Assembly (NCBI GenBank): GCA_021292105.1
Contig: CM037874.1
Coordinates: 39,968,404 to 40,032,403 of the forward strand
DNA length: 64,000 nt
Direction: 5' to 3'
From: Anadara kagoshimensis
Lineage: Eukaryota; Mollusca; Bivalvia; Arcoida; Arcidae
A program made the translations under genes and the position numbers. The notes below the pieces were generated by a model. That model did no database searches and was not told where the DNA came from. It saw nothing but the letters and a program-made list of their open reading frames with translations. Of the stretch, positions 1 to 64,000 are shown piece after piece (within the stretch, counting starts at the first letter, position 1; each line of letters starts with the position of its first letter).

Positions 1-240
1 TGCCTAAGGTATGGAAAGGTAGCGGTCGAAAAGCTGCTGAGAGATAGATGGCAACTGCTGTCGATATTTATAACACCAAACGGGGACCAATATGGGCTGT
101 GGGCACTAATTCGTTAGCTTAATGCTAAACTTTGTACAGGTCTGTACTGTATTTATCGATTTTTTTTGCAACAGGCATCCTCATCTGGCACACATCATAT
201 GACATGTTTGTTGATGGAGATACTTTAGGACCCCAACAGG

Positions 241-429
241 AATAAATAAATAGGGCCTACATTAAAAAAAATAAATGATAATAAATAAATAAATAAGAAA
301 TTCTACAGAGAAATAAGTTAGAGCTGGGACACAGTATGTTGAGCAGGTTACAAAAAATAAATAAATAAATAACTCAGAAATTGTTCAGAGAAATAAGTTA
401 GAACTGGGACACAATATGTCAGCTGTTAA

Positions 430-476
<47 letters not shown>

Positions 477-795
477 GTAATTCTACAGAGAAATAAGTTA
501 GAGCTGGGACACAATATGTCAGCAGTTAATAAATAAATAAATAAATAAATAAGTAATTCTATAGAGAAATAAGTAAGAGCTGGGACACAATATGTCAGCA
601 GTTAATAAATAAATAAATAAATAAATAAGTAATTCTACAGAGAAATAAGTTAGAGCTGGGACACAATATGTCAGCAGTTAATAAATAAATAAATAAATAA
701 GTAATTCTACAGAGAAATAAGTTAAAGCTGGGACACAGTATGTTGAGCAGGTTACAAAATGTCTAGCAGGTTAGAGATGATAATAAATGAAAAAA

Positions 796-827
<32 letters not shown>

Positions 828-925
828 AAATAAATCAGACATTCTACAGAGAAATAAGTTAGAGCTGGGACACAGTATTTTGAGCATGTTAGTGATGATA
901 AATAGGGTAAATACATAAAAAGAGA
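241..925. repeat. Composite AATA microsatellite / ~75-100 bp tandem repeat
   Basis: Runs of (AATA)n alternate with a conserved block reading TTCTACAGAGAAATAAG followed by TTAGAGCTGGGACACA and a TATGTCAGCAG or TATGTTGAGCAG variant. I count about seven copies. The copies differ mainly in the number of AATA steps, so the array combines a minisatellite with a length-variable microsatellite. No coding potential. Confidence 0.9.
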
Positions 926-1338
926 TCCAAATAAGTTGCATTTTGTCTTTCCTCAAGGTACTAACATGAAATGTGGCATGGCTACCATGGAAAGTAACCT
1001 CAGATATTTTTGGAAAAATAAAACAAATATTTTTAAAGCATCAGCCATGCTGAATGCTTTATAGCGATCGTTGGATTTTTTCGTATTTAGCGCCGCTCTC
1101 ATTTCACATTGACAGCCAATCAAATCCTTCGTTTCGACTGAAATTACGGGAATTTCCATATACGGTATCCCAGGTATGTATAAACTCTAATCTGAGTGAT
1201 TGGGTCTCCCGGAAAGTTACGAAAGCAATGTTTTCATCATGTACACATGTGCCGATCTGAAATGTATTCATACGCGTATTAGTCCGTAATTGTTTTTGCT
1301 GGATATATATTTTAATTCTTCACTTTTGTATGATAATT

Positions 1339-1479
1339 TTAAGATAAAAACCATAAAAATCCATTAAGTATACGCCCCTCGGAAAACCCAACAAAAATGA
1401 CGATCTTGTCAGTTCGCGCCGACGTTCTTCTTTTTGACGTACAGTGCTGTACATGTGGTTGTTTTACAGTCGCCGCCAT
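1339..1479 (-). CDS. Tentative first coding exon of a divergent gene (unknown product)
   Basis: On the minus strand an ATG lies inside CCAATATGGCGGCGAC, the arrangement often seen where a YY1 site overlaps the start codon of housekeeping genes. The frame begins MAATVKQPHVQHC and runs open for about 45 residues, rich in basic residues near the start (KRRTSAR). I do not recognise a family and cannot fix a splice donor, so the 3' limit is only the end of the open frame. It may be chance; the main support is the head-to-head geometry with the plus-strand start 254 bases away. Confidence 0.25.
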   Translation of the reverse strand: MAATVKQPHVQHCTSKRRTSARTDKIVIFVGFSEGRILNGFLWFLS

Positions 1480-1732
1480 ATTGGATTTTTTTAATTTACG
1501 CAAAGTGACATCGATAAATAAACACAAAGTATGCTCATTAAACAGTTTTTAAGTTAAATAACTTTAAACATGGATCACATTTGATGATAAATTATATATA
1601 TTTTTTAAAAATTGATTGTCAATAATATTTCGTGTTTGGGATATCCCGACCTGGTTCATTAATATTCATCATAACGTCACGAGGATTTTCCCGCTTTCAA
1701 TTCATTCCTGTCAGTTTGCCGGTAGCGAAATT
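1380..1732. promoter_or_regulatory. Possible bidirectional promoter / 5' UTR region
   Basis: Compared with the AT-rich surroundings this stretch is relatively CpG-rich. It contains CGCCGCCATATTGG at about 1471-1484, which on the minus strand reads CCAATATGGCGGCG, a YY1-type motif spanning an ATG. ATAACGTCACG (about 1671) resembles a CRE half site. Candidate translation starts diverge from it: minus-strand ATG at 1479 and plus-strand ATG at 1733. No TATA box is convincing. The promoter role is inferred from composition and motifs only. Confidence 0.35.
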
Positions 1733-1844
1733 ATGCATAACAAAAAAGTAGAAATCAAAGATTATTCCCAAAAATGTGATACGAAACTGAAAGAAGAAGT
1801 TTATTTACAAGTTATTGGCTATGTTGATAAATCGTTTGCAACTC
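1733..1844 (+). CDS. Candidate first coding exon of the EF-hand/PPP gene
   Basis: From the ATG at 1733 the frame MHNKKVEIKDYSQKCD... encodes 37 residues plus one base, with a lysine/glutamate-rich composition that looks coding. A donor at 1845 (ACTC|GTGAAG) leaves phase 1, which fits the next exon at 14303: that exon needs one preceding base and would give T-Q-Q-E-L across the junction. The frame is open upstream to about 1616 but without a better ATG. The donor is mediocre, the intron would be 12.5 kb, and I recognise no domain here, so assignment to this gene is inference from phase and position. Without the splice the frame stops at TAG 1856-1858. Confidence 0.4.
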
Positions 1845-1858
1845 GTGAAGTTGTGTAG

Positions 1859-2488
1859 GCTATATCGATACCGTAGTTCGTATGCAAATTAGCCATGTGT
1901 TTGGGGGCATGCCTGCATTTGACACCCGATGCCCCTGCTCAAACGTATTCACATAGCCTAGTGACTGACCTTTTTAGTCCAGTACACCCTTGCCCCTTTT
2001 AAAATGATCATGACACCCTGTCCTTTTCAGTTATCAGTTTAATATAACGACATGCTTTATTCTCGAATCTCTGCTACATACTTCCGATCTTCCGCACACA
2101 CTCCACTTCTCACCACATGTCTCCGAAGACAGACAATTTCATCATCAATGTTCATTTAAATACCTTTTCCAGTTGTTTATTTTGAATCAACAAAATAAAT
2201 CGACAAGAAAGAACAACTTGAAATCAAAATGTAAACAAAACTAAAAAAAACGATGTTTTTAAATTTTCAGATAAAATTTATTTACCTTGTTACAAGTCCT
2301 TATTAGATCGTTTTTACTGTGGATATCCGATTAAAGTTGTTGTCAGTAGTTTAATCCATGGTTTTTACAATCTTTAATTTCTTTTCATGAAGCCATATTA
2401 CTTTATTTCACATAATGTGCTTTCTTAAGTTCTTCCGATTTCTAGAGCACCGTTGGTGAAGTAGAACAGAAACTAAGGACGGGGAAAA
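1859..2488. other. Intronic/intergenic, nothing recognised
   Basis: AT-rich sequence after the candidate first exon. I see no convincing exon, RNA gene or repeat boundary in it. Confidence 0.5.
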
Positions 2489-3072
2489 TATGGTACCAAT
2501 CTTGTGAACTCAACTCCTCTTACAGTTTTCAACCAAAAACCTTGAAACTTCACAGAATGTTTCTATATATATTGAGGATGTGCACCTGACTTTATGGAAA
2601 TATTTCAAGATTTTTTCCCCATTTTTCAAGACTTTGAAACTTAGTCACTTTTTAGCAAGTATTTGAATGGGGGTACCTACTTTGTGAACTCAACTCCTCT
2701 TACAGATTTCAACCAAAAGCCTTGAAACTTCACAGAATGTTGATATATATATATTGAGGATGTGACCTGACTTTATTGAAATATTTCAAGATTTTTTCCC
2801 CATTTTTCCAGACTTTAAAACTTAGTCACTTTTTAGCAAGTATTTGAATGGGGGTACCTACTTTGTGAACTCAACTCCTCTTACAGTTTTCAACCAAAAG
2901 CCTTGAAACTTCACAGAATGTTTATATATATATTGAAGATGTGCACCTGACTTTATGGAAATATTTCAAGATTTTTTCTCCATTTTTCCATTCTTTGAAA
3001 CTTAGTCACTTTTTAGCAAGTATTAGAATGGGGGTACCTACTTTGTGAACTCAACTCCTCTTACAGTTTCTC
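2489..3072. repeat. 181-bp tandem repeat, ~3.2 copies
   Basis: A block starting near TTGTGAACTCAACTCCTC and running through CTTGAAACTTCACAGAATG, an ATATAT tract, ATATTTCAAGATTTTTT and TTAGCAAGTATT recurs with starts near 2498, 2680, 2861 and 3041. Spacing is about 180-182 bp and copies are highly similar, with the last one truncated. This is a local satellite-like duplication; the unit is of nucleosomal length, but nothing further is implied by the sequence. Confidence 0.9.
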
Positions 3073-3489
3073 TTAAATTCAAAGTAATTTTATTGTAACA
3101 TTTTAGTTGTCTAAATAATAATCAATTAATTTTCAATTAATCGTATTCAGAAATATTCCCCCTTTTGTACACAATTCTTGTCAACAAACTTTTTGAAAGA
3201 GACAGTTGCCTGGACAACTTCTGTAATTGGGAGGTACAGATTATTAGCTTATTGTGTCAGGATGGTTTATGCCAATTCAGGCTTTTGAAGCTCACTTGGA
3301 CAATTTATATATATTCAACAATAATTTTAAATACATTTAAATTATTTCTAAAACAAAGGTTTTATTTTATTTTTATTTTTTTTTTCAAATTAATTGTGAA
3401 TTCAATGAATAAAATTAATGACTTCAACAATGGTTAATCTGTCAATTGCAAGTCAAGGGAAATAGCTGGTCATGGTGAAAGTTTTTTTT

Positions 3490-4102
3490 GTGATGATGAC
3501 ACTATGTCGATGATGATGTGGCATGATGATCTGATGAAGATGATGACAATAATAATGATGATGACGACATTCAGTTCTGCTGCTGCCGATGATGATGATG
3601 ATGATGTCACCATGATGATGATGATATGACATGAGGAGATATAATGATGATGATGATGATGATGATGTGACATGAGGAGATATGATGATGATGTCACCAT
3701 GATGATGATGTGACATAAGGAGATATGATAATGCTGTTGATGATGGTGATGACATGAGTTCTGTTGATGCCGATGATGATGATGATTATCGTGATGAAGA
3801 AGATGATAGTGATGGTGGTGATGAAAATAAGCTCTGTTGCTATGAATGATGATGGTGATGATGACGATGTGACTTGATGAACTATGATGATGATTATGAT
3901 GGTGACATGAGTTCTGTTGCTACCGATGATGATGATGGTGGCAATGATGACATTCAGTACTACTGAGCACTGCCGATAGTATAATGGTGATGATGATGAA
4001 GATGGTGATGACATTCAGTTCTGCTGCTGTCGATGATGATAATAATTCACGATGATGATGATGATGATGACAAATCCAATGTCTTCATGCTGATGATGTG
4101 AC

Positions 4103-4142
<40 letters not shown>

Positions 4143-4410
4143 CATTCAGTACTGCTGCTGCTTATAATGATGATGATGTTACCATGATGATTATGTGACA
4201 CGAAGAGCTATGATGATGATGTGACCACATTAATGATGTAACATGAGGATTTCTAAAAATGATTAATATAATGGTGGTGGTGATTGTCATGGCATGGGTT
4301 CTACTGCTGCTGCTAATGACGACGGTGATGATGATGATGATGATATCTTCATGTTGATGATCAAAATGTGATATGAGGAGTGATAATGATGATGATGGTG
4401 GTGATTACAG
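3490..4410. repeat. GAT/ATG-rich imperfect trinucleotide tract
   Basis: About 0.9 kb is dominated by GATGATGATG runs broken by recurring phrases such as TGACATTCAGT.CTGCTGCTG and GTGACATGAGGAG, so a larger imperfect unit is superimposed on the trinucleotide. On the minus strand this gives His/Ser/Ile-rich open frames that are artefacts of the repeat. Confidence 0.9.
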
Positions 4411-7400
4411 ATCCAGTTTGGGTTTTCTTCCAGTCAACTGCGTTTTAGTGGAGTTATGCCCCTTTCACTTTGTGAATTTTATCAAAATGATGGTTTCTTT
4501 GGACTTTTTTCCGTTACGCTTGAGATATTTCACTCAGATTTGGGGTCGGGTCTTTAGTAGCCTCTCTTGGTTTTTGAAAAATTGAAAATTTATATTTATG
4601 CAAATTACTTAGTTTACTCAATTGATAAACATTGCATGGCATGTCCATTTTGACCATTGTAACATATTTATAAGTTAGAACCTAACAACTTGCATAAAAA
4701 GCAGACTTGTTGTTAGAAGCTTACCGATCACAGTATCTATTATTTGCATGATTTCCATTTGTTACTGATTCATTAGACAAATCTCAGTTTCAAGTGCACA
4801 TTTTTTTATCAAATTGCTCAGTTTAGCTGATGCTTCAGTACCTTCAGTACTTTGATTATATGAACAAAATTAACATTTAAAAAATAAAAGATATTGAATT
4901 ACTAAAAAGTTAAAAAAAATTATGAACATGTAGATAGTTAGAAATTTTGTCATACTGTTGTTTGTTAAATGAATGACAAGTGGGCCATAATAGCATTTAA
5001 AAGGACTAAAATTGTCTAAATTATCAAATTTAATTTAGAAACTACACAAACAGGTGATTATAGGGGGGGGGGGGCAGGTACTTTCTAGTTGTTCTGGCTG
5101 TGATAAATAGATAAATCATTTACAAATAAATCAATGGGATCATATGGCAGTGTTCATTCTAGAAAGGGGCTGTTGATCCTTTATTTTGCCAAATGGCACC
5201 ATTGTAAAGGCCATAGTGGGCCACATTTGAAATTAGATTTCAAATGCAAGTTCAAAATATTTGATAACATTGTCATATATGAAAGCTACATTATATGAAA
5301 CTTTTAAATACTTCATTACAAAAGCTTTTACATCAGCCTAAAAGACTACAAGTCACATCAAACATTAGATGTATGCAAAATTATTGATGTTAATCAACTT
5401 ATTAGAGGAATTTTATTAGAAATGAACCCATCTGAAAAAATCCTAGAATGAACACTCATGGTTATTACTGTTTACACAAAGTGGAACATTTTTCAAAGAA
5501 AAATGCATTATGTGTGACTAAACCAACTTTGTAAATTGTAATCATGTTGAATGTCTCATTTTATGTAAAATTAAAACATAACATTTATGAATGTTTCATT
5601 TTATATAGAATTAAAAAATCAACAAAATATCAATATCCTTAACATACTGGGAATTTTATACCATAACACATATATGAATTGAATGCTTCTCTTGATACTG
5701 AATACCTCTTTTTTTCACTACATGAAATGCTTTTCATGCACCCTTATCTGAAGTGTAGCATACAGGTAACAGCATAGGTTAAAATTTTACTATGTAAGAA
5801 AGTTTGCCAGTTCTCTTGTTGAGGGGTGTAGCCTAACTATTTTGAGTTTGGGGCCAGTTCACTTCATAAAAGAATTTGTAACAGTAATAAATGGCTTAAA
5901 TGTGTAAACATTAAGTGACCCACACTCGATTTAGAAGCCATTGGCTACTGGGCCCCTGCAAATCTTCATCCCTGTACCTAGTTTCCCCCCTTAATCTCAT
6001 TTACCTGATTATAATTGAAATACTAGTAATCTTGAAAGGAGTGCGTATACCAACCAATCAATTCTAAATTTAACTGATAAATCAATAAATCTGGAATAGG
6101 CCTAGTGTATTACAATTATTTTGAATTCTTTCAAACTAATAATGCCCATTTGGATACACTGTGTCAAGAATTTCACTGCATTTGCATAAACTTATTTCTT
6201 AATGTTATTATCAAACCAGTTCCCATGAATTTTCCTGAAAGAAGGTGATATTTATTTATCGGAATTTTACAATTTTACAGAAACTACTGAAATTTCTAAA
6301 TATTTTACAGATCTGTATTTAAACATTATAATATGGAGTTAAATTTTTAACCAAGTCAAATGAAATCCACATGATTGGTATTCACTTTTCCTATTTCCTA
6401 CTTCCACATAGTCTATTTTAAATGTTATTTGTGATATGTCAAGTTGACTTAAAACTTTTAATGAAGCAAAATAATCAACTTTTCATGTCTAAATTGTACT
6501 AAAATAATAATGTCGGGGTTATTGGCATCAGAACAGAAACAAAAATTTAAATAATAAAGACCAATCTTGTGTTGACTCTGGCTAAACTAACATGGGAGAT
6601 GTTTCCTCATTTTGGGAAATATTTCATAAAGAAAAATCCAGTCTAACCCTCTTTAATGATGTTACCTTATTTATCCAATGATATGTACTGATATGACAGA
6701 CAGGTTCTGTTTATTTTTTGCCAGCAAAGCAAAATCAGTTGGTAATTTTCAGTAATTCTGAGTCCCTAACTAGCCCTACATGAGCAGGTTGCACTGTACA
6801 CTGTATTGGTACAGATCCCGAGTCCATATGGGTAAAATTAGAACACATGCGTATCTAATGTGTTCGACAGCCATGCAGATCGATCATACATGACAAATAA
6901 GGCAAAAAAGCTTGACTATTTTGTCCAAAATACACGATGACATTTTCTGCATGCTAAAATTGGGATCGAAGCGGGGCGAATGCTAATCAAATATGTCCGA
7001 CTAGAAGTAGTTCCAAAAAATCGGCAGATTAGACGAGAAATGGGGTGAAAATACAATATTTTTAAGGAAAAACTTACTTTATTTCAACAAAAATATATCC
7101 ACAGCGTCTCTCGATTATCAAATTTATACATTACATACAATAAGGAAGCTGTCTTAGCATTTTTTCTGTGTCAAATTAGCCGGAAAGGGGGCGGCCCATG
7201 ATCGAGAATCCGGCAATGTCATTGATTTTTTCGACATTTGAAACTGGTACGTTTTTTGTGTAAAGAAAATTATGTGACAAATTATACATCAAAATAACCG
7301 TGAGAAAAAGTTCTTTCCGTTCATGTAAAAACATCTTTGGTGCATGAGGAACTGTGTACACAGAATGATATTTTTTAAAGTTTCAGTTTTCAATTTTTCG

Positions 7401-7594
7401 CCGGTGCCTAACATTCAATTACGATTTAAATTGTTAAATTCTCACCGACTTTGATAAAAATCGTCTTTAATGACTTACTTTTGTCCTCAAAAGACGATAA
7501 AATACTACAAATAGTATTAAAAACTCGCAGTGAAATAAATATTATGTAATTTTACCGCCTCGAGTGAATTCAAATTTTTGACAATTTTTTCACT
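4411..7594. other. AT-rich non-coding stretch
   Basis: No exon, RNA gene or recognisable mobile element was found in this 3.2-kb stretch. The only outstanding local feature is a 12-base G run at 5063-5074. Short open frames, for example on the minus strand at 7176-7361, show no family resemblance. Confidence 0.5.
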
Positions 7595-8380
7595 TTGTCT
7601 GCGCGTGAAATTTTGTTTGATGAATCAATGCGCTGGCCGGGTTGGCTATCCTACTGTCAAGAGTATGATAAGTCCAAACGCATCGGAGCATACAAAAAGT
7701 CATGGGAAGATGACAGGCCTTGGTTGTATGATACGCAGGACGGAATGAAGTGTGCTGTTTGTGTAGAGTTCGACAGGAAAAAATCTGTATTTACCGAGGG
7801 TTGCACTAGTTATAAACTTGACAGTGTAAATAAACATGAAATTTCTGAATCTCACAAACAGGCCCAAGCCTTAAGTAATGCAAAACAATTTCCTGCTCAT
7901 AAATCAAAAGCTGCCAAAATTATACAGTCATTGACATTGGTAATACCTATAGATCAACGTTTTCTGCAAAACTATTCGTCAATGTAATTGCAGATGTTGA
8001 ATATCGAAAAGTAAAGCAAGAGATAGAATAATCCAAATGTATATGCCTGATAGGAGATGAGAGCATATATTCTTCAATAAAATAGCAGGAAATGCGGTTT
8101 ATTCGCACTTGTAACAAAGGAAAAGTGGCAATTAACTTTGTAGGCATTGAATCAACAGAGAAAGTTAATGCTGAAAATATTGTTAATTGTTTTTATTCTA
8201 TATTGTCTACAAATTGAAAGTATGCAAAGAAGCATTTATTACCAAACTGGCAGCATTTTCTTGTGATGGTGCAGGTGTTATGGTAGGTTGTTGTGCTGGA
8301 GTTGGGGCCTTGTTGCGTTCAGATCAACCATCACTCTTGACAGTTCATTGTATGGCTCATCGAAAAGTTAAGCTCAATCC
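7595..8380 (+). pseudogene. Decayed hAT-type transposase (ZNF862-like) fragment
   Basis: Three adjoining frames read like consecutive pieces of a hAT-superfamily transposase. 7628-7987 (first ATG at 7628) holds an N-terminal BED/TTF-type zinc-finger pattern: W-L-Y-D-T, then C-A-V-C, then K-H-E-I-S-E-S-H, followed by a Lys/Ala-rich tail. About 8092-8214, in another frame, reads MRFIRTCNKGKVAINFVGIE up to a TGA. About 8215-8380, in a third frame, holds FSCDGAGVMVGCCAGVGALL and TVHCMAHR, matching the hAT catalytic-Asp motif (SDGAxVMxG) and the following HCxAHR motif. The frame changes and in-frame stops indicate a dead copy, although an intron between the first and second pieces (GTAATA near 7939) cannot be excluded. 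The DDE C-terminal and dimerisation parts are missing. It lies in the first intron of the predicted gene and was probably inserted as a transposon. Confidence 0.75.
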
Positions 8381-8827
8381 CTGCTGATGTGAGGAGTCTC
8401 CCCATATTAAGACAAAAATTTTGAAATTTTGTGCTATCATACTGCTTTTCCCGCTTTTCAAAGCCTTCCGTGAAGTCATCCTTAAAAAATTATGAATTGA
8501 TTAGAGTGAAATCTGGGATAGCGATCACCTTCATAGAGTGGTCATCTGTCAACTACATTTTTATCATGTACAGAACCTTTGTAGAGGGGTCACCTGTCAA
8601 ACCCAGTCAGCGGGGATCCTAACGGCCACCCGATTGAAAAATTGTTGTTTACAAGGTTTACTAAAATTATGCTGGTCTCAGGAATAAAAAGTCTTCCAAA
8701 AATTATCGAATTCTTAAAACACAACTCTGGTGATATAAATAATAATAAAATAATAGTAAATTTTTTCAAGTTATTCATTTATTTAAAAAATATCCTCAAT
8801 TATGACATGAAAAATATCAGAAGCTTA

Positions 8828-10221
8828 TTAGCTCACCTGAGCCAAAGGCTCAGATGAACAATTGTCATCTATCTTCATCCGTCTTGTATAAACTTTTTAG
8901 CTCACCTGAGCCAAAGGCTCAGACGAGCAATTGCCATCTATCTTCATCCGATGTGCGTCATGTGTAAACTTTTCACATTTTTTATCAATTCCTCCAAAAC
9001 TACAGAGCCAAATTGGATGATATTTGACAGTAATGATGCCTTAGTAAGGGGTTTTCAGATTTGCACAAATGCAAGGATTATGTCCCCTTGAGGCCCCATA
9101 AAGGGGAAATTTGTGAAAATCTTTAAAAATCATCTGCTCTGAACCTACAAGAGATATAACTTAGATATTTCATGTAAAACACTATGGGCACCTAGTTTTA
9201 GATTTGCACATATTGTAGCTGTAGGGGCCAAAATGAGATAATGGCAAGGTACTCGAGGGGGAAATTGCTAAATTAATGTATTTGTCAATATATTTGAAAA
9301 CTATAAGCTTTTTGTATGGGCATCATCATCATGTGTATTGGAATACTGTAGGCATTTGCACAACGGTCATTTTGATATATGAATAGAGGTCACAAGTTCA
9401 AAGGTCAAGGTCATAGATGTAAACGAATACTGAAATGGTTAACTATCTCAAAAACTATGAACTTTTTGTGTAGGCATGTATATTAGAATATTGTAGGCAT
9501 TTGCCTTACGGTCATTTCCATATATGAATGAAGGTCATAGGTTCAAAGGTCACGGTCATAGATGCAAACAAATACTGAAATGGTTAATTATCTCAAAAAT
9601 TATAAACCTTCTCTATAGGCATGTATATCAGAATGTTATAGGCATTTACACAATGTTCATTTTGATATATGAATGTAGGTCATAAGTCTAATGGTCAAGG
9701 TTATAGATGCAAATGAATACTGAAATGGTTAATTATCTTAAAAACTATAATCTTTTTGTATAGGCATATATGTTAGAATATTGTAGGTATTGGCCTAACG
9801 ATCATTTTGATATATGAATGAAGGACATGAGTTTTAAAGTCAAGGTCACTGATGCAAACAAATACTGACATGGTTAATTATCTCAAAAACTATAAACTGT
9901 TTGTATAGGCTTCTAAATTGTAGGTATTGACCTAATATTCATTGTGATATTTAGATTAAGGTCATGGGTTCAAATTTTTCTTTACCGTTTTAGTTGTTTA
10001 TAAACAATATATTGTAGCTTGATTTCAGATATGTTATATGTAGCATTCTTATGACTAGTTATGTTATAATAAATTTGCAAAAAATCCTTACATATAATTG
10101 GCCCTTACTGCTGAAAATTTATTTGGACATTCTCTTTAATTAATGTCAATGACCATTGAACCTCTGCTTGAGATATGTACTCAGCTGCATGTGAGCATTA
10201 AGGCTCATGGACCTCTTGTTT
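8828..10221 (+). repeat. Dispersed repeat family A, full-looking copy
   Basis: It begins TTAGCTCACCTGAGCC, has a second head 69 bp later (8897), and ends near GGACCTCTTGTTT. The middle (about 9280-9970) is itself tandem: a unit of about 148 bp with AACTATAAACTTTTTGTATAGG, GGCATTTGCC, a TCATTTTGATATATGAATG motif and GGTCAAGGTCATAGATGC is repeated about five times. Related copies occur at 40424, 49181/51298, 52711, 61300 (inverted), 63375 (inverted) and 63557. No open frame suggests a transposase, so class is unknown. Confidence 0.85.
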
Positions 10222-10896
10222 AATATTAGGGTCTCCATGACGATGGAAGTAACTTTGACCATCCTTGATGGTTCCATACATGCATTTATTCGGATTGAAC
10301 TATTTCCTTAATATTGGTCCAATGTGTGAATATTAAAACAGCCCCATGCTCATAGTCTGCACATTGCACACTACATGAACCCGCTATGTTGTCTTGGGAG
10401 CAATGCAAGGTGAACATAACAACCTCCTTTCAGTTTCCTGATAACTTCATATACCTGACACTACATTGATGGAGACACTGAACTCCCTGTCTTTCTAATC
10501 TTTCGCGAATTTTAGTACTTTCAGTACTTTGATTATTTATTGCTGTCTTGATCAGTGTTATAGATTTATGCTTATGTTTTATGATTGTTCAAGGTACCGG
10601 TACTACCTCCATTATATGACTGTGTCACATTATAATTGAACATAAATTACATTTTTACTTTTTAAGCATTTCGACCGTTTGCTCCCACCCGGACTTCAAA
10701 ATATTACCAGACACCCGATCAAACTTTTTTATCAGCCTTGATGCAAACCTTGATAAATAAAAGAACCCCAAATTAATTGAAAGGGGCATAATTAGGCAAT
10801 AATTACATCATCGTGTAAATGGTTCAAAAATTTGTAAACGTTTACGAGCTTGACATGAAACGGTAACGTGTACACGATTAAACATGACAGCCCTAC
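10222..10896. other. Non-coding, nothing recognised
   Basis: AT-rich intronic sequence between repeat families A and C. No exon or RNA gene seen. Confidence 0.4.
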
Positions 10897-11300
10897 TGAT
10901 TTGGAAGTAAAATTAACATGAAAGGAGAATATTGTGAGTGATATTCAGCAGTTTATTAAAAACCAGACTTAACAGCAAATGATCAAGTTACATACAAACG
11001 TTAAAATGAACCCCCTCATAACGACGGTTAGGTCTGGAAAAACTCTACTTTCTCTCTATCCAAAATGACAAACAACGATTAGGTACAATTTGTAAAACTT
11101 TATTAAATTTTAATTACTGAACGTCTTTTTCATATATTTATGGAATTATTATTTTCTGCCGTTTTTTACTTAGCAATTATGAATACATGGTTTGGTACAT
11201 TGTTTCTGTTTCAAAAACTCCATCCATCCGACTATGCATCAATCGACATCCCACCCCCCCCCCCACCCCCACCCCAGCAGCACAGCATTTCAATTGAAAT
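10897..11300. repeat. Dispersed repeat family C, distal part
   Basis: This stretch (GATTTGGAAGTAAAATTAAC ... GACTTAACAGCAAATGATC ... CTTTCTCTCTATCCAAA ... poly-C ... CAGCAGCACAGC) closely matches 62900-63360 in the same orientation. It ends in a C-rich run at 11251-11276. A weak echo of the proximal part of family C appears at about 11430-11580 (GTGCATCGGAAATAGTGC). Confidence 0.8.
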
Positions 11301-11644
11301 TTTAATTTAGCATAAAAAAGTAACTCAATATAGTCAAACCTTGTTAATTGCACAGACTCCTATAAAGTTAATGATAAATGTTATTAACTGATGTGCATGT
11401 TATTGTACTGTATAACACAGCATAGAAGCTACATTGCTATCACAACGAAATAAGTGTGCATCGGAAATAGTGCTCCATGAAAACAAACATAGGTGGAATA
11501 TAGCTGTTTTATCTGTAAGAATCACAACATGGAATTGCCTTTGACTGTTTCCTGTGCAAATAGCAAAGATTGCATCTTGCATTCAGTTGCCGATTAATTT
11601 TATATTCCTCATGATTTAATACAAAATATGAATTATTAATTAAT

Positions 11645-11790
11645 TGTTTGGAATCATCTACAGTTAACATACTGTGTTGAGGACTTTATTAGCATCTGCA
11701 GTTAACCTACTGTGTTGAGGACTTTATTAACATCTGCAATTTACCTTCCGTTTTGGGAACTTAATTGGCATCTGTCATTCACCTACTGTC
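11645..11790. repeat. Short ~51-bp tandem repeat, three decaying copies
   Basis: CATCTGCAGTTAACCTACTG followed by TGTTGAGGACTTTATTA is repeated about three times, at roughly 11657, 11693 and 11729, with growing divergence. Spacing is variable, around 36-51 bases depending on how the unit is drawn. It is not homologous to the 51-bp megasatellite. Confidence 0.6.
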
Positions 11791-11856
11791 ATACAACTGT
11801 CAAAATTAAATGATGACTTAATACATGCCAGGTACCATCAAATAGCTAAGTATAAT

Positions 11857-12260
11857 GAGAACCAGGCTTCCATGGTGGAATTCATGTGTGAGAACCAGGC
11901 CTCGCTTCCATGGTGGAATTCATGTGCGAGAACCAGGCCTTGCTTCCATGGTGGAATTCATGTGGAGAACCAGGCCTCGCTTCCATGGTGGAATTCATGT
12001 GTGGAACCCAGCCTCACTTCCATGGTGGAATTCATGTGTGAGAACCTGGCTTCGCTTCTATGGTGGAATTCATGCGTGAGAATCAGACCTCACTTCCATG
12101 GTGGAATTCATGTGGAGAACCAGGCCTCGCTTCCATGGTGGAATTCATGTGTGAGAACCAGGCCTCGCTTCCATGGTGGAATTCATGTGTGAGAACCAGT
12201 CCTCACTTCTATGGTGGAATTCATGTGTGAGAACCAGGCCTCGCTTCCATGGTGGAATTA
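11857..12260. repeat. ~38-bp minisatellite, about 11 copies
   Basis: The unit is GAGAACCAGGCCTCGCTTCC followed by ATGGTGGAATTCATGTGT (38 bp), with 36-39-bp variants. It ends ten bases before the TTAA that borders the next element. GC content is above its surroundings. Overlapping open frames exist in two plus frames because of the repeat; I do not consider them genes. Confidence 0.95.
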
Positions 12261-12270
12261 ATGTGTTTAA

Positions 12271-12984
12271 AGAGTACCTGTAACGATTTTTGTTTTTTAC
12301 ATATGTTATTCTCCATACTGAAATATGACTTAATGCGAAAATTTTATAAAAATCCATGCCGAAATAAGGGAGATATCGGCGAGTTTGTAATACACCTCCC
12401 GTTAATCCAAATCAAAAAGCTCAGTTTTGGGGACCCCATGCAGTGACATCATTTAAGTAAGCAGACCCCACAGAATACTATTTATCTACATTACTTATAT
12501 AATGGACTAGCTAACAAAATCTTTTTATATTTCACAATAAATTCATTTGATGAAGTGGAATTTACATCCGAATGACACATACCAATAATTAAGCAAATTA
12601 TTATTAGTCCACCTGAATAAAAAGTTTGTTTATTAGACATTCCTTAGATTGAGACCCGTATGTTTAATCAACAGGTTGTGTTCTTACAATTAACAAAATT
12701 GATTGACAGGTGCTCAGATAGAGTAATTTTATGACACCTGTAAATATACTATCTGAATCATATGATGTTGTCTTGGATTTAGAATTTCACAGAGGTAAAC
12801 TGATTGTGAAAAGATAATTATGTATAAAAAACTAGAGTTACGGGAGTATGAATAGACTGATAACTGACAATATTATCTAATTTTGAAAAATAACATTTTA
12901 AATAAAATTTACCTCCGGTCATTTAATTTTTAATGTTTATAAATAAATTAAAAATAAAAAAAAAATAAAAAATAAATAAATGAA

Positions 12985-13018
<34 letters not shown>

Positions 13019-13523
13019 TTAAATTTTCAATAAATAAATAAATCAATCAATAAATAATGGTACATCATAAGCCGGTTCAGGATCGTATAAAGTAAATAGG
13101 TATTAATGTTTGATTAATATTATTTGAACGCGGGCGACCAGACGGGTATTTTTAAATGTATGTATGAATTTAATTACAGCATTTACTTTTATCAAGTTTC
13201 TAGTTTTCTTTTCTTCATGATCGGGAAAAATTGGCCTTTGAAATACTTTTAAGTTTTGTAATCTTTTTTTTTCTAACAAATTGTCTATGTTAAATAACTT
13301 ATGTAAATTTATCAAGGTTATTAATAAGAGGATCAGTCCTCCGGGTTAGTGAGTTACTTATTATTAATAATTTCCTGAATTTGCAATATATTGTATATGT
13401 TTTATGTTTATCTATTATATATGTTCTCTGTAGTGATAAAATTCAGTATGAGAAATAAAGAAACTTGAAATACATTGTTTGGAAATCTGGGCTCTTTTCG
13501 GACTTAAATTGTCAACGTCACAT

Positions 13524-13558
<35 letters not shown>

Positions 13559-14181
13559 TTTTTTATTTATTTATTATTAGCATTATATACTGAACTTTTG
13601 TCAATAAGTTAACTTAGTAAAAAATATTTAATTGTGTGAACGATTGCCTTTGTTGTATTTGAAGCCATTTTTAACAAGTGACAATTAATTTTCGTATATT
13701 TAATAAATAATACTCGTCTCATGTATTTGGTTATGTCTAGGCTAACATTCAGAACTCAGTTTGATCGCATTCTCGTGGTCTGTTTCTGGATGGAATAAAT
13801 ACAACTGAACGCCAATTTTATCAATTGTAAGGTTTTCTATTTCTTCCCAAAATAATTACGAATCATATAACATATACAGGTGCCCATCAGAGTCGTTAAA
13901 TTTTTGCCCATTCATCATATTATACGTCGCTACATCAGCATTATTAGTACTGTCCACCATGTTAGTTACTACAAAGGTTACTTAAATGATGTCACACACG
14001 GATCAGCCTCAATATGGGTCGTTTTACTTACAGCTTCCCAGAAAAGGCCAAATTCAAGGCCTTCAAAACGCTATAACTTTCTTATTTGGTCATCAATTTT
14101 GATGCGGTTTTCGATATTATGATATTAAAAAATGGTATTTAACACAAATTTGAAATAAAAAATTTTCGTTACAGGTACTCT
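12271..14181. mobile_element. TTAA-flanked TIR element (piggyBac-like, non-autonomous)
   Basis: The left end starts AGAGTACCTGTAACGA and the right end is its reverse complement, TCGTTACAGGTACTCT (16 bp perfect). Both ends are bordered by TTAA (12267-12270 and 14182-14185), the target duplication typical of piggyBac-like transposons. The 1.9-kb interior has no transposase frame. It includes an AATA/ATTT microsatellite pair (about 12955-13060 and 13520-13575) that is itself complementary. Class is inferred from TTAA plus TIRs. It lies about 120 bases upstream of the exon at 14303. Confidence 0.8.
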
Positions 14182-14302
14182 TTAACTAAATTTGCTAGTT
14201 TTCAAATTTTTATTATGTTTTTTGAATTGTGATCTGAACATGGACTTGAATGTTTGTTTTTGACTATATAAGTATATATTCATGTGTGTTTTTGTCTTGT
14301 AG

Positions 14303-14429
14303 AACAAGAGCTGCTATTTCAGGAATTTATAGAATGGTGTCTCCCTAGTCAAGTTATGAATCAAACAAATTTTAAAGAATACATGAAGTTTAAAGGAGCA
14401 AAAGAAGAAATACTTGTTGATTTGTTTAG
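14303..14429 (+). CDS. EF-hand/PPP gene, exon (N-terminal helical part)
   Basis: A polypyrimidine-rich acceptor (TTTGTCTTGTAG|AACAAG) and a consensus donor (TTTAG|GTAAGG) bound 127 bp. After two bases completing a codon, the frame reads QELLFQEFIEWCLPSQ and continues to EEILVDLF with 41 whole codons and two bases left for the next Arg codon. The alternating hydrophobic pattern with F-Q-E-F and N-F-K-E-Y suggests EF-hand helices without an intact calcium loop. The residual phase joins exactly to the exon at 34349, nearly 20 kb away, where the fold continues as LFRSFDLH. I see no match to a named protein from this part alone. Confidence 0.85.
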
Positions 14430-16529
14430 GTAAGGTCTATAAAAGGACACGGTTTGAAATCAACTTCTTGTCATCATTATCATAAACATCATGGATTTGA
14501 TTGGTCATATTACTAACAGCTGTACTTAGTCAAGTCACTAAGTCTGAGATAGAACATGTCACAGTAACAGTTCTACTTAGTCAAGTCACTAAGTCTGAGA
14601 TAGATCATATCACAGTAACAGTTCTACTTAGTCAAGTCACTAAGTCTGAGATAGTACACCTCACAGTAACAGTTCTACTTAGTCAAGTCACTAAGTCTGA
14701 GATAGTACACCTCACAGTAACAGTTCTACTTAGTCAAGTCGCTAAGTCTGAGATAGTACCCCTCACAGTAACAGTTCTACTTAGTCAATCACTAAGTCTG
14801 AGACACCTCACAGTAACAGTTCTACTTAGTCAAGTCACTAAGTCTGAGATAGTACCCCTCACAGTAACAGTTCTACTTAGTCAAGTCACTAAGTCTGAGA
14901 TAGTACACCTCACAGTAACAGTTCTACTTAGTCAAGTCACTAAGTCTGAGATAGTACACCTCACAGTAACAGTTCTACTTAGTCAAGTCACTAAGTCTGA
15001 GATAGTACCCCTCACAGTAACAGTTCTACTTAGTCAAGTCACTAAGTCTGAGATAGTACACCTCACAGTAACAGTTCTACTTAGTCTAGTCACTAAGTCT
15101 GAGATAGTACCCCTCACAGTAACAGTTCTACTTAGTCAAGTCACTAAGTCTGAGATAGAATGTATCACAGTTACAGTTCTACTTAGTCAAGTCACTAAGT
15201 CTGAGATAGTACACCTCACAGTAACAGTTCTACTTAGTCAAGTCACTAAGTCTGAGATAGATCATATCACAGTAACAGTTCTACTTAGTCAAGTCACTAA
15301 GTCTGAGATAGAATGTATCACAGTTACAGTTCTACTTAATCAAGTCACTAAGTCTGAGATAGTACACCTCACAGTAACAGTTCTACTTAGTCAAGTCACT
15401 AAGTCTGAGATAGATCATATCACAGTAACAGTTCTTCTTAGTCAAGTCACTAAATCTGAGATATTACACCTCACAGTAACAGTTCTACTTAGTCAAGTCA
15501 CTAAGTCTGAGATAGTACCCCTCACAGTAACAGTTCTACTTAGTCAAGTCACTAAGTCTGAGATAGATCATATCACAGTAACAGTTCTACTTAGTCAAGT
15601 CACTAAGTCTGAGATAGTACCCCTCACAGTAACAGTTCTACTTAGTCAATCACTAAGTCTGAGATAGTACACCTCACAGTAACAGTTCTACTTAGTCAAG
15701 TCACTAAGTCTGAGATAGTACCCCTCACAGTAACAGTTCTACTTAGTCAAGTCACTACGTCTGAGATAGTACCCCTCACAGTAACAGTTCTACTTAGTCA
15801 AGTCACTAAGTCTGAGATAGTACACCTCACAGTAACAGTTCTACTTAGTCAAGTCACTAAGTCTGAGATAGTACCCCTCACAGTAACAGTTCTACTTAGT
15901 CAAGTCACTAAGTCTGAGATAGTACACCTCACAGTAACAGTTCTACTTAGTCAAGTCACTAAGTCTGAGATAGTACCCCTCACAGTAACAGTTCTACTTA
16001 GTCAAGTCACTAAGTCTGAGATAGTACACCTCACAGTAACAGTTCTACTTAGTCTAGTCACTAAGTCTGAGATAGTACCCCTCACAGTAACAGTTCTACT
16101 TAGTCAAGTTACTAAGTCTGAGATAGAATGTATCACAGTTACAGTTCTACTTAATCAAGTCACTAAGTCTGAGATATTACACCTCACAGTAACAGTTCTA
16201 CTTAGTCAAGTCACTAAGTCAGAGATAGAACATGTCACAGTAACAGTTCTACTTAGTCAAGTCACTAAGTCTGAGATAGTACACCTCACAGTAACAGTTC
16301 TACTTAGTCTAGTCACTAAGTCTGAGATAGTACCCCTCACAGTAACAGTTCTACTTAGTCAAGTCACTAAGTCTGAGATAGAATGTATCACAGTTACAGT
16401 TCTACTTAATCAAGTCACTAAGTCTGAGATATTACACCTCACAGTAACAGTTCTACTTAGTCAAGTCACTAAGTCTGAGATAAAATGTATCACAGTTACA
16501 GTTCTACTTAATCAAGTCACTAAGTCTGA

Positions 16530-19500
16530 GATAGAACATCTCACAGTAACAGTTCTACTTAGTCAAGTCACTAAGTCTGAGATAGATCATATCACAGTAA
16601 CAGTTCTACTTAGTCAAGTCACTAAGTCTGAGATAGAATGTATCACAGTAACAGTTCTACTTAGTCTAGTCACTAAGTCTGAGATAGTACACCTCACTGT
16701 AACAGTTCTACTTAGTCAAGTCACTAAGTCTGAGATAGTACCCCTCACAGTAACAGTTCTACTTAGTCAAGTCACTAAGTCTGAGATAGTACACCTCACA
16801 GTAACAGTTCTACTTAGTCTAGTCACTAAGTCTGAGATAGTACCCCTCACAGTAACAGTTCTACTTAGTCAAGTCACTAAGTCTGAGATAGAATGTATCA
16901 CAGTTACAGTTCTACTTAATCAAGTCACTAAGTCTGAGATAGTACACCTCACAGTAACAGTTCTACTAAGTCAAGTCACTAAGTCTGAGATAGATCATAT
17001 CACAGTAACAGTTCTACTTAGTCAAGTCACTAAGTCTGAGATAGAATGTATCACAGTTACAGTTCTACTTAATCAAGTCACTAAGTCTGAGATAGTACAC
17101 CTCACAGTAACAGTTCTACTTAGTCAAGTCACTAAGTCTGAGATAGATCATATCACAGTAACAGTTCTACTTAGTCAAGTCACTAAGTCTGAGATAGAAT
17201 GTATCACAGTAACAGTTCTACTTAGTCAAGTCACTAAGTCTGAGATAGATCATATCACAGTAACAGTTCTACTTAGTCAAGTCACTAAGTCTGAGATAGA
17301 ATGTATCACAGTTACAGTTCTACTTAATCAAGTCACTAAGTCTGAGATAGTACACCTCACAGTAACAGTTCTACTTAGTCAAGTCACTAAGTCTGAGATA
17401 GAACATGTCACAGTAACAGTTCTACTTAGTCAAGTCACTAAGTCTGAGATAGAATGTATCACAGTAACAGTTCTACTTAGTCAAGTCACTAAGTCTGAGA
17501 TAGAACATGTCACAGTAACAGTTCTACTTAGTCAAGTCACTAAGTCTGAGATAGAACATGTCACAGTAACAGTTCTACTTAGTCAAGTCACTAAGTCTGA
17601 GATAGAACATGTCACAGTAACAGTTCTACTTAGTCAAGTTACTAAGTCTGAGATAGAACATGTCACAGTAACAGTTCTACTTAGTCAAGTCACTAAGTCT
17701 GAGATAGAATGTATCACAGTAACAGTTCTACTTAGTCAAGTCACTAAGTCTGAGATAGTACCCCTCACAGTAACAGTTCTACTTAGTCAAGTCACTAAGT
17801 CTGAGATAGTACACCTCACAGTAACAGTTCTACTTAGTCAAGTCACTAAGTCTGAGATAGTACACCTCACAGTAACAGTTCTACTTAGTCAAGTCACTAA
17901 GTCTGAAATAGTACCCCTCACAGTAACAGTTCTAATTAGTCAAGTCACTAAGTCTGAGATAGTACACCTCACAGTAACAGTTCTACTTAGTCAAGTCACT
18001 AAGTCTGAGATAGTACCCCTCACAGTAACAGTTCTACTTAGTCAAGTCACTAAGTCTGAGATAGAACATCTCACAGTAACAGTTCTACTTAGTCAAGTCA
18101 CTAAGTCTGAGATAGATCATATCACAGTAACAGTTCTACTTAGTCAAGTCACTAAGTCTGAGATAGAATGTATCACAGTAACAGTTCTACTTAGTCTAGT
18201 CACTAAGTCTGAGATAGTACACCTCACAGTAACAGTTCTACTTAGTCAAGTCACTAAGTCTGAGATAGTACCCCTCACAGTAACAGTTCTACTTAGTCAA
18301 GTCACTAAGTCTGAGATAGTACACCTCACAGTAACAGTTCTACTTAGTCTAGTCACTAAGTCTGAGATAGTACCCCTCACAGTAACAGTTCTACTTAGTC
18401 AAGTCACTAAGTCTGAGATAGAATGTATCACAGTTACAGTTCTACTTAATCAAGTCACTAAGTCTGAGATAGTACACCTCACAGTAACAGTTCTACTAAG
18501 TCAAGTCACTAAGTCTGAGATAGATCATATCACAGTAACAGTTCTACTTAGTCAAGTCACTAAGTCTGAGATAGAATGTATCACAGTTACAGTTCTACTT
18601 AATCAAGTCACTAAGTCTGAGATAGTACACCTCACAGTAACAGTTCTACTTAGTCAAGTCACTAAGTCTGAGATAGATCATATCACAGTAACAGTTCTAC
18701 TTAGTCAAGTCACTAAGTCTGAGATAGAATGTATCACAGTAACAGTTCTACTTAGTCAAGTCACTAAGTCTGAGATAGATCATATCACAGTAACAGTTCT
18801 ACTTAGTCAAGTCACTAAGTCTGAGATAGAATGTATCACAGTTACAGTTCTACTTAATCAAGTCACTAAGTCTGAGATAGTACACCTCACAGTAACAGTT
18901 CTACTTAGTCAAGTCACTAAGTCTGAGATAGAACATGTCACAGTAACAGTTCTACTTAGTCAAGTCACTAAGTCTGAGATAGAATGTATCACAGTAACAG
19001 TTCTACTTAGTCAAGTCACTAAGTCTGAGATAGAACATGTCACAGTAACAGTTCTACTTAGTCAAGTCACTAAGTCTGAGATAGAACATGTCACAGTAAC
19101 AGTTCTACTTAGTCAAGTCACTAAGTCTGAGATAGAACATGTCACAGTAACAGTTCTACTTAGTCAAGTTACTAAGTCTGAGATAGAACAGTCACAGTAA
19201 CAGTTCTACTTAGTCAAGTCACTAAGTCTGAGATAGAATGTATCACAGTAACAGTTCTACTTAGTCAAGTCACTAAGTCTGAGATAGTACCCCTCACAGT
19301 AACAGTTCTACTTAGTCAAGTCACTAAGTCTGAGATAGTACACCTCACAGTAACAGTTCTACTTAGTCAAGTCACTAAGTCTGAGATAGTACACCTCACA
19401 GTAACAGTTCTACTTAGTCAAGTCACTAAGTCTGAAATAGTACCCCTCACAGTAACAGTTCTAATTAGTCAAGTCACTAAGTCTGAGATAGTACACCTCA

Positions 19501-19590
19501 CAGTAACAGTTCTACTTAGTCAAGTCACTAAGTCTGAGATAGTACCCCTCACAGTAACAGTTCTACTTAGTCAAGTCACTAAGTCTGAGA
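16530..19590. repeat. 30-unit (1530-bp) higher-order repeat, two copies
   Basis: Within the 51-bp array, the order of variant units from about 16530 to 18055 is repeated from about 18060 to 19585. Marker pairs lie 1530 or 1529 bases apart, for example GAACATGTCA at 17401 and 18931, and the CCCCTCACAG unit at 17761 and 19290. One base deletion near 19190 explains the one-base difference. Similarity breaks at both outer edges. Confidence 0.85.
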
Positions 19591-19599
19591 TAGTACACC

Positions 19600-21330
19600 T
19601 CACAGTAACAGTTCTACTTAGTCTAGTCACTAAGTCTGAGATAGTACCCCTCACAGTAACAGTTCTACTTAGTCAAGTCACTAAGTCTGAGGTAGAATGT
19701 ATCACAGTTACAGTTCTACTTAATCAAGTCACTAAGTCTGAGATAGTACACCTCACAGTAACAGTTCTACTTAGTCAAGTCACTAAGTCTGAGATAGATC
19801 ATATCACAGTAACAGTTCTACTTAGTCAAGTCACTAAGTCTGAGATAGATCATATCACAGTAACAGTTCTTCTTAGTCAAGTCACTAAGTCTGAGATAGA
19901 ACATCTCACAGTAACAGTTCTACTTAGTCAAGTCACTAAGTCTGAGATAGTACCCCTCACAGTAACAGTTCTACTTAGTCAAGTCACTAAGTCTGAGATA
20001 GTACACCTCACAGTAACAGTTCTACTTAGTCAAGTCACTAAGTCTGAGATAGTACCCCTCACAGTAACAGTTCTACTTAGTCAAGTCACTACGTCTGAGA
20101 TAGTACCCCTCACAGTAACAGTTCTACTTAGTCAAGTCACTAAGTCTGAGATAGTACACCTCACAGTAACAGTTCTACTTAGTCAAGTCACTAATTCTCA
20201 GATAGTACCCCTCACAGTAACAGTTCTACTTAGTCAAGTCACTAAGTCTGAGATAGTACACCTCACAGTAACAGTTCTACTTAGTCAAGTCACTAAGTCT
20301 GAGATAGAATGTATCACAGTAACAGTTCTACTTAGTCAAGTCACTAAGTCTGAGATAGTACACCTCACAGTAACAGTTCTACTTAGTCAAGTCACTAAGT
20401 CTGAGATAGTACCCCTCACAGTAACAGTTCTACTTAGTCAAGTCACTAAGTCTGAGATAGTACACCTCACAGTAACAGTTCTACTTAGTCTAGTCACTAA
20501 GTCTGAGATAGTACCCCTCACAGTAACAGTTCTACTTAGTCAAGTCACTAAGTCTGAGATAGAATGTATCACAGTTACAGTTCTACTTAATCAAGTCACT
20601 AAGTCTGAGATAGTACACCTCACAGTAACAGTTCTACTTAGTCAAGTCACTAAGTCTGAGATAGATCGTATCACAGTAACAGTTCTACTTAGTCAAGTCA
20701 CTAAGTCTGAGATAGATCATATCACAGTAACAGTTCTTCTTAGTCAAGTCACTAAGTCTGAGATAGAACATCTCACAGTAACAGTTCTACTTAGTCAAGT
20801 CACTAAGTCTGAGATAGTACCCCTCACAGTAACAGTTCTACTTAGTCAAGTCACTAAGTCTGAGATAGTACACCTCACAGTAACAGTTCTACTTAGTCAA
20901 GTCACTAAGTCTGAGATAGTACCCCTCACAGTAACAGTTCTACTTAGTCAAGTCACTACGTCTGAGATAGTACCCCTCACAGTAACAGTTCTACTACTTA
21001 GTCAAGTCACTAAGTCTGAGATAGTACACCTCACAGTAACAGTTTACTTAGTCAAGTCACTAATTCTCAGATAGTACCCCTCACAGTAACAGTTCTACTT
21101 AGTCAAGTCACTAAGTCTGAGATAGTACCCTCACAGTAACAGTTTCTACTTAGTCAAGTCACTAAGTCTGAGATAGTACACCTCACAGTAACAGTTCTAC
21201 TTAGTCTAGTCACTAAGTCTGAGATAGTACCCTCACAGTAACAGTTCTACTTAATCAAGTCACTAAGTCTGAGATAGAATGTATCACAGTTACAGTTCTA
21301 CTTAATCAAGTCACTAAGTCTGAGATATTA
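19600..21330. repeat. 17-unit (867-bp) higher-order repeat, two copies
   Basis: Rare variants recur at 867-base spacing: CAGTTCTTCTTAG at 19864 and 20731, and CACTACGTCTGAG at 20088 and 20954. TAATTCTCAG recurs near 20190 and 21060. The second copy carries small insertions and deletions (CTACTACTTAG near 20993, AGTTTACTTAG near 21043). Confidence 0.8.
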
Positions 21331-21835
21331 CACCTCACAGTAACAGTTCTACTTAGTCAAGTCACTAAGTCTGAGATAGATCATATCACAGTAACAGTTC
21401 TACTTAGTCAAGTCACTAAGTCTGAGATAGAATGTATCACAGTTACAGTTCTACTTAATCAAGTCACTAAGTCTGAGATAGAACATCTCACAGTAACAGT
21501 TCTACTTAGTCAAGTCACTAAGTCTGAGATAGATCATATCACAGTAACAGTTCTACTTAGTCAAGTCACTAAGTCTGAGATAGAATGTATCACAGTTACA
21601 GTTCTACTTAATCAAGTCACTAAGTCTGAGATAGTACACCTCACAGTAACAGTTCTACTTAGTCAAGTCACTAAGTCTGAGATAGTACCCCTCACAGTAA
21701 CAGTTCTACTTAGTCAAGTCACTAAGTCTGAGATAGTACACCTCACAGTAACAGTTCTACTTAGTCTAGTCACTAAGTCTGAGATAGTACCCCTCACAGT
21801 AACAGTTTACTTAGTCAAGTCACTAAGTCTGAGAT

Positions 21836-24800
21836 AGAATGTATCACAGTTACAGTTCTACTTAATCAAGTCACTAAGTCTGAGATAGAACATCTCACAG
21901 TAACAGTTCTACTTAGTCAAGTCACTAAGTCTGAGATAGATCATATCACAGTAACAGTTCTACTTAGTCAAGTCACTAAGTCTGAGATAGAATGTATCAC
22001 AGTAACAGTTCTACTTAGTCTAGTCACTAAGTCTGAGATAGTACACCTCACAGTAACAGTTCTACTTAGTCAAGTCACTAAGTCTGAGATAGAATGTATC
22101 ACAGTTACAGTTCTACTTAATCAAGTCACTAAGTCTGAGATAGAACATCTCACAGTAACAGTTCTACTTAGTCAAGTCACTAAGTCTGAGATAGATCATA
22201 TCACAGTAACAGTTCTACTTAGTCAAGTCACTAAGTCTGAGATAGAATGTATCACAGTAACAGTTCTACTTAGTCTAGTCACTAAGTCTGAGATAGTACA
22301 CCTCACAGTAACAGTTCTACTTAGTCAAGTCACTAAGTCTGAGATAGTACCCCTCACAGTAACAGTTCTACTTAGTCAAGTCACTAAGTCTGAGATAGTA
22401 CACCTCACAGTAACAGTTCTACTTAGTCTAGTCACTAAGTCTGAGATAGTACCCCTCACAGTAACAGTTCTACTTAGTCAAGTCACTAAGTCTGAGATAG
22501 AATGTATCACAGTTACAGTTCTACTTAATCAAGTCACTAAGTCTGAGATAGTACACCTCACAGTAACAGTTCTACTTAGTCAAGTCACTAAGTCTGAGAT
22601 AGAATGTATCACAGTTACAGTTCTACTTAATCAAGTCACTAAATCTGAGATAGTACACCTCACACAGTAACAGTTCTACTTAGTCAAGTCACTAAGTCTG
22701 AGATAGATCATATCACAGTAACAGTTCTACTTAGTCAAGTCACTAAGTCTGAGATAGAATGTATCACAGTAACAGTTCTACTTAGTCAAGTCACTAAGTC
22801 TGAGATAGATCATATCACAGTAACAGTTCTACTTAGTCAAGTCACTAAGTCTGAGATAGAATGTATCACAGTTACAGTTCTACTTAATGAAGTCACTAAG
22901 TCTGAGATAGTACACCTCACAGTAACAGTTCTACTTAGTCAAGTCACTAAGTCTGAGATAGAACATGTCACAGTAACAGTTCTACTTAGTCAAGTCACTA
23001 AGTCTGAGATAGAATGTATCACAGTAACAGTTCTACTTAGTCAAGTCACTAAGTCTGAGATAGAACATGTCACAGTAACAGTTCTACTTAGTCAAGTCAC
23101 TAAGTCTGGGATAGAACATGTCACAGTAACAGTTCTACTTAAACAAGTCACTAAGTCTGAGATAGAATGTATCACAGTAACAGTTCTACTTAGTCAAGTC
23201 ACTAAGTCTGAGATAGTACCCCTCACAGTAACAGTTCTACTTAGTCAAGTCACTAAGTCTGAGATAGTACACCTCAAAGTAACAGTTCTACTTAGTCAAG
23301 TCACTAAGTCTGAGATAGAATGTATCACAGTTACAGTTCTACTTAATCAAGTCACTAAGTCTGAGATAGAACATCTCACAGTAACAGTTCTACTTAGTCA
23401 AGTCACTAAGTCTGAGATAGATTCATATCACAGTAACAGTTCTACTTAGTCAAGTCACTAAGTCTGAGATAGAATGTATCACAGTAACAGTTCTACTTAG
23501 TCTAGTCACTAAGTCTGAGATAGTACACCTCACAGTAACAGTTCTACTTAGTCAAGTCACTAAGTCTGAGATAGTACCCCTCACAGTAACAGTTCTACTT
23601 AGTCAAGTCACTAAGTCTGAGATAGTACACCTCACAGTAACAGTTCTACTTAGTCTAAGTCACTAAGTCTGAGATAGTACCCCTCACAGTAACAGTTCTA
23701 CTTAGTCAAGTCACTAAGTCTGAGATAGAATGTATCACAGTTACAGTTCTACTTAGTCAAGTCACTAAGTCTGAGATAGTACACCTCACAGTAACAGTTC
23801 TACTTAGTCAGTCACTAAGTCTGAGATAGATCATATCACAGTAACAGTTCTACTTAGTCAAGTCACTAAGTCTGAGATAGAATGTATCACAGTTACAGTT
23901 CTACTTAATCAAGTCACTAAATCTGAGATAGTACACCTCACAGTAACAGTTCTACTTAGTCAAGTCACTAAGTCTGAGATAGATCATATCACAGTAACAG
24001 TTCTACTTAGTCAAGTCACTAAGTCTGAGATAGAATGTATCACAGTAACAGTTCTACTTAGTCAAGTCACTAAGTCTGAGATAGATCATATCACAGTAAC
24101 AGTTCTACTTAGTCAAGTCACTAAGTCTGAGATAGAATGTATCACAGTACAGTTCTACTTAATCAAGTCACTAAGTCTGAGATAGTACACCTCACAGTAA
24201 CAGTTCTACTTAGTCAAGTCACTAAGTCTGAGATAGAACATCACAGTAACAGTTCTACTTAGTCAAGTCACTAAGTCTGAGATAGATGTATCACAGTAAC
24301 AGTTCTACTTAGTCAAGTCACTAAGTCTGAGATAGAACATGTCACAGTAACAGTTCTACTTAGTCAAGTCACTAAGTCTGGATAGAACATGTCACAGTAA
24401 CAGTTCTACTTAGTCAAGTCACTAAGTCTGAGATAGTACACCTCACAGTAACAGTTCTACTTAGTCAAGTCACTAAGTCTGAGATAGAATGTATACAGTA
24501 ACAGTTCTACTTAGTCAAGTCACTAAGTCTGAGATAGATCATATCACAGTAACAGTTCTACTTAGTCAAGTCACTAAGTCTGAGATAGACATATCACAGT
24601 AACAGTTCTACTAGTCAAGTCACTAAGTCTGAGATAGATCATCCAGTAACAGTTCTACTTAGTCAAGTCACTAAGTCTGAGATAGAACATGTCACAGTAA
24701 CAGTTCTACTTAGTCAAGTCACTAAGTCTGAGATAGAATGTATCACAGTTACAGTTCTACTTAATCAAGTCACTAAGTCTGAGATAGTACACCTCACAGT

Positions 24801-27800
24801 AACAGTTCTACTTAGTCAAGTCACTAAGTCTGAGATAGAACATCACAGTAACAGTTCTACTTAGTCAAGTCACTAAGTCTGAGATAGAATATCACAGTAA
24901 CAGTTCTACTTAGTCAAGTCACTAAGTCTGAGATAGAACATGTCACAGTAACAGTTCTACTTAGTCAAGTGACTAAGTCTGAGATAGAACATGTCACAGT
25001 AACAGTTCTACTTAGTCAAGTCACTAAGTCTGAGATAGAATGTATCACAGTAACAGTTCTACTTAGTCAAGTCACTAAGTCTGAGATAGTACCCCTCACA
25101 GTAACAGTTCTACTTAGTCAAGTCACTAAGTCTGAGATAGTACACCTCACAGTAACAGTTCTACTTAGTCAAGTCACTAAGTCTGAGATAGTACACCTCA
25201 CAGTAACAGTTCTACTTAGTCAAGTCACTAAGTCTGAGATAGTACCCCTCACAGTAACAGTTCTAATTAGTCAAGTCACTAAGTCTGAGATAGTACACCT
25301 CACAGTAACAGTTCTACTTAGTCAAGTCACTAAGTCTGAGATAGAATGTATTACAGTAACAGTTCTACTTAGTCAAGTCACTAAGTCTGAGATAGAATGT
25401 ATTACAGTAACAGTTCTACTTAGTCAAGTCACTAAGTCTGAGATAGAATGTATCACAGTTACAGTTCTACTTAATCAAGTCACTAAGTCTGAGATAGAAC
25501 ATCTCACAGTAACAGTTCTACTTAGTCAAGTCACTAAGTCTGAGATAGATCATATCACAGTAACAGTTCTACTTAGTCAAGTCACTAAGTCTGAGATAGA
25601 ATGTATCACAGTAACAGTTCTACTTAGTCTAGTCACTAAGTCTGAGATAGTACACCTCACAGTAACAGTTCTACTTAGTCAAGTCACTAAGTCTGAGATA
25701 GAATGTATCACAGTTACAGTTCTACTTAATCAAGTCACTAAGTCTGAGATAGAACATCTCACAGTAACAGTTCTACTTAGTCAAGTCACTAAGTCTGAGA
25801 TAGATCATATCACAGTAACAGTTCTACTTAGTCAAGTCACTAAGTCTGAGATAGAATGTATCACAGTAACAGTTCTACTTAGTCTAGTCACTAAGTCTGA
25901 GATAGTACACCTCACAGTAACAGTTCTACTTAGTCAAGTCACTAAGTCTGAGATAGTACCCCTCACAGTAACAGTTCTACTTAGTCAAGTCACTAAGTCT
26001 GAGATAGTACACCTCACAGTAACAGTTCTACTTAGTCTAGTCACTAAGTCTGAGATAGTACCCCTCACAGTAACAGTTCTACTTAGTCAAGTCACTAAGT
26101 CTGAGATAGAATGTATCACAGTTACAGTTCTACTTAATCAAGTCACTAAGTCTGAGATAGTACACCTCACAGTAACAGTTCTACTTAGTCAAGTCACTAA
26201 GTCTGAGATAGAATGTATCACAGTACAGTTCTACTTAATCAAGTCACTAAATCTGAGATAGTACACCTCACAGTAACAGTTCTACTTAGTCAAGTCACTA
26301 AGTCTGAGATAGATCATATCACAGTAACAGTTCTACTTAGTCAAGTCACTAAGTCTGAGATAGAATGTATCACAGTAACAGTTCTACTTAGTCAAGTCAC
26401 TAAGTCTGAGATAGATCATATCACAGTAACAGTTCTACTTAGTCAAGTCACTAAGTCTGAGATAGAATGTATCACAGTTACAGTTCTACTTAATGAAGTC
26501 ACTAAGTCTGAGATAGTACACTCACAGTAACAGTTCTTACTTAGTCAAGTCACTAAGTCTGAGATAGAACATGTCACAGTAACAGTTCTACTTAGTCAAG
26601 TCACTAAGTCTGAGATAGAATGTATCACAGTAACAGTTCTACTTAGTCAAGTCACTAAGTCTGAGATAGAACATGTCACAGTAACAGTTCTACTTAGTCA
26701 AGTCACTAAGTCTGGGATAGAACATGTCACAGTAACAGTTCTACTTAAACAAGTCACTAAGTCTGAGATAGAATGTATCACAGTAACAGTTCTACTTAGT
26801 CAAGTCACTAAGTCTGAGATAGTACCCCTCACAGTAACAGTTCTACTTAGTCAAGTCACTAAGTCTGAGATAGTACACCTCAAAGTAACAGTTCTACTTA
26901 GTCAAGTCACTAAGTCTGAGATAGAATGTATCACAGTTACAGTTCTACTTAATCAAGTCACTAAGTCTGAGATAGAACATCTCACAGTAACAGTTCTACT
27001 TAGTCAAGTCACTAAGTCTGAGATAGATCATATCACAGTAACAGTTCTACTTAGTCAAGTCACTAAGTCTGAGATAGAATGTATCACAGTAACAGTTCTA
27101 CTTAGTCTAGTCACTAAGTCTGAGATAGTACACCTCACAGTAACAGTTCTACTTAGTCAAGTCACTAAGTCTGAGATAGTACCCCTCACAGTAACAGTTC
27201 TACTTAGTCAAGTCACTAAGTCTGAGATAGTACACCTCACAGTAACAGTTCTACTTAGTCTAGTCACTAAGTCTGAGATAGTACCCCTCACAGTAACAGT
27301 TCTACTTAGTCAAGTCACTAAGTCTGAGATAGAATGTATCACAGTTACAGTTCTACTTAATCAAGTCACTAAGTCTGAGATAGTACACCTCACAGTAACA
27401 GTTTACTTAGTCAAGTCACTAAGTCTGAGATAGATCATATCACAGTAACAGTTCTACTTAGTCAAGTCACTAAGTCTGAGATAGAATGTATCACAGTTAC
27501 AGTTCTACTTAATCAAGTCACTAAATCTGAGATAGTACACCTCACAGTAACAGTTCTACTTAGTCAAGTCACTAAGTCTGAGATAGATCATATCACAGTA
27601 ACAGTTCTACTTAGTCAAGTCACTAAGTCTGAGATAGAATGTATCACAGTAACAGTTCTACTTAGTCAAGTCACTAAGTCTGAGATAGATCATATCACAG
27701 TAACAGTTCTACTTAGTCAAGTCACTAAGTCTGAGATAGAATGTATCACAGTTACAGTTCTACTTAATCAAGTCACTAAGTCTGAGATAGTACACCTCAC

Positions 27801-30800
27801 AGTAACAGTTCTACTTAGTCAAGTCACTAAGTCTGAGATAGAACATGTCACAGTACAGTTCTACTTAGTCAAGTCACTAAGTCTGAGATAGAATATCACA
27901 GTAACAGTTCTACTTAGTCAAGTCACTAAGTCTGAGATAGAACATGTCACAGTAACAGTTCTACTTAGTCAAGTCACTAAGTCTGGATAGAACATGTCAC
28001 AGTAACAGTTTAATTAGTCAAGTCACTAAGTCTGAGATAGTACACCTCACAGTAACAGTTCTACTTAGTCAAGTCACTAAGTCTGAGATAGAATGTATTA
28101 CAGTAACAGTTCTACTTAGTCAAGTCACTAAGTCTGAGATAGATCATATCACAGTAACAGTTCTACTTAGTCAAGTCACTAAGTCTGAGATAGAACATAT
28201 CACAGTAACAGTTCTACTTAGTCAAGTCACTAAGTCTGAGATAGATCATATCCCAGTAACAGTTCTACTTAGTCAAGTCACTAAGTCTGAGATAGAACAT
28301 GTCACAGTAACAGTTCTACTTAGTCAAGTCACTAAGTCTGAGATAGAATGTATCACAGTTACAGTTCTACTTATCAAGTCACTAAGTCTGAGATAGTACA
28401 CCTCACAGTAACAGTTCTACTTAGTCAAGTCACTAAGTCTGAGATAGAACATGTCACAGTAACAGTTCTACTTAGTCAAGTCACTAAGTCTGAGATAGAA
28501 TGTATCACAGTAACAGTTCTACTTAGTCAAGTCACTAAGTCTGAGATAGAACATGTCACAGTAACAGTTCTACTTAGTCAAGTGACTAAGTCTGAGATAG
28601 AACATGTCACAGTAACAGTTCTACTTAGTCAAGTCACTAAGTCTGAGATAGAATGTATCACAGTAACAGTTCTACTTAGTCAAGTCACTAAGTCTGAGAT
28701 AGTACCCTCACAGTAACAGTTCTACTTAGTCAAGTCACTAAGTCTGAGATAGTACACCTCACAGTAACAGTTCTACTTAGTCAAGTCACTAAGTCTGAGA
28801 TAGTACACCTCACAGTAACAGTTCTACTAGTCAAGTCACTAAGTCTGAGATAGTACCCTCACAGTAACAGTTCTATTAGTCAAGTCACTAAGTCTGAGAT
28901 AGTACACCTCACAGTAACAGTTCTACTTAGTCAAGTCACTAAGTCTGAGATAGAATGTATTACAGTAACAGTTCTACTTAGTCAAGTCACTAAGTCTGAG
29001 ATAGAATGTATACAGTAACAGTTCTACTTAGTCAAGTCACTAAGTCTGAGATAGAAGTATCACAGTTACAGTTCTACTTATCAAGTCACTAAGTCTGAGA
29101 TAGAACATCTCACAGTAACAGTTCTACTTAGTCAAGTCACTAAGTCTGAGATAGATCATATCACAGTAACAGTTCTACTTAGTCAAGTCACTAAGTCTGA
29201 GATAGAATGTATCACAGTAACAGTTCTACTTAGTCTAGTCACTAAGTCTGAGATAGTACACCTCACAGTAACAGTTCTACTTAGTCAAGTCACTAAGTCT
29301 GAGATAGAATGTATCACAGTACAGTTCTACTTATCAAGTCACTAAGTCTGAGATAGAACATCTCACAGTAACAGTTCTACTTAGTCAAGTCACTAAGTCT
29401 GAGATAGATCATATCACAGTAACAGTTCTACTTAGTCAAGTCACTAAGTCTGAGATAGAATGTATCACAGTAACAGTTCTACTTAGTCTAGTCACTAAGT
29501 CTGAGATAGTACACCTCACAGTAACAGTTCTACTTAGTCAAGTCACTAAGTCTGAGATAGTACCCTCACAGTAACAGTTCTACTTAGTCAAGTCACTAAG
29601 TCTGAGATAGTACACCTCACAGTAACAGTTCTACTTAGTCTAGTCACTAAGTCTGAGATAGTACCCCTCACAGTAACAGTTCTACTTAGTCAAGTCACTA
29701 AGTCTGAGATAGAATGTATCACAGTACAGTTCTACTTATCAAGTCACTAAGTCTGAGATAGACACCTCACAGTAACAGTTCTACTTAGTCAAGTCACTAA
29801 GTCTGAGATAGAATGTATCACAGTTACAGTTCTACTTAATCAAGTCACTAAATCTGAGATAGTACACCTCACAGTAACAGTTCTACTTAGTCAAGTCACT
29901 AAGTCTGAGATAGATCATATCACAGTAACAGTTCTACTTAGTCAAGTCACTAAGTCTGAGATAGAATGTATCACAGTAACAGTTCTACTTAGTCAAGTCA
30001 CTAAGTCTGAGATAGATCATATCACAGTAACAGTTCTACTTAGTCAAGTCACTAAGTCTGAGATAGAATGTATCACAGTTACAGTTCTACTTAATGAAGT
30101 CACTAAGTCTGAGATAGTACACCTCACAGTAACAGTTCTACTTAGTCAAGTCACTAAGTCTGAGATAGAACATGTCACAGTAACAGTTCTACTTAGTCAA
30201 GTCACTAAGTCTGAGATAGAATGTATCACAGTAACAGTTCTACTTAGTCAAGTCACTAAGTCTGAGATAGAACATGTCACAGTAACAGTTCTACTTAGTC
30301 AAGTCACTAAGTCTGGGATAGAACATGTCACAGTAACAGTTCTACTTAAACAAGTCACTAAGTCTGAGATAGAATATCACAGTAACAGTTCTACTTAGTC
30401 AAGTCACTAAGTCTGAGATAGTACCCTCACAGTAACAGTTCTACTTAGTCAAGTCACTAAGTCTGAGATAGTACACCTCAAAGTAACAGTTCTACTTAGT
30501 CAAGTCACTAAGTCTGAGATAGAATGTATCACAGTTACAGTTCTACTTAATCAAGTCACTAAGTCTGAGATAGAACATCTCACAGTAACAGTTCTACTTA
30601 GTCAAGTCACTAAGTCTGAGATAGATCATATCACAGTAACAGTTCTACTTAGTCAAGTCACTAAGTCTGAGATAGAATGTATCACAGTAACAGTTCTACT
30701 TAGTCTAGTCACTAAGTCTGAGATAGTACACCTCACAGTAACAGTTCTACTTAGTCAAGTCACTAAGTCTGAGATAGTACCCCTCACAGTAACAGTTCTA

Positions 30801-32660
30801 CTTAGTCAAGTCACTAAGTCTGAGATAGTACACCTCACAGTAACAGTTCTACTTAGTCTAGTCACTAAGTCTGAGATAGTACCCCTCACAGTAACAGTTC
30901 TACTTAGTCAAGTCACTAAGTCTGAGATAGAATGTATCACAGTTACAGTTCTACTTAATCAAGTCACTAAGTCTGAGATAGTACACCTCACAGTAACAGT
31001 TCTACTTAGTCAAGTCACTAAGTCTGAGATAGATCATATCACAGTAACAGTTCTACTTAGTCAAGTCACTAAGTCTGAGATAGAATGTATCACAGTTACA
31101 GTTCTACTTAATCAAGTCACTAAATCTGAGATAGTACACCTCACAGTAACAGTTCTACTTAGTCAAGTCACTAAGTCTGAGATAGATCATATCACAGTAA
31201 CAGTTCTACTTAGTCAAGTCACTAAGTCTGAGATAGAATGTATCACAGTACAGTTCTACTTAGTCAAGTCACTAAGTCTGAGATAGATCATATCACAGTA
31301 ACAGTTCTACTTAGTCAAGTCACTAAGTCTGAGATAGAATGTATCACAGTTACAGTTCTACTTAATCAAGTCACTAAGTCTGAGATAGTACACCTCACAG
31401 TAACAGTTCTACTTAGTCAAGTCACTAAGTCTGAGATAGAACATGTCACAGTAACAGTTCTACTTAGTCAAGTCACTAAGTCTGAGATAGAATGTATCAC
31501 AGTAACAGTTCTACTTAGTCAAGTCACTAAGTCTGAGATAGAACATGTCACAGTAACAGTTCTACTTAGTCAAGTCACTAAGTCTGGGATAGAACATGTC
31601 ACAGTAACAGTTCTAATTAGTCAAGTCACTAAGTCTGAGATAGTACACCTCACAGTAACAGTTCTACTTAGTCAAGTCACTAAGTCTGAGATAGAATGTA
31701 TTACAGTAACAGTTCTACTTAGTCAAGTCACTAAGTCTGAGATAGATCATATCACAGTAACAGTTCTACTTAGTCAAGTCACTAAGTCTGAGATAGAACA
31801 TATCACAGTAACAGTTCTACTTAGTCAAGTCACTAAGTCTGAGATAGATCATATCCCAGTAACAGTTCTACTTAGTCAAGTCACTAAGTCTGAGATAGAA
31901 CATGTCACAGTAACAGTTCTACTTAGTCAAGTCACTAAGTCTGAGATAGAATGTATCACAGTTACAGTTCTACTTAATCAAGTCACTAAGTCTGAGATAG
32001 TACACCTCACAGTAACAGTTCTACTTAGTCAAGTCACTAAGTCTGAGATAGAACATGTCACAGTAACAGTTCTACTTAGTCAAGTCACTAAGTCTGAGAT
32101 AGAATGTATCACAGTAACAGTTCTACTTAGTCAAGTCACTAAGTCTGAGATAGAACATGTCACAGTAACAGTTCTACTTAGTCAAGTGACTAAGTCTGAG
32201 ATAGAACATGTCACAGTAACAGTTCTACTTAGTCAAGTCACTAAGTCTGAGATAGAATGTATCACAGTAACAGTTCTACTTAGTCAAGTCACTAAGTCTG
32301 AGATAGTACCCCTCACAGTAACAGTTCTACTTAGTCAAGTCACTAAGTCTGAGATAGTACACCTCACAGTAACAGTTCTACTTAGTCAAGTCACTAAGTC
32401 TGAGATAGTACACTCACAGTAACAGTTCTACTTAGTCAAGTCACTAAGTCTGAGATAGTACCCCTCACAGTAACAGTTCTAATTAGTCAAGTCACTAAGT
32501 CTGAGATAGTACACCTCACAGTAACAGTTCTACTTAGTCAAGTCACTAAGTCTGAGATAGAATGTATTACAGTAACAGTTCTACTTAGTCAAGTCACTAA
32601 GTCTGAGATAGATCATATCACAGTAACAGTTCTACTTAGTCAAGTCACTAAGTCTGAGAT
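21836..32660. repeat. ~71-unit (~3.6-kb) higher-order repeat, three copies
   Basis: Three consecutive blocks start near 21836, 25445 and 29055. Private markers recur in each: TACTTAATGAAGTC at 22881, 26487 and 30088; TACTTAAACAAGTC at 23137, 26742 and 30343; ACCTCAAAGTAAC at 23271, 26877 and 30475; AGTGACTAAG near 24969, 28582 and 32186. Spacings of 3598-3613 are close to 71 x 51, less a few small deletions. The copies are near identical. Confidence 0.85.
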
Positions 32661-33403
32661 AGAACATATCACAGTAACAGTTCTACTTAGTCAAGTCACT
32701 AAGTCTGAGATAGATCATATCCCAGTAACAGTTCTACTTAGTCAAGTCACTAAGTCAGAGATAGAACATGTCACAGTAACAGTTCTACTTAGTCAAGTCA
32801 CTAAGTCTGAGATAGAACATATCACAGTAACAGTTCTACTTAGTCAAGTCACTAAGTCTGAGATAGATCATATCCCAGTAAAAGTTCTACTTAGTCAAGT
32901 CACTAAGTCAGAGATAGAACATGTCACAGTAACAGTTCTACTTAGTCAAGTCACTAAGTCTGAGATAGAACATATCACAGTAACAGTTCTACTTAGTCAA
33001 GTCACTAAGTCTGAGATAGATCATATCCCAGTAACAGTTCTACTTAGTCAAGTCACTAAGTCTGAGATAGAACATATCACAGTAACAGTTCTACTTAGTC
33101 AAGTCACTAAGTCAGAGATAGAACATGTCACAGTAACAGTTCTACTTAGTCAAGTCACTAAGTCTGAGATAGATCATATCCCAGTAACAGTTCTACTTAG
33201 TCAAGTCACTAAGTCTGAGATAGAACATGTCACAGTAACAGTTCTACTTAGTCAAGTCACTAAGTCTGAGATAGAATGTATCACAGTAACAGTTCTACTT
33301 AGTCAAGTCACTAAGTCTGAGATAGAATGTATCCCAGTAACAGTTCTACTTAGTCAAGTCACTAAGTCAGAGATAGAACATATCACAGTAACAGTTCTAC
33401 TTA

Positions 33404-33865
33404 TGGCATGGTGAAGTGTGCTTGTGTGATCTTCTTTTCTGAAATAAGGTGGCTAATTGAAAGCAAACTTGATGTGGAAGATTCTAAAGTTTGAATAAGG
33501 CCACTCAGTATGATATCCAAGATGGCCACTATTACTGTGAACAGTAAAATCACTAAAATGACCATTGTGGATTGAATTTCCAACTGATTTTTTTTTCAAA
33601 TTTGACTAATAGGAAGAAGATACCTGGCAATTTAGCATATATAACAGGTTGTTTGAGACATTTTTCATGAACCAATTTCAGCAAATTATGCAAATTGGGT
33701 CAAATTTTTAGCCATTTCATTGAAAATCTTCTGCTCAGAAACCATCATGCGAATTCAGACCAAATATGGTGTGGAAGGTCCCTAGGTGGGGTAGTTTAAA
33801 TTTTATTAAAGACAACCTCGTACAGTATCTAAGATGACCGTCATTACTATAAATAGCCAAATAGT
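33404..33865. repeat. Repeat family B fragment at the array's right edge
   Basis: The array stops at CTTATGGCATGGTGAAGTGTG, and from there the sequence resembles the family-B phrase GAGCTTATGGCATGGTGAAG at 51649-51668 and GAGCTTATGGCGAGGTG at 34697-34714. So the 51-bp array is fused to, or grew inside, a family-B element. The remainder is non-coding. Confidence 0.6.
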
Positions 33866-34300
33866 AAAATGGGCCATTGTGGATTCAATTTTCTACCAAT
33901 TGTGTTCAAATTTAAAATAAAGAATTTCAAAGCAGATACTTGGCCGTTTGACATATCAAAAGAGGTTTTCTGAGACATTTTTCAATGGCCCTATTTTAGG
34001 AAAATATGCCAAAAATGGGCCATTGTGGATTCAATTTTCTACCAATTGTGTTCAAATTTAAAATAAAGAATTTCAAAGCAGATACTTGGCCGTTTGACAT
34101 ATCAAAAGAGGTTTTCTGAGAATTTTTCAATGGCCCTATTTTAGGAAAATATGCCAAAAATGGGCCATTGTGGATTCAATTTTCTACCAATTGTGTTCAA
34201 ATTTAAAATAAAGAATTTCAAAGCAGATACTTGGCCGTTTGACATATCAAAAGAGGTTTTCTGAGATATTTTTCAATGGCCCTATTTTAGGAAAATATGC
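33866..34300. repeat. 145-bp tandem repeat, three copies
   Basis: AAAATGGGCCATTGTGGATT begins near 33866, 34012 and 34156, each time followed by TTCTACCAATTGTGTTC, CAAAGCAGATACTTGGCCG and ACATATCAAAAGAGG up to TTTTAGGAAAATATGC. The copies are almost identical, indicating recent duplication. The block lies about 50 bases upstream of the exon at 34349. Confidence 0.95.
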
Positions 34301-34348
34301 ATTACAGGCCCTTGTATATTTTATTGTTTTTTTTTAATTTAATTTCAG

Positions 34349-34522
34349 GTCTTTTGATTTACACAAGAGAAAAATGATAAATTTTAAAGAGATGCTGATG
34401 GGATTGGCTGCACTAGAGCCCAGTACACAACATGGTGGTATGCCAGCAGAGATGAGATGTAGATATATATTCAGATATTATGATACAAACTCTGATGGAC
34501 AATTACAATTTGAGGAATTCAA
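34349..34522 (+). CDS. EF-hand/PPP gene, exon with canonical EF-hand
   Basis: Acceptor TTTAATTTCAG and donor AA|GTGAGT bound 174 bp (57 codons plus split codons). Residues 45-56 of the exon form a complete EF-hand loop, DTNSDGQLQFEE: Asp at positions 1 and 5, Asn at 3, Gly at 6, Leu at 8, Glu at 12. It is preceded by the helix RCRYIFRYY and followed by FKRM in the next exon. A degenerate loop (DLHKRKMINFKE, residues 3-14) keeps the terminal Glu but lacks the acidic ligands. The pairing of a degenerate and a canonical hand about 42 residues apart is typical of EF-hand pairs in calcineurin-B/recoverin-like folds. So this exon supplies the calcium sensor of the protein. It is the strongest single coding call in the window. 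Confidence 0.95.
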
Positions 34523-34683
34523 GTGAGTAGGAAAGAAGGTCCTGAAATTATACACATGATACATAAACTCTTGTTTTAATGAAATCAAATGATTTGGAAG
34601 GACCTTAAATTAAAGGTGAACTTTTGTTAAGTAGCGGTCTAGCTGAGAATCGTGCAATATGAATTTGATTTATAAAAAGTAAT

Positions 34684-34850
34684 TTTAGCTCAACTGAGCT
34701 TATGGCGAGGTGTGCACTATGCATCTGTGAGTACACTTTAATCTTTTCCTCTGAAAACTCTTTGCCAATATGAGAAAGTGATTGATCTTGACTTTCAGAT
34801 GCTACTCTTATGTACATAATGTCATAACACTCCAGATTTCTCCCAGGTGA
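34684..34850. repeat. Repeat family B fragment
   Basis: TTTTAGCTCAACTGAGCTTA followed by TGGCGAGGTG matches the head of the element at 51621. It is confined to the short intron between the exons at 34349 and 34911. Its end is not defined. Confidence 0.55.
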
Positions 34851-34910
34851 GTAATTTATGGACCAAGGGCCTCTTTTATACAGTTACATTGATTTGATGT
34901 TTAATTTTAG

Positions 34911-34994
34911 GCGAATGGTTCGAGATATTCGAGTTTTAAAAGGCTTACCTGTAGATGAAGACTCGGTTAATGATGATGCGGTAAAAAGTGCCAA
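34911..34994 (+). CDS. EF-hand/PPP gene, exon after the EF-hand
   Basis: Acceptor TTTAATTTTAG and donor CCAA|GTAGGT bound 84 bp. The first base completes the Lys codon from the previous exon; the frame reads RMVRDIRVLKGLPVDEDSVN and continues to VKSA. The beginning completes the exiting helix of the canonical EF-hand (FEEFKRMVRDIR). The remainder is an acidic linker. Phase 1/2 joins are consistent on both sides. Confidence 0.9.
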
Positions 34995-35187
34995 GTAGGT
35001 CAAAGATTTGATATCTGTATGAAAGATTTATTTTTTCAGAAGTAGAACACATTCAATAATTTTAATAGTTTATTATTTTCACCTGTATGCATGTCTGTCT
35101 AGTATATAAGAGATCAGAACAGTGACATGCTTGTACAAACCTGAAAAGTTACGAAATCAAACAATACATTTGTAACTCTATACTTAA

Positions 35188-36440
35188 GGTAGTTCCATAC
35201 CATGGTGACGTCGTCGTTTTGTGCGTACGGTCGAAATGTCAGATTTGACGTCTTTTTTATCTATGACGTCACGAATGTGTGGTCTTCGGCGCCTACAGAA
35301 TTATGGCGGGAACGCTGTTATGCTATCATTCAGTAGAATAATTTTTTGCATTCACAAAAGATTAGAATTCACACTATCAATTCTGTGCACCATTTTTAAG
35401 CAGAAAATATATATTGTACATAACGGAAATTATGTAGATCTACACTGTTGAGAGTACTATTCCAAATAATTGAAAGATTTGAGTACATTGTTTCAATTTT
35501 GAAGACGGTATTTTAAATGCCGCTTTATGTTTGTTTTTTTTCAGTGATTTTAAATACAAACTGACGATTCTTCAATAAACATAATGATGATAATTTTTCT
35601 CGGTGTTAAATTTTAGCAGTTTGGCTATGCTCTTGTATTTGCATTTCATTCAGCGGCCTAGAATCAAGAACGCTTCATCAATGTATACGAATCCCCTTTC
35701 CACTTTAACTGATCTGTGTTGGGTAACGGTTGCTATGGGTTTCTATGGGTGTCAGACCATATGAAATTTAAATTGGTTTTGTTTTGCACAGCGAAATACC
35801 TCACAATCAGTGTTTTTGTTTATTTGTTAATACCAAACGAAAAACATTGAGTTCATAATAGTATCCTAGGACATTATTGGTAACTTCTTACGTAAGGAAT
35901 GAGGCTTTTTCTTGTTTCAGGATTTTGATGCAATTTTATGAAAAAAGTAGCTTGACGACCCCCTATTTTTTGTTTTCGAAAATCAAACTTACATATACAT
36001 GTGCAATATATATGAAAATCAGGGGTCGTATTCGACTTAGTTTTTTAAAAATCTACAAATTAACGAAAGGGTGTTACTTTTAGTTTTCTGGAAATTTAAT
36101 GTTCTCTCTTGATAGGTGGCGCTGTAGAAAAATTACCACGTGACCGGAAGTAAAATTCCTTTGGTCCATATAATCTTAATGACATAATGGTTAATTTAGA
36201 TGCAAGAGACTTTTGGATTCTAAGCATGACAAAAAATTATTAATGCTTATTTGTTGATAACAGTAGTTATAATTTGATCATTTATGTCGTGAATATGGCC
36301 ACCAGGTGGCGCTTCAGAACTTCTTAAGCAAGTTGAATACCTGCCCTGAAATTTTGGCATGTTGAATGGTTTATGCCCATGTACAACATATCAAAATTTT
36401 AATATGTGTTTTCAGGCGATTTGTAACGTATGGAACTACC
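35188..36440. mobile_element. TTAA-flanked TIR element, 1.25 kb
   Basis: The left end GGTAGTTCCATAC and right end GTATGGAACTACC are perfect inverted repeats, each bordered by TTAA (35184-35187 and 36441-36444). This fits a non-autonomous piggyBac-like element. The interior lacks a transposase; the open frames at 35221-35451 and 35877-36083 match nothing I recognise. The left end is rich in ACGTC/GACGTCA motifs. A partial copy of the same family, inverted, ends at 44280. Confidence 0.85.
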
Positions 36441-36444
36441 TTAA

Positions 36445-37539
36445 ATAGAATAGGTTTTGTCTTTGTAATTACTCACAAATTTAATCTCTCATATAAGAAA
36501 GGAAGCCCAAGTTGGGGGAATAACAAGGGACTTTAGGGAAAATTTATAAATAAAATATTATACCCATTTGAATAGGTCTCTATCCATTTCTTTCCATGTA
36601 AAACTGTGTTTGATCTTTAAGTTTCACATTTCTGCATGGATTTTATGTAAATTTGGTATAAATATTTGCAAACATGAGACTATAACTTATAAGAATCCAT
36701 TATGAGTATCCATGTAGGATAGAGAAATCTTACCCGAGAATGAAAGGAACATGGAACAATGGGACAATTGCCAATAGTGGAAACAAGCTCTATCATAGCA
36801 TATTTGGTTAATTATAAAACACAATTCACCATTATCTGGGGAAATAGATGCTGCATAGAACAAACAGGAAAGTTGACAAAAGAATAATTGAAGTTTGTTA
36901 TATCACTTTAAATGTAGTTTTTCTTGGGTGTCATAATTGAGGTACAAGTCCAAATATTACCAACACTAGTGAAAATAGAAATTCATAACCCAGGAAATGT
37001 AATTTATTACTGATTCAACAAAAATTGTTCCCAACAAAAACTATTTTAGAAATAACTTTCAATTTGTTGTTGATTAAAACAAATCTATCATAAATTGCTT
37101 CACAAAATCTAGTTGAATCTTGTAAACCACAACAAATTGAAAGATATTTCTTGTATTTACCATTGCCATTTATTTACAAAATGCCAATCGTTTTACATGT
37201 TTTAGCATGACAAAATATTGGTTTTCATTTCTTATCTGCTGGTTTTGTCAGTGAATGAAACAACACCATTTATCCTTTTTAAAGTATTTAGACCTGTCTT
37301 TTTAAGGCATTTTTTCTCTTCAATGCATTAAGCTCTGCCTTCTTTGATGTCGCAACAAACAAACCAAACCAAAATCAGACTTAACAATAGGCTGACAAGT
37401 CATGCTAGTTTATTGAAATGTAAATATTATTCTTGTTAATAAGTTTTTGAGAGAAAAAGATCAGTGATTGTAAATCTATTTTTATCTATTAAACAGCAAA
37501 TAGAATGCTAATTTTTTGCTATTTTTCTTTTTAATTCAG
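36445..37539. other. Intron with repeat family D fragment
   Basis: About 36720-36940 (GGAAACAAGCTCTATCATAG ... GGAAAGTTGACAAAAGAATA) matches 55085-55240 in the same orientation, defining a dispersed family here called D. The remaining sequence is AT-rich and I see no exon in it. Confidence 0.6.
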
Positions 37540-37668
37540 AATGTTTGGTTCAGAGAGCAAAAATAAGCTTCCACTTGGAGAATTTTTAACAGCAGTTGGT
37601 CAGTTGAAATTTAGAGGGACTTCAGTTTTATTTAGATTTCCCCAGTCTTGCACTACATCATTAAAAAA
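37540..37668 (+). CDS. EF-hand/PPP gene, exon with degenerate EF-like motif
   Basis: Acceptor CTTTTTAATTCAG and donor AAAAAA|GTAAGT bound 129 bp with one base completing a Lys codon. The frame begins MFGSESKNKLPLGEFLTAVG, which has the spacing of a degenerate EF-hand loop (SESKNKLPLGEF). It then runs into QLKFRGTSVLFRFP and a Ser/Thr-rich end. Phase fits both neighbours. No calcium ligands are conserved, so I read it as a structural third hand at most. Confidence 0.88.
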
Positions 37669-38079
37669 GTAAGTCCTATATTATCATCAAAAAAGTTATC
37701 AGATTTCAAATTTCAACTGAGAAGTGTTTTTTTGGCAATAATGAGAGTAGGTGACAGGGTAATCAGGCCACAGGAATCCATGGATAATATGCAATACATA
37801 TCACAACCACTGCACATGATCACATATCATATTGACTTTCTCTGATAATGACAACAAAACGAGATGTAGTTACACATCTGACATTGTTGTGCATCATCCA
37901 ATCTTGTGATAGAGCATCAATAAGAACATGTTCTATTCAAGCTAGCTTCATCATTATATCCATACACATTTAAAGAGCATTGATACACATTTTTACTTAA
38001 CCATAACCCAAGCTATTGACTGTTTAGACATGTTATTCATGAAACGGTTGCTAATCACTCACTATATTCCAGTTTTGTG
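37669..38079. other. Intronic, nothing recognised
   Basis: AT-rich intron sequence after the donor at 37669. The open frame running through it is simply read-through of the exon region. Confidence 0.4.
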
Positions 38080-38475
38080 TTTATTTACTTCTAAATCTGC
38101 TTGTTTAGAATCCATAATTGCCTGTGGATTTGCACACAGAACAGTTTATCTCCCTTTCACAGAAAAAAAAGAAAAAAAGAGTAAAAAATGAAAGAAGTCC
38201 AGCTGATTTAAATAAATAACAATGTACATTATACCCATTATTTAATGTAGATTTCATTCATCTGTCATCGTTATTTTTTAATAAAAAGTTATAATTTTAA
38301 GATATTATTGATCAATTATTATGAATCAAAGAGAACACTTCTGGGAATTCCTGTTGTAACCTGTATCACATGTCTAATTCAATGAAATTCATAGATAACA
38401 TCATTATCTAGTGTTTGAGGTATGATTTTATTGATTTTACTTGAAAAGTTTGGTAAATATGCACAATCAAGATTT
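38080..38475. repeat. Dispersed repeat family C, degenerate proximal part
   Basis: TTTATCTCCCTTTCACAGAA, AATAAAAAGTTATAATTTTA, GAATTCCTGTTGTAACC, TCTAATTCAATGAAATTCAT and GGTATGATTTTATTG match in order 42265-42735, where the same motifs occur with modest divergence. Family C therefore has at least three copies in this gene. Confidence 0.7.
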
Positions 38476-38906
38476 TGCGCACAGTCCTGTATATCTCATT
38501 AGAGTGGGTATTATCCCGTTAATAACCATCACTAAGTTTGATTGACCACATAGCATACAGGTGTTCTTTCATCCACAATCAAGGTCACCTATACATGCTA
38601 TATAAAGAACCATTAAAGCACATGAAGACGTGTGCAGTGATGCCTGAAGGCATGATGTGTTAGTTATTGTCTGATCTTATGCCAGTTAGCAGAGTTGTTA
38701 TATCAAAAAAAATTAGTGTTTATTTTGTACATTCCTTGCCGACATTTCATTGCCAGAGCTGGTAGCCAAATATGCTGTTTATAAAGTGCTATAATAACGT
38801 TATAATTGATTTGTTCCTAATAATTTTTTGCTGTTAACTGAATATGCCATTATTAAGTTGACTGTATATATACATATATATTTTTAAAATTTTTATTGCT
38901 TTAAGG

Positions 38907-39625
38907 TAGAGCTGAAACGAATGTTCGAATATTTGATTACGAATAGATTTTTGGTGGTATTCGAATGCTAAATTGGTATTCGAATATTTGTTCCCATAGG
39001 AAAACATGTGGTAAAAAAATAATTCTGATGAAAGAATTCAAGTTATATTTCATCTGGAAGAATAAATATATCACACAGCATAAAACCTACTTTCAGATGC
39101 TTCCTTTTATTCTTCATTTTTATTCATAAAAAACTTTATTAATCCAAACAGTCACCAGAAAGTCGGGAAAGACTCCACAACCTAACAGTTCCTCCTGCCA
39201 TGTGCTTTTCGGTTTATTTACTTCCTGTCATTATGTCATATCATGATTATGTCCCTTTAAATTCATTATACATGTTATTCAAGGTAGCAGAGTTGGTAAC
39301 GACTATTTTTCGGGTTAACGTAAAATATAGCAGTCACATGTTTTACTGCTTATATGGTCTTAACATTAAATCTAGGTTTATTTAAAAGAATATTAAAGAG
39401 ATCATGATTTTATCATCGTCATACAGCCTTCCTATGAATAAGGAATATATAATAAGGTAATTTTTTCATCTGTTTCATGCAATCCACATCGTTTGCATCC
39501 AAAAAATGCCCTAAATATAGCTGTGTTTCAAAAAAAGATGGAGAGTTTCTCTTTGGTGTCAAATATTTGAATAGGATTCGAATAACAGCTCACGAATCCT
39601 AAATTTGGTATTCATTTCAGCTCTA
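38907..39625. mobile_element. hAT-type MITE with 8-bp target duplication
   Basis: The element starts TAGAGCTGAAACGAATGTTC and ends GAATACCAAAT...-type inverted sequence closing with ATTCATTTCAGCTCTA, giving TIRs of about 16 bp with one mismatch. It is flanked on both sides by CTTTAAGG (38899-38906 and 39626-39633), a perfect 8-bp direct repeat. An 8-bp duplication plus a TAGRGCTGMAACGA-like TIR is characteristic of hAT-superfamily non-autonomous elements. At 719 bp and with no transposase frame, it is a MITE or internally deleted copy. The intact duplication argues for a fairly young insertion. Confidence 0.9.
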
Positions 39626-39633
39626 CTTTAAGG

Positions 39634-40288
39634 CCTCCAGCGCATGGCATTGTAAAATACACATTCAACATCAATGGCCTGGATAATAATATAACAAAGA
39701 TATTACAATGCATTATTTATATACATTCACAACATGCCCAATATGTAAGATGATGTGATTATATTCTGTTTAGTTGTTAAAGTTTCAATAAGGTCTTTCC
39801 TCATTTTTATATACATAGAATATAAACATGCTAACTTTTTGTATAAGATGAACATTGTTGGCATGATAAGTAGAATAAGCTATAGCTTTAAAAAGCTTTT
39901 TGAGAGAGTGATAATGGCTTTGCAGTAAGGTATTAAGGTGACAGAGGTCTAGACAGAGGTCTAGACATGTAATTGGTCTGTTACCTGATTAAAGCCTCTA
40001 TTCTTTTTATACACCCTTTTTTGGTATGATGTTATCATGCTGGTTACATATTGACTTTGAGTTGTGGCCCTTTGAAAATTGTGTCTGGATTAATTTCTAA
40101 AACTGTTTGTCAAAAGGATAAAAAACACAATTATAGCAGAAATAGCAGCTGCACATATTTTTCAACATAAGTGCAAATAAAAAAATGGTGCATTATTTTT
40201 GACGCAGCCTTTTTTACAAATTACATTTAGTGATTTTTGGTCATCATCACATCAAAATATTCAGGTCTATATGTATTTTATGTTTTAG
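39634..40288. other. Intronic, nothing recognised
   Basis: AT-rich sequence upstream of the exon at 40289, with a short direct duplication of ACAGAGGTCTAG near 39942-39966. No other structure seen. Confidence 0.4.
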
Positions 40289-40416
40289 ATTAGATAATAA
40301 TGAAGATTCTGTATTAAACACCTCTGAAGACTCTGAACCTCCGTCAAAGAAACACAGACCAAAATTGATTGATTCTGTCAAAATGTCTTCTTCACCTAAA
40401 AAACTCAACTCAACAG
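40289..40416 (+). CDS. EF-hand/PPP gene, linker exon with basic motif
   Basis: Acceptor TTTATGTTTTAG and donor AACAG|GTATAT bound 128 bp. After one base the frame reads LDNNEDSVLNTSEDSEPPSK, then KHRPKLIDSVKMSSSPKKLN. It is an acidic then basic, Ser/Pro-rich, probably disordered linker. PPSKKHRPK looks like a simple nuclear-localisation type motif, but that is only a pattern match. Phases fit the exons at 37540 and 41174. A family-A repeat starts only seven bases after the donor. Confidence 0.88.
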
Positions 40417-40423
40417 GTATATT

Positions 40424-41091
40424 TTAGCTCACCTGAGCCCAAGGCTTAAAGATGAGCTATTGTAATCTACTTGTATCTTTGTTCTTTGTCAGGTGTGCAC
40501 TTTTCATATGTTAATCCACTCCTCCAAAAGCTCTGGCCCAAATGCATGATATTTGGCATGATGTCTAGGTGAGGGGCTTTCAGTTTTGCACAAATGAAGG
40601 GATTATGTCTCCATGCAGTCCCAAAAAGGAAGAAATATTAAGAAAAAAACTTTAAGTCATCTCCTCTGAAAAAACAAGAGATATAGCTTAGATATCATGG
40701 ATATTTCATGCATAACATACAAATAGGACACCTAGTTTCAGATTTGCACAAATTTGCTAAAATTAGTGTATTTGTCAACATATCTGGAAAACTATATTTT
40801 TTTTGTATAGGTGGATATGTCATTGGAAAAGCATTCTAAATAGTAGATAAAAATAGTCGTTTGACAAACATAAGTTAAGAAAACAAAGTGTGCTAACTAA
40901 AGACTGCCAAAACTGCTGTTTTACAAAGGTAATATAAGGGGTTTTCCAAAACTTTGGGGTTGGACCTGTATATGTACATGATGTAAAGATGTTAACACTG
41001 GAATTTCATTTTTTTGGGGTTTTCTTAAAAAAAACAATTCAGCTAGCCATTGTTAATCAGGTGAGCATATCAGGCCCATTTGGCCTGTTAT
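40424..41091 (+). repeat. Dispersed repeat family A copy
   Basis: TTAGCTCACCTGAGCCCAAG head, then the internal phrases GATATTTGGCATGATGTCTAGG and TTTCATGCATAACATAC, ending TCAGGCCCATTTGGCCTGTT. It nearly fills the intron between the exons at 40289 and 41174, leaving about 80 bases before the next acceptor. Confidence 0.8.
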
Positions 41092-41173
41092 TTTATTTCT
41101 ATCCATAAAATGATGTCTTTGCGTATATAGTAAAATGTTTTTATAATTAAAATATTAACGTTATTCTGTTTAG

Positions 41174-41320
41174 ATCCAGATAATGACTTATTTAAACTTC
41201 CTGAAGGCAAACCAATCGGTAAACATCACACACAGCCAATGTATGAACTAGCTACTCACACAGTTAAAGTCAGAAGAACTGGTGTTTTATCAGACGTTGT
41301 CAAACTCTGGGATCTGCAAG
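41174..41320 (+). CDS. EF-hand/PPP gene, linker exon
   Basis: Acceptor TATTCTGTTTAG and donor CTGCAAG|GTAAAT bound 147 bp. Two bases complete the Asp codon; the frame reads DPDNDLFKLPEGKPIGKHHT, then MYELATHTVKVRRTGVLSDV and KLWDLQ. It ends with one base of the next codon (phase 1). The exons at both 48986 and 53885 can accept that phase. I recognise no domain here; the basic stretch KVRRTG could be a regulatory segment. Confidence 0.88.
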
Positions 41321-41350
41321 GTAAATTTTTTAAAAAAATTATGAAAATAT

Positions 41351-41499
41351 AACAATTGAACTGTTTTGAAATCGCATTCATAGTCAATATGAATGCCAAA
41401 CCTTTGCACAACAAACTGATCATAATGTGCTATCAAGCATTATTCAGTTTGTCGTGCTAAGTTTTGGCATTCATATCATTTCAAAACAATTCAATTGTT
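41351..41499. repeat. Fold-back (hairpin) element, ~70-bp arms
   Basis: AACAATTGAACTGTTTTGAAAT at 41351 is mirrored by ATTTCAAAACAATTCAATTGTT ending at 41499, and the pairing continues inward (GAATGCCAAA with TTTGGCATTC; GCACAACAAACTGA with TCAGTTTGTCGTGC) leaving a loop of about ten bases near 41425. It starts 30 bases after the donor at 41321. Likely a small MITE; a transcribed hairpin is possible. Confidence 0.85.
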
Positions 41500-41934
41500 A
41501 ATTGTTCTAGTACTCTATCATTCGCTGTGTAAAGGGGAGATAATTACAAGTAACAGTGCACATGTAAAACTGTCAAAACGAAACGAAAACCAGAATTTTT
41601 TTCTGTGAATGGGTAAGACGGATTGAGACATGTCTGACACAATTGATGCACCAGAATCAGTAGATTCAGTGGATGCAGTTTAAAATCTAAAGAGCCAGCA
41701 GCTGAAAATGAAATTAAAGACTGAACCTAAATAATTTTACAGTTGATTACAAAATATTTCAAAGGGACATTTTGCAGTGTTTTGTGATACATGTGTTATT
41801 TCTGGAAAAAAAAGTTTTCTGTTGGTTGTATTTAAGATACAAGATGTTACTTGCATCTAAAGCTATATGCCTACCTTCAAAAGCACCTAGTCTCAGATGA
41901 ACGATGTTAATTTTGTTTAAAGATACATATATAG

Positions 41935-42760
41935 AAGTCAGTTTTTTGTACGGCGTTCATGTCAGTGAAAGCGTACATTGCTATCGCTTTCTGCCAAGAT
42001 CAGGCTTCTTTGCAATGAATAGTACGCATCGGAATATAGTGTGCCTAGTAAGTGAACCTGAAAGGAATATCTATCCATTCTATCGTGAGTTATGAATTCT
42101 GGGACATGTAATGCATTTGCTGACATGGATATCGGGAATAAATTGTCAGAATATATTAACATGTCGCGGCGGGATGCCTCAAATAATTTGTGCAGTTTGG
42201 CAAACTAATCTCGTAGAATAATAAGTAGTCCGTCCATGTTATAGACGAAGACATAATGGACTGTAGGATTTATCTCCCTTTCACAGAAGTGAAATTTAAT
42301 CTAATGATAAATTAGTTTAAAATGCGACAGAAGTCCCGGCGCAACACCAACACACGTTATACTCGTTGAAATAAATTAAAATTAACGCAGATTAGTTAAA
42401 TTCAACTGTGTTGTTTATTTAATAAAAAGTTCTGTGTTGTTTATTTAATAAAAAGTTATGATCTTAAAGTGATCGCATCGTAGGAGGCAAACTTCCAGGA
42501 ATTCCGCCCATTCAACAGTTATGTGTATCACATTTCTAATCCAATGAAATTCATAGACAACGTCACTTCCTAGGGTTGCCCTGAAAAATGTCTTTGATGT
42601 TGAATCTGCATGCCTACATACGAGAAAATTATTTAATTCAACCAACTTTCGTTTTTAAAGAAAATTAAAGCACTTGATTCAGGTATGATTTTATAGAGTT
42701 TACTTGGAGAGAACGATAAATATGCGTAATAAAACTTGTCCTCCTCAGGTCACATCGACA
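41935..42760. repeat. Dispersed repeat family C, proximal part
   Basis: Motifs GTCAGTGAAAGCGTACATTG, CAGGCTTCTTTGCAATGAA, AGTACGCATCGGAAT, TTTGTGCAGT, CTCGTAGAATA and ATCTCCCTTTCACAGAAG match in order the copy at 62325-62850. A duplicated phrase (CTGTGTTGTTTATTTAATAA, twice at 42408-42450) interrupts it. Confidence 0.75.
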
Positions 42761-42764
42761 ACTT

Positions 42765-44149
42765 GAAAGTTACAAATTGATAACAACGCAATAAAGATTG
42801 TTTATTTATTTATTTAATCTGTGTAATAAACATTCAGCATCATATTACCAGGAACATTGAGTCTGGATTATAATTTTAGAAAATGCAGCTGGAATATTCT
42901 ATCCAATACCAGCACTTTGTACAAGATTCGGTTACCGGTTGGGTACAAAATTTGTTACCTGTTAGTCATTTTTCGCCATAGTCAGGATTCATTTTTTTAT
43001 CAGAACTCAAATGAAGTGTATCAAGAATGTTATGTACACAAAAAAACAAACTTTTAAATTCGATTAAAAGTGGTAACCAGCCGTGGGAAACAGCTTTTAC
43101 ATTTTCAGGATATTTCAGATATTTCACTAGAAATATCCACACGTCCAGCCGATCAGTTTCAGATGTCCTATCCGTAACTGCATTAACAAACATTTTTCAA
43201 ATTTAACATGTTTAATAAAAATCGCTTCTGTGTAGAAAAACAATGTATATTGTCAATGTTTACTCATCGGTTTTACGAAACTTTTAAGCTTGATGGCCCC
43301 AAAAATTTAAGAATTTCTGATCTATTAGATTGTGCCATGAAGATAATGACAAGATAATAGACCTACCATTAAAGAATAACAAAAGCATGTTTTAGTTTTG
43401 TTTAGCTAGGAAGGCCGGCATTGGTCATCTAGACCCTAGAAAGTCAAAAGCCAACCGGACTCGCGAGCCTACGTATTTCCCGAACAAAAAAATCTGGTGA
43501 CCTTGGGCCAATGGGCCCGCAGTAATGTCGCATGATGAGCCTGCCTAGTGCTACTACGTACCAAGTTGACCAACACCATTTTCCCAACAGCCGTACATCA
43601 GCACTGTACAGTGCTATGTTTTAAAAATAAAGTTTAATAATTTGCTGAGCTTGGAATTTAATCTTTGGAATTTAGGTTAATTCATATATATGCAAGTTTG
43701 TACAATGTATGTATAACAATAAAGATGATGAGTGGAAACTTCCAAATCCAAGTGGGGTATATGATTGCATAGCATATAAATAAAATGTAGTTATTGTCAC
43801 CTACCAATGGCATTGTAGAAATGAAAATACATTAACATACAACAGGTAATTTTGGAATAAAATGAAGTTCCCCATCTTTGTACAATATCTTCCCCTATTT
43901 GAAATACAGGGAGAACTAACAAAATCTTCAATCCTAGATGCAACCCTTTGTGTAACCATGTTCCCGCTATAATTGACGTATCGCCGACGATGCATTTTAT
44001 GTTCCGACACTGGCCGCCACGCCAGGGTCACGGTAACTAATGACATACTAGTGTCAGTGACGTCATTAAATGGCACAATTCAGGCAGAGTTTTCATTCTT
44101 TTTGTGTGTAATTCAAGCATGTTGGGCTTTTGTTGGAACATTATGGGCG
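42765..44149. other. Intronic mosaic, mostly unassigned
   Basis: The stretch near 43566-43625 (CCAACACCATTTTCCCAACA ... CAGTGCTATGTTTT) matches the end of family C at 63310-63362. The rest is AT-rich with a few short open frames of no recognised family. Confidence 0.5.
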
Positions 44150-44284
44150 TGGCCGGTGATTCGTCAATTCTGTTTGCACTGAAGACAACACATTTGTGAC
44201 GTTATAGATAAAAAGGACGTCAAATCAGACGTTGCGAATATGTGCACAAAACAAAGACGTGGGCATGATATGGATCTACCTTAA
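44150..44284 (-). mobile_element. Partial copy of the 35188-type TTAA element
   Basis: Read on the minus strand from TTAA at 44281, this sequence begins GGTAGATCCATATCATG and follows the left end of the 35188 element for at least 120 bp (TTTGACGTC, TATCTATAACGTCAC, GTGTTGTCTTC). I could not find the opposite end, so it is probably truncated. Confidence 0.65.
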
Positions 44285-45983
44285 TGTGGTATGAAAATAG
44301 TTACAAATATTTCAATATATGTTTAAAAGAGTTAAAATTTATTTAAACTTACAGTTTATCCACAAAATCATGGATGGTATATAATTTATATACAATGTAA
44401 TGACCAGTTATGATTGGTGCATTTCTACATACATGCTTTGCCATTTTGGAAGTGTCAACAGAACAAAAATTAGAGAGAAAAGTGCCCTTAGACACCTTAA
44501 AGGGATACTGAAGTCTAGGGGATTATGACCAAAATCGATAGTTATAAGTACAATATTAATAATAAAATTTAAAAAAATAAAAAATTATTCCATTAAGATA
44601 TATATTTCGCTATTTGAAAATTGCCGAAAATCATCGCCGCAGCTCTTTTGTGTTGGAGGTGAGAAGAACATGCTGTGACGTCATGTGTGAACAAACCTCG
44701 CCATGCTATCAATAGTGTGGTTACAGTATAGTGAAAAAGTTGTTAAAAATATTGTTTAACTATGGTTTTGTGTGCGACCATTGATTGTAAAAATAATTAA
44801 AAAATTATAATAACTTAGAACTTGTCTCTATTTAGACTTATTTTAAATTGCATAATGACCAATATCGGCTAAATCATGTGCACAGTGATCTATGCATCAA
44901 CTGACCTAAAATGATAAAATATTCTTTTTTTTTCACGATAAATCGATAAGATCTCAATTTCTTAAAAGTAGAATTTACATCCCATTCTCGCATACAGGTA
45001 ATTAAGAGATTATCAGTAACCTACAGTACCTTTAAATAGATCCTGTTTATTAGACATTCCATCGCCGGTAATCAAGAGGTAGATCTACCTTACAATATAC
45101 AACATAGATCTGAAGATTGATAGGTGTAAATAATTAAGTGATAAAGTCTTCACGATATCCCATATTAAATGTAAATATCATTAATTTGGAATTTTGGAAA
45201 GATGCATTAAAAATATTTAAATATTTCAAAAGATTGATTTACGAATTATAAATTGATGGGTCGACTGTCGTGACTGGCGGTATGAAATTAAAATGATTTA
45301 AATTAATGAAATATTCCTATTCGTAAATTCAATTTTAAACATCAAAAACTCTTAATTTTTTTTAATTTTTCCCTCGCTTCTCATGTCATTGACGCGAAGA
45401 AAAAAAGAAAGAAAGAAAAGTCTGTAACAGTGTGATCTAGTTCAGGACAATTTTGAATGCTGACGACGAGAGACCGTCAAGGCCCGTCCTTTAAAAAAAT
45501 TGTATAAATTTACTTTTAAATTAATATGACGTTTTCAATTCGACTTGACTACAAATTTCATGAAAATCTCTTAAAAAACTAAAATTAAGTACAATATCCA
45601 CCGTATGTATCATTTACTATGTTATACTGCTGTTCACCATATCATTTCATAATTTCTGCTACTTCAAAAGCGACTGTTTCACATCTTGATATAAATGAAA
45701 TTATCTTGACTACGATTTTGCCTTACAAGTTATAACATATTCAGATATAAATGGAATTATCAGGACATGGATTATACAATTCAAGCAATATTATAATTAT
45801 AGCTAGCGTCATCTTGATATAAATAAAATAATCTTGAGATATATAATACAATCCAAGTAATAATTATTGACATGACTTGTGACATCTTGATATAAGTAAA
45901 ATTATTGTGAGATTTGAAGATATTTGCATGTAAGTACAAATAATTAATACATGTATAAACGATTGTGTGGCGGAAAGGGCTCA

Positions 45984-46300
45984 ATAGACGGTGGTCAGGT
46001 GGCCCAATCGGTATAGCGTCTAGTTAGTATTGTGAAGGTCCCGGGTTCGAGTTCCGGTTACGCCACTGAATTTGTTCTTTTCCTGTTATTTTGGGGAATC
46101 ATCCGACCCTGGGCATTGGCTGATCAACAAGTTGGTCCCAGGGGTGGAACCCGCTGGTTTCTATCAAGGGAGTTGAATAGAAAAAAAGATGGGAGGAATG
46201 TGGCGGACCGTGTAGCTCAATCACGGTAGAACGTCCCGCTAGTATTAGGAAGCTCCCGGGCTCGAGTCCCGGTGTAGCAGCTGCATTTTTCCCTTTCCTG
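45984..46300 (+). mobile_element. tRNA-derived SINE, dimer-like
   Basis: Two tRNA-like heads lie about 215 bases apart. The first (about 45990-46066) has GTGGTCAGGTGGCCCAATCG as a box-A region and GGGTTCGAGTTCC as box B. The second (about 46204-46282) has GTGTAGCTCAATCACGGTAG and GGGCTCGAGTCCC. Each is followed by a CCTTTTCCTGTTA-like tail. The acceptor stems are imperfect, so these are SINE heads rather than working tRNA genes. Confidence 0.75.
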
Positions 46301-46303
46301 TTA

Positions 46304-46370
46304 GTACTGTCATATACCATTTTTTGAATTAAATCATAAAATACATTCAAAAAATGGTATATGACAGTAC
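46304..46370. repeat. Palindrome with perfect 26-bp arms
   Basis: GTACTGTCATATACCATTTT with TTGAAT (46304-46329) is exactly mirrored at 46345-46370 around a 15-base spacer. A related, less perfect palindrome sits at 46902-46958 (TGTCATATAACAG ... GTTATATGACA) and shares the spacer phrase ATAAAATACATT. Confidence 0.95.
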
Positions 46371-46630
46371 ATAAAAAGTAGCTATCCCCTATTCTGATTT
46401 ATTAATGCTTGTTATTCTTTTTTTCATATATAATTATTATTATCATTAATATTATTTTAATGCATATTAACATCATTTTCTGGAAGGACCTATTTATTTA
46501 TTTATTTATTTTATATACGTATTTATTATAAATAAATATAAGTAAAAGTCTGAAATAATTATTGTGAAAAATGATGTTTTTAAAAATTCTCTAAAAATTA
46601 TAGATATTTATGAGATTATCAACATCTTAA

Positions 46631-48222
46631 GCCCCATTTATACGGCGAGAATTGCATACCTAAGTATTTTTACTCATATGTTAATTTACTCGTGTAAGCA
46701 AAAGTATATTTTGCTTTGCGTTCATACATGATTTATGTACCATAAGTAAATTTAAAGTTTTCAACCAATTTTATAATTTTCATTCTGAACATTGACATTT
46801 TAGACTTGATTATCAGATAAGAACGTTCTTTACAATTTAAGCACTGATTTGATACTGAGCTATTATAATGACAAAGGAGCAGTTCTATTTGGTGGTCCAA
46901 CTGTCATATAACAGTTTTCGAATTTAATTATAAAATACATTAAAAATGTTATATGACATATCCTTTAAAGACTTGTTTTCTTGTTTTATACAAACAAACA
47001 AAATCTTACACCAGTGCAAAGCACATTTATATACTGTCAAGTTAGGGTAGAACGACACTGGATCTTCGATCTCTTTGGGTTGCTTGAAATGCCCATTGTG
47101 ATGTTGCAAAAAAGGATTGATGTCCATGTCGTGTTTGCTTGTTCTGTAAAAGGAGCTTGTGTTGTTCCTCATAACATATATCAGATGTTTAGATTAGCCC
47201 ATGTCTCCTAAAACCCAGTCTGGGACCCAAAACATTTACACCTTTTAGCTATTTATTACATTAAAACTTTTTTTTAACTGAGCTGGACCCCTAACTCAAA
47301 TTAGTTAAGCTTCATCCCTGTATATGAAGCTGCAAATTAATTCTTTAGGGATCGGTCGAATGTTTTTATTGAACTTGATGGTGGAAATTATTTCAATGAT
47401 GTTGAAGATGATGATGCTTGTAATATTTGTTCTTCCAAAACACTTCGTGACGACATGGCATCTCCTTTCATGGACAATTCATTGTCAAATTTGTAAAAGT
47501 AAATTTTTTTACATTCTGTGGTTGGCTTTTGTTGCTCAAGCACTTTCTCTTTGAAAACTAGTAAAACGTCAAATTTTGGTGACAGTTTGTCACTAGTTTT
47601 TGTGCTTTTGTCAAATAAATCTATTTCAATTACAACATTTGATCTTTATTGGATAATTATTACAAATCAATGAGGGCCCTGGTGGTTAATAGTGGTTGGC
47701 TTCTGTAACCGCTATGAGTTAGATCCCCGATTGTAACACCATATGTGGTGAGTGGGTTTCCCTCACAATTGGCACCTGTTGGTTAGCTCGATGTCAATAC
47801 AATGAGATGTAATGTTAATCTGTGACATTATATATCAGTGGACAACACCAACAAACAATTTTTTTCTGGTACAAGGCAGATTACAAACACCCATATTCAC
47901 TCCTGCACCACATGGACCTTAATGAACATTAACCCATAGAGATAAATAACCTGGCATAAGTCCATGTGTTTAAAATTATGTGAGTAAATATTACAGTGCG
48001 TTCATACGACACTGTAGCAAAATTTGCATACCTAAGTATAAAATACTCACATACTACAGCAAATTTGCACTTGGTCCCTACTAGGTGCAAATTTACTTAC
48101 ATTAGTAAAATTTGCGTATATGCAAAGTTGTTCATACGACACAATTTGCATATGTGAGTAAATTAATTTTACATATGAGTAAAAAATACTTAGGTATGCA
48201 ATTCTCGCCGTATAAATGGGGC
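46631..48222. mobile_element. Nested TIR element, 1.6 kb
   Basis: GCCCCATTTATACGGCGAGA followed by ATTGCATACCTAAGTATTTT at the left is mirrored at the right end (ATACTTAGGTATGCAATTCT, CGCCGTATAAATGGGGC). TIR similarity extends about 60 bp through ACTCATATG. Flanks are TTAA on the left and TTTA on the right, so a decayed TTAA duplication is likely. Internal copies of TTGCATACCTAAGTAT near 48020 suggest local rearrangement. Confidence 0.8.
47670..47860 (+). mobile_element. Possible second SINE type
   Basis: CCCTGGTGGTTAATAGTGG and GAGTTAGATCCCCGATTG have box A/B-like spacing, and the stretch continues into a body with CACCTGTTGGTTAGCTCGA. The match to Pol III boxes is weak. Confidence 0.35.
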
Positions 48223-48985
48223 TTTACAATAAGGTGTGTAAATACACAACTACTGAAGCAGTTAAAGGGTTGGTAAATATGCAGGACCTGTCAGTATACC
48301 TGTCTCGTTAGTTAAGTGGATTAGGTACACTCCGATATACAACTAGTCGGTCAATATTAAGGGTTTAATTACAGGTGACTATAATAATAATAATAACTTT
48401 ATTCTCATAAACCGTAAATGTTTTTTATTTTTTTCATGACTGGTCATAGTTAATGTCTCCTCGTCTTATGCTGTTTCTTACAATCGTTGCTAATCGCAAA
48501 AATTCTTGATTGAAATGTTTCATTATATGTCCCAAACCTACAAACGATGATCATGTGCATTATCTATAACTTCGTATGAATCCGATTTGAATAAATTCTC
48601 TGGTTCACTTTTAGTTCCCTAATATTCTGACTCAAAATCGAAAAGATAATACGCCATTTCTAATAATATGGACATGTCACAACTCGTAAGATGCGACACT
48701 TCTGTAGTTAGGAAGAGTGTTTGTTCACCCATGACGTCACAACTTGTTTTCGTACCTCCCGATTGAAGAGTTCCAAAATGGCCCGAGGTTACAAATTTTG
48801 ATTTTTTAAACTTCTATATCTTTTTATTTCGGCGAATAAAATGGTGAAATTTTCAATATTATAATAATTTACCATAAATTTTCATATTTTGGTCAAATTG
48901 GCTAGACTTCAGTATCCCTTTAAAAATACATTTTATTTTGAATACATAATAATTGTATTTTATTTTTAACAACTATGATAATCAG

Positions 48986-49077
48986 GTACTGCAGCTGTCA
49001 CAGAGAGTGCTGTTAGTAGTCTGGAAGGGGACATCTCCAGATTCCAAAGAATGCCCTCTATAGATTCATTTAATCAG
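48986..49077 (+). CDS. Candidate cassette exon (92 bp) of the EF-hand/PPP gene
   Basis: Acceptor GATAATCAG and donor AATCAG|GTAATA bound 92 bp. From the phase left at 41320 it reads GTAAVTESAVSSLEGDISRF, then QRMPSIDSFNQ: open and Ser-rich, so it looks like real coding sequence with possible phosphorylation motifs (RMPSIDS). However, it ends in phase 0, while the exon at 53885 needs one preceding base. Splicing this exon straight to 53885 keeps 27 codons open and then meets TGA at 54145-54147. Either it is a regulated cassette that truncates the protein before the phosphatase domain, or an unseen exon of length 3n+1 follows, or a different donor (for example TCT|GTAAAG near 49106) is used. 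Confidence 0.65.
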
Positions 49078-49180
49078 GTAATATTTCAGGTACATGATGA
49101 AGTCTGTAAAGGACATATTGAGATTATGAGATTGAAAATATATTTAATCAGGTCATATTTACAGGTTATTGGCTTTATAT

Positions 49181-49290
49181 TTTAGCTGAAAGCTCAGATG
49201 AACTATTGTAATGATTCATTGTTAAGTGTTAAATCTCCTCCAAAACTACTTGGTCAAATTTGATGAAATGTAGCTAGTATCTTGCCAGTA
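49181..49290 (+). repeat. Family A repeat, left piece split by a transposon
   Basis: TTTAGCTGAAAGCTCAGATG is a decayed family-A head. The body continues to GTATCTTGCCAGTA, where the TA-flanked element begins; the other piece resumes at 51296. Confidence 0.75.
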
Positions 49291-51295
49291 GACATTTCTA
49301 ACCTTTGGTCTGAGTAGGACTCGGAGTTAGAGTTGTACTTCAAAGGGGGTCATCTCAAATTTTTTTTTGTCTTAAGGACATTTCACGCCTATAGTTCTAC
49401 GAACTTTCTTAAAAAACCATCAGATGCCATAATTGAAATGTCTTATCAGATTTTCTAGAGTGAAAAATAACTTTTTATCATCACGCTCAGTGTGTCTTAA
49501 ATTTGTTCTATTGTACATTGTATTGTTACGAATTATTTGTGGATCTGACAATAAATTCCAAATCGATGTCTTCATTTCAAATCTTTTGAATTAAATTTAA
49601 AGTTGTGACATTGGTATAATTTAGATAATTCCAATGAAATTGTATAATACAAAAGTAATGATAATTTTAATGTGGCCAGTTGCCTCACATGCTTTTCCAT
49701 TCATTATCTGATGGTCGTTGCACATTCCCTGCGTACGTGTCCCACATTATATTGCGCGTAAGGTCAATTTCATTTGCAATTGCCGCAATATTAACTTCGA
49801 ACAATTAAGAAAGAAAAGAAAAACCGGGATGCGTGCCAATCCACAACAGAAATGACAACACTCAGTTCCTTAGAAAGAGATGAAATAATTATTGTTCCCC
49901 ATTTATACTTAGAGACAGTCTTTAACTAAAATTGCTATAATTTCTTTTGATTTCTCATAAAATAACCCTAATATTTGTGTTTAAAATAAAAAATACTAAC
50001 ACAGCAAAATACAAGAAAATTTTAAATAATTACAATAATTTCTGTAAATAGAGAAAAAATCAGCAAATATACAAATATTGCGAGTAGACTAAGAGCCAAA
50101 ACACCCGTTATGGACCTCATGCTCTACAAATTGATATTCACGCCTGTATCATAGACTTAATCAGTTTGTCCACTTTCAAATACATGTAGTGTGATCCTAT
50201 ACTTCAAAACTTCAAAACTACATACTAGTACTTCACATCATCTGGAACGGAAATTTCTTCTCCATAATTTTGTCTGAACCAATGCCAATAACTAGTGTGA
50301 AAAAAGTTATTTACATTGAAATCGTTGACCTTAGTTGAACCTTTTAATATATGCATATGGGTCACCAAGGGAACATACTACAACTGATTTTAATAAAAAA
50401 TGTAAAATTTTCTCTATGTAGGAGAATAACGGAAAAGGTAAATATAAAACTAAAAATAATTTAGATGCACTTTTTGTTTTCAAAACAAACTTAAATGCTA
50501 GCTGGTTTCAAAAATTAAAAAGGTATAAAAGTTATTTGTGAAAACGTCCGTCTCTAAACATTAAAGATGAACAATAATGCATTAAACTTAACTACCAAAA
50601 ACAGCATCAGCGAGTCGGAACCAGCAAGGAGAAATCAAAACAAGCAAAGAGATCTTGTTAGGAGTAATACTTAAGGTAACGCAATATTTCTAAATAAAAA
50701 GGTTTCGAAAGCATCAAAGGCTCTAGAGATTCACGATTTTGATTCCAATTAAATTATGGTGCAAATAGAATTTTAGCTGGTTCACATTTGCCTTAAGTTT
50801 TTTTTAATTAATTTTGTTTTCGATTTTTATTTCATACGTGGCATTTGTAGCTAAATAAACAGGAGGCACTAAATTTTCGGAGCACCGGTCTCCCTTTGAA
50901 TTCCCTGGTGAAAGTGCAAGTGCTTTACTGGATTTATCAGTTTTCAAAGTTTTAACTTTTTCGCTCATGTACTCTCCTAAAATGGAAACGCTTCGCTACA
51001 TATACAAGTCAATTTATAAGCAAGCATTCACGTGTTTTATATAAATTGTTATATGTTTTCGATGTCATCTCAGCATATGATATTTAGGGTTTATTATCAA
51101 TGTTTTTCTCTTATGAAGCTTTCTGTGGCATATCGCATTACCTCGCCATTTACCAGGTTATCAAAACGTTTTGCAATAAAACTTCGTAGAACTATAGGCG
51201 TGAAATGTTCGTAAGACAAAAAGAATTTTGATATGACCCCCTTTGAAGTACAACTCTAACTCTGAGTCCTACTCCGACCAAAGGTTAGAAATGTC
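49291..51295. mobile_element. TA-flanked TIR element with ~120-bp TIRs
   Basis: GACATTTCTAACCTTTGGTC at the left end is mirrored by GACCAAAGGTTAGAAATGTC at the right, and similarity continues about 120 bp inward with few differences (ACTTCAAAGGGGGTCAT, TTTCACGCCTATAGTTCTAC). A TA dinucleotide borders both ends (49289-49290, 51296-51297). The interior has no transposase; an ATG-initiated frame near 50565-50670 is short. TA duplication suggests a Tc1/mariner-type non-autonomous element, though the TIRs are unusually long for a MITE. Confidence 0.88.
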
Positions 51296-51297
51296 TA

Positions 51298-51620
51298 GTA
51301 AAGGCCTTTCAGATTTCTACGTAGGGAGTAGCTATTTCCAAATGGAGTCCCATAAGGGAGTAATGGTGAAAATCTTTAAACATCTCCTATGAACATAGAA
51401 GAGATATACCTTAGATATTTCATATTTAACATTCTTAGGACACCTAGTTTCAAATTTGCACAAAGCTAACTTAGCTAATTTTTTGGGTCCTAAAGTAGAG
51501 AAACAGCAAGGGGAATTGCTAAAATAAGTATATCTGTCAATATGTTTGGAAAACTAAACACTTTTATAGGAAGAATATTAGAATACTAGTATTTAGATAT
51601 TGACATGATGATAATAACTT
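51298..51620 (+). repeat. Family A repeat, right piece
   Basis: It resumes with GTAAAGGCCTTTCAGATTTC and follows family A (AGAGATATACCTTAGATATTTCAT, GGACACCTAGTTTCA, GTCAATATGTTTGGAAAACT) until the next repeat head at 51621. Confidence 0.8.
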
Positions 51621-51950
51621 TTAGCTCAACTGGCTATCTATTGCCAACTGAGCTTATGGCATGGTGAAGCGTACTTGCATCCACTCTTTTATCTTTAAAG
51701 ATATCTTCATGAAACTTGGTACATATATATGGAATGCCTGAGTCACATTATTTACTTAATAATTGTTGAATTTCTGTCAGAAATTTGGGGCATAAAATTG
51801 AAGGGATTGGGAGGAACTGTATTAAATTAATAAAGTTTTACCCTGCCCTTCCATTCCCAGCATGACTAGGGGTATATAGTAATTTATAGGCAAGTTTAGT
51901 AGATTGCATGCCAAGTTGAATGGCAGTTACAGGACAAAGTATCAATTTTA
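51621..51950 (+). repeat. Repeat family B copy
   Basis: Head TTTTAGCTCAACTGGCTATC, then CAACTGAGCTTATGGCATGG and AAGATATCTTCATGAAACTTGG. It shares its head with 34684 and its GGCATGGTGAAG phrase with the edge of the 51-bp array at 33402. The 3' limit is uncertain. Confidence 0.6.
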
Positions 51951-52710
51951 TTTTGCAAAATCTATAGGTGATTATTCAAAAATCATTTTGGATTCACAAA
52001 AATAAAACATTGATAAATAATATTCAGTTCATTTATTAACTTCTAACAGATTGTTCCTTTAAATAAATCCTGAGGTGCATAAGATTACTAGACAGACTTT
52101 ATTTCATCTTTCAACGAATTCAGGTAATAGTAAAATTTGCTAATTACATTTGACTTGATATACTGAAGGGGAGACATGTGGTGTTTTTTTCTGCAAAACA
52201 ACTTTCTAATTTCTTCTGAAAGAAAAAACGATGATATGTGATTATTTACAAATTACATTGTACAACCAGAAGTGATGGAAGTAGAAAAAAAGATGTAAAT
52301 TGTATAAAAACAGCTTTAAAAGTTTGTTATTTTAGTGTTTATGGATATATTTAGTAAATATAAGTTGACAAATATAAGTTGACATGTGATGCATATGTAT
52401 TGCAAAAAATTATCTTTTTTGAAACAAACCTGACACCGGAATCTGTGCAACTGCAAGTATAAATATTACTGGGATTTTAAGGATGAACTGGGGCAAGAGT
52501 TATGTCCAGGGCAGGTTAACAGTAAGGATAAATTACCTTACAATAAGTTTGGTTCAAATCAGTTTAGAAATAGTCTGTATAGCAAAATTGACATACATAT
52601 TTTTTAAATATTTTAAAGTAAGGGCCATAACACTTCCACATACGACAACTCCATTGTAATTTCCTTATTCAACATCAGTACCTTGTTTCATTGCTTTCCA
52701 TAAAATCATT
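51951..52710. other. Intronic, nothing recognised
   Basis: AT-rich. No exon that would restore the frame between 49077 and 53885 could be identified here with confidence. Confidence 0.4.
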
Positions 52711-52994
52711 TTAGCTCACCTGACCAAAGGCTATGTGACCTTATGGCATCACACAGTATGTTTATGTGCATGGTTAACACCTGTTTCCACAATCACTTTA
52801 ATATATAGATGAAAGTCTTGTGATCAGAAGTCAAGTTCATAGATGTAAAAGAATACTGAAATGGTTATTTACCTTGAAAAGCTTAAAATTAGGATTATTT
52901 ATAAAGATTTTGACATTGGGTTTTCAGTTTTTATGTTTTTAAATATGCTAGCCATTATTTATCAGGTGAGCATATCAGGCCCAATGGGCTTATT
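52711..52994 (+). repeat. Family A repeat, short copy
   Basis: TTAGCTCACCTGACCAAAGG head and TCAGGTGAGCATATCAGGCC tail enclose a strongly shortened body with one ATACTGAAATGGTTA unit. Confidence 0.75.
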
Positions 52995-53239
52995 GGTCAT
53001 TACTTTGATCCAAATTTGTTACTAAACATAATTGGTTTAGTCTATTTCTAGTTTGTAATATTGGATTATTAATTTATTTATAAGACAGATTAAGATTTGG
53101 CTTAGCTAGTCATCATAAAGAAAGAATTTACATTTGTTCACGGATTTTAAAGAAACTCTGTACAAATGTAAACCATCATGCAAAGATGTGTCATTCATGA
53201 AGCATCTTTAAGTATGTAGGTCAAAAGTCATCAGTTGAG

Positions 53240-53545
53240 AGATGAGTTGAGTAATGGTGTTTAACATCCCAGTCACGATTTTTCACTTATATCAAGAGGA
53301 GCCAGCTATAGGCAAAAGTGCAGAAATTTTGCCTTTGCATTGCGCTGATGGCATTATACAGCAGGGTTCTTTAGCGTGCCAAGCCCACCATAACATAGGA
53401 CCTTGTTTATTTTAAGATCCCATCTGAAAGAACCGTGAATTTCATGTCGGAGTGCCGAGTGCTTGGCGAAAGAACAGTCACTACCCACTTTCAAGTCTTG
53501 GGTCAGACCCTGTCGGGGTTTGAACCCACAAACTCCCACTCTGAA
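53240..53545 (-). mobile_element. tRNA-derived SINE (minus strand)
   Basis: On the minus strand the element starts with GAGTGGGAGTTTGTGGGTTC and contains the box-B-like GGGTTCAAACCCCG (53514-53527 on the plus strand). It runs through CAAGCACTCGGCACTCCGAC, CACGGTTCTTTCAGATGGG, GGCACGCTAAAGAACCCTGC and ends GTGACTGGGATGTTAAACACC. These central and 3' phrases resemble conserved SINE body domains of invertebrates. The box A part is not clear, so the 5' end may be truncated. Confidence 0.65.
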
Positions 53546-53884
53546 AAGTCATGGTCATGAAGTATAATTTTAGAATTTTTCAGTTCTTTTATTTCTGTTC
53601 TATGTCTCTTACATTTCTTCATGAATTTTAACCAAACTCAGTACAAATGTTAACCAGCATCTGAACCAAGTTTAGTTATGTAGGTCATGTGATCAAATCT
53701 TACAACTTTTGTTTGCTTTTCATATTCCCTCCATATCTGTATTTTATTGAAACTTGTGTCCAAATGTAAACCATCATGCATTAATTTATCATGAATTTTG
53801 TTTAGTAATGTAAATCATGAGGGTGATGTGGAACCAGGGGCATTTGAGCTTGCTCACTTTTTTTCTCTTGTTTTTAAAATATAG

Positions 53885-53967
53885 ACGGCAGTGTTAGCAT
53901 GCCAAAATGTGATATTTATATTCAAGCTCAAGTCCAACCTTGTGGGAATAAAAGAAGACATCTACAG
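53885..53967 (+). CDS. EF-hand/PPP gene, exon
   Basis: Acceptor TTTTTAAAATATAG and donor CTACAG|GTGATT bound 83 bp. The following exon fixes the frame: one base from the preceding exon plus AC gives Asp, then GSVSMPKCDIYIQAQVQPCG and NKRRHLQ, ending in phase 0. The exon at 41174 supplies exactly that one base (G), giving WDLQ-D-GSV. The alternative frame used after the 48986 exon is also open through this exon but hits a stop in the next. I recognise no domain; the end is basic. Confidence 0.8.
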
Positions 53968-54122
53968 GTGATTTGTGCTGTATAAATTAATGTATATCCC
54001 CAGGTTATTTAGAAATAAATTAAAAATATGTGTACCAAAACAATTACGGATTTTGATGAAATTTTGAAATTAATTTCTATTCTTGATAAAATAGAATAAC
54101 TATGTTTGGTTTTTTATTTCAG

Positions 54123-54203
54123 CGATCTCATCCAAATGAAATGTTGACAGGGTTACGATATTTTGAGAGACCAATAAAGGGAGATAATGGTAATCCAGCC
54201 AAG
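54123..54203 (+). CDS. EF-hand/PPP gene, exon
   Basis: Acceptor TTTTTTATTTCAG and donor GCCAAG|GTAAAT bound 81 bp, exactly 27 codons: RSHPNEMLTGLRYFERPIKG, then DNGNPAK. Phase 0 on both sides. It precedes the phosphatase-like exon at 56531 and is probably part of its N-terminal extension. The second half of this exon, donor included, is repeated twice in degenerate form just downstream (54220-54315). Confidence 0.85.
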
Positions 54204-54219
54204 GTAAATATTATTATGT

Positions 54220-54315
54220 TTTAAGTTACCAACAAAGGGAGATAATTGTAACTAAGCCAAGGTAAATGTTATGATATCTTAAGAGACTGATAAAGGGAGA
54301 TAACAGTATCCTAGC
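54220..54315. repeat. Two degenerate copies of the exon 3' half and donor
   Basis: The string ACCAATAAAGGGAGATAATG ... CCAGCCAAGGTAAAT of the exon at 54123 recurs as ACCAACAAAGGGAGATAATT ... AAGCCAAGGTAAATG (about 54228-54268) and as GACTGATAAAGGGAGATAAC ... CTAGCCAAG (about 54286-54320), at a period of about 58 bp. The first copy keeps an intact GTAAAT donor; the third has lost it (CCAAGAATT). Confidence 0.85.
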
Positions 54316-54479
54316 CAAGAATTTAACAATTTTTTGTATGCATATATGTTTTCCAGAAATAATTAGATAGGACACACATTTTTCTGTAGACCTTACCATC
54401 TCCCAATTTAAAACTAGAACTGTCTCTTTAGAACCAAATGCCATCCCCAACCCAACATTTGCAAGGGTGTCATGTTTTC

Positions 54480-54760
54480 CTGTGACCTTGACATTTCTGA
54501 TATGACCTTGGTTCAATGTCATGACACATGAAGATTATTCCTGTGGGTTTTATGACAGTCGTCCAAAACAATTATAAGATGTGGCTCGGACATGATTTTC
54601 AAACATACTTTCACCGTGTACTTGATCTTTCTGATATGACCTTGGTTGAAGGTCATGACATACCATTGGACCATGAAGATTATTCATGTGAAGTTTTATC
54701 ACAGTCATCCAAAGCAGCTATGAGATATCGCCCGGATATGATTTTACAAGGCAGACAAAA
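54480..54760. repeat. ~130-140 bp tandem duplication
   Basis: TTTCTGATATGACCTTGGTT with the following GTCATGACA, CATGAAGATTATTC, TTTTATCACAGTC(A/G)TCCAAA and CGGA(C/T)ATGATTTT phrases occurs twice, at about 54493 and 54628. The open frame at 54528-54803 is inside this repeat and is not considered a gene. Confidence 0.8.
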
Positions 54761-54839
54761 AGACATGACAGACAAAAACTTTGGAACTGACAAATTAGGT
54801 TAGACACGTGAACTTCAACCAAGGAAATGAGGCTGGGTG

Positions 54840-55260
54840 CTCTGGAAGGTTAAGCACCTCCTGTTTAGCTAGCTACACCCACCACGTGTGTAATCAAAAT
54901 TGTGTGAACTATGAACTATAAGACGTCAAATATATCCAGGGCAATCCTGGACACAGAGACATCAAACTTACCAACAATACAGTGATGATGGCCATACAAC
55001 TTTTTGAGGGCCTTGATAAGCCTAGGCCTGCACTATCCCTGAGTCAACAATTTATTTGCAAGCAGCCTACTTCGTTGTACAAAGTCCCCGTGGTGGGAAC
55101 AAGCTCTACCATAGCGTATTAATTGGGACACAAATACACCATAAGCAGGAGGTATATTGCTGCATAAAAAAGGGAAAGTTGACAATAGAAAAATAATTGA
55201 AATCATCACGTTTGTCATAAAGTTTCAAATGTAGCCTTTCATGTGCTTTATAATTCATTA
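54840..55260. repeat. Dispersed repeat family D copy
   Basis: About 55085-55240 (GGAACAAGCTCTACCATAGC ... GGAAAGTTGACAATAGAAAA) matches 36765-36900. The upstream part (GGGTGCTCTGGAAGGTTAAGC) is C+G-richer and may be the element's 5' region, with boundaries unclear. Confidence 0.6.
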
Positions 55261-55798
55261 TCCTCTCTAGAACAAGTTTTAGCTACATTGGAGTTTGAGA
55301 TATCTCCGTCTCACTTTGCGACTATTGTAGCATTCCTTTTCTTACTCATTTGCAACCTAAAACATGTTTTAATACCACCATCCTTGTCTTAAAATAATGT
55401 AATCAGTATTTGTTGACGTTCTTGCATAACATTTTTATGATACCATCAATTTAGTTTGTGTAAATGAGTGTGATGTTAGGGTTAGGAAAGTGATCCCACC
55501 CTAGAGAAATCCTGCAATAAAAAATCAACAGTTACAACCTGAAAACTCTGTCTGTTGTTGACAATTCCTAAATCTACATGGTTAAACTCATTTTTGCTAA
55601 TGATCATTTTTAAATATGATTTACATAGACATCATTGCCATGTTTGTTAAATTTAACTTGTCACATGAGCAGAAATGGAGGAAAATGATTATCATAGGTG
55701 ATTGTTAATACCTATGTATGAAGCAAAGCAGTTTAAATTTCTGCATCTTTATTTGATACAAAAACCATTGTTATGTTCTTGACAGATAGACATTCACT
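55261..55798. other. Intronic, nothing recognised
   Basis: AT-rich sequence between repeat D and the 19-bp minisatellite. No exon seen. Confidence 0.4.
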
Positions 55799-56515
55799 AA
55801 TGTACAGTGACATGTGTAATGTACAGTAACATGTGTAATGTACAGTAACATGTGTGATGTACAGTCATGTGTAATGCACAGTAACATGTGTAATGTACAG
55901 TAACATGTGTAATGTACAGTAACATGTGTAATGTACAGTCATGTGTAATGCACAGTAACATGTGTAATGTACAGTAACATGTGTAATGCACAGTAACATG
56001 TGTAATGTACAGTCATGTGTAATGCACAGTAACATGTGTAATGTACAGTAACATGTGTAATGTACAGTAACATGTGTAATGTACAGTAACATGTGTAATG
56101 TACAGTAACATGTGTAATGTACAGTAACATGTGTAATGCACAGTAACATGTGTAATGTACAGTCATGTGTAATGCACAGTAACATGTGTAATGTACAGTA
56201 ACACGTGTAATGTACAGTCATGTGTAATATACAGTAACATGTGTAATGTACAGTAACATGTGTAATGTACAGTAACATGTGTGATGTACAGTAACATGTG
56301 TGATGTACAGTAACATGTGTAATGTACAGTAACATGTGTAATGTACAGTAACATGTGTGATGTACAGTCATGTGTAATGTACAGTAACATGTGTAATGTA
56401 CAGTAACATGTGTAATGTACAGTAACATGTGTGATGCACAGTAACATGTGTAATGTACAGTAACATGTGTAATGTACAGTAACATGTGTAATGTACAGTA
56501 ACATGTGTAATGTAC
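55799..56515. repeat. 19-bp minisatellite, ~38 units
   Basis: The unit is ACAGTAACATGTGTAATGT (19 bp), with a recurrent short variant ACAGTCATGTGTAATGC/T lacking bases of the TAACA part, and A/G and T/C variants (GTGATGT, AATGCAC). It ends with TGTACTTATTGTATTTTCAG, so the array stops about 15 bases before the acceptor of the exon at 56531 and occupies its polypyrimidine/branch-point zone. The Cys/His/Thr-rich minus-strand frames are artefacts. Confidence 0.97.
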
Positions 56516-56530
56516 TTATTGTATTTTCAG

Positions 56531-56663
56531 ATAGCATTTGATTGGGGTCAAGTAGATAAGAATGCTTTGGCTAAATGTTTGCTTGCACTTTGTCGTGAAG
56601 TGAAGGAAAGTCTAACTGAAGAACCCAGACTTCTTAAACTCAAATCTCCTGTTTACATTCTTG
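56531..56663 (+). CDS. EF-hand/PPP gene, exon entering the phosphatase domain
   Basis: Acceptor TTGTATTTTCAG and donor CTTG|GTAAGT bound 133 bp (44 codons plus one base, phase 1). It reads IAFDWGQVDKNALAKCLLAL, CREVKESLTEEPRLLKLKSP, VYILG. The pattern helix - (S/T)xEPxLLxL - hydrophobic strand - G corresponds to the stretch just before the GDxHG metal-binding motif of PPP phosphatases (PP1/PP2A/calcineurin class), where PP1 has a similar LLxLxxP...GDIHG order. The next exon should therefore begin with two bases completing Gly and then encode Asp-x-His-Gly. That exon is not found between 56664 and 64000, so it must lie downstream. Family placement is by local resemblance only. Confidence 0.85.
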
Positions 56664-56825
56664 GTAAGTGTGATATTTTGTAATGTGTAATAAAAAGAGG
56701 CCCTCGTCATTTAGCTCATAAGATAAATAGCTCATAGAATATGTTTACAGTAATGATGATGAATCTTACAGTGATTTAAGTGATAACTCTGTAAAAATAA
56801 GTTGTTAGTTATTAGCTTAAAATGC

Positions 56826-59800
56826 AGAAAGGACAAGTGAACTTACACCATAGTGAAACCTGTGAAAGGACAAGTGAACTTACACCATAGTGAAACCTGT
56901 GAAAGGACAAGTGAACTTACACCATAGTGAAACCTGTGAAAGGACAAGAGAACTTACACCATAGTGAAACCTGTGAAAGGACAAGAGAACTTACACCATT
57001 GTGAAACCTGTGAAAGGACAAGTGAACTTACACCATAGTATAACCTGTGAAAGGACAAGAGACTTACACCATAGTGAAACCTGTGAAAGGACAAGAGAAC
57101 TTACACCATAGTGAAACCTGTGAAAGGACAAGAGAACTTACACCATAGTATAACCTGTGAAAGGACAAGAGAACTTACACCATAGTATAACCTGTGAAAG
57201 GACAAGAGAACTTACACCATAGTGAAACCTGTGAAAGGACAAGAGAACTTACACCATAGTATAACCTGTGAAAGGACAAGTGAACTTACACCATAGTATA
57301 ACCTGTGAGAGGACTAGAGAACTTACACCATAGTATAACCTGTGAAAGGACAAGAGAACTTACACCATAGTATAACCTGTGAAAGGACAAGAGAACTTAC
57401 ACCATAGCGAAACCTGTGAAAGGACAAGAGAACTTACACCATAGTATAACCTGTGAAAGGACAAGAGAACTTACACCATAGTATAACCTGTGAAAGGACA
57501 AGAGAACTTACACCATAGTATAACCTCTGAAAGGACAAGAGAACTTACACCATAGTATAACCTGTGAGAGGACTAGAGAACTTACACCATAGTATAACCT
57601 GTGAAAGGACAAGAGAACTTACACCATAGTATAACCTCTGAAAGGACAAGTGAACTTACACCATAGTGAAACCTGTGAAAGGACAAGAGAACTTACACCA
57701 TAGTATAACCTGTGAAAGGACAAGAGAACTTACACCATAGTTTAACCTGTGAAAAGACAAGAGAACTTACACCATAGTATAACCTGTGAAAGGACAAGTG
57801 AACTTACACCATAGTGAAACCTGTGAAAGGACAAGAGAACTTACATCATAGTATAACCTGTGAAAGGACAAGAAAACTTACACCATAGTATAACCTGTGA
57901 AAGGACAAGAGAACTAACACCATAGTATAACCTGTGAAAGGACAAGAGAACTTACACCATAGTGAAACCTGTGAAAGGACAAGAGACCTTACACCATAGT
58001 GAAACCTGTGAAAGGACAAGAGAACTTACACCATAGTGAAACCTGTGAAAGGACAAGAGAACTTACACCATAGTATAACCTATGAAAGGACAAGAGAACT
58101 TACACCATAGTGAAACCTGTGAAAGGACAAGAGAACTTACACCATAGTATAACCTGTGAAAGGACAAGTGAACTTACACCATAGTGAAACCGGTGAAAGG
58201 ACAAGAGAACTTACACCATAGTATAACCTGTGAAAGGACAAGAGAACTTACACCATAGTATAACCTGTGAAAGGACAAGAGACTTACACCATAGCGAAAC
58301 CTGTGAAAGGACAAGAGAACTTACACCATAGCGAAACCTGTGAAAGGACAAGAGAACTTACACCATAGTATACCCTGTGAAAGGACAAGAGAACTTACAC
58401 CATAGCGAAACCTGTGAAAGGACAAGAGAACTTACACCATAGCGAAACCTGTGAAAGGACAAGAGAACTTACACCATAGTATAATCTGCGAAAGGACAAG
58501 AGAACTTGCACCATAGTGAAACCTGTGAAAGGACAAGAGAACTTACACCATAGTGAAACCTGTGAAAGGACAAGAGAACTTACACCATAGTAACCTGTGA
58601 AAGGACAAGAGACTTACACCATAGCGAAACCTGTGAAAGGACAAGAGACTTACACCATAGTGAAACCTGTGAAAGGACACGTGAACTTACACCATAGTGA
58701 AACCTGTGAAAGGACAAGTGAACTTACATCATAGTGAAACCGGTGAAAGGACAAGAGAACTTAACACCATAGTATAACCTGTGAAAGGACAAGTGAACTT
58801 ACACCAAAGTGAAACCTGTGAAAGGACAAGAGAACTTACACCATAGTATAACCTGTGAAAGGACAAGAGAACTTACACCATAGTATAACCTGTGAAAGGA
58901 CAAGAGACTTACACCATAGTATAACCTGTGAAAGGACAAGAGACTTACACCATAGTGAAACCGGTGAAAGGACAAGAGAACTAACACCATAGTGAAACCT
59001 GTGAAAGGACAAGTGAACTTACACCATAGTGAAACCTGTGAAAGGACACGTGAACTTACACCATAGTGAAACCGGTGAAAGGACAAGTGAACTTACATCA
59101 TAGTGAAACCGGTGAAAGGACAAGAGAACTTAACACCATAGTATAACCTGTGAAAGGACAAGTGAACTTACACCAAGTGAAACCTGTGAAAGGACAAGAG
59201 AACTTACACCATAGTATAACCTGTGAAAGGACAAGAGAACTTACACCATAGTATAACCTGTGAAAGGACAAGAGAACTTACACCATAGTATAACCTGTGA
59301 AAGGACAAGAGAACTTACACCATAGTGAAACCTGTGAAAGGACAAGTGAACTTACACCATAGTATAACCTGTGAAAGGACAAGAGAACTTACACCATAGT
59401 ATAACCTGTGAAAGGACAAGAAACTTACACCATAGTATAACCTGTGAAAGGACAAGAGAACTACACCATAGTATAACCTGTGAAAGGACAAGAGAACTTA
59501 CACCATAGTATAACCTGTGAAAGGACAAGTGAACTTACACCATAGTATAACCTGTGAAAGGACAAGAGTTACACCATAGTATAACCTGTGAAAGGACAAG
59601 AGAACTTACACCATAGTATAACCTGTGAAAGGACAAGTGAACTTACACCATAGTGTAACCTGTGAAAGGACAAGTGAACTTACACCATAGTATAACCTGT
59701 GAAAGGACAAGAGAACTTACACCATAGTGAAACCTGTGAAAGGACAAGTGAACTTACACCATAGTATAACCTGTGAAAGGACAAGATAACTTACACCATA

Positions 59801-61140
59801 GTATAACCTGTGAAAGGACAAGAGAACTAACACCATAGTATAACCTGTGAAAGGACAAGAGAACTTACACCATAGTGAAACCTGTGAAAGGACAAGAGAA
59901 CTTACACCATAGTGAAACCTGTGAAAGGACAAGAGAACTTACACCATAGTGAAACCTGTGAAAGGACAAGAGAACTTACACCATAGTATAACCTGTTTAA
60001 GGACAAGAGACTTACACCATAGTATAACCTGTGAAAGGACAAAAGAACTTACACCATAGTATAACCTGTGAAAGGACAAGAGAACTTACACCATAGTGAA
60101 ACCTGTGAAAGGACAAGAGAAATTACACCATAGTATAACCTGTGAAAGGACAAGAGACTTACACCATAGTATAACCTGTGAAAGGACAAGAGAACTTACA
60201 CCATAGTGAAACCTGTGAAAGGACAAGAGAACTTACACCATAGTATAACCTGTGAAAGGACAAGAGAACTTACACCATAGTGAAACCTGTGAAAGGACAA
60301 GAGAACTTACACCATAGTGAAACCTGTGAAAGGACAAGAGAACTTACACCATAGTGAAACCTGTGAAAGGACAAGAGAACTTACACCATAGTATAACCTG
60401 TGAAAGGACAAGAGAACTTACACCATAGTGAAACCTGTGAAAGGACAAGAGAACTTACACCATAGTGAAACCTGTGAAAGGACAAGAGAACTTACACCAT
60501 AGTGAAACCTGTGAAAGGACAAGAGAACTTACACCATAGTGAAACCTGTGAAAGGACAAGAGAACTTACACCATAGTATAACCTGTGAAAGGACAAGAGA
60601 ACTTACACCATAGTGAAACCTGTGAAAGGACAAGAGAACTTACACCATAGTGAAACCTGTGAAAGGACAAGAGAACTTACACCATAGTGAAACCTGTGAA
60701 AGGACAAGAGAACTTACACCATAGTATAACCTGTGAAAGGACAAGAGAACTTACACCATAGTGAAACCTGTGAAAGGACAAGAGAACTTACACCATAGTG
60801 AAACCTGTGAAAGGACAAGAGAACTTACACCATAGTGAAACCTGTGAAAGGACAAGAGAACTTACACCATAGTGAAACCTGTGAAAGGACAAGAGAACTT
60901 ACACCATAGTATAACCTGTGAAAGGACAAGAGAACTTACACCATAGTGAAACCTGTGAAAGGACAAGAGAACTTACACCATAGTGAAACCTGTGAAAGGA
61001 CAAGAGAACTTACACCATAGTATAACCTGTGAAAGGACAAGAGAACTTACACCATAGTGAAACCTGTGAAAGGACAAGAGAACTTACACCATAGTGAAAC
61101 CTGTGAAAGGACAAGAGAACTTACACCATAGTGAAACCTG
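56826..61140. repeat. 37-bp minisatellite, ~117 units, 4.3 kb
   Basis: The unit is AAAGGACAAGAGAACTTACA followed by CCATAGTATAACCTGTG, with two main alternations: GAGAAC/GTGAAC and TATAACC/GAAACC. Occasional deletions (GAGACTTAC) and substitutions (GAGAGGACTAG, AACCGGTG) mark older parts, while 60200-61140 is almost uniform with TATAACC units spaced mostly four or five apart. It lies in the intron after the exon at 56531, starting about 160 bases past the donor. Confidence 0.97.
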
Positions 61141-61299
61141 TCATTGCTCGGAAAATGACAAAATTAACTCTGGACAATATTCATTCTTTATTTCATTGAA
61201 AATCACTCTTCTGAACAAAAACACCACATCATTTGTTAATTTACAAAACATGGTTAAACTGGAATTACTGGAATGTAACCATTGAAAGCAAAAACCTAT

Positions 61300-61995
61300 A
61301 ATTGACCATTGCAGCCTTGTTTATATATCAATTTTGTTGAAACATTAAACATGCAAATAAGGTGTACCTTGACCTTTGAAACTATAATGCTCATTTATAT
61401 ATCAAAATGATCATAAGGCCAATATCTTCAATATTCTAATATACATGCCTATGTAAAATATTTATAGTTTTCAAGATAATTAATAATCAATTCAGTATTC
61501 ATTTGCATCTGTGACCTTGACCTTTGGACCCATTACCTACATTCATATATCAAAATGATTGTTAGAATAATACCTAAAATATTCTAATATACATGGCTAT
61601 GCAAAATGTTTATAGTTTTCAAGATAATTAACCATTTAGGTATTTGTTTGTATCTGTGGCCTTCACCTTTGAACCCATGAGCTTCATTCATGTGTCAAAA
61701 TGACTGTTGGGCCAATACCTACAATATTATAATATACAGGCATATACAATACGTTTATATTTTGAGATAATTAAGCATTGCAGTACTTGTTTGCATCTGT
61801 GAACTTGACCTTTGAACCCATGACCTTTATTCATATATCAAAATGACCATTGTGCCATTACCTACAATGTTCTAATATGCATGCCTATACAAGAAAGTTA
61901 TTAGTTTTGCAGATAATTAACTATTTTGGTATAGTTGTGCATCTGTGGCCTTGACCTTTGTTCCCATGACTTTGATCTATTTCATATCAATACCT
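61300..61995 (-). repeat. Family A internal tandem units, inverted
   Basis: Four to five units of about 150 bp, reverse complement of those at 9280-9970: CTTGACCTTTGAACCCATGA, TTCATATATCAAAATGA, GGCCAATACCTACAATATTCTAATATACATGCC-type phrases and TTTATAGTTTTCAAGATAATTA recur. The head of the element is missing here; it may be the one at 63375 separated by an insertion of family C. Confidence 0.85.
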
Positions 61996-62324
61996 ACAAT
62001 TGACTGAAAATCCCATGCCATTATCACCTGTAAAGTTTAAAAAAAGCATTTATCAAAGGTCAAAAACTGAACATGACCTTTATCTTTGATCTTGACATCT
62101 ATTGGAAGAAAATAGTAAGACAAGATCAACAGTGAAAACTCCATACAATTATCTTAGCTGTTATTGAGTTATAACAATAAATGTCTCATTTTAAACTTTA
62201 ATATATAATTTTACGCAAAAAAACATGTAACCTATTTTTCGTCCAATTGTCATGAAAAACACAATTTAAATGTTCCCAGGTATCCTGATTCCAAATATCC
62301 AATCAAAATTTGCCTGCACCTGTT

Positions 62325-63365
62325 GGTTTCAGAGAAGAATTTTTGTACCACGTTCACGACAGTGAAAGTGTACATTGCTTTTGCTTTCTCTAAAATCCGG
62401 CTTCTTTACTATGAAACAGTATGAAATAGTACGCATCGGAAATAGTGCGCCTGGTAAATGGACGTGAAAGGAAATATATCTGTTTTATCTTGAGATATGC
62501 ATTTTGAGATGGGTAATGCAGTTGGTTACGTATGCACATTTGGAATAAATTTTCGGAATATATCTCGGAATCTAGTAAAATATTGCCATGGGGTGAATCC
62601 AATAATTTGTGCAGTCTGGCGAACTGATCTCGTAGAATACAATAAAAAGTAGTCGGGGAAGTTTGCGTCCTACGATGTAAAATCATAACTTTTTATGAAT
62701 TAAACAACAACGGCAGGTGAATTTAAATAATTCTTTATAAATCGGCAGTAATAGGATAACGTATTTTGGTGTTGAGGTATTCTGTCACATTTTAAAACTG
62801 ATTTATCATTTAGATTTCACTTTCGTGAAAGGGAGATAAATCGTACAGTGCCAAATGAAAACCGAGTACATGGAACATTTGTAAATGTGGATTTTAAATA
62901 CTTCACCGATTTGGAAGTAAAATAAATAAACATGAAATGGGAATATTGTGAGTGATAATCAGCAGTTTATTGAAAACCAGACTTAACAGCAAATGATCCA
63001 GTAACATACAAACGCTAGAATGAACCCCCTCATAGAGACAGTCGGGTCTGCAAAAACTCTACTTTCTCTCTATCCAAATGACAAACAATGATCAGGTACC
63101 ATGTATAAAACTTTATTAAATTTTAAATACTGATCGTCTTTGTTATATATTTATGGACTTTTTTCTGCAGTTTTTTAATTAGCAATACAAGGTTTGGTAC
63201 ATTGTTTCTTTTTCAAAAACACCCACATTTGTCGGGTCTATGCACCGATCGACCCCTACCCCACCCCACCCCCCCCCGGGGGATTTTTGGTTATATTCAT
63301 AGTCTTGCCCCAACACCATTTTCCCAACTACGCTGTACAGCAGCACAGCAGTGCTATGTTTTTCA
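62325..63365. repeat. Dispersed repeat family C, most complete copy
   Basis: It carries both the proximal part (GACAGTGAAAGTGTACATTG to GTGAAAGGGAGATAAATC; compare 41935-42310) and the distal part (GATTTGGAAGTAAAATAAAT to CAGTGCTATG; compare 10897-11300 and 43566-43625), with a C-rich run at 63261-63278. It sits between inverted family-A pieces at 61300-61995 and 63375-63547, so it probably inserted into a family-A element. Confidence 0.75.
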
Positions 63366-63374
63366 TCTTGCTGG

Positions 63375-63547
63375 ACGTGGTCAAACACATTTTGAAAGCC
63401 TGTTACCAAGGCATGATAATCCCCAAGTTTCATCAAATTTATCTCAGTAGTTTTGGAGGAGAAGATTAAAATGTAAAGTTTACGCACAACAGACGACAGA
63501 TGGTGAAAGATTGCAATAGTTCATCCGAGCTTTGCTCAGGTGAGCTA
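63375..63547 (-). repeat. Family A head, inverted
   Basis: Read on the minus strand: TTAGCTCACCTGAGCAAAGC, TCGGATGAACTATTGCAATC, then CTCCTCCAAAACTACTGAG. It is head-to-head with the next family-A copy. Confidence 0.8.
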
Positions 63548-63556
63548 AAAACTTTT

Positions 63557-64000
63557 TTGAGCTCACATGAGGCAAAGGCTCAGATGAGCTATTGCTCTCT
63601 ATCTTTGTATGTTGTCCTTCTTTAGTCATCTGTCGTGATAAACTTTTCACACTTTAATTAACTTCTGCAAAACTACTGGCCCAAATTGAATGATATTTAG
63701 CAGTAATGGTGTCTAGGTAAATGGGCTTTCGGATTTGCACAAATAAAGGGGTTATGTCCCCTTGGGGCCCCATAAAGGGAGAAATTGTGAAAATCTTTAC
63801 AAATCATCCCCCCCTGGACATACAATAGCTATAGCTTAGATATTTCATGTAAAACATACTTAGGGTGCCTTGATGGCCAAGATGGGGAAATGGCAAGGTA
63901 CTTAATGGGGAAATGGCAAGGCACTTAATGGGGAAATGGCAAGGTACTTAATGGGGAAATTGCTAAAATTAGTGTATTTGTCAATATATCTGAAAACTAT
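63557..64000 (+). repeat. Family A copy, cut by the window end
   Basis: TTGAGCTCACATGAGGCAAA head, then CAAAACTACTGGCCCAAATTG, GGGGCCCCATAAAGGGA and three short tandem GGGGAAATGGCAAGG(T/C)AC units at 63883-63955. It runs out of the window. Confidence 0.85.

Follow-up and report, generated by a model that had tools for sequence, protein, structure and literature searches.

What kind of sequence fills an intron of nearly 20 kb with one short unit, and how did it come to do so? The locus studied here belongs to a window, by which we mean the whole stretch of DNA that was analysed, of 64,000 nucleotides from Anadara kagoshimensis. We consider it likely that the array is an intronic minisatellite private to its locus, and most probably a VNTR, whose host gene codes for an EF-hand protein with, probably, a PPP-family phosphatase domain as well.

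The array and its host gene

The array (array A) lies on the plus strand at 14514..33403 and was characterised with TRF, unit splitting and a genome-wide pattern search. TRF gives a period of 51, 371.3 copies, 92% matches and a score of 30454. The array spans 18,890 bp of the 19,919-bp intron, or 94.8%, which agrees with the preliminary description of about 370 copies of a 51-bp unit nearly filling a 19.9-kb intron. It has the form of an intronic minisatellite or VNTR, in which a unit of about 10-100 bp is repeated in an uninterrupted array. Anchor-based splitting yielded 371 units; 327 have a length of exactly 51 bp, and these belong to 52 exact types. The splitting confirms that the cassette variants recur along the array; the array was also called uniform, a description that its 52 exact unit types and nested block structure contradict. 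Units of other lengths number 44, and more than half of them (27) are concentrated at 24-25 kb and 27-30 kb; a length of 50 bp accounts for 19 of the 44, and the anchor-based splitting itself gives rise to some of the others, for example 62/38 pairs. The exact length of array A is uncertain, as the assembly has visible indel noise.

The host intron runs from 14430 to 34348 on the plus strand, with GTAAGG...TTTCAG borders that were read off the sequence together with the reading frames. On its 5' side is a coding exon of 127 bp (14303..14429, +) from an EF-hand region, with AG/GT borders, an open frame and a last codon split between AG and G. The coding exon on the 3' side (34349..34522, +; 174 bp) carries an EF-hand loop and was recognised by the joined frame and an EF-hand match. 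A further coding exon of the gene (34911..34994, +; 84 bp), with an open frame and AG/GT borders, follows it in phase. When the two flanking exons are joined they form a single EF-hand domain (Pfam PF13499, E 4.9e-15, residues 39-105) with the splice junction at about residue 43, inside the match, and their best PDB match is hippocalcin, aligned over residues 6 to 108 and spanning the junction. Because of the GT/AG borders, the in-phase exons and the EF-hand domain across the junction, the array is intronic, as far as can be read from the DNA. The earlier statement that all exons are shorter than 180 bp is true of the three exons seen near the array. Putative exons near 40.3 and 41.2 kb matched no Pfam family, and nothing in PDB matched them with an E better than 0.5.

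Four PPP-phosphatase pieces are found at C18:40033440-40050295, starting about 1 kb past the window end. They include GDIHG, GDYVDRG and RGNHE, which we take to be PPP hallmarks, and the EF-hands and then the PPP motifs follow in this order on one strand within 67.6 kb. From the position of these pieces and the EF-hand across the junction, we propose that the host is probably a gene for an EF-hand protein also carrying a PPP-family phosphatase domain.

The array might instead be read as a coding exon, a reading to which we give almost no credence. As 51 is a multiple of 3, the unit would keep the frame and encode a 17-aa repeat, TVLLSQVTKSEIxxxTV, and ORFs of up to 430 aa do run through the array. 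However, 52 distinct variants divide into 17 synonymous, 34 non-synonymous and 1 stop, against 39, 110 and 4 among the 153 possible ones, so there is no clear synonymous bias in the open frame, and it is on this ground that a coding exon of 17-aa repeats was rejected. Furthermore, single-base indels, some of them maybe assembly errors, repeatedly break the frame, and the flanking exons form a single EF-hand domain without the array.

At the RNA level, one three-unit stretch folds with a z of 0.86 on the plus strand and -0.38 on the minus strand, which is no signal, and no Rfam family reached gathering scores across the window. Nor do we claim constraint within the unit: 12 of 51 positions are invariant in the 327 units, compared with about 18 that we ourselves estimate for 52 random variants. 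Most likely the array has no sequence-specific function. It would be transcribed with the pre-mRNA and removed by ordinary splicing, and if it influences the gene at all, this would be by its length, by way of transcription time and splicing efficiency. The array makes it possible to ask whether gene expression responds to intron length alone.

Distribution of the unit and the second copy of the region

The privacy of the unit was assessed by searching the 1.115 Gb genome for a 26-bp core with up to 3 mismatches, a search to which relatives of the core with more than 3 mismatches in 26 bp are invisible. The core has 465 forward matches, none in reverse and none in the controls. The 284 kb holding array A contain 361 matches, all inside the array, and the remaining 104 fall in 20 kb holding a second array (array B), so that the two arrays hold 465 of the 465 genome matches. 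At the sensitivity used, the 51-bp unit looks private to one locus and its near-identical copy. Classical satellites occupy many loci or heterochromatic blocks, and across the 1.115 Gb no core match was found outside arrays A and B.

The same result bears on the idea that a mobile element (Helitron/Helentron-like) inserted in the intron and that its internal tandem repeat gave rise to the array. Some satellites of Crassostrea gigas are associated with such elements, according to an excerpt of PMC8268682, and a 145-bp repeat in three tandem copies (33866..34300, +; found by TRF) adjoins our array between its end and the acceptor; the near-identical region around the second array has it in two copies. 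But a Helitron-associated repeat is expected at many loci, and in the 1.115 Gb the core occurs at one locus and its duplicate, which makes an origin of this kind very unlikely. We infer that the array was born in this intron from a 51-bp seed.

The 321.6 kb surrounding array A consist to 31% of tandem repeat and contain other minisatellites of 16.4, 9.9, 4.3 and 3.5 kb. An array like this one had been thought unusual, a judgement that is hard to maintain with such long minisatellites around it and with an array of the same size described in a human intron in excerpts of PMC13131567. A neighbouring 37-bp array has 232 genome matches and none in the controls; 211 could be assigned to one or other copy of the region, and the remaining 21 are unplaced. 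These 21 may lie where the second 37-bp array continues beyond the examined stretch.

Array B (C18:40259147-40264689, 109.3 copies) occupies the corresponding intron in a second, near-identical version of the region, which lies 276 kb downstream of the first. With 109 units against 371 it is about three times shorter. This second copy probably represents the other haplotype, retained in the assembly, but it may be a genuine duplication. In seven chosen blocks the copies differ by 117 substitutions in 27,215 aligned columns (0.43%) and by 78 indel events, 60 of them of 1 bp; blocks outside this count are more diverged, as for instance C18:40234730-40237319, which matches copy A at 92-97%. A divergence of 0.43% fits alleles, and it also fits a recent segmental duplication. 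Colinearity of the copies holds at 40212404/39938858 (99%) and at 40364646/40095404 (98%).

In the case of a true tandem segmental duplication of about 275 kb, A and B would belong to two paralogous genes with different array lengths. We regard this as unlikely, though it is the most serious of the alternatives. Both copies lie in the same orientation on one chromosome-scale contig, and the substitution divergence of the seven blocks is as low as such a duplication would suggest. In addition, the sequence right after a gap between the copies matches C18:39837342 at 100% from its third base, at an offset of 281 kb compared with 269-276 kb elsewhere and thus roughly colinear, and a third 100% match is found at C18:39762171. 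These upstream matches maybe indicate more duplication, but the sequence in question is a dispersed repeat. Against two paralogous genes speaks the gap itself, 1000 N at C18:40117241 with no other N from there to 40280000, as is seen when contigs that overlap are placed one behind the other. Indels of 1 bp are also frequent in relation to substitutions (60 against 117). No substitution separates the copies in the three exons, yet a substitution-free exon is put out of frame in copy B by two 1-bp indels, as in a poorly polished haplotig. Several kilobase-size insertions distinguish the copies, and insertions of this size are common between haplotypes. We therefore prefer to see the second copy as the other haplotype of the sequenced animal, in which case arrays A and B would be alleles. 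Near-identical 275-kb duplicates in this assembly may be haplotypes, which would inflate gene counts.

Block structure and growth of the array

A few large internal block duplications make up much of array A. A block of 30 units is present at 16547..18076 (+, units 40-69) and again at 18077..19554 (+, units 70-98); 29 consecutive unit classes are identical between the copies, and the alignment of the blocks, which supports the second copy along with the unit-class runs, has 1 mismatch and 52 gap bases in 2 events. Block alignment also identified a 17-unit block at 19504..20370 (+, units 98-114, of which unit 98 is common with the preceding block) and 20371..21238 (+, units 115-131), with 8 mismatches and 5 gap events between the copies. 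By the same method a 71-unit higher-order block of 3.6 kb was found three times, at 21799..25407 (+, units 143-213), 25408..29015 (+, units 214-284) and 29016..32623 (+, units 285-355). Its first copy has 24 mismatches to the second and 13 to the third, compared with 248 and 216 differences in two control block pairs. Copies 2 and 3 differ by 3 substitutions and 26 indel events over 3.6 kb, an indel excess which looks like leftover long-read error.

The longest identical unit-class runs within array A measure 36, 29, 20 and 15 units, while the best of 200 shuffles reaches 7. Runs of at least 8 units duplicated elsewhere in the array include 246 of the 371 units (mean 0.16 and maximum 16 in 100 shuffles). 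The lag statistic is weak, with a best lag of 71 units at 0.43 against a maximum of 0.39 and a mean of 0.23 in 200 shuffles, and the case for block growth therefore rests on the lengths of the runs and on the alignment of blocks. Slippage unit by unit seems not to have been the principal process, since identical exact neighbours extend over at most 3 units in each array and neighbours of the same class over at most 5 units in array A and 4 in array B. Growth would rather have proceeded by block-wise unequal exchange or template-switch repair. The repeated internal exchange suggested before is right in that variants are shared along the array, but it is too vague, as a few block duplications (71x3, ~30x2, ~17x2) explain much of the sharing.

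It could be objected that the length of the array is largely an assembly artefact, either because the 71-unit block has been triplicated or because array B has been collapsed. The near identity in substitutions of blocks 2 and 3, with its accompanying indels, would suit an artefact, and so would the clustering of the odd-length units described above. But block 1 differs from the other two by enough substitutions that they are not one sequence given three times. Arrays A and B have short terminal unit orders in common and different interiors, and the alignment of the unit order of B to that of A scores 27, a value that compares with a maximum of 7 when B is shuffled 100 times. Array B has 30 exact 51-bp unit types, 16 of which do not occur in array A, and a unit order of its own, so that it is no mere collapse of A. 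For these reasons we find an artefact of assembly improbable.

The array that we take to be a genuine minisatellite thus keeps an internal record of its growth in its block duplications, common ends and different interiors, and this record makes the expansion mode of very long intronic minisatellites readable. From two arrays (51-bp and 37-bp) assessed for locus privacy we put forward, tentatively, the possibility that this genome makes giant intronic minisatellites with private units de novo at single loci, growing by blocks of dozens of units, so that over 13 kb of transcribed intron would set alleles of one gene apart.

Comparison with known systems

In the literature searched we found no close case from a bivalve, which is not to claim that none is in print. 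The satellite DNAs of Crassostrea gigas resemble the 51-bp array in that they are scattered chromosome-wide and are not only in heterochromatin, but according to excerpts of PMC8268682 its families occur at many loci, some with Helitron boxes, whereas the 51-bp unit occurs at one locus and its duplicate. The 25-bp VNTR of ABCA7 is similar in kind, with expanded alleles of up to about 10 kb in the text excerpted from PMC6857246, where a cited reference is titled as describing an intronic VNTR that affects splicing. Its unit is GC-rich and an effect is claimed for it in the same excerpt, while the 51-bp array is known here from its sequence alone.

The nearest comparison is with TRACT, which occupies an intron of human CACNA1C as a VNTR with a 30-bp unit and a length of 3-30+ kb, as described in excerpts of a preprint (PMC13131567). 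Like array A it is a long intronic minisatellite of kilobases to tens of kilobases, and its large allelic length differences and allele-specific mosaic of unit variants are matched by arrays A and B if these are alleles. The unit and host gene of TRACT are unrelated to those of the 51-bp array. A further difference concerns growth: the excerpted text ascribes TRACT expansion to perfect tracts of up to 26 identical units, and our arrays have no long runs of identical neighbours (exact runs of 3 in A and 3 in B, class runs of 5 and 4), array A being built instead from duplicated blocks of ~17, 30 and 71 units. The same preprint, in the part excerpted, cites another study in which long stretches at TRACT are proposed to have been duplicated in tandem, and the block-duplication mode is therefore not new. 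The 51-bp array is real and its kind is already known from human genes; with its private unit it is probably an invertebrate counterpart of the long VNTRs in human introns.

The array, its intron and the host gene

TRF places the 51-bp minisatellite (array A) at window positions 14514-33403, with a period of 51 bp, 371.3 copies and 92% matches. The intron borders read from the flanking sequence are a GTAAGG starting at 14430 and a TTTCAG ending at 34348, so that the host intron is 19,919 bp long and array A occupies 94.8% of its length. This agrees with the preliminary description, which gave about 370 copies in a 19.9-kb intron. The exons on either side (14303-14429 and 34349-34522) are in phase with each other and with a third one at 34911-34994. 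The joined translation of the three exons matches EF-hand PF13499 across the splice junction (E 4.9e-15), and its hippocalcin match spans residues 6-108. The intronic location, which had also been claimed, is supported at the level of sequence by the splice borders and by protein homology across the junction.

A search of the 321.6 kb around the window with a PP1 catalytic sequence detected four PPP pieces, on the strand of the EF-hand exons, at C18:40033440-40050295 (C18 being the contig that holds the window, at 39968404-40032403), with E values of 1.2e-5, 8e-4, 1e-3 and 0.02. The pieces begin about 1 kb past the window end, and if all of them share one transcript, the best reading of the host gene is that it encodes an EF-hand/PPP phosphatase and covers 67.6 kb or more. 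Two candidate exons between the third exon and the PPP pieces had no match in a family search. Window positions 7595-7987 hold an ORF of 130 codons, whose predicted product may resemble a TTF-type/hAT-like zinc-finger region.

The unit found at one locus and its near-identical copy

The genome (1,115,223,567 bases, 36 contigs) was searched with a 26-bp core of the unit, allowing up to 3 mismatches, and with a control pattern. For the core there were 465 matches in forward orientation and 0 in reverse; the control had 0. Of these matches, 361 fall within C18:39958404-40242403, all inside array A, and 104 within C18:40250001-40270000, the stretch holding a second, shorter array (array B), so that the two account for all 465. 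With this pattern, which recovers 361 of the 371 units of array A and 104 of the 109 of array B and which more diverged relatives would escape, the unit was not found elsewhere in the genome.

The region is present a second time, in near-identical form, 276 kb downstream, and the equivalent intron there holds array B (C18:40259147-40264689, 109.3 copies). In seven chosen aligned blocks, the two copies differ by 117 substitutions and 78 indel events in 27,215 columns, a count that left out the arrays, large insertions and some blocks, including one of 1.2 kb at 98.2% and C18:40234730-40237319, which matches copy A at only 92-97%. Sixty of the 78 indel events are of 1 bp, 45 of them within runs of one base. 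The three exons show 0 substitutions, and the first carries two 1-bp indels in copy B. Between the copies lies a 1000-N gap at C18:40117241, with no further N up to 40280000. This gap between the copies, together with the frequent 1-bp indels, speaks for two haplotypes set one after the other. A real duplication is the less probable reading, and we consider it unlikely, but it gains some room from the ambiguous match right of the gap. Two 3-kb probes are colinear over nearly their full length (40212404 with 39938858 at 99%, 40364646 with 40095404 at 98%). The first 2 kb beyond the gap have a 100% match, starting with their third base, at C18:39837342, which is approximately the expected position (an offset of 281 kb, where it is 269-276 kb elsewhere). 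A further 100% match lies at C18:39762171, and many other places match at up to 89%. This sequence is a dispersed repeat, which makes the colinearity test right of the gap a weak one. One 2-kb stretch of it is present at C18:39762171, 39837342 and 40118241, three near-identical copies within 356 kb that could stem from the stacking of haplotype contigs, from genuine duplication or from recent insertion.

Growth of the array by blocks

The arrays were split into 371 (A) and 109 (B) units, which were classified into 20 common types. In array A, separate places share identical strings of unit classes that are 36, 29, 20 and 15 classes long, the best of 200 shuffles being 7. The top lag is 71 units (0.43), followed by 142 (0.34); since the shuffled maximum (mean 0.23) reaches up to 0.39, the run lengths are the stronger evidence. 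The three 71-unit blocks at 21799-25407, 25408-29015 and 29016-32623 differ over 3.6 kb by 24 (first and second), 3 (second and third) and 13 (first and third) substitutions, with 22 to 26 indel events, and two control block pairs show 248 and 216 differences. Further, a block of 30 units at 16547 has a second copy at 18077 that is one unit shorter and shows 1 mismatch, and a block of 17 units at 19504 is repeated at 20371 with 8 mismatches. Runs of at least 8 units that recur within array A hold 246 of its 371 units (mean 0.16, maximum 16 in 100 shuffles). Exactly identical neighbouring units reach a longest run of 3, and same-class neighbours one of 5 (array A) or 4 (array B).

Arrays A and B have their first four unit classes in common, and a string of eight classes close to the 3' end is also found in both; the interiors are different. 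There are 52 exact 51-bp types in A and 30 in B, with 14 common to both. The repeated blocks, shared ends and differing interiors thus mean that the array has grown largely via block duplication, with more stable ends. The repeated internal exchange proposed earlier is too loose a description, as a few block duplications account for much of the sharing of units inside the array.

Surroundings, function and known parallels

Tandem repeats make up 31% of the 321,597 contiguous bases around the window, a stretch that includes parts of both copies and is not a random sample, and it holds other arrays of 16.4, 9.9, 4.3 and 3.5 kb. Array A is therefore the largest member of a local crowd and no isolated oddity, and the earlier description of such an array as unusual is not supported in this setting. 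A 37-bp unit forms 117 copies at window positions 56827-61141 and at least 123 in copy B, from C18:40291461 to the end of the examined 6-kb stretch. Its pattern has 232 forward, 0 reverse and 0 control matches in the whole genome, with 102 in C18:39958404-40280000, 109 in the 6 kb of the second copy and 21 unplaced. As far as tested this unit is locus-private like the 51-bp unit, and its array probably lies in another intron of the host gene. A 19-bp unit has 38.4 copies at 55798-56515 and 31.4 in copy B. Short arrays of a 145-bp repeat are found at 9330-9910 and 61366-61970, with the consensus in opposite orientation, and at several more places in C18:39958404-40280000, some of them in stretches that the other copy of the region lacks. 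C18:40127033-40143462 holds about 692 copies of a 24-bp unit (16.4 kb), and no more than 400 bp further on lies an array of 142 copies of a 68-bp unit.

We favour the view that array A has no sequence-specific function, because the unit's open frame shows no clear synonymous excess (17/52 observed vs 39/153 possible), one three-unit stretch is no stabler as RNA than shuffles on either strand, and no Rfam family reaches the gathering score in the whole window. By analogy, its length may affect transcription or splicing: for a human intronic VNTR, long alleles are reported to be associated with reduced expression in fibroblasts and testis (PMC13131567).

Array A is the same kind of thing as the human intronic CACNA1C TRACT, described with a 30-bp unit and 3-30+ kb (PMC13131567), and the ABCA7 VNTR, described with a 25-bp unit and about 10 kb (PMC6857246). 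The mode of expansion differs, as perfect tracts are proposed for TRACT (PMC13131567), whereas block duplication is seen in array A. Oyster satellites are described as spread over many loci (PMC8268682), whereas the 51-bp unit is found at one locus.
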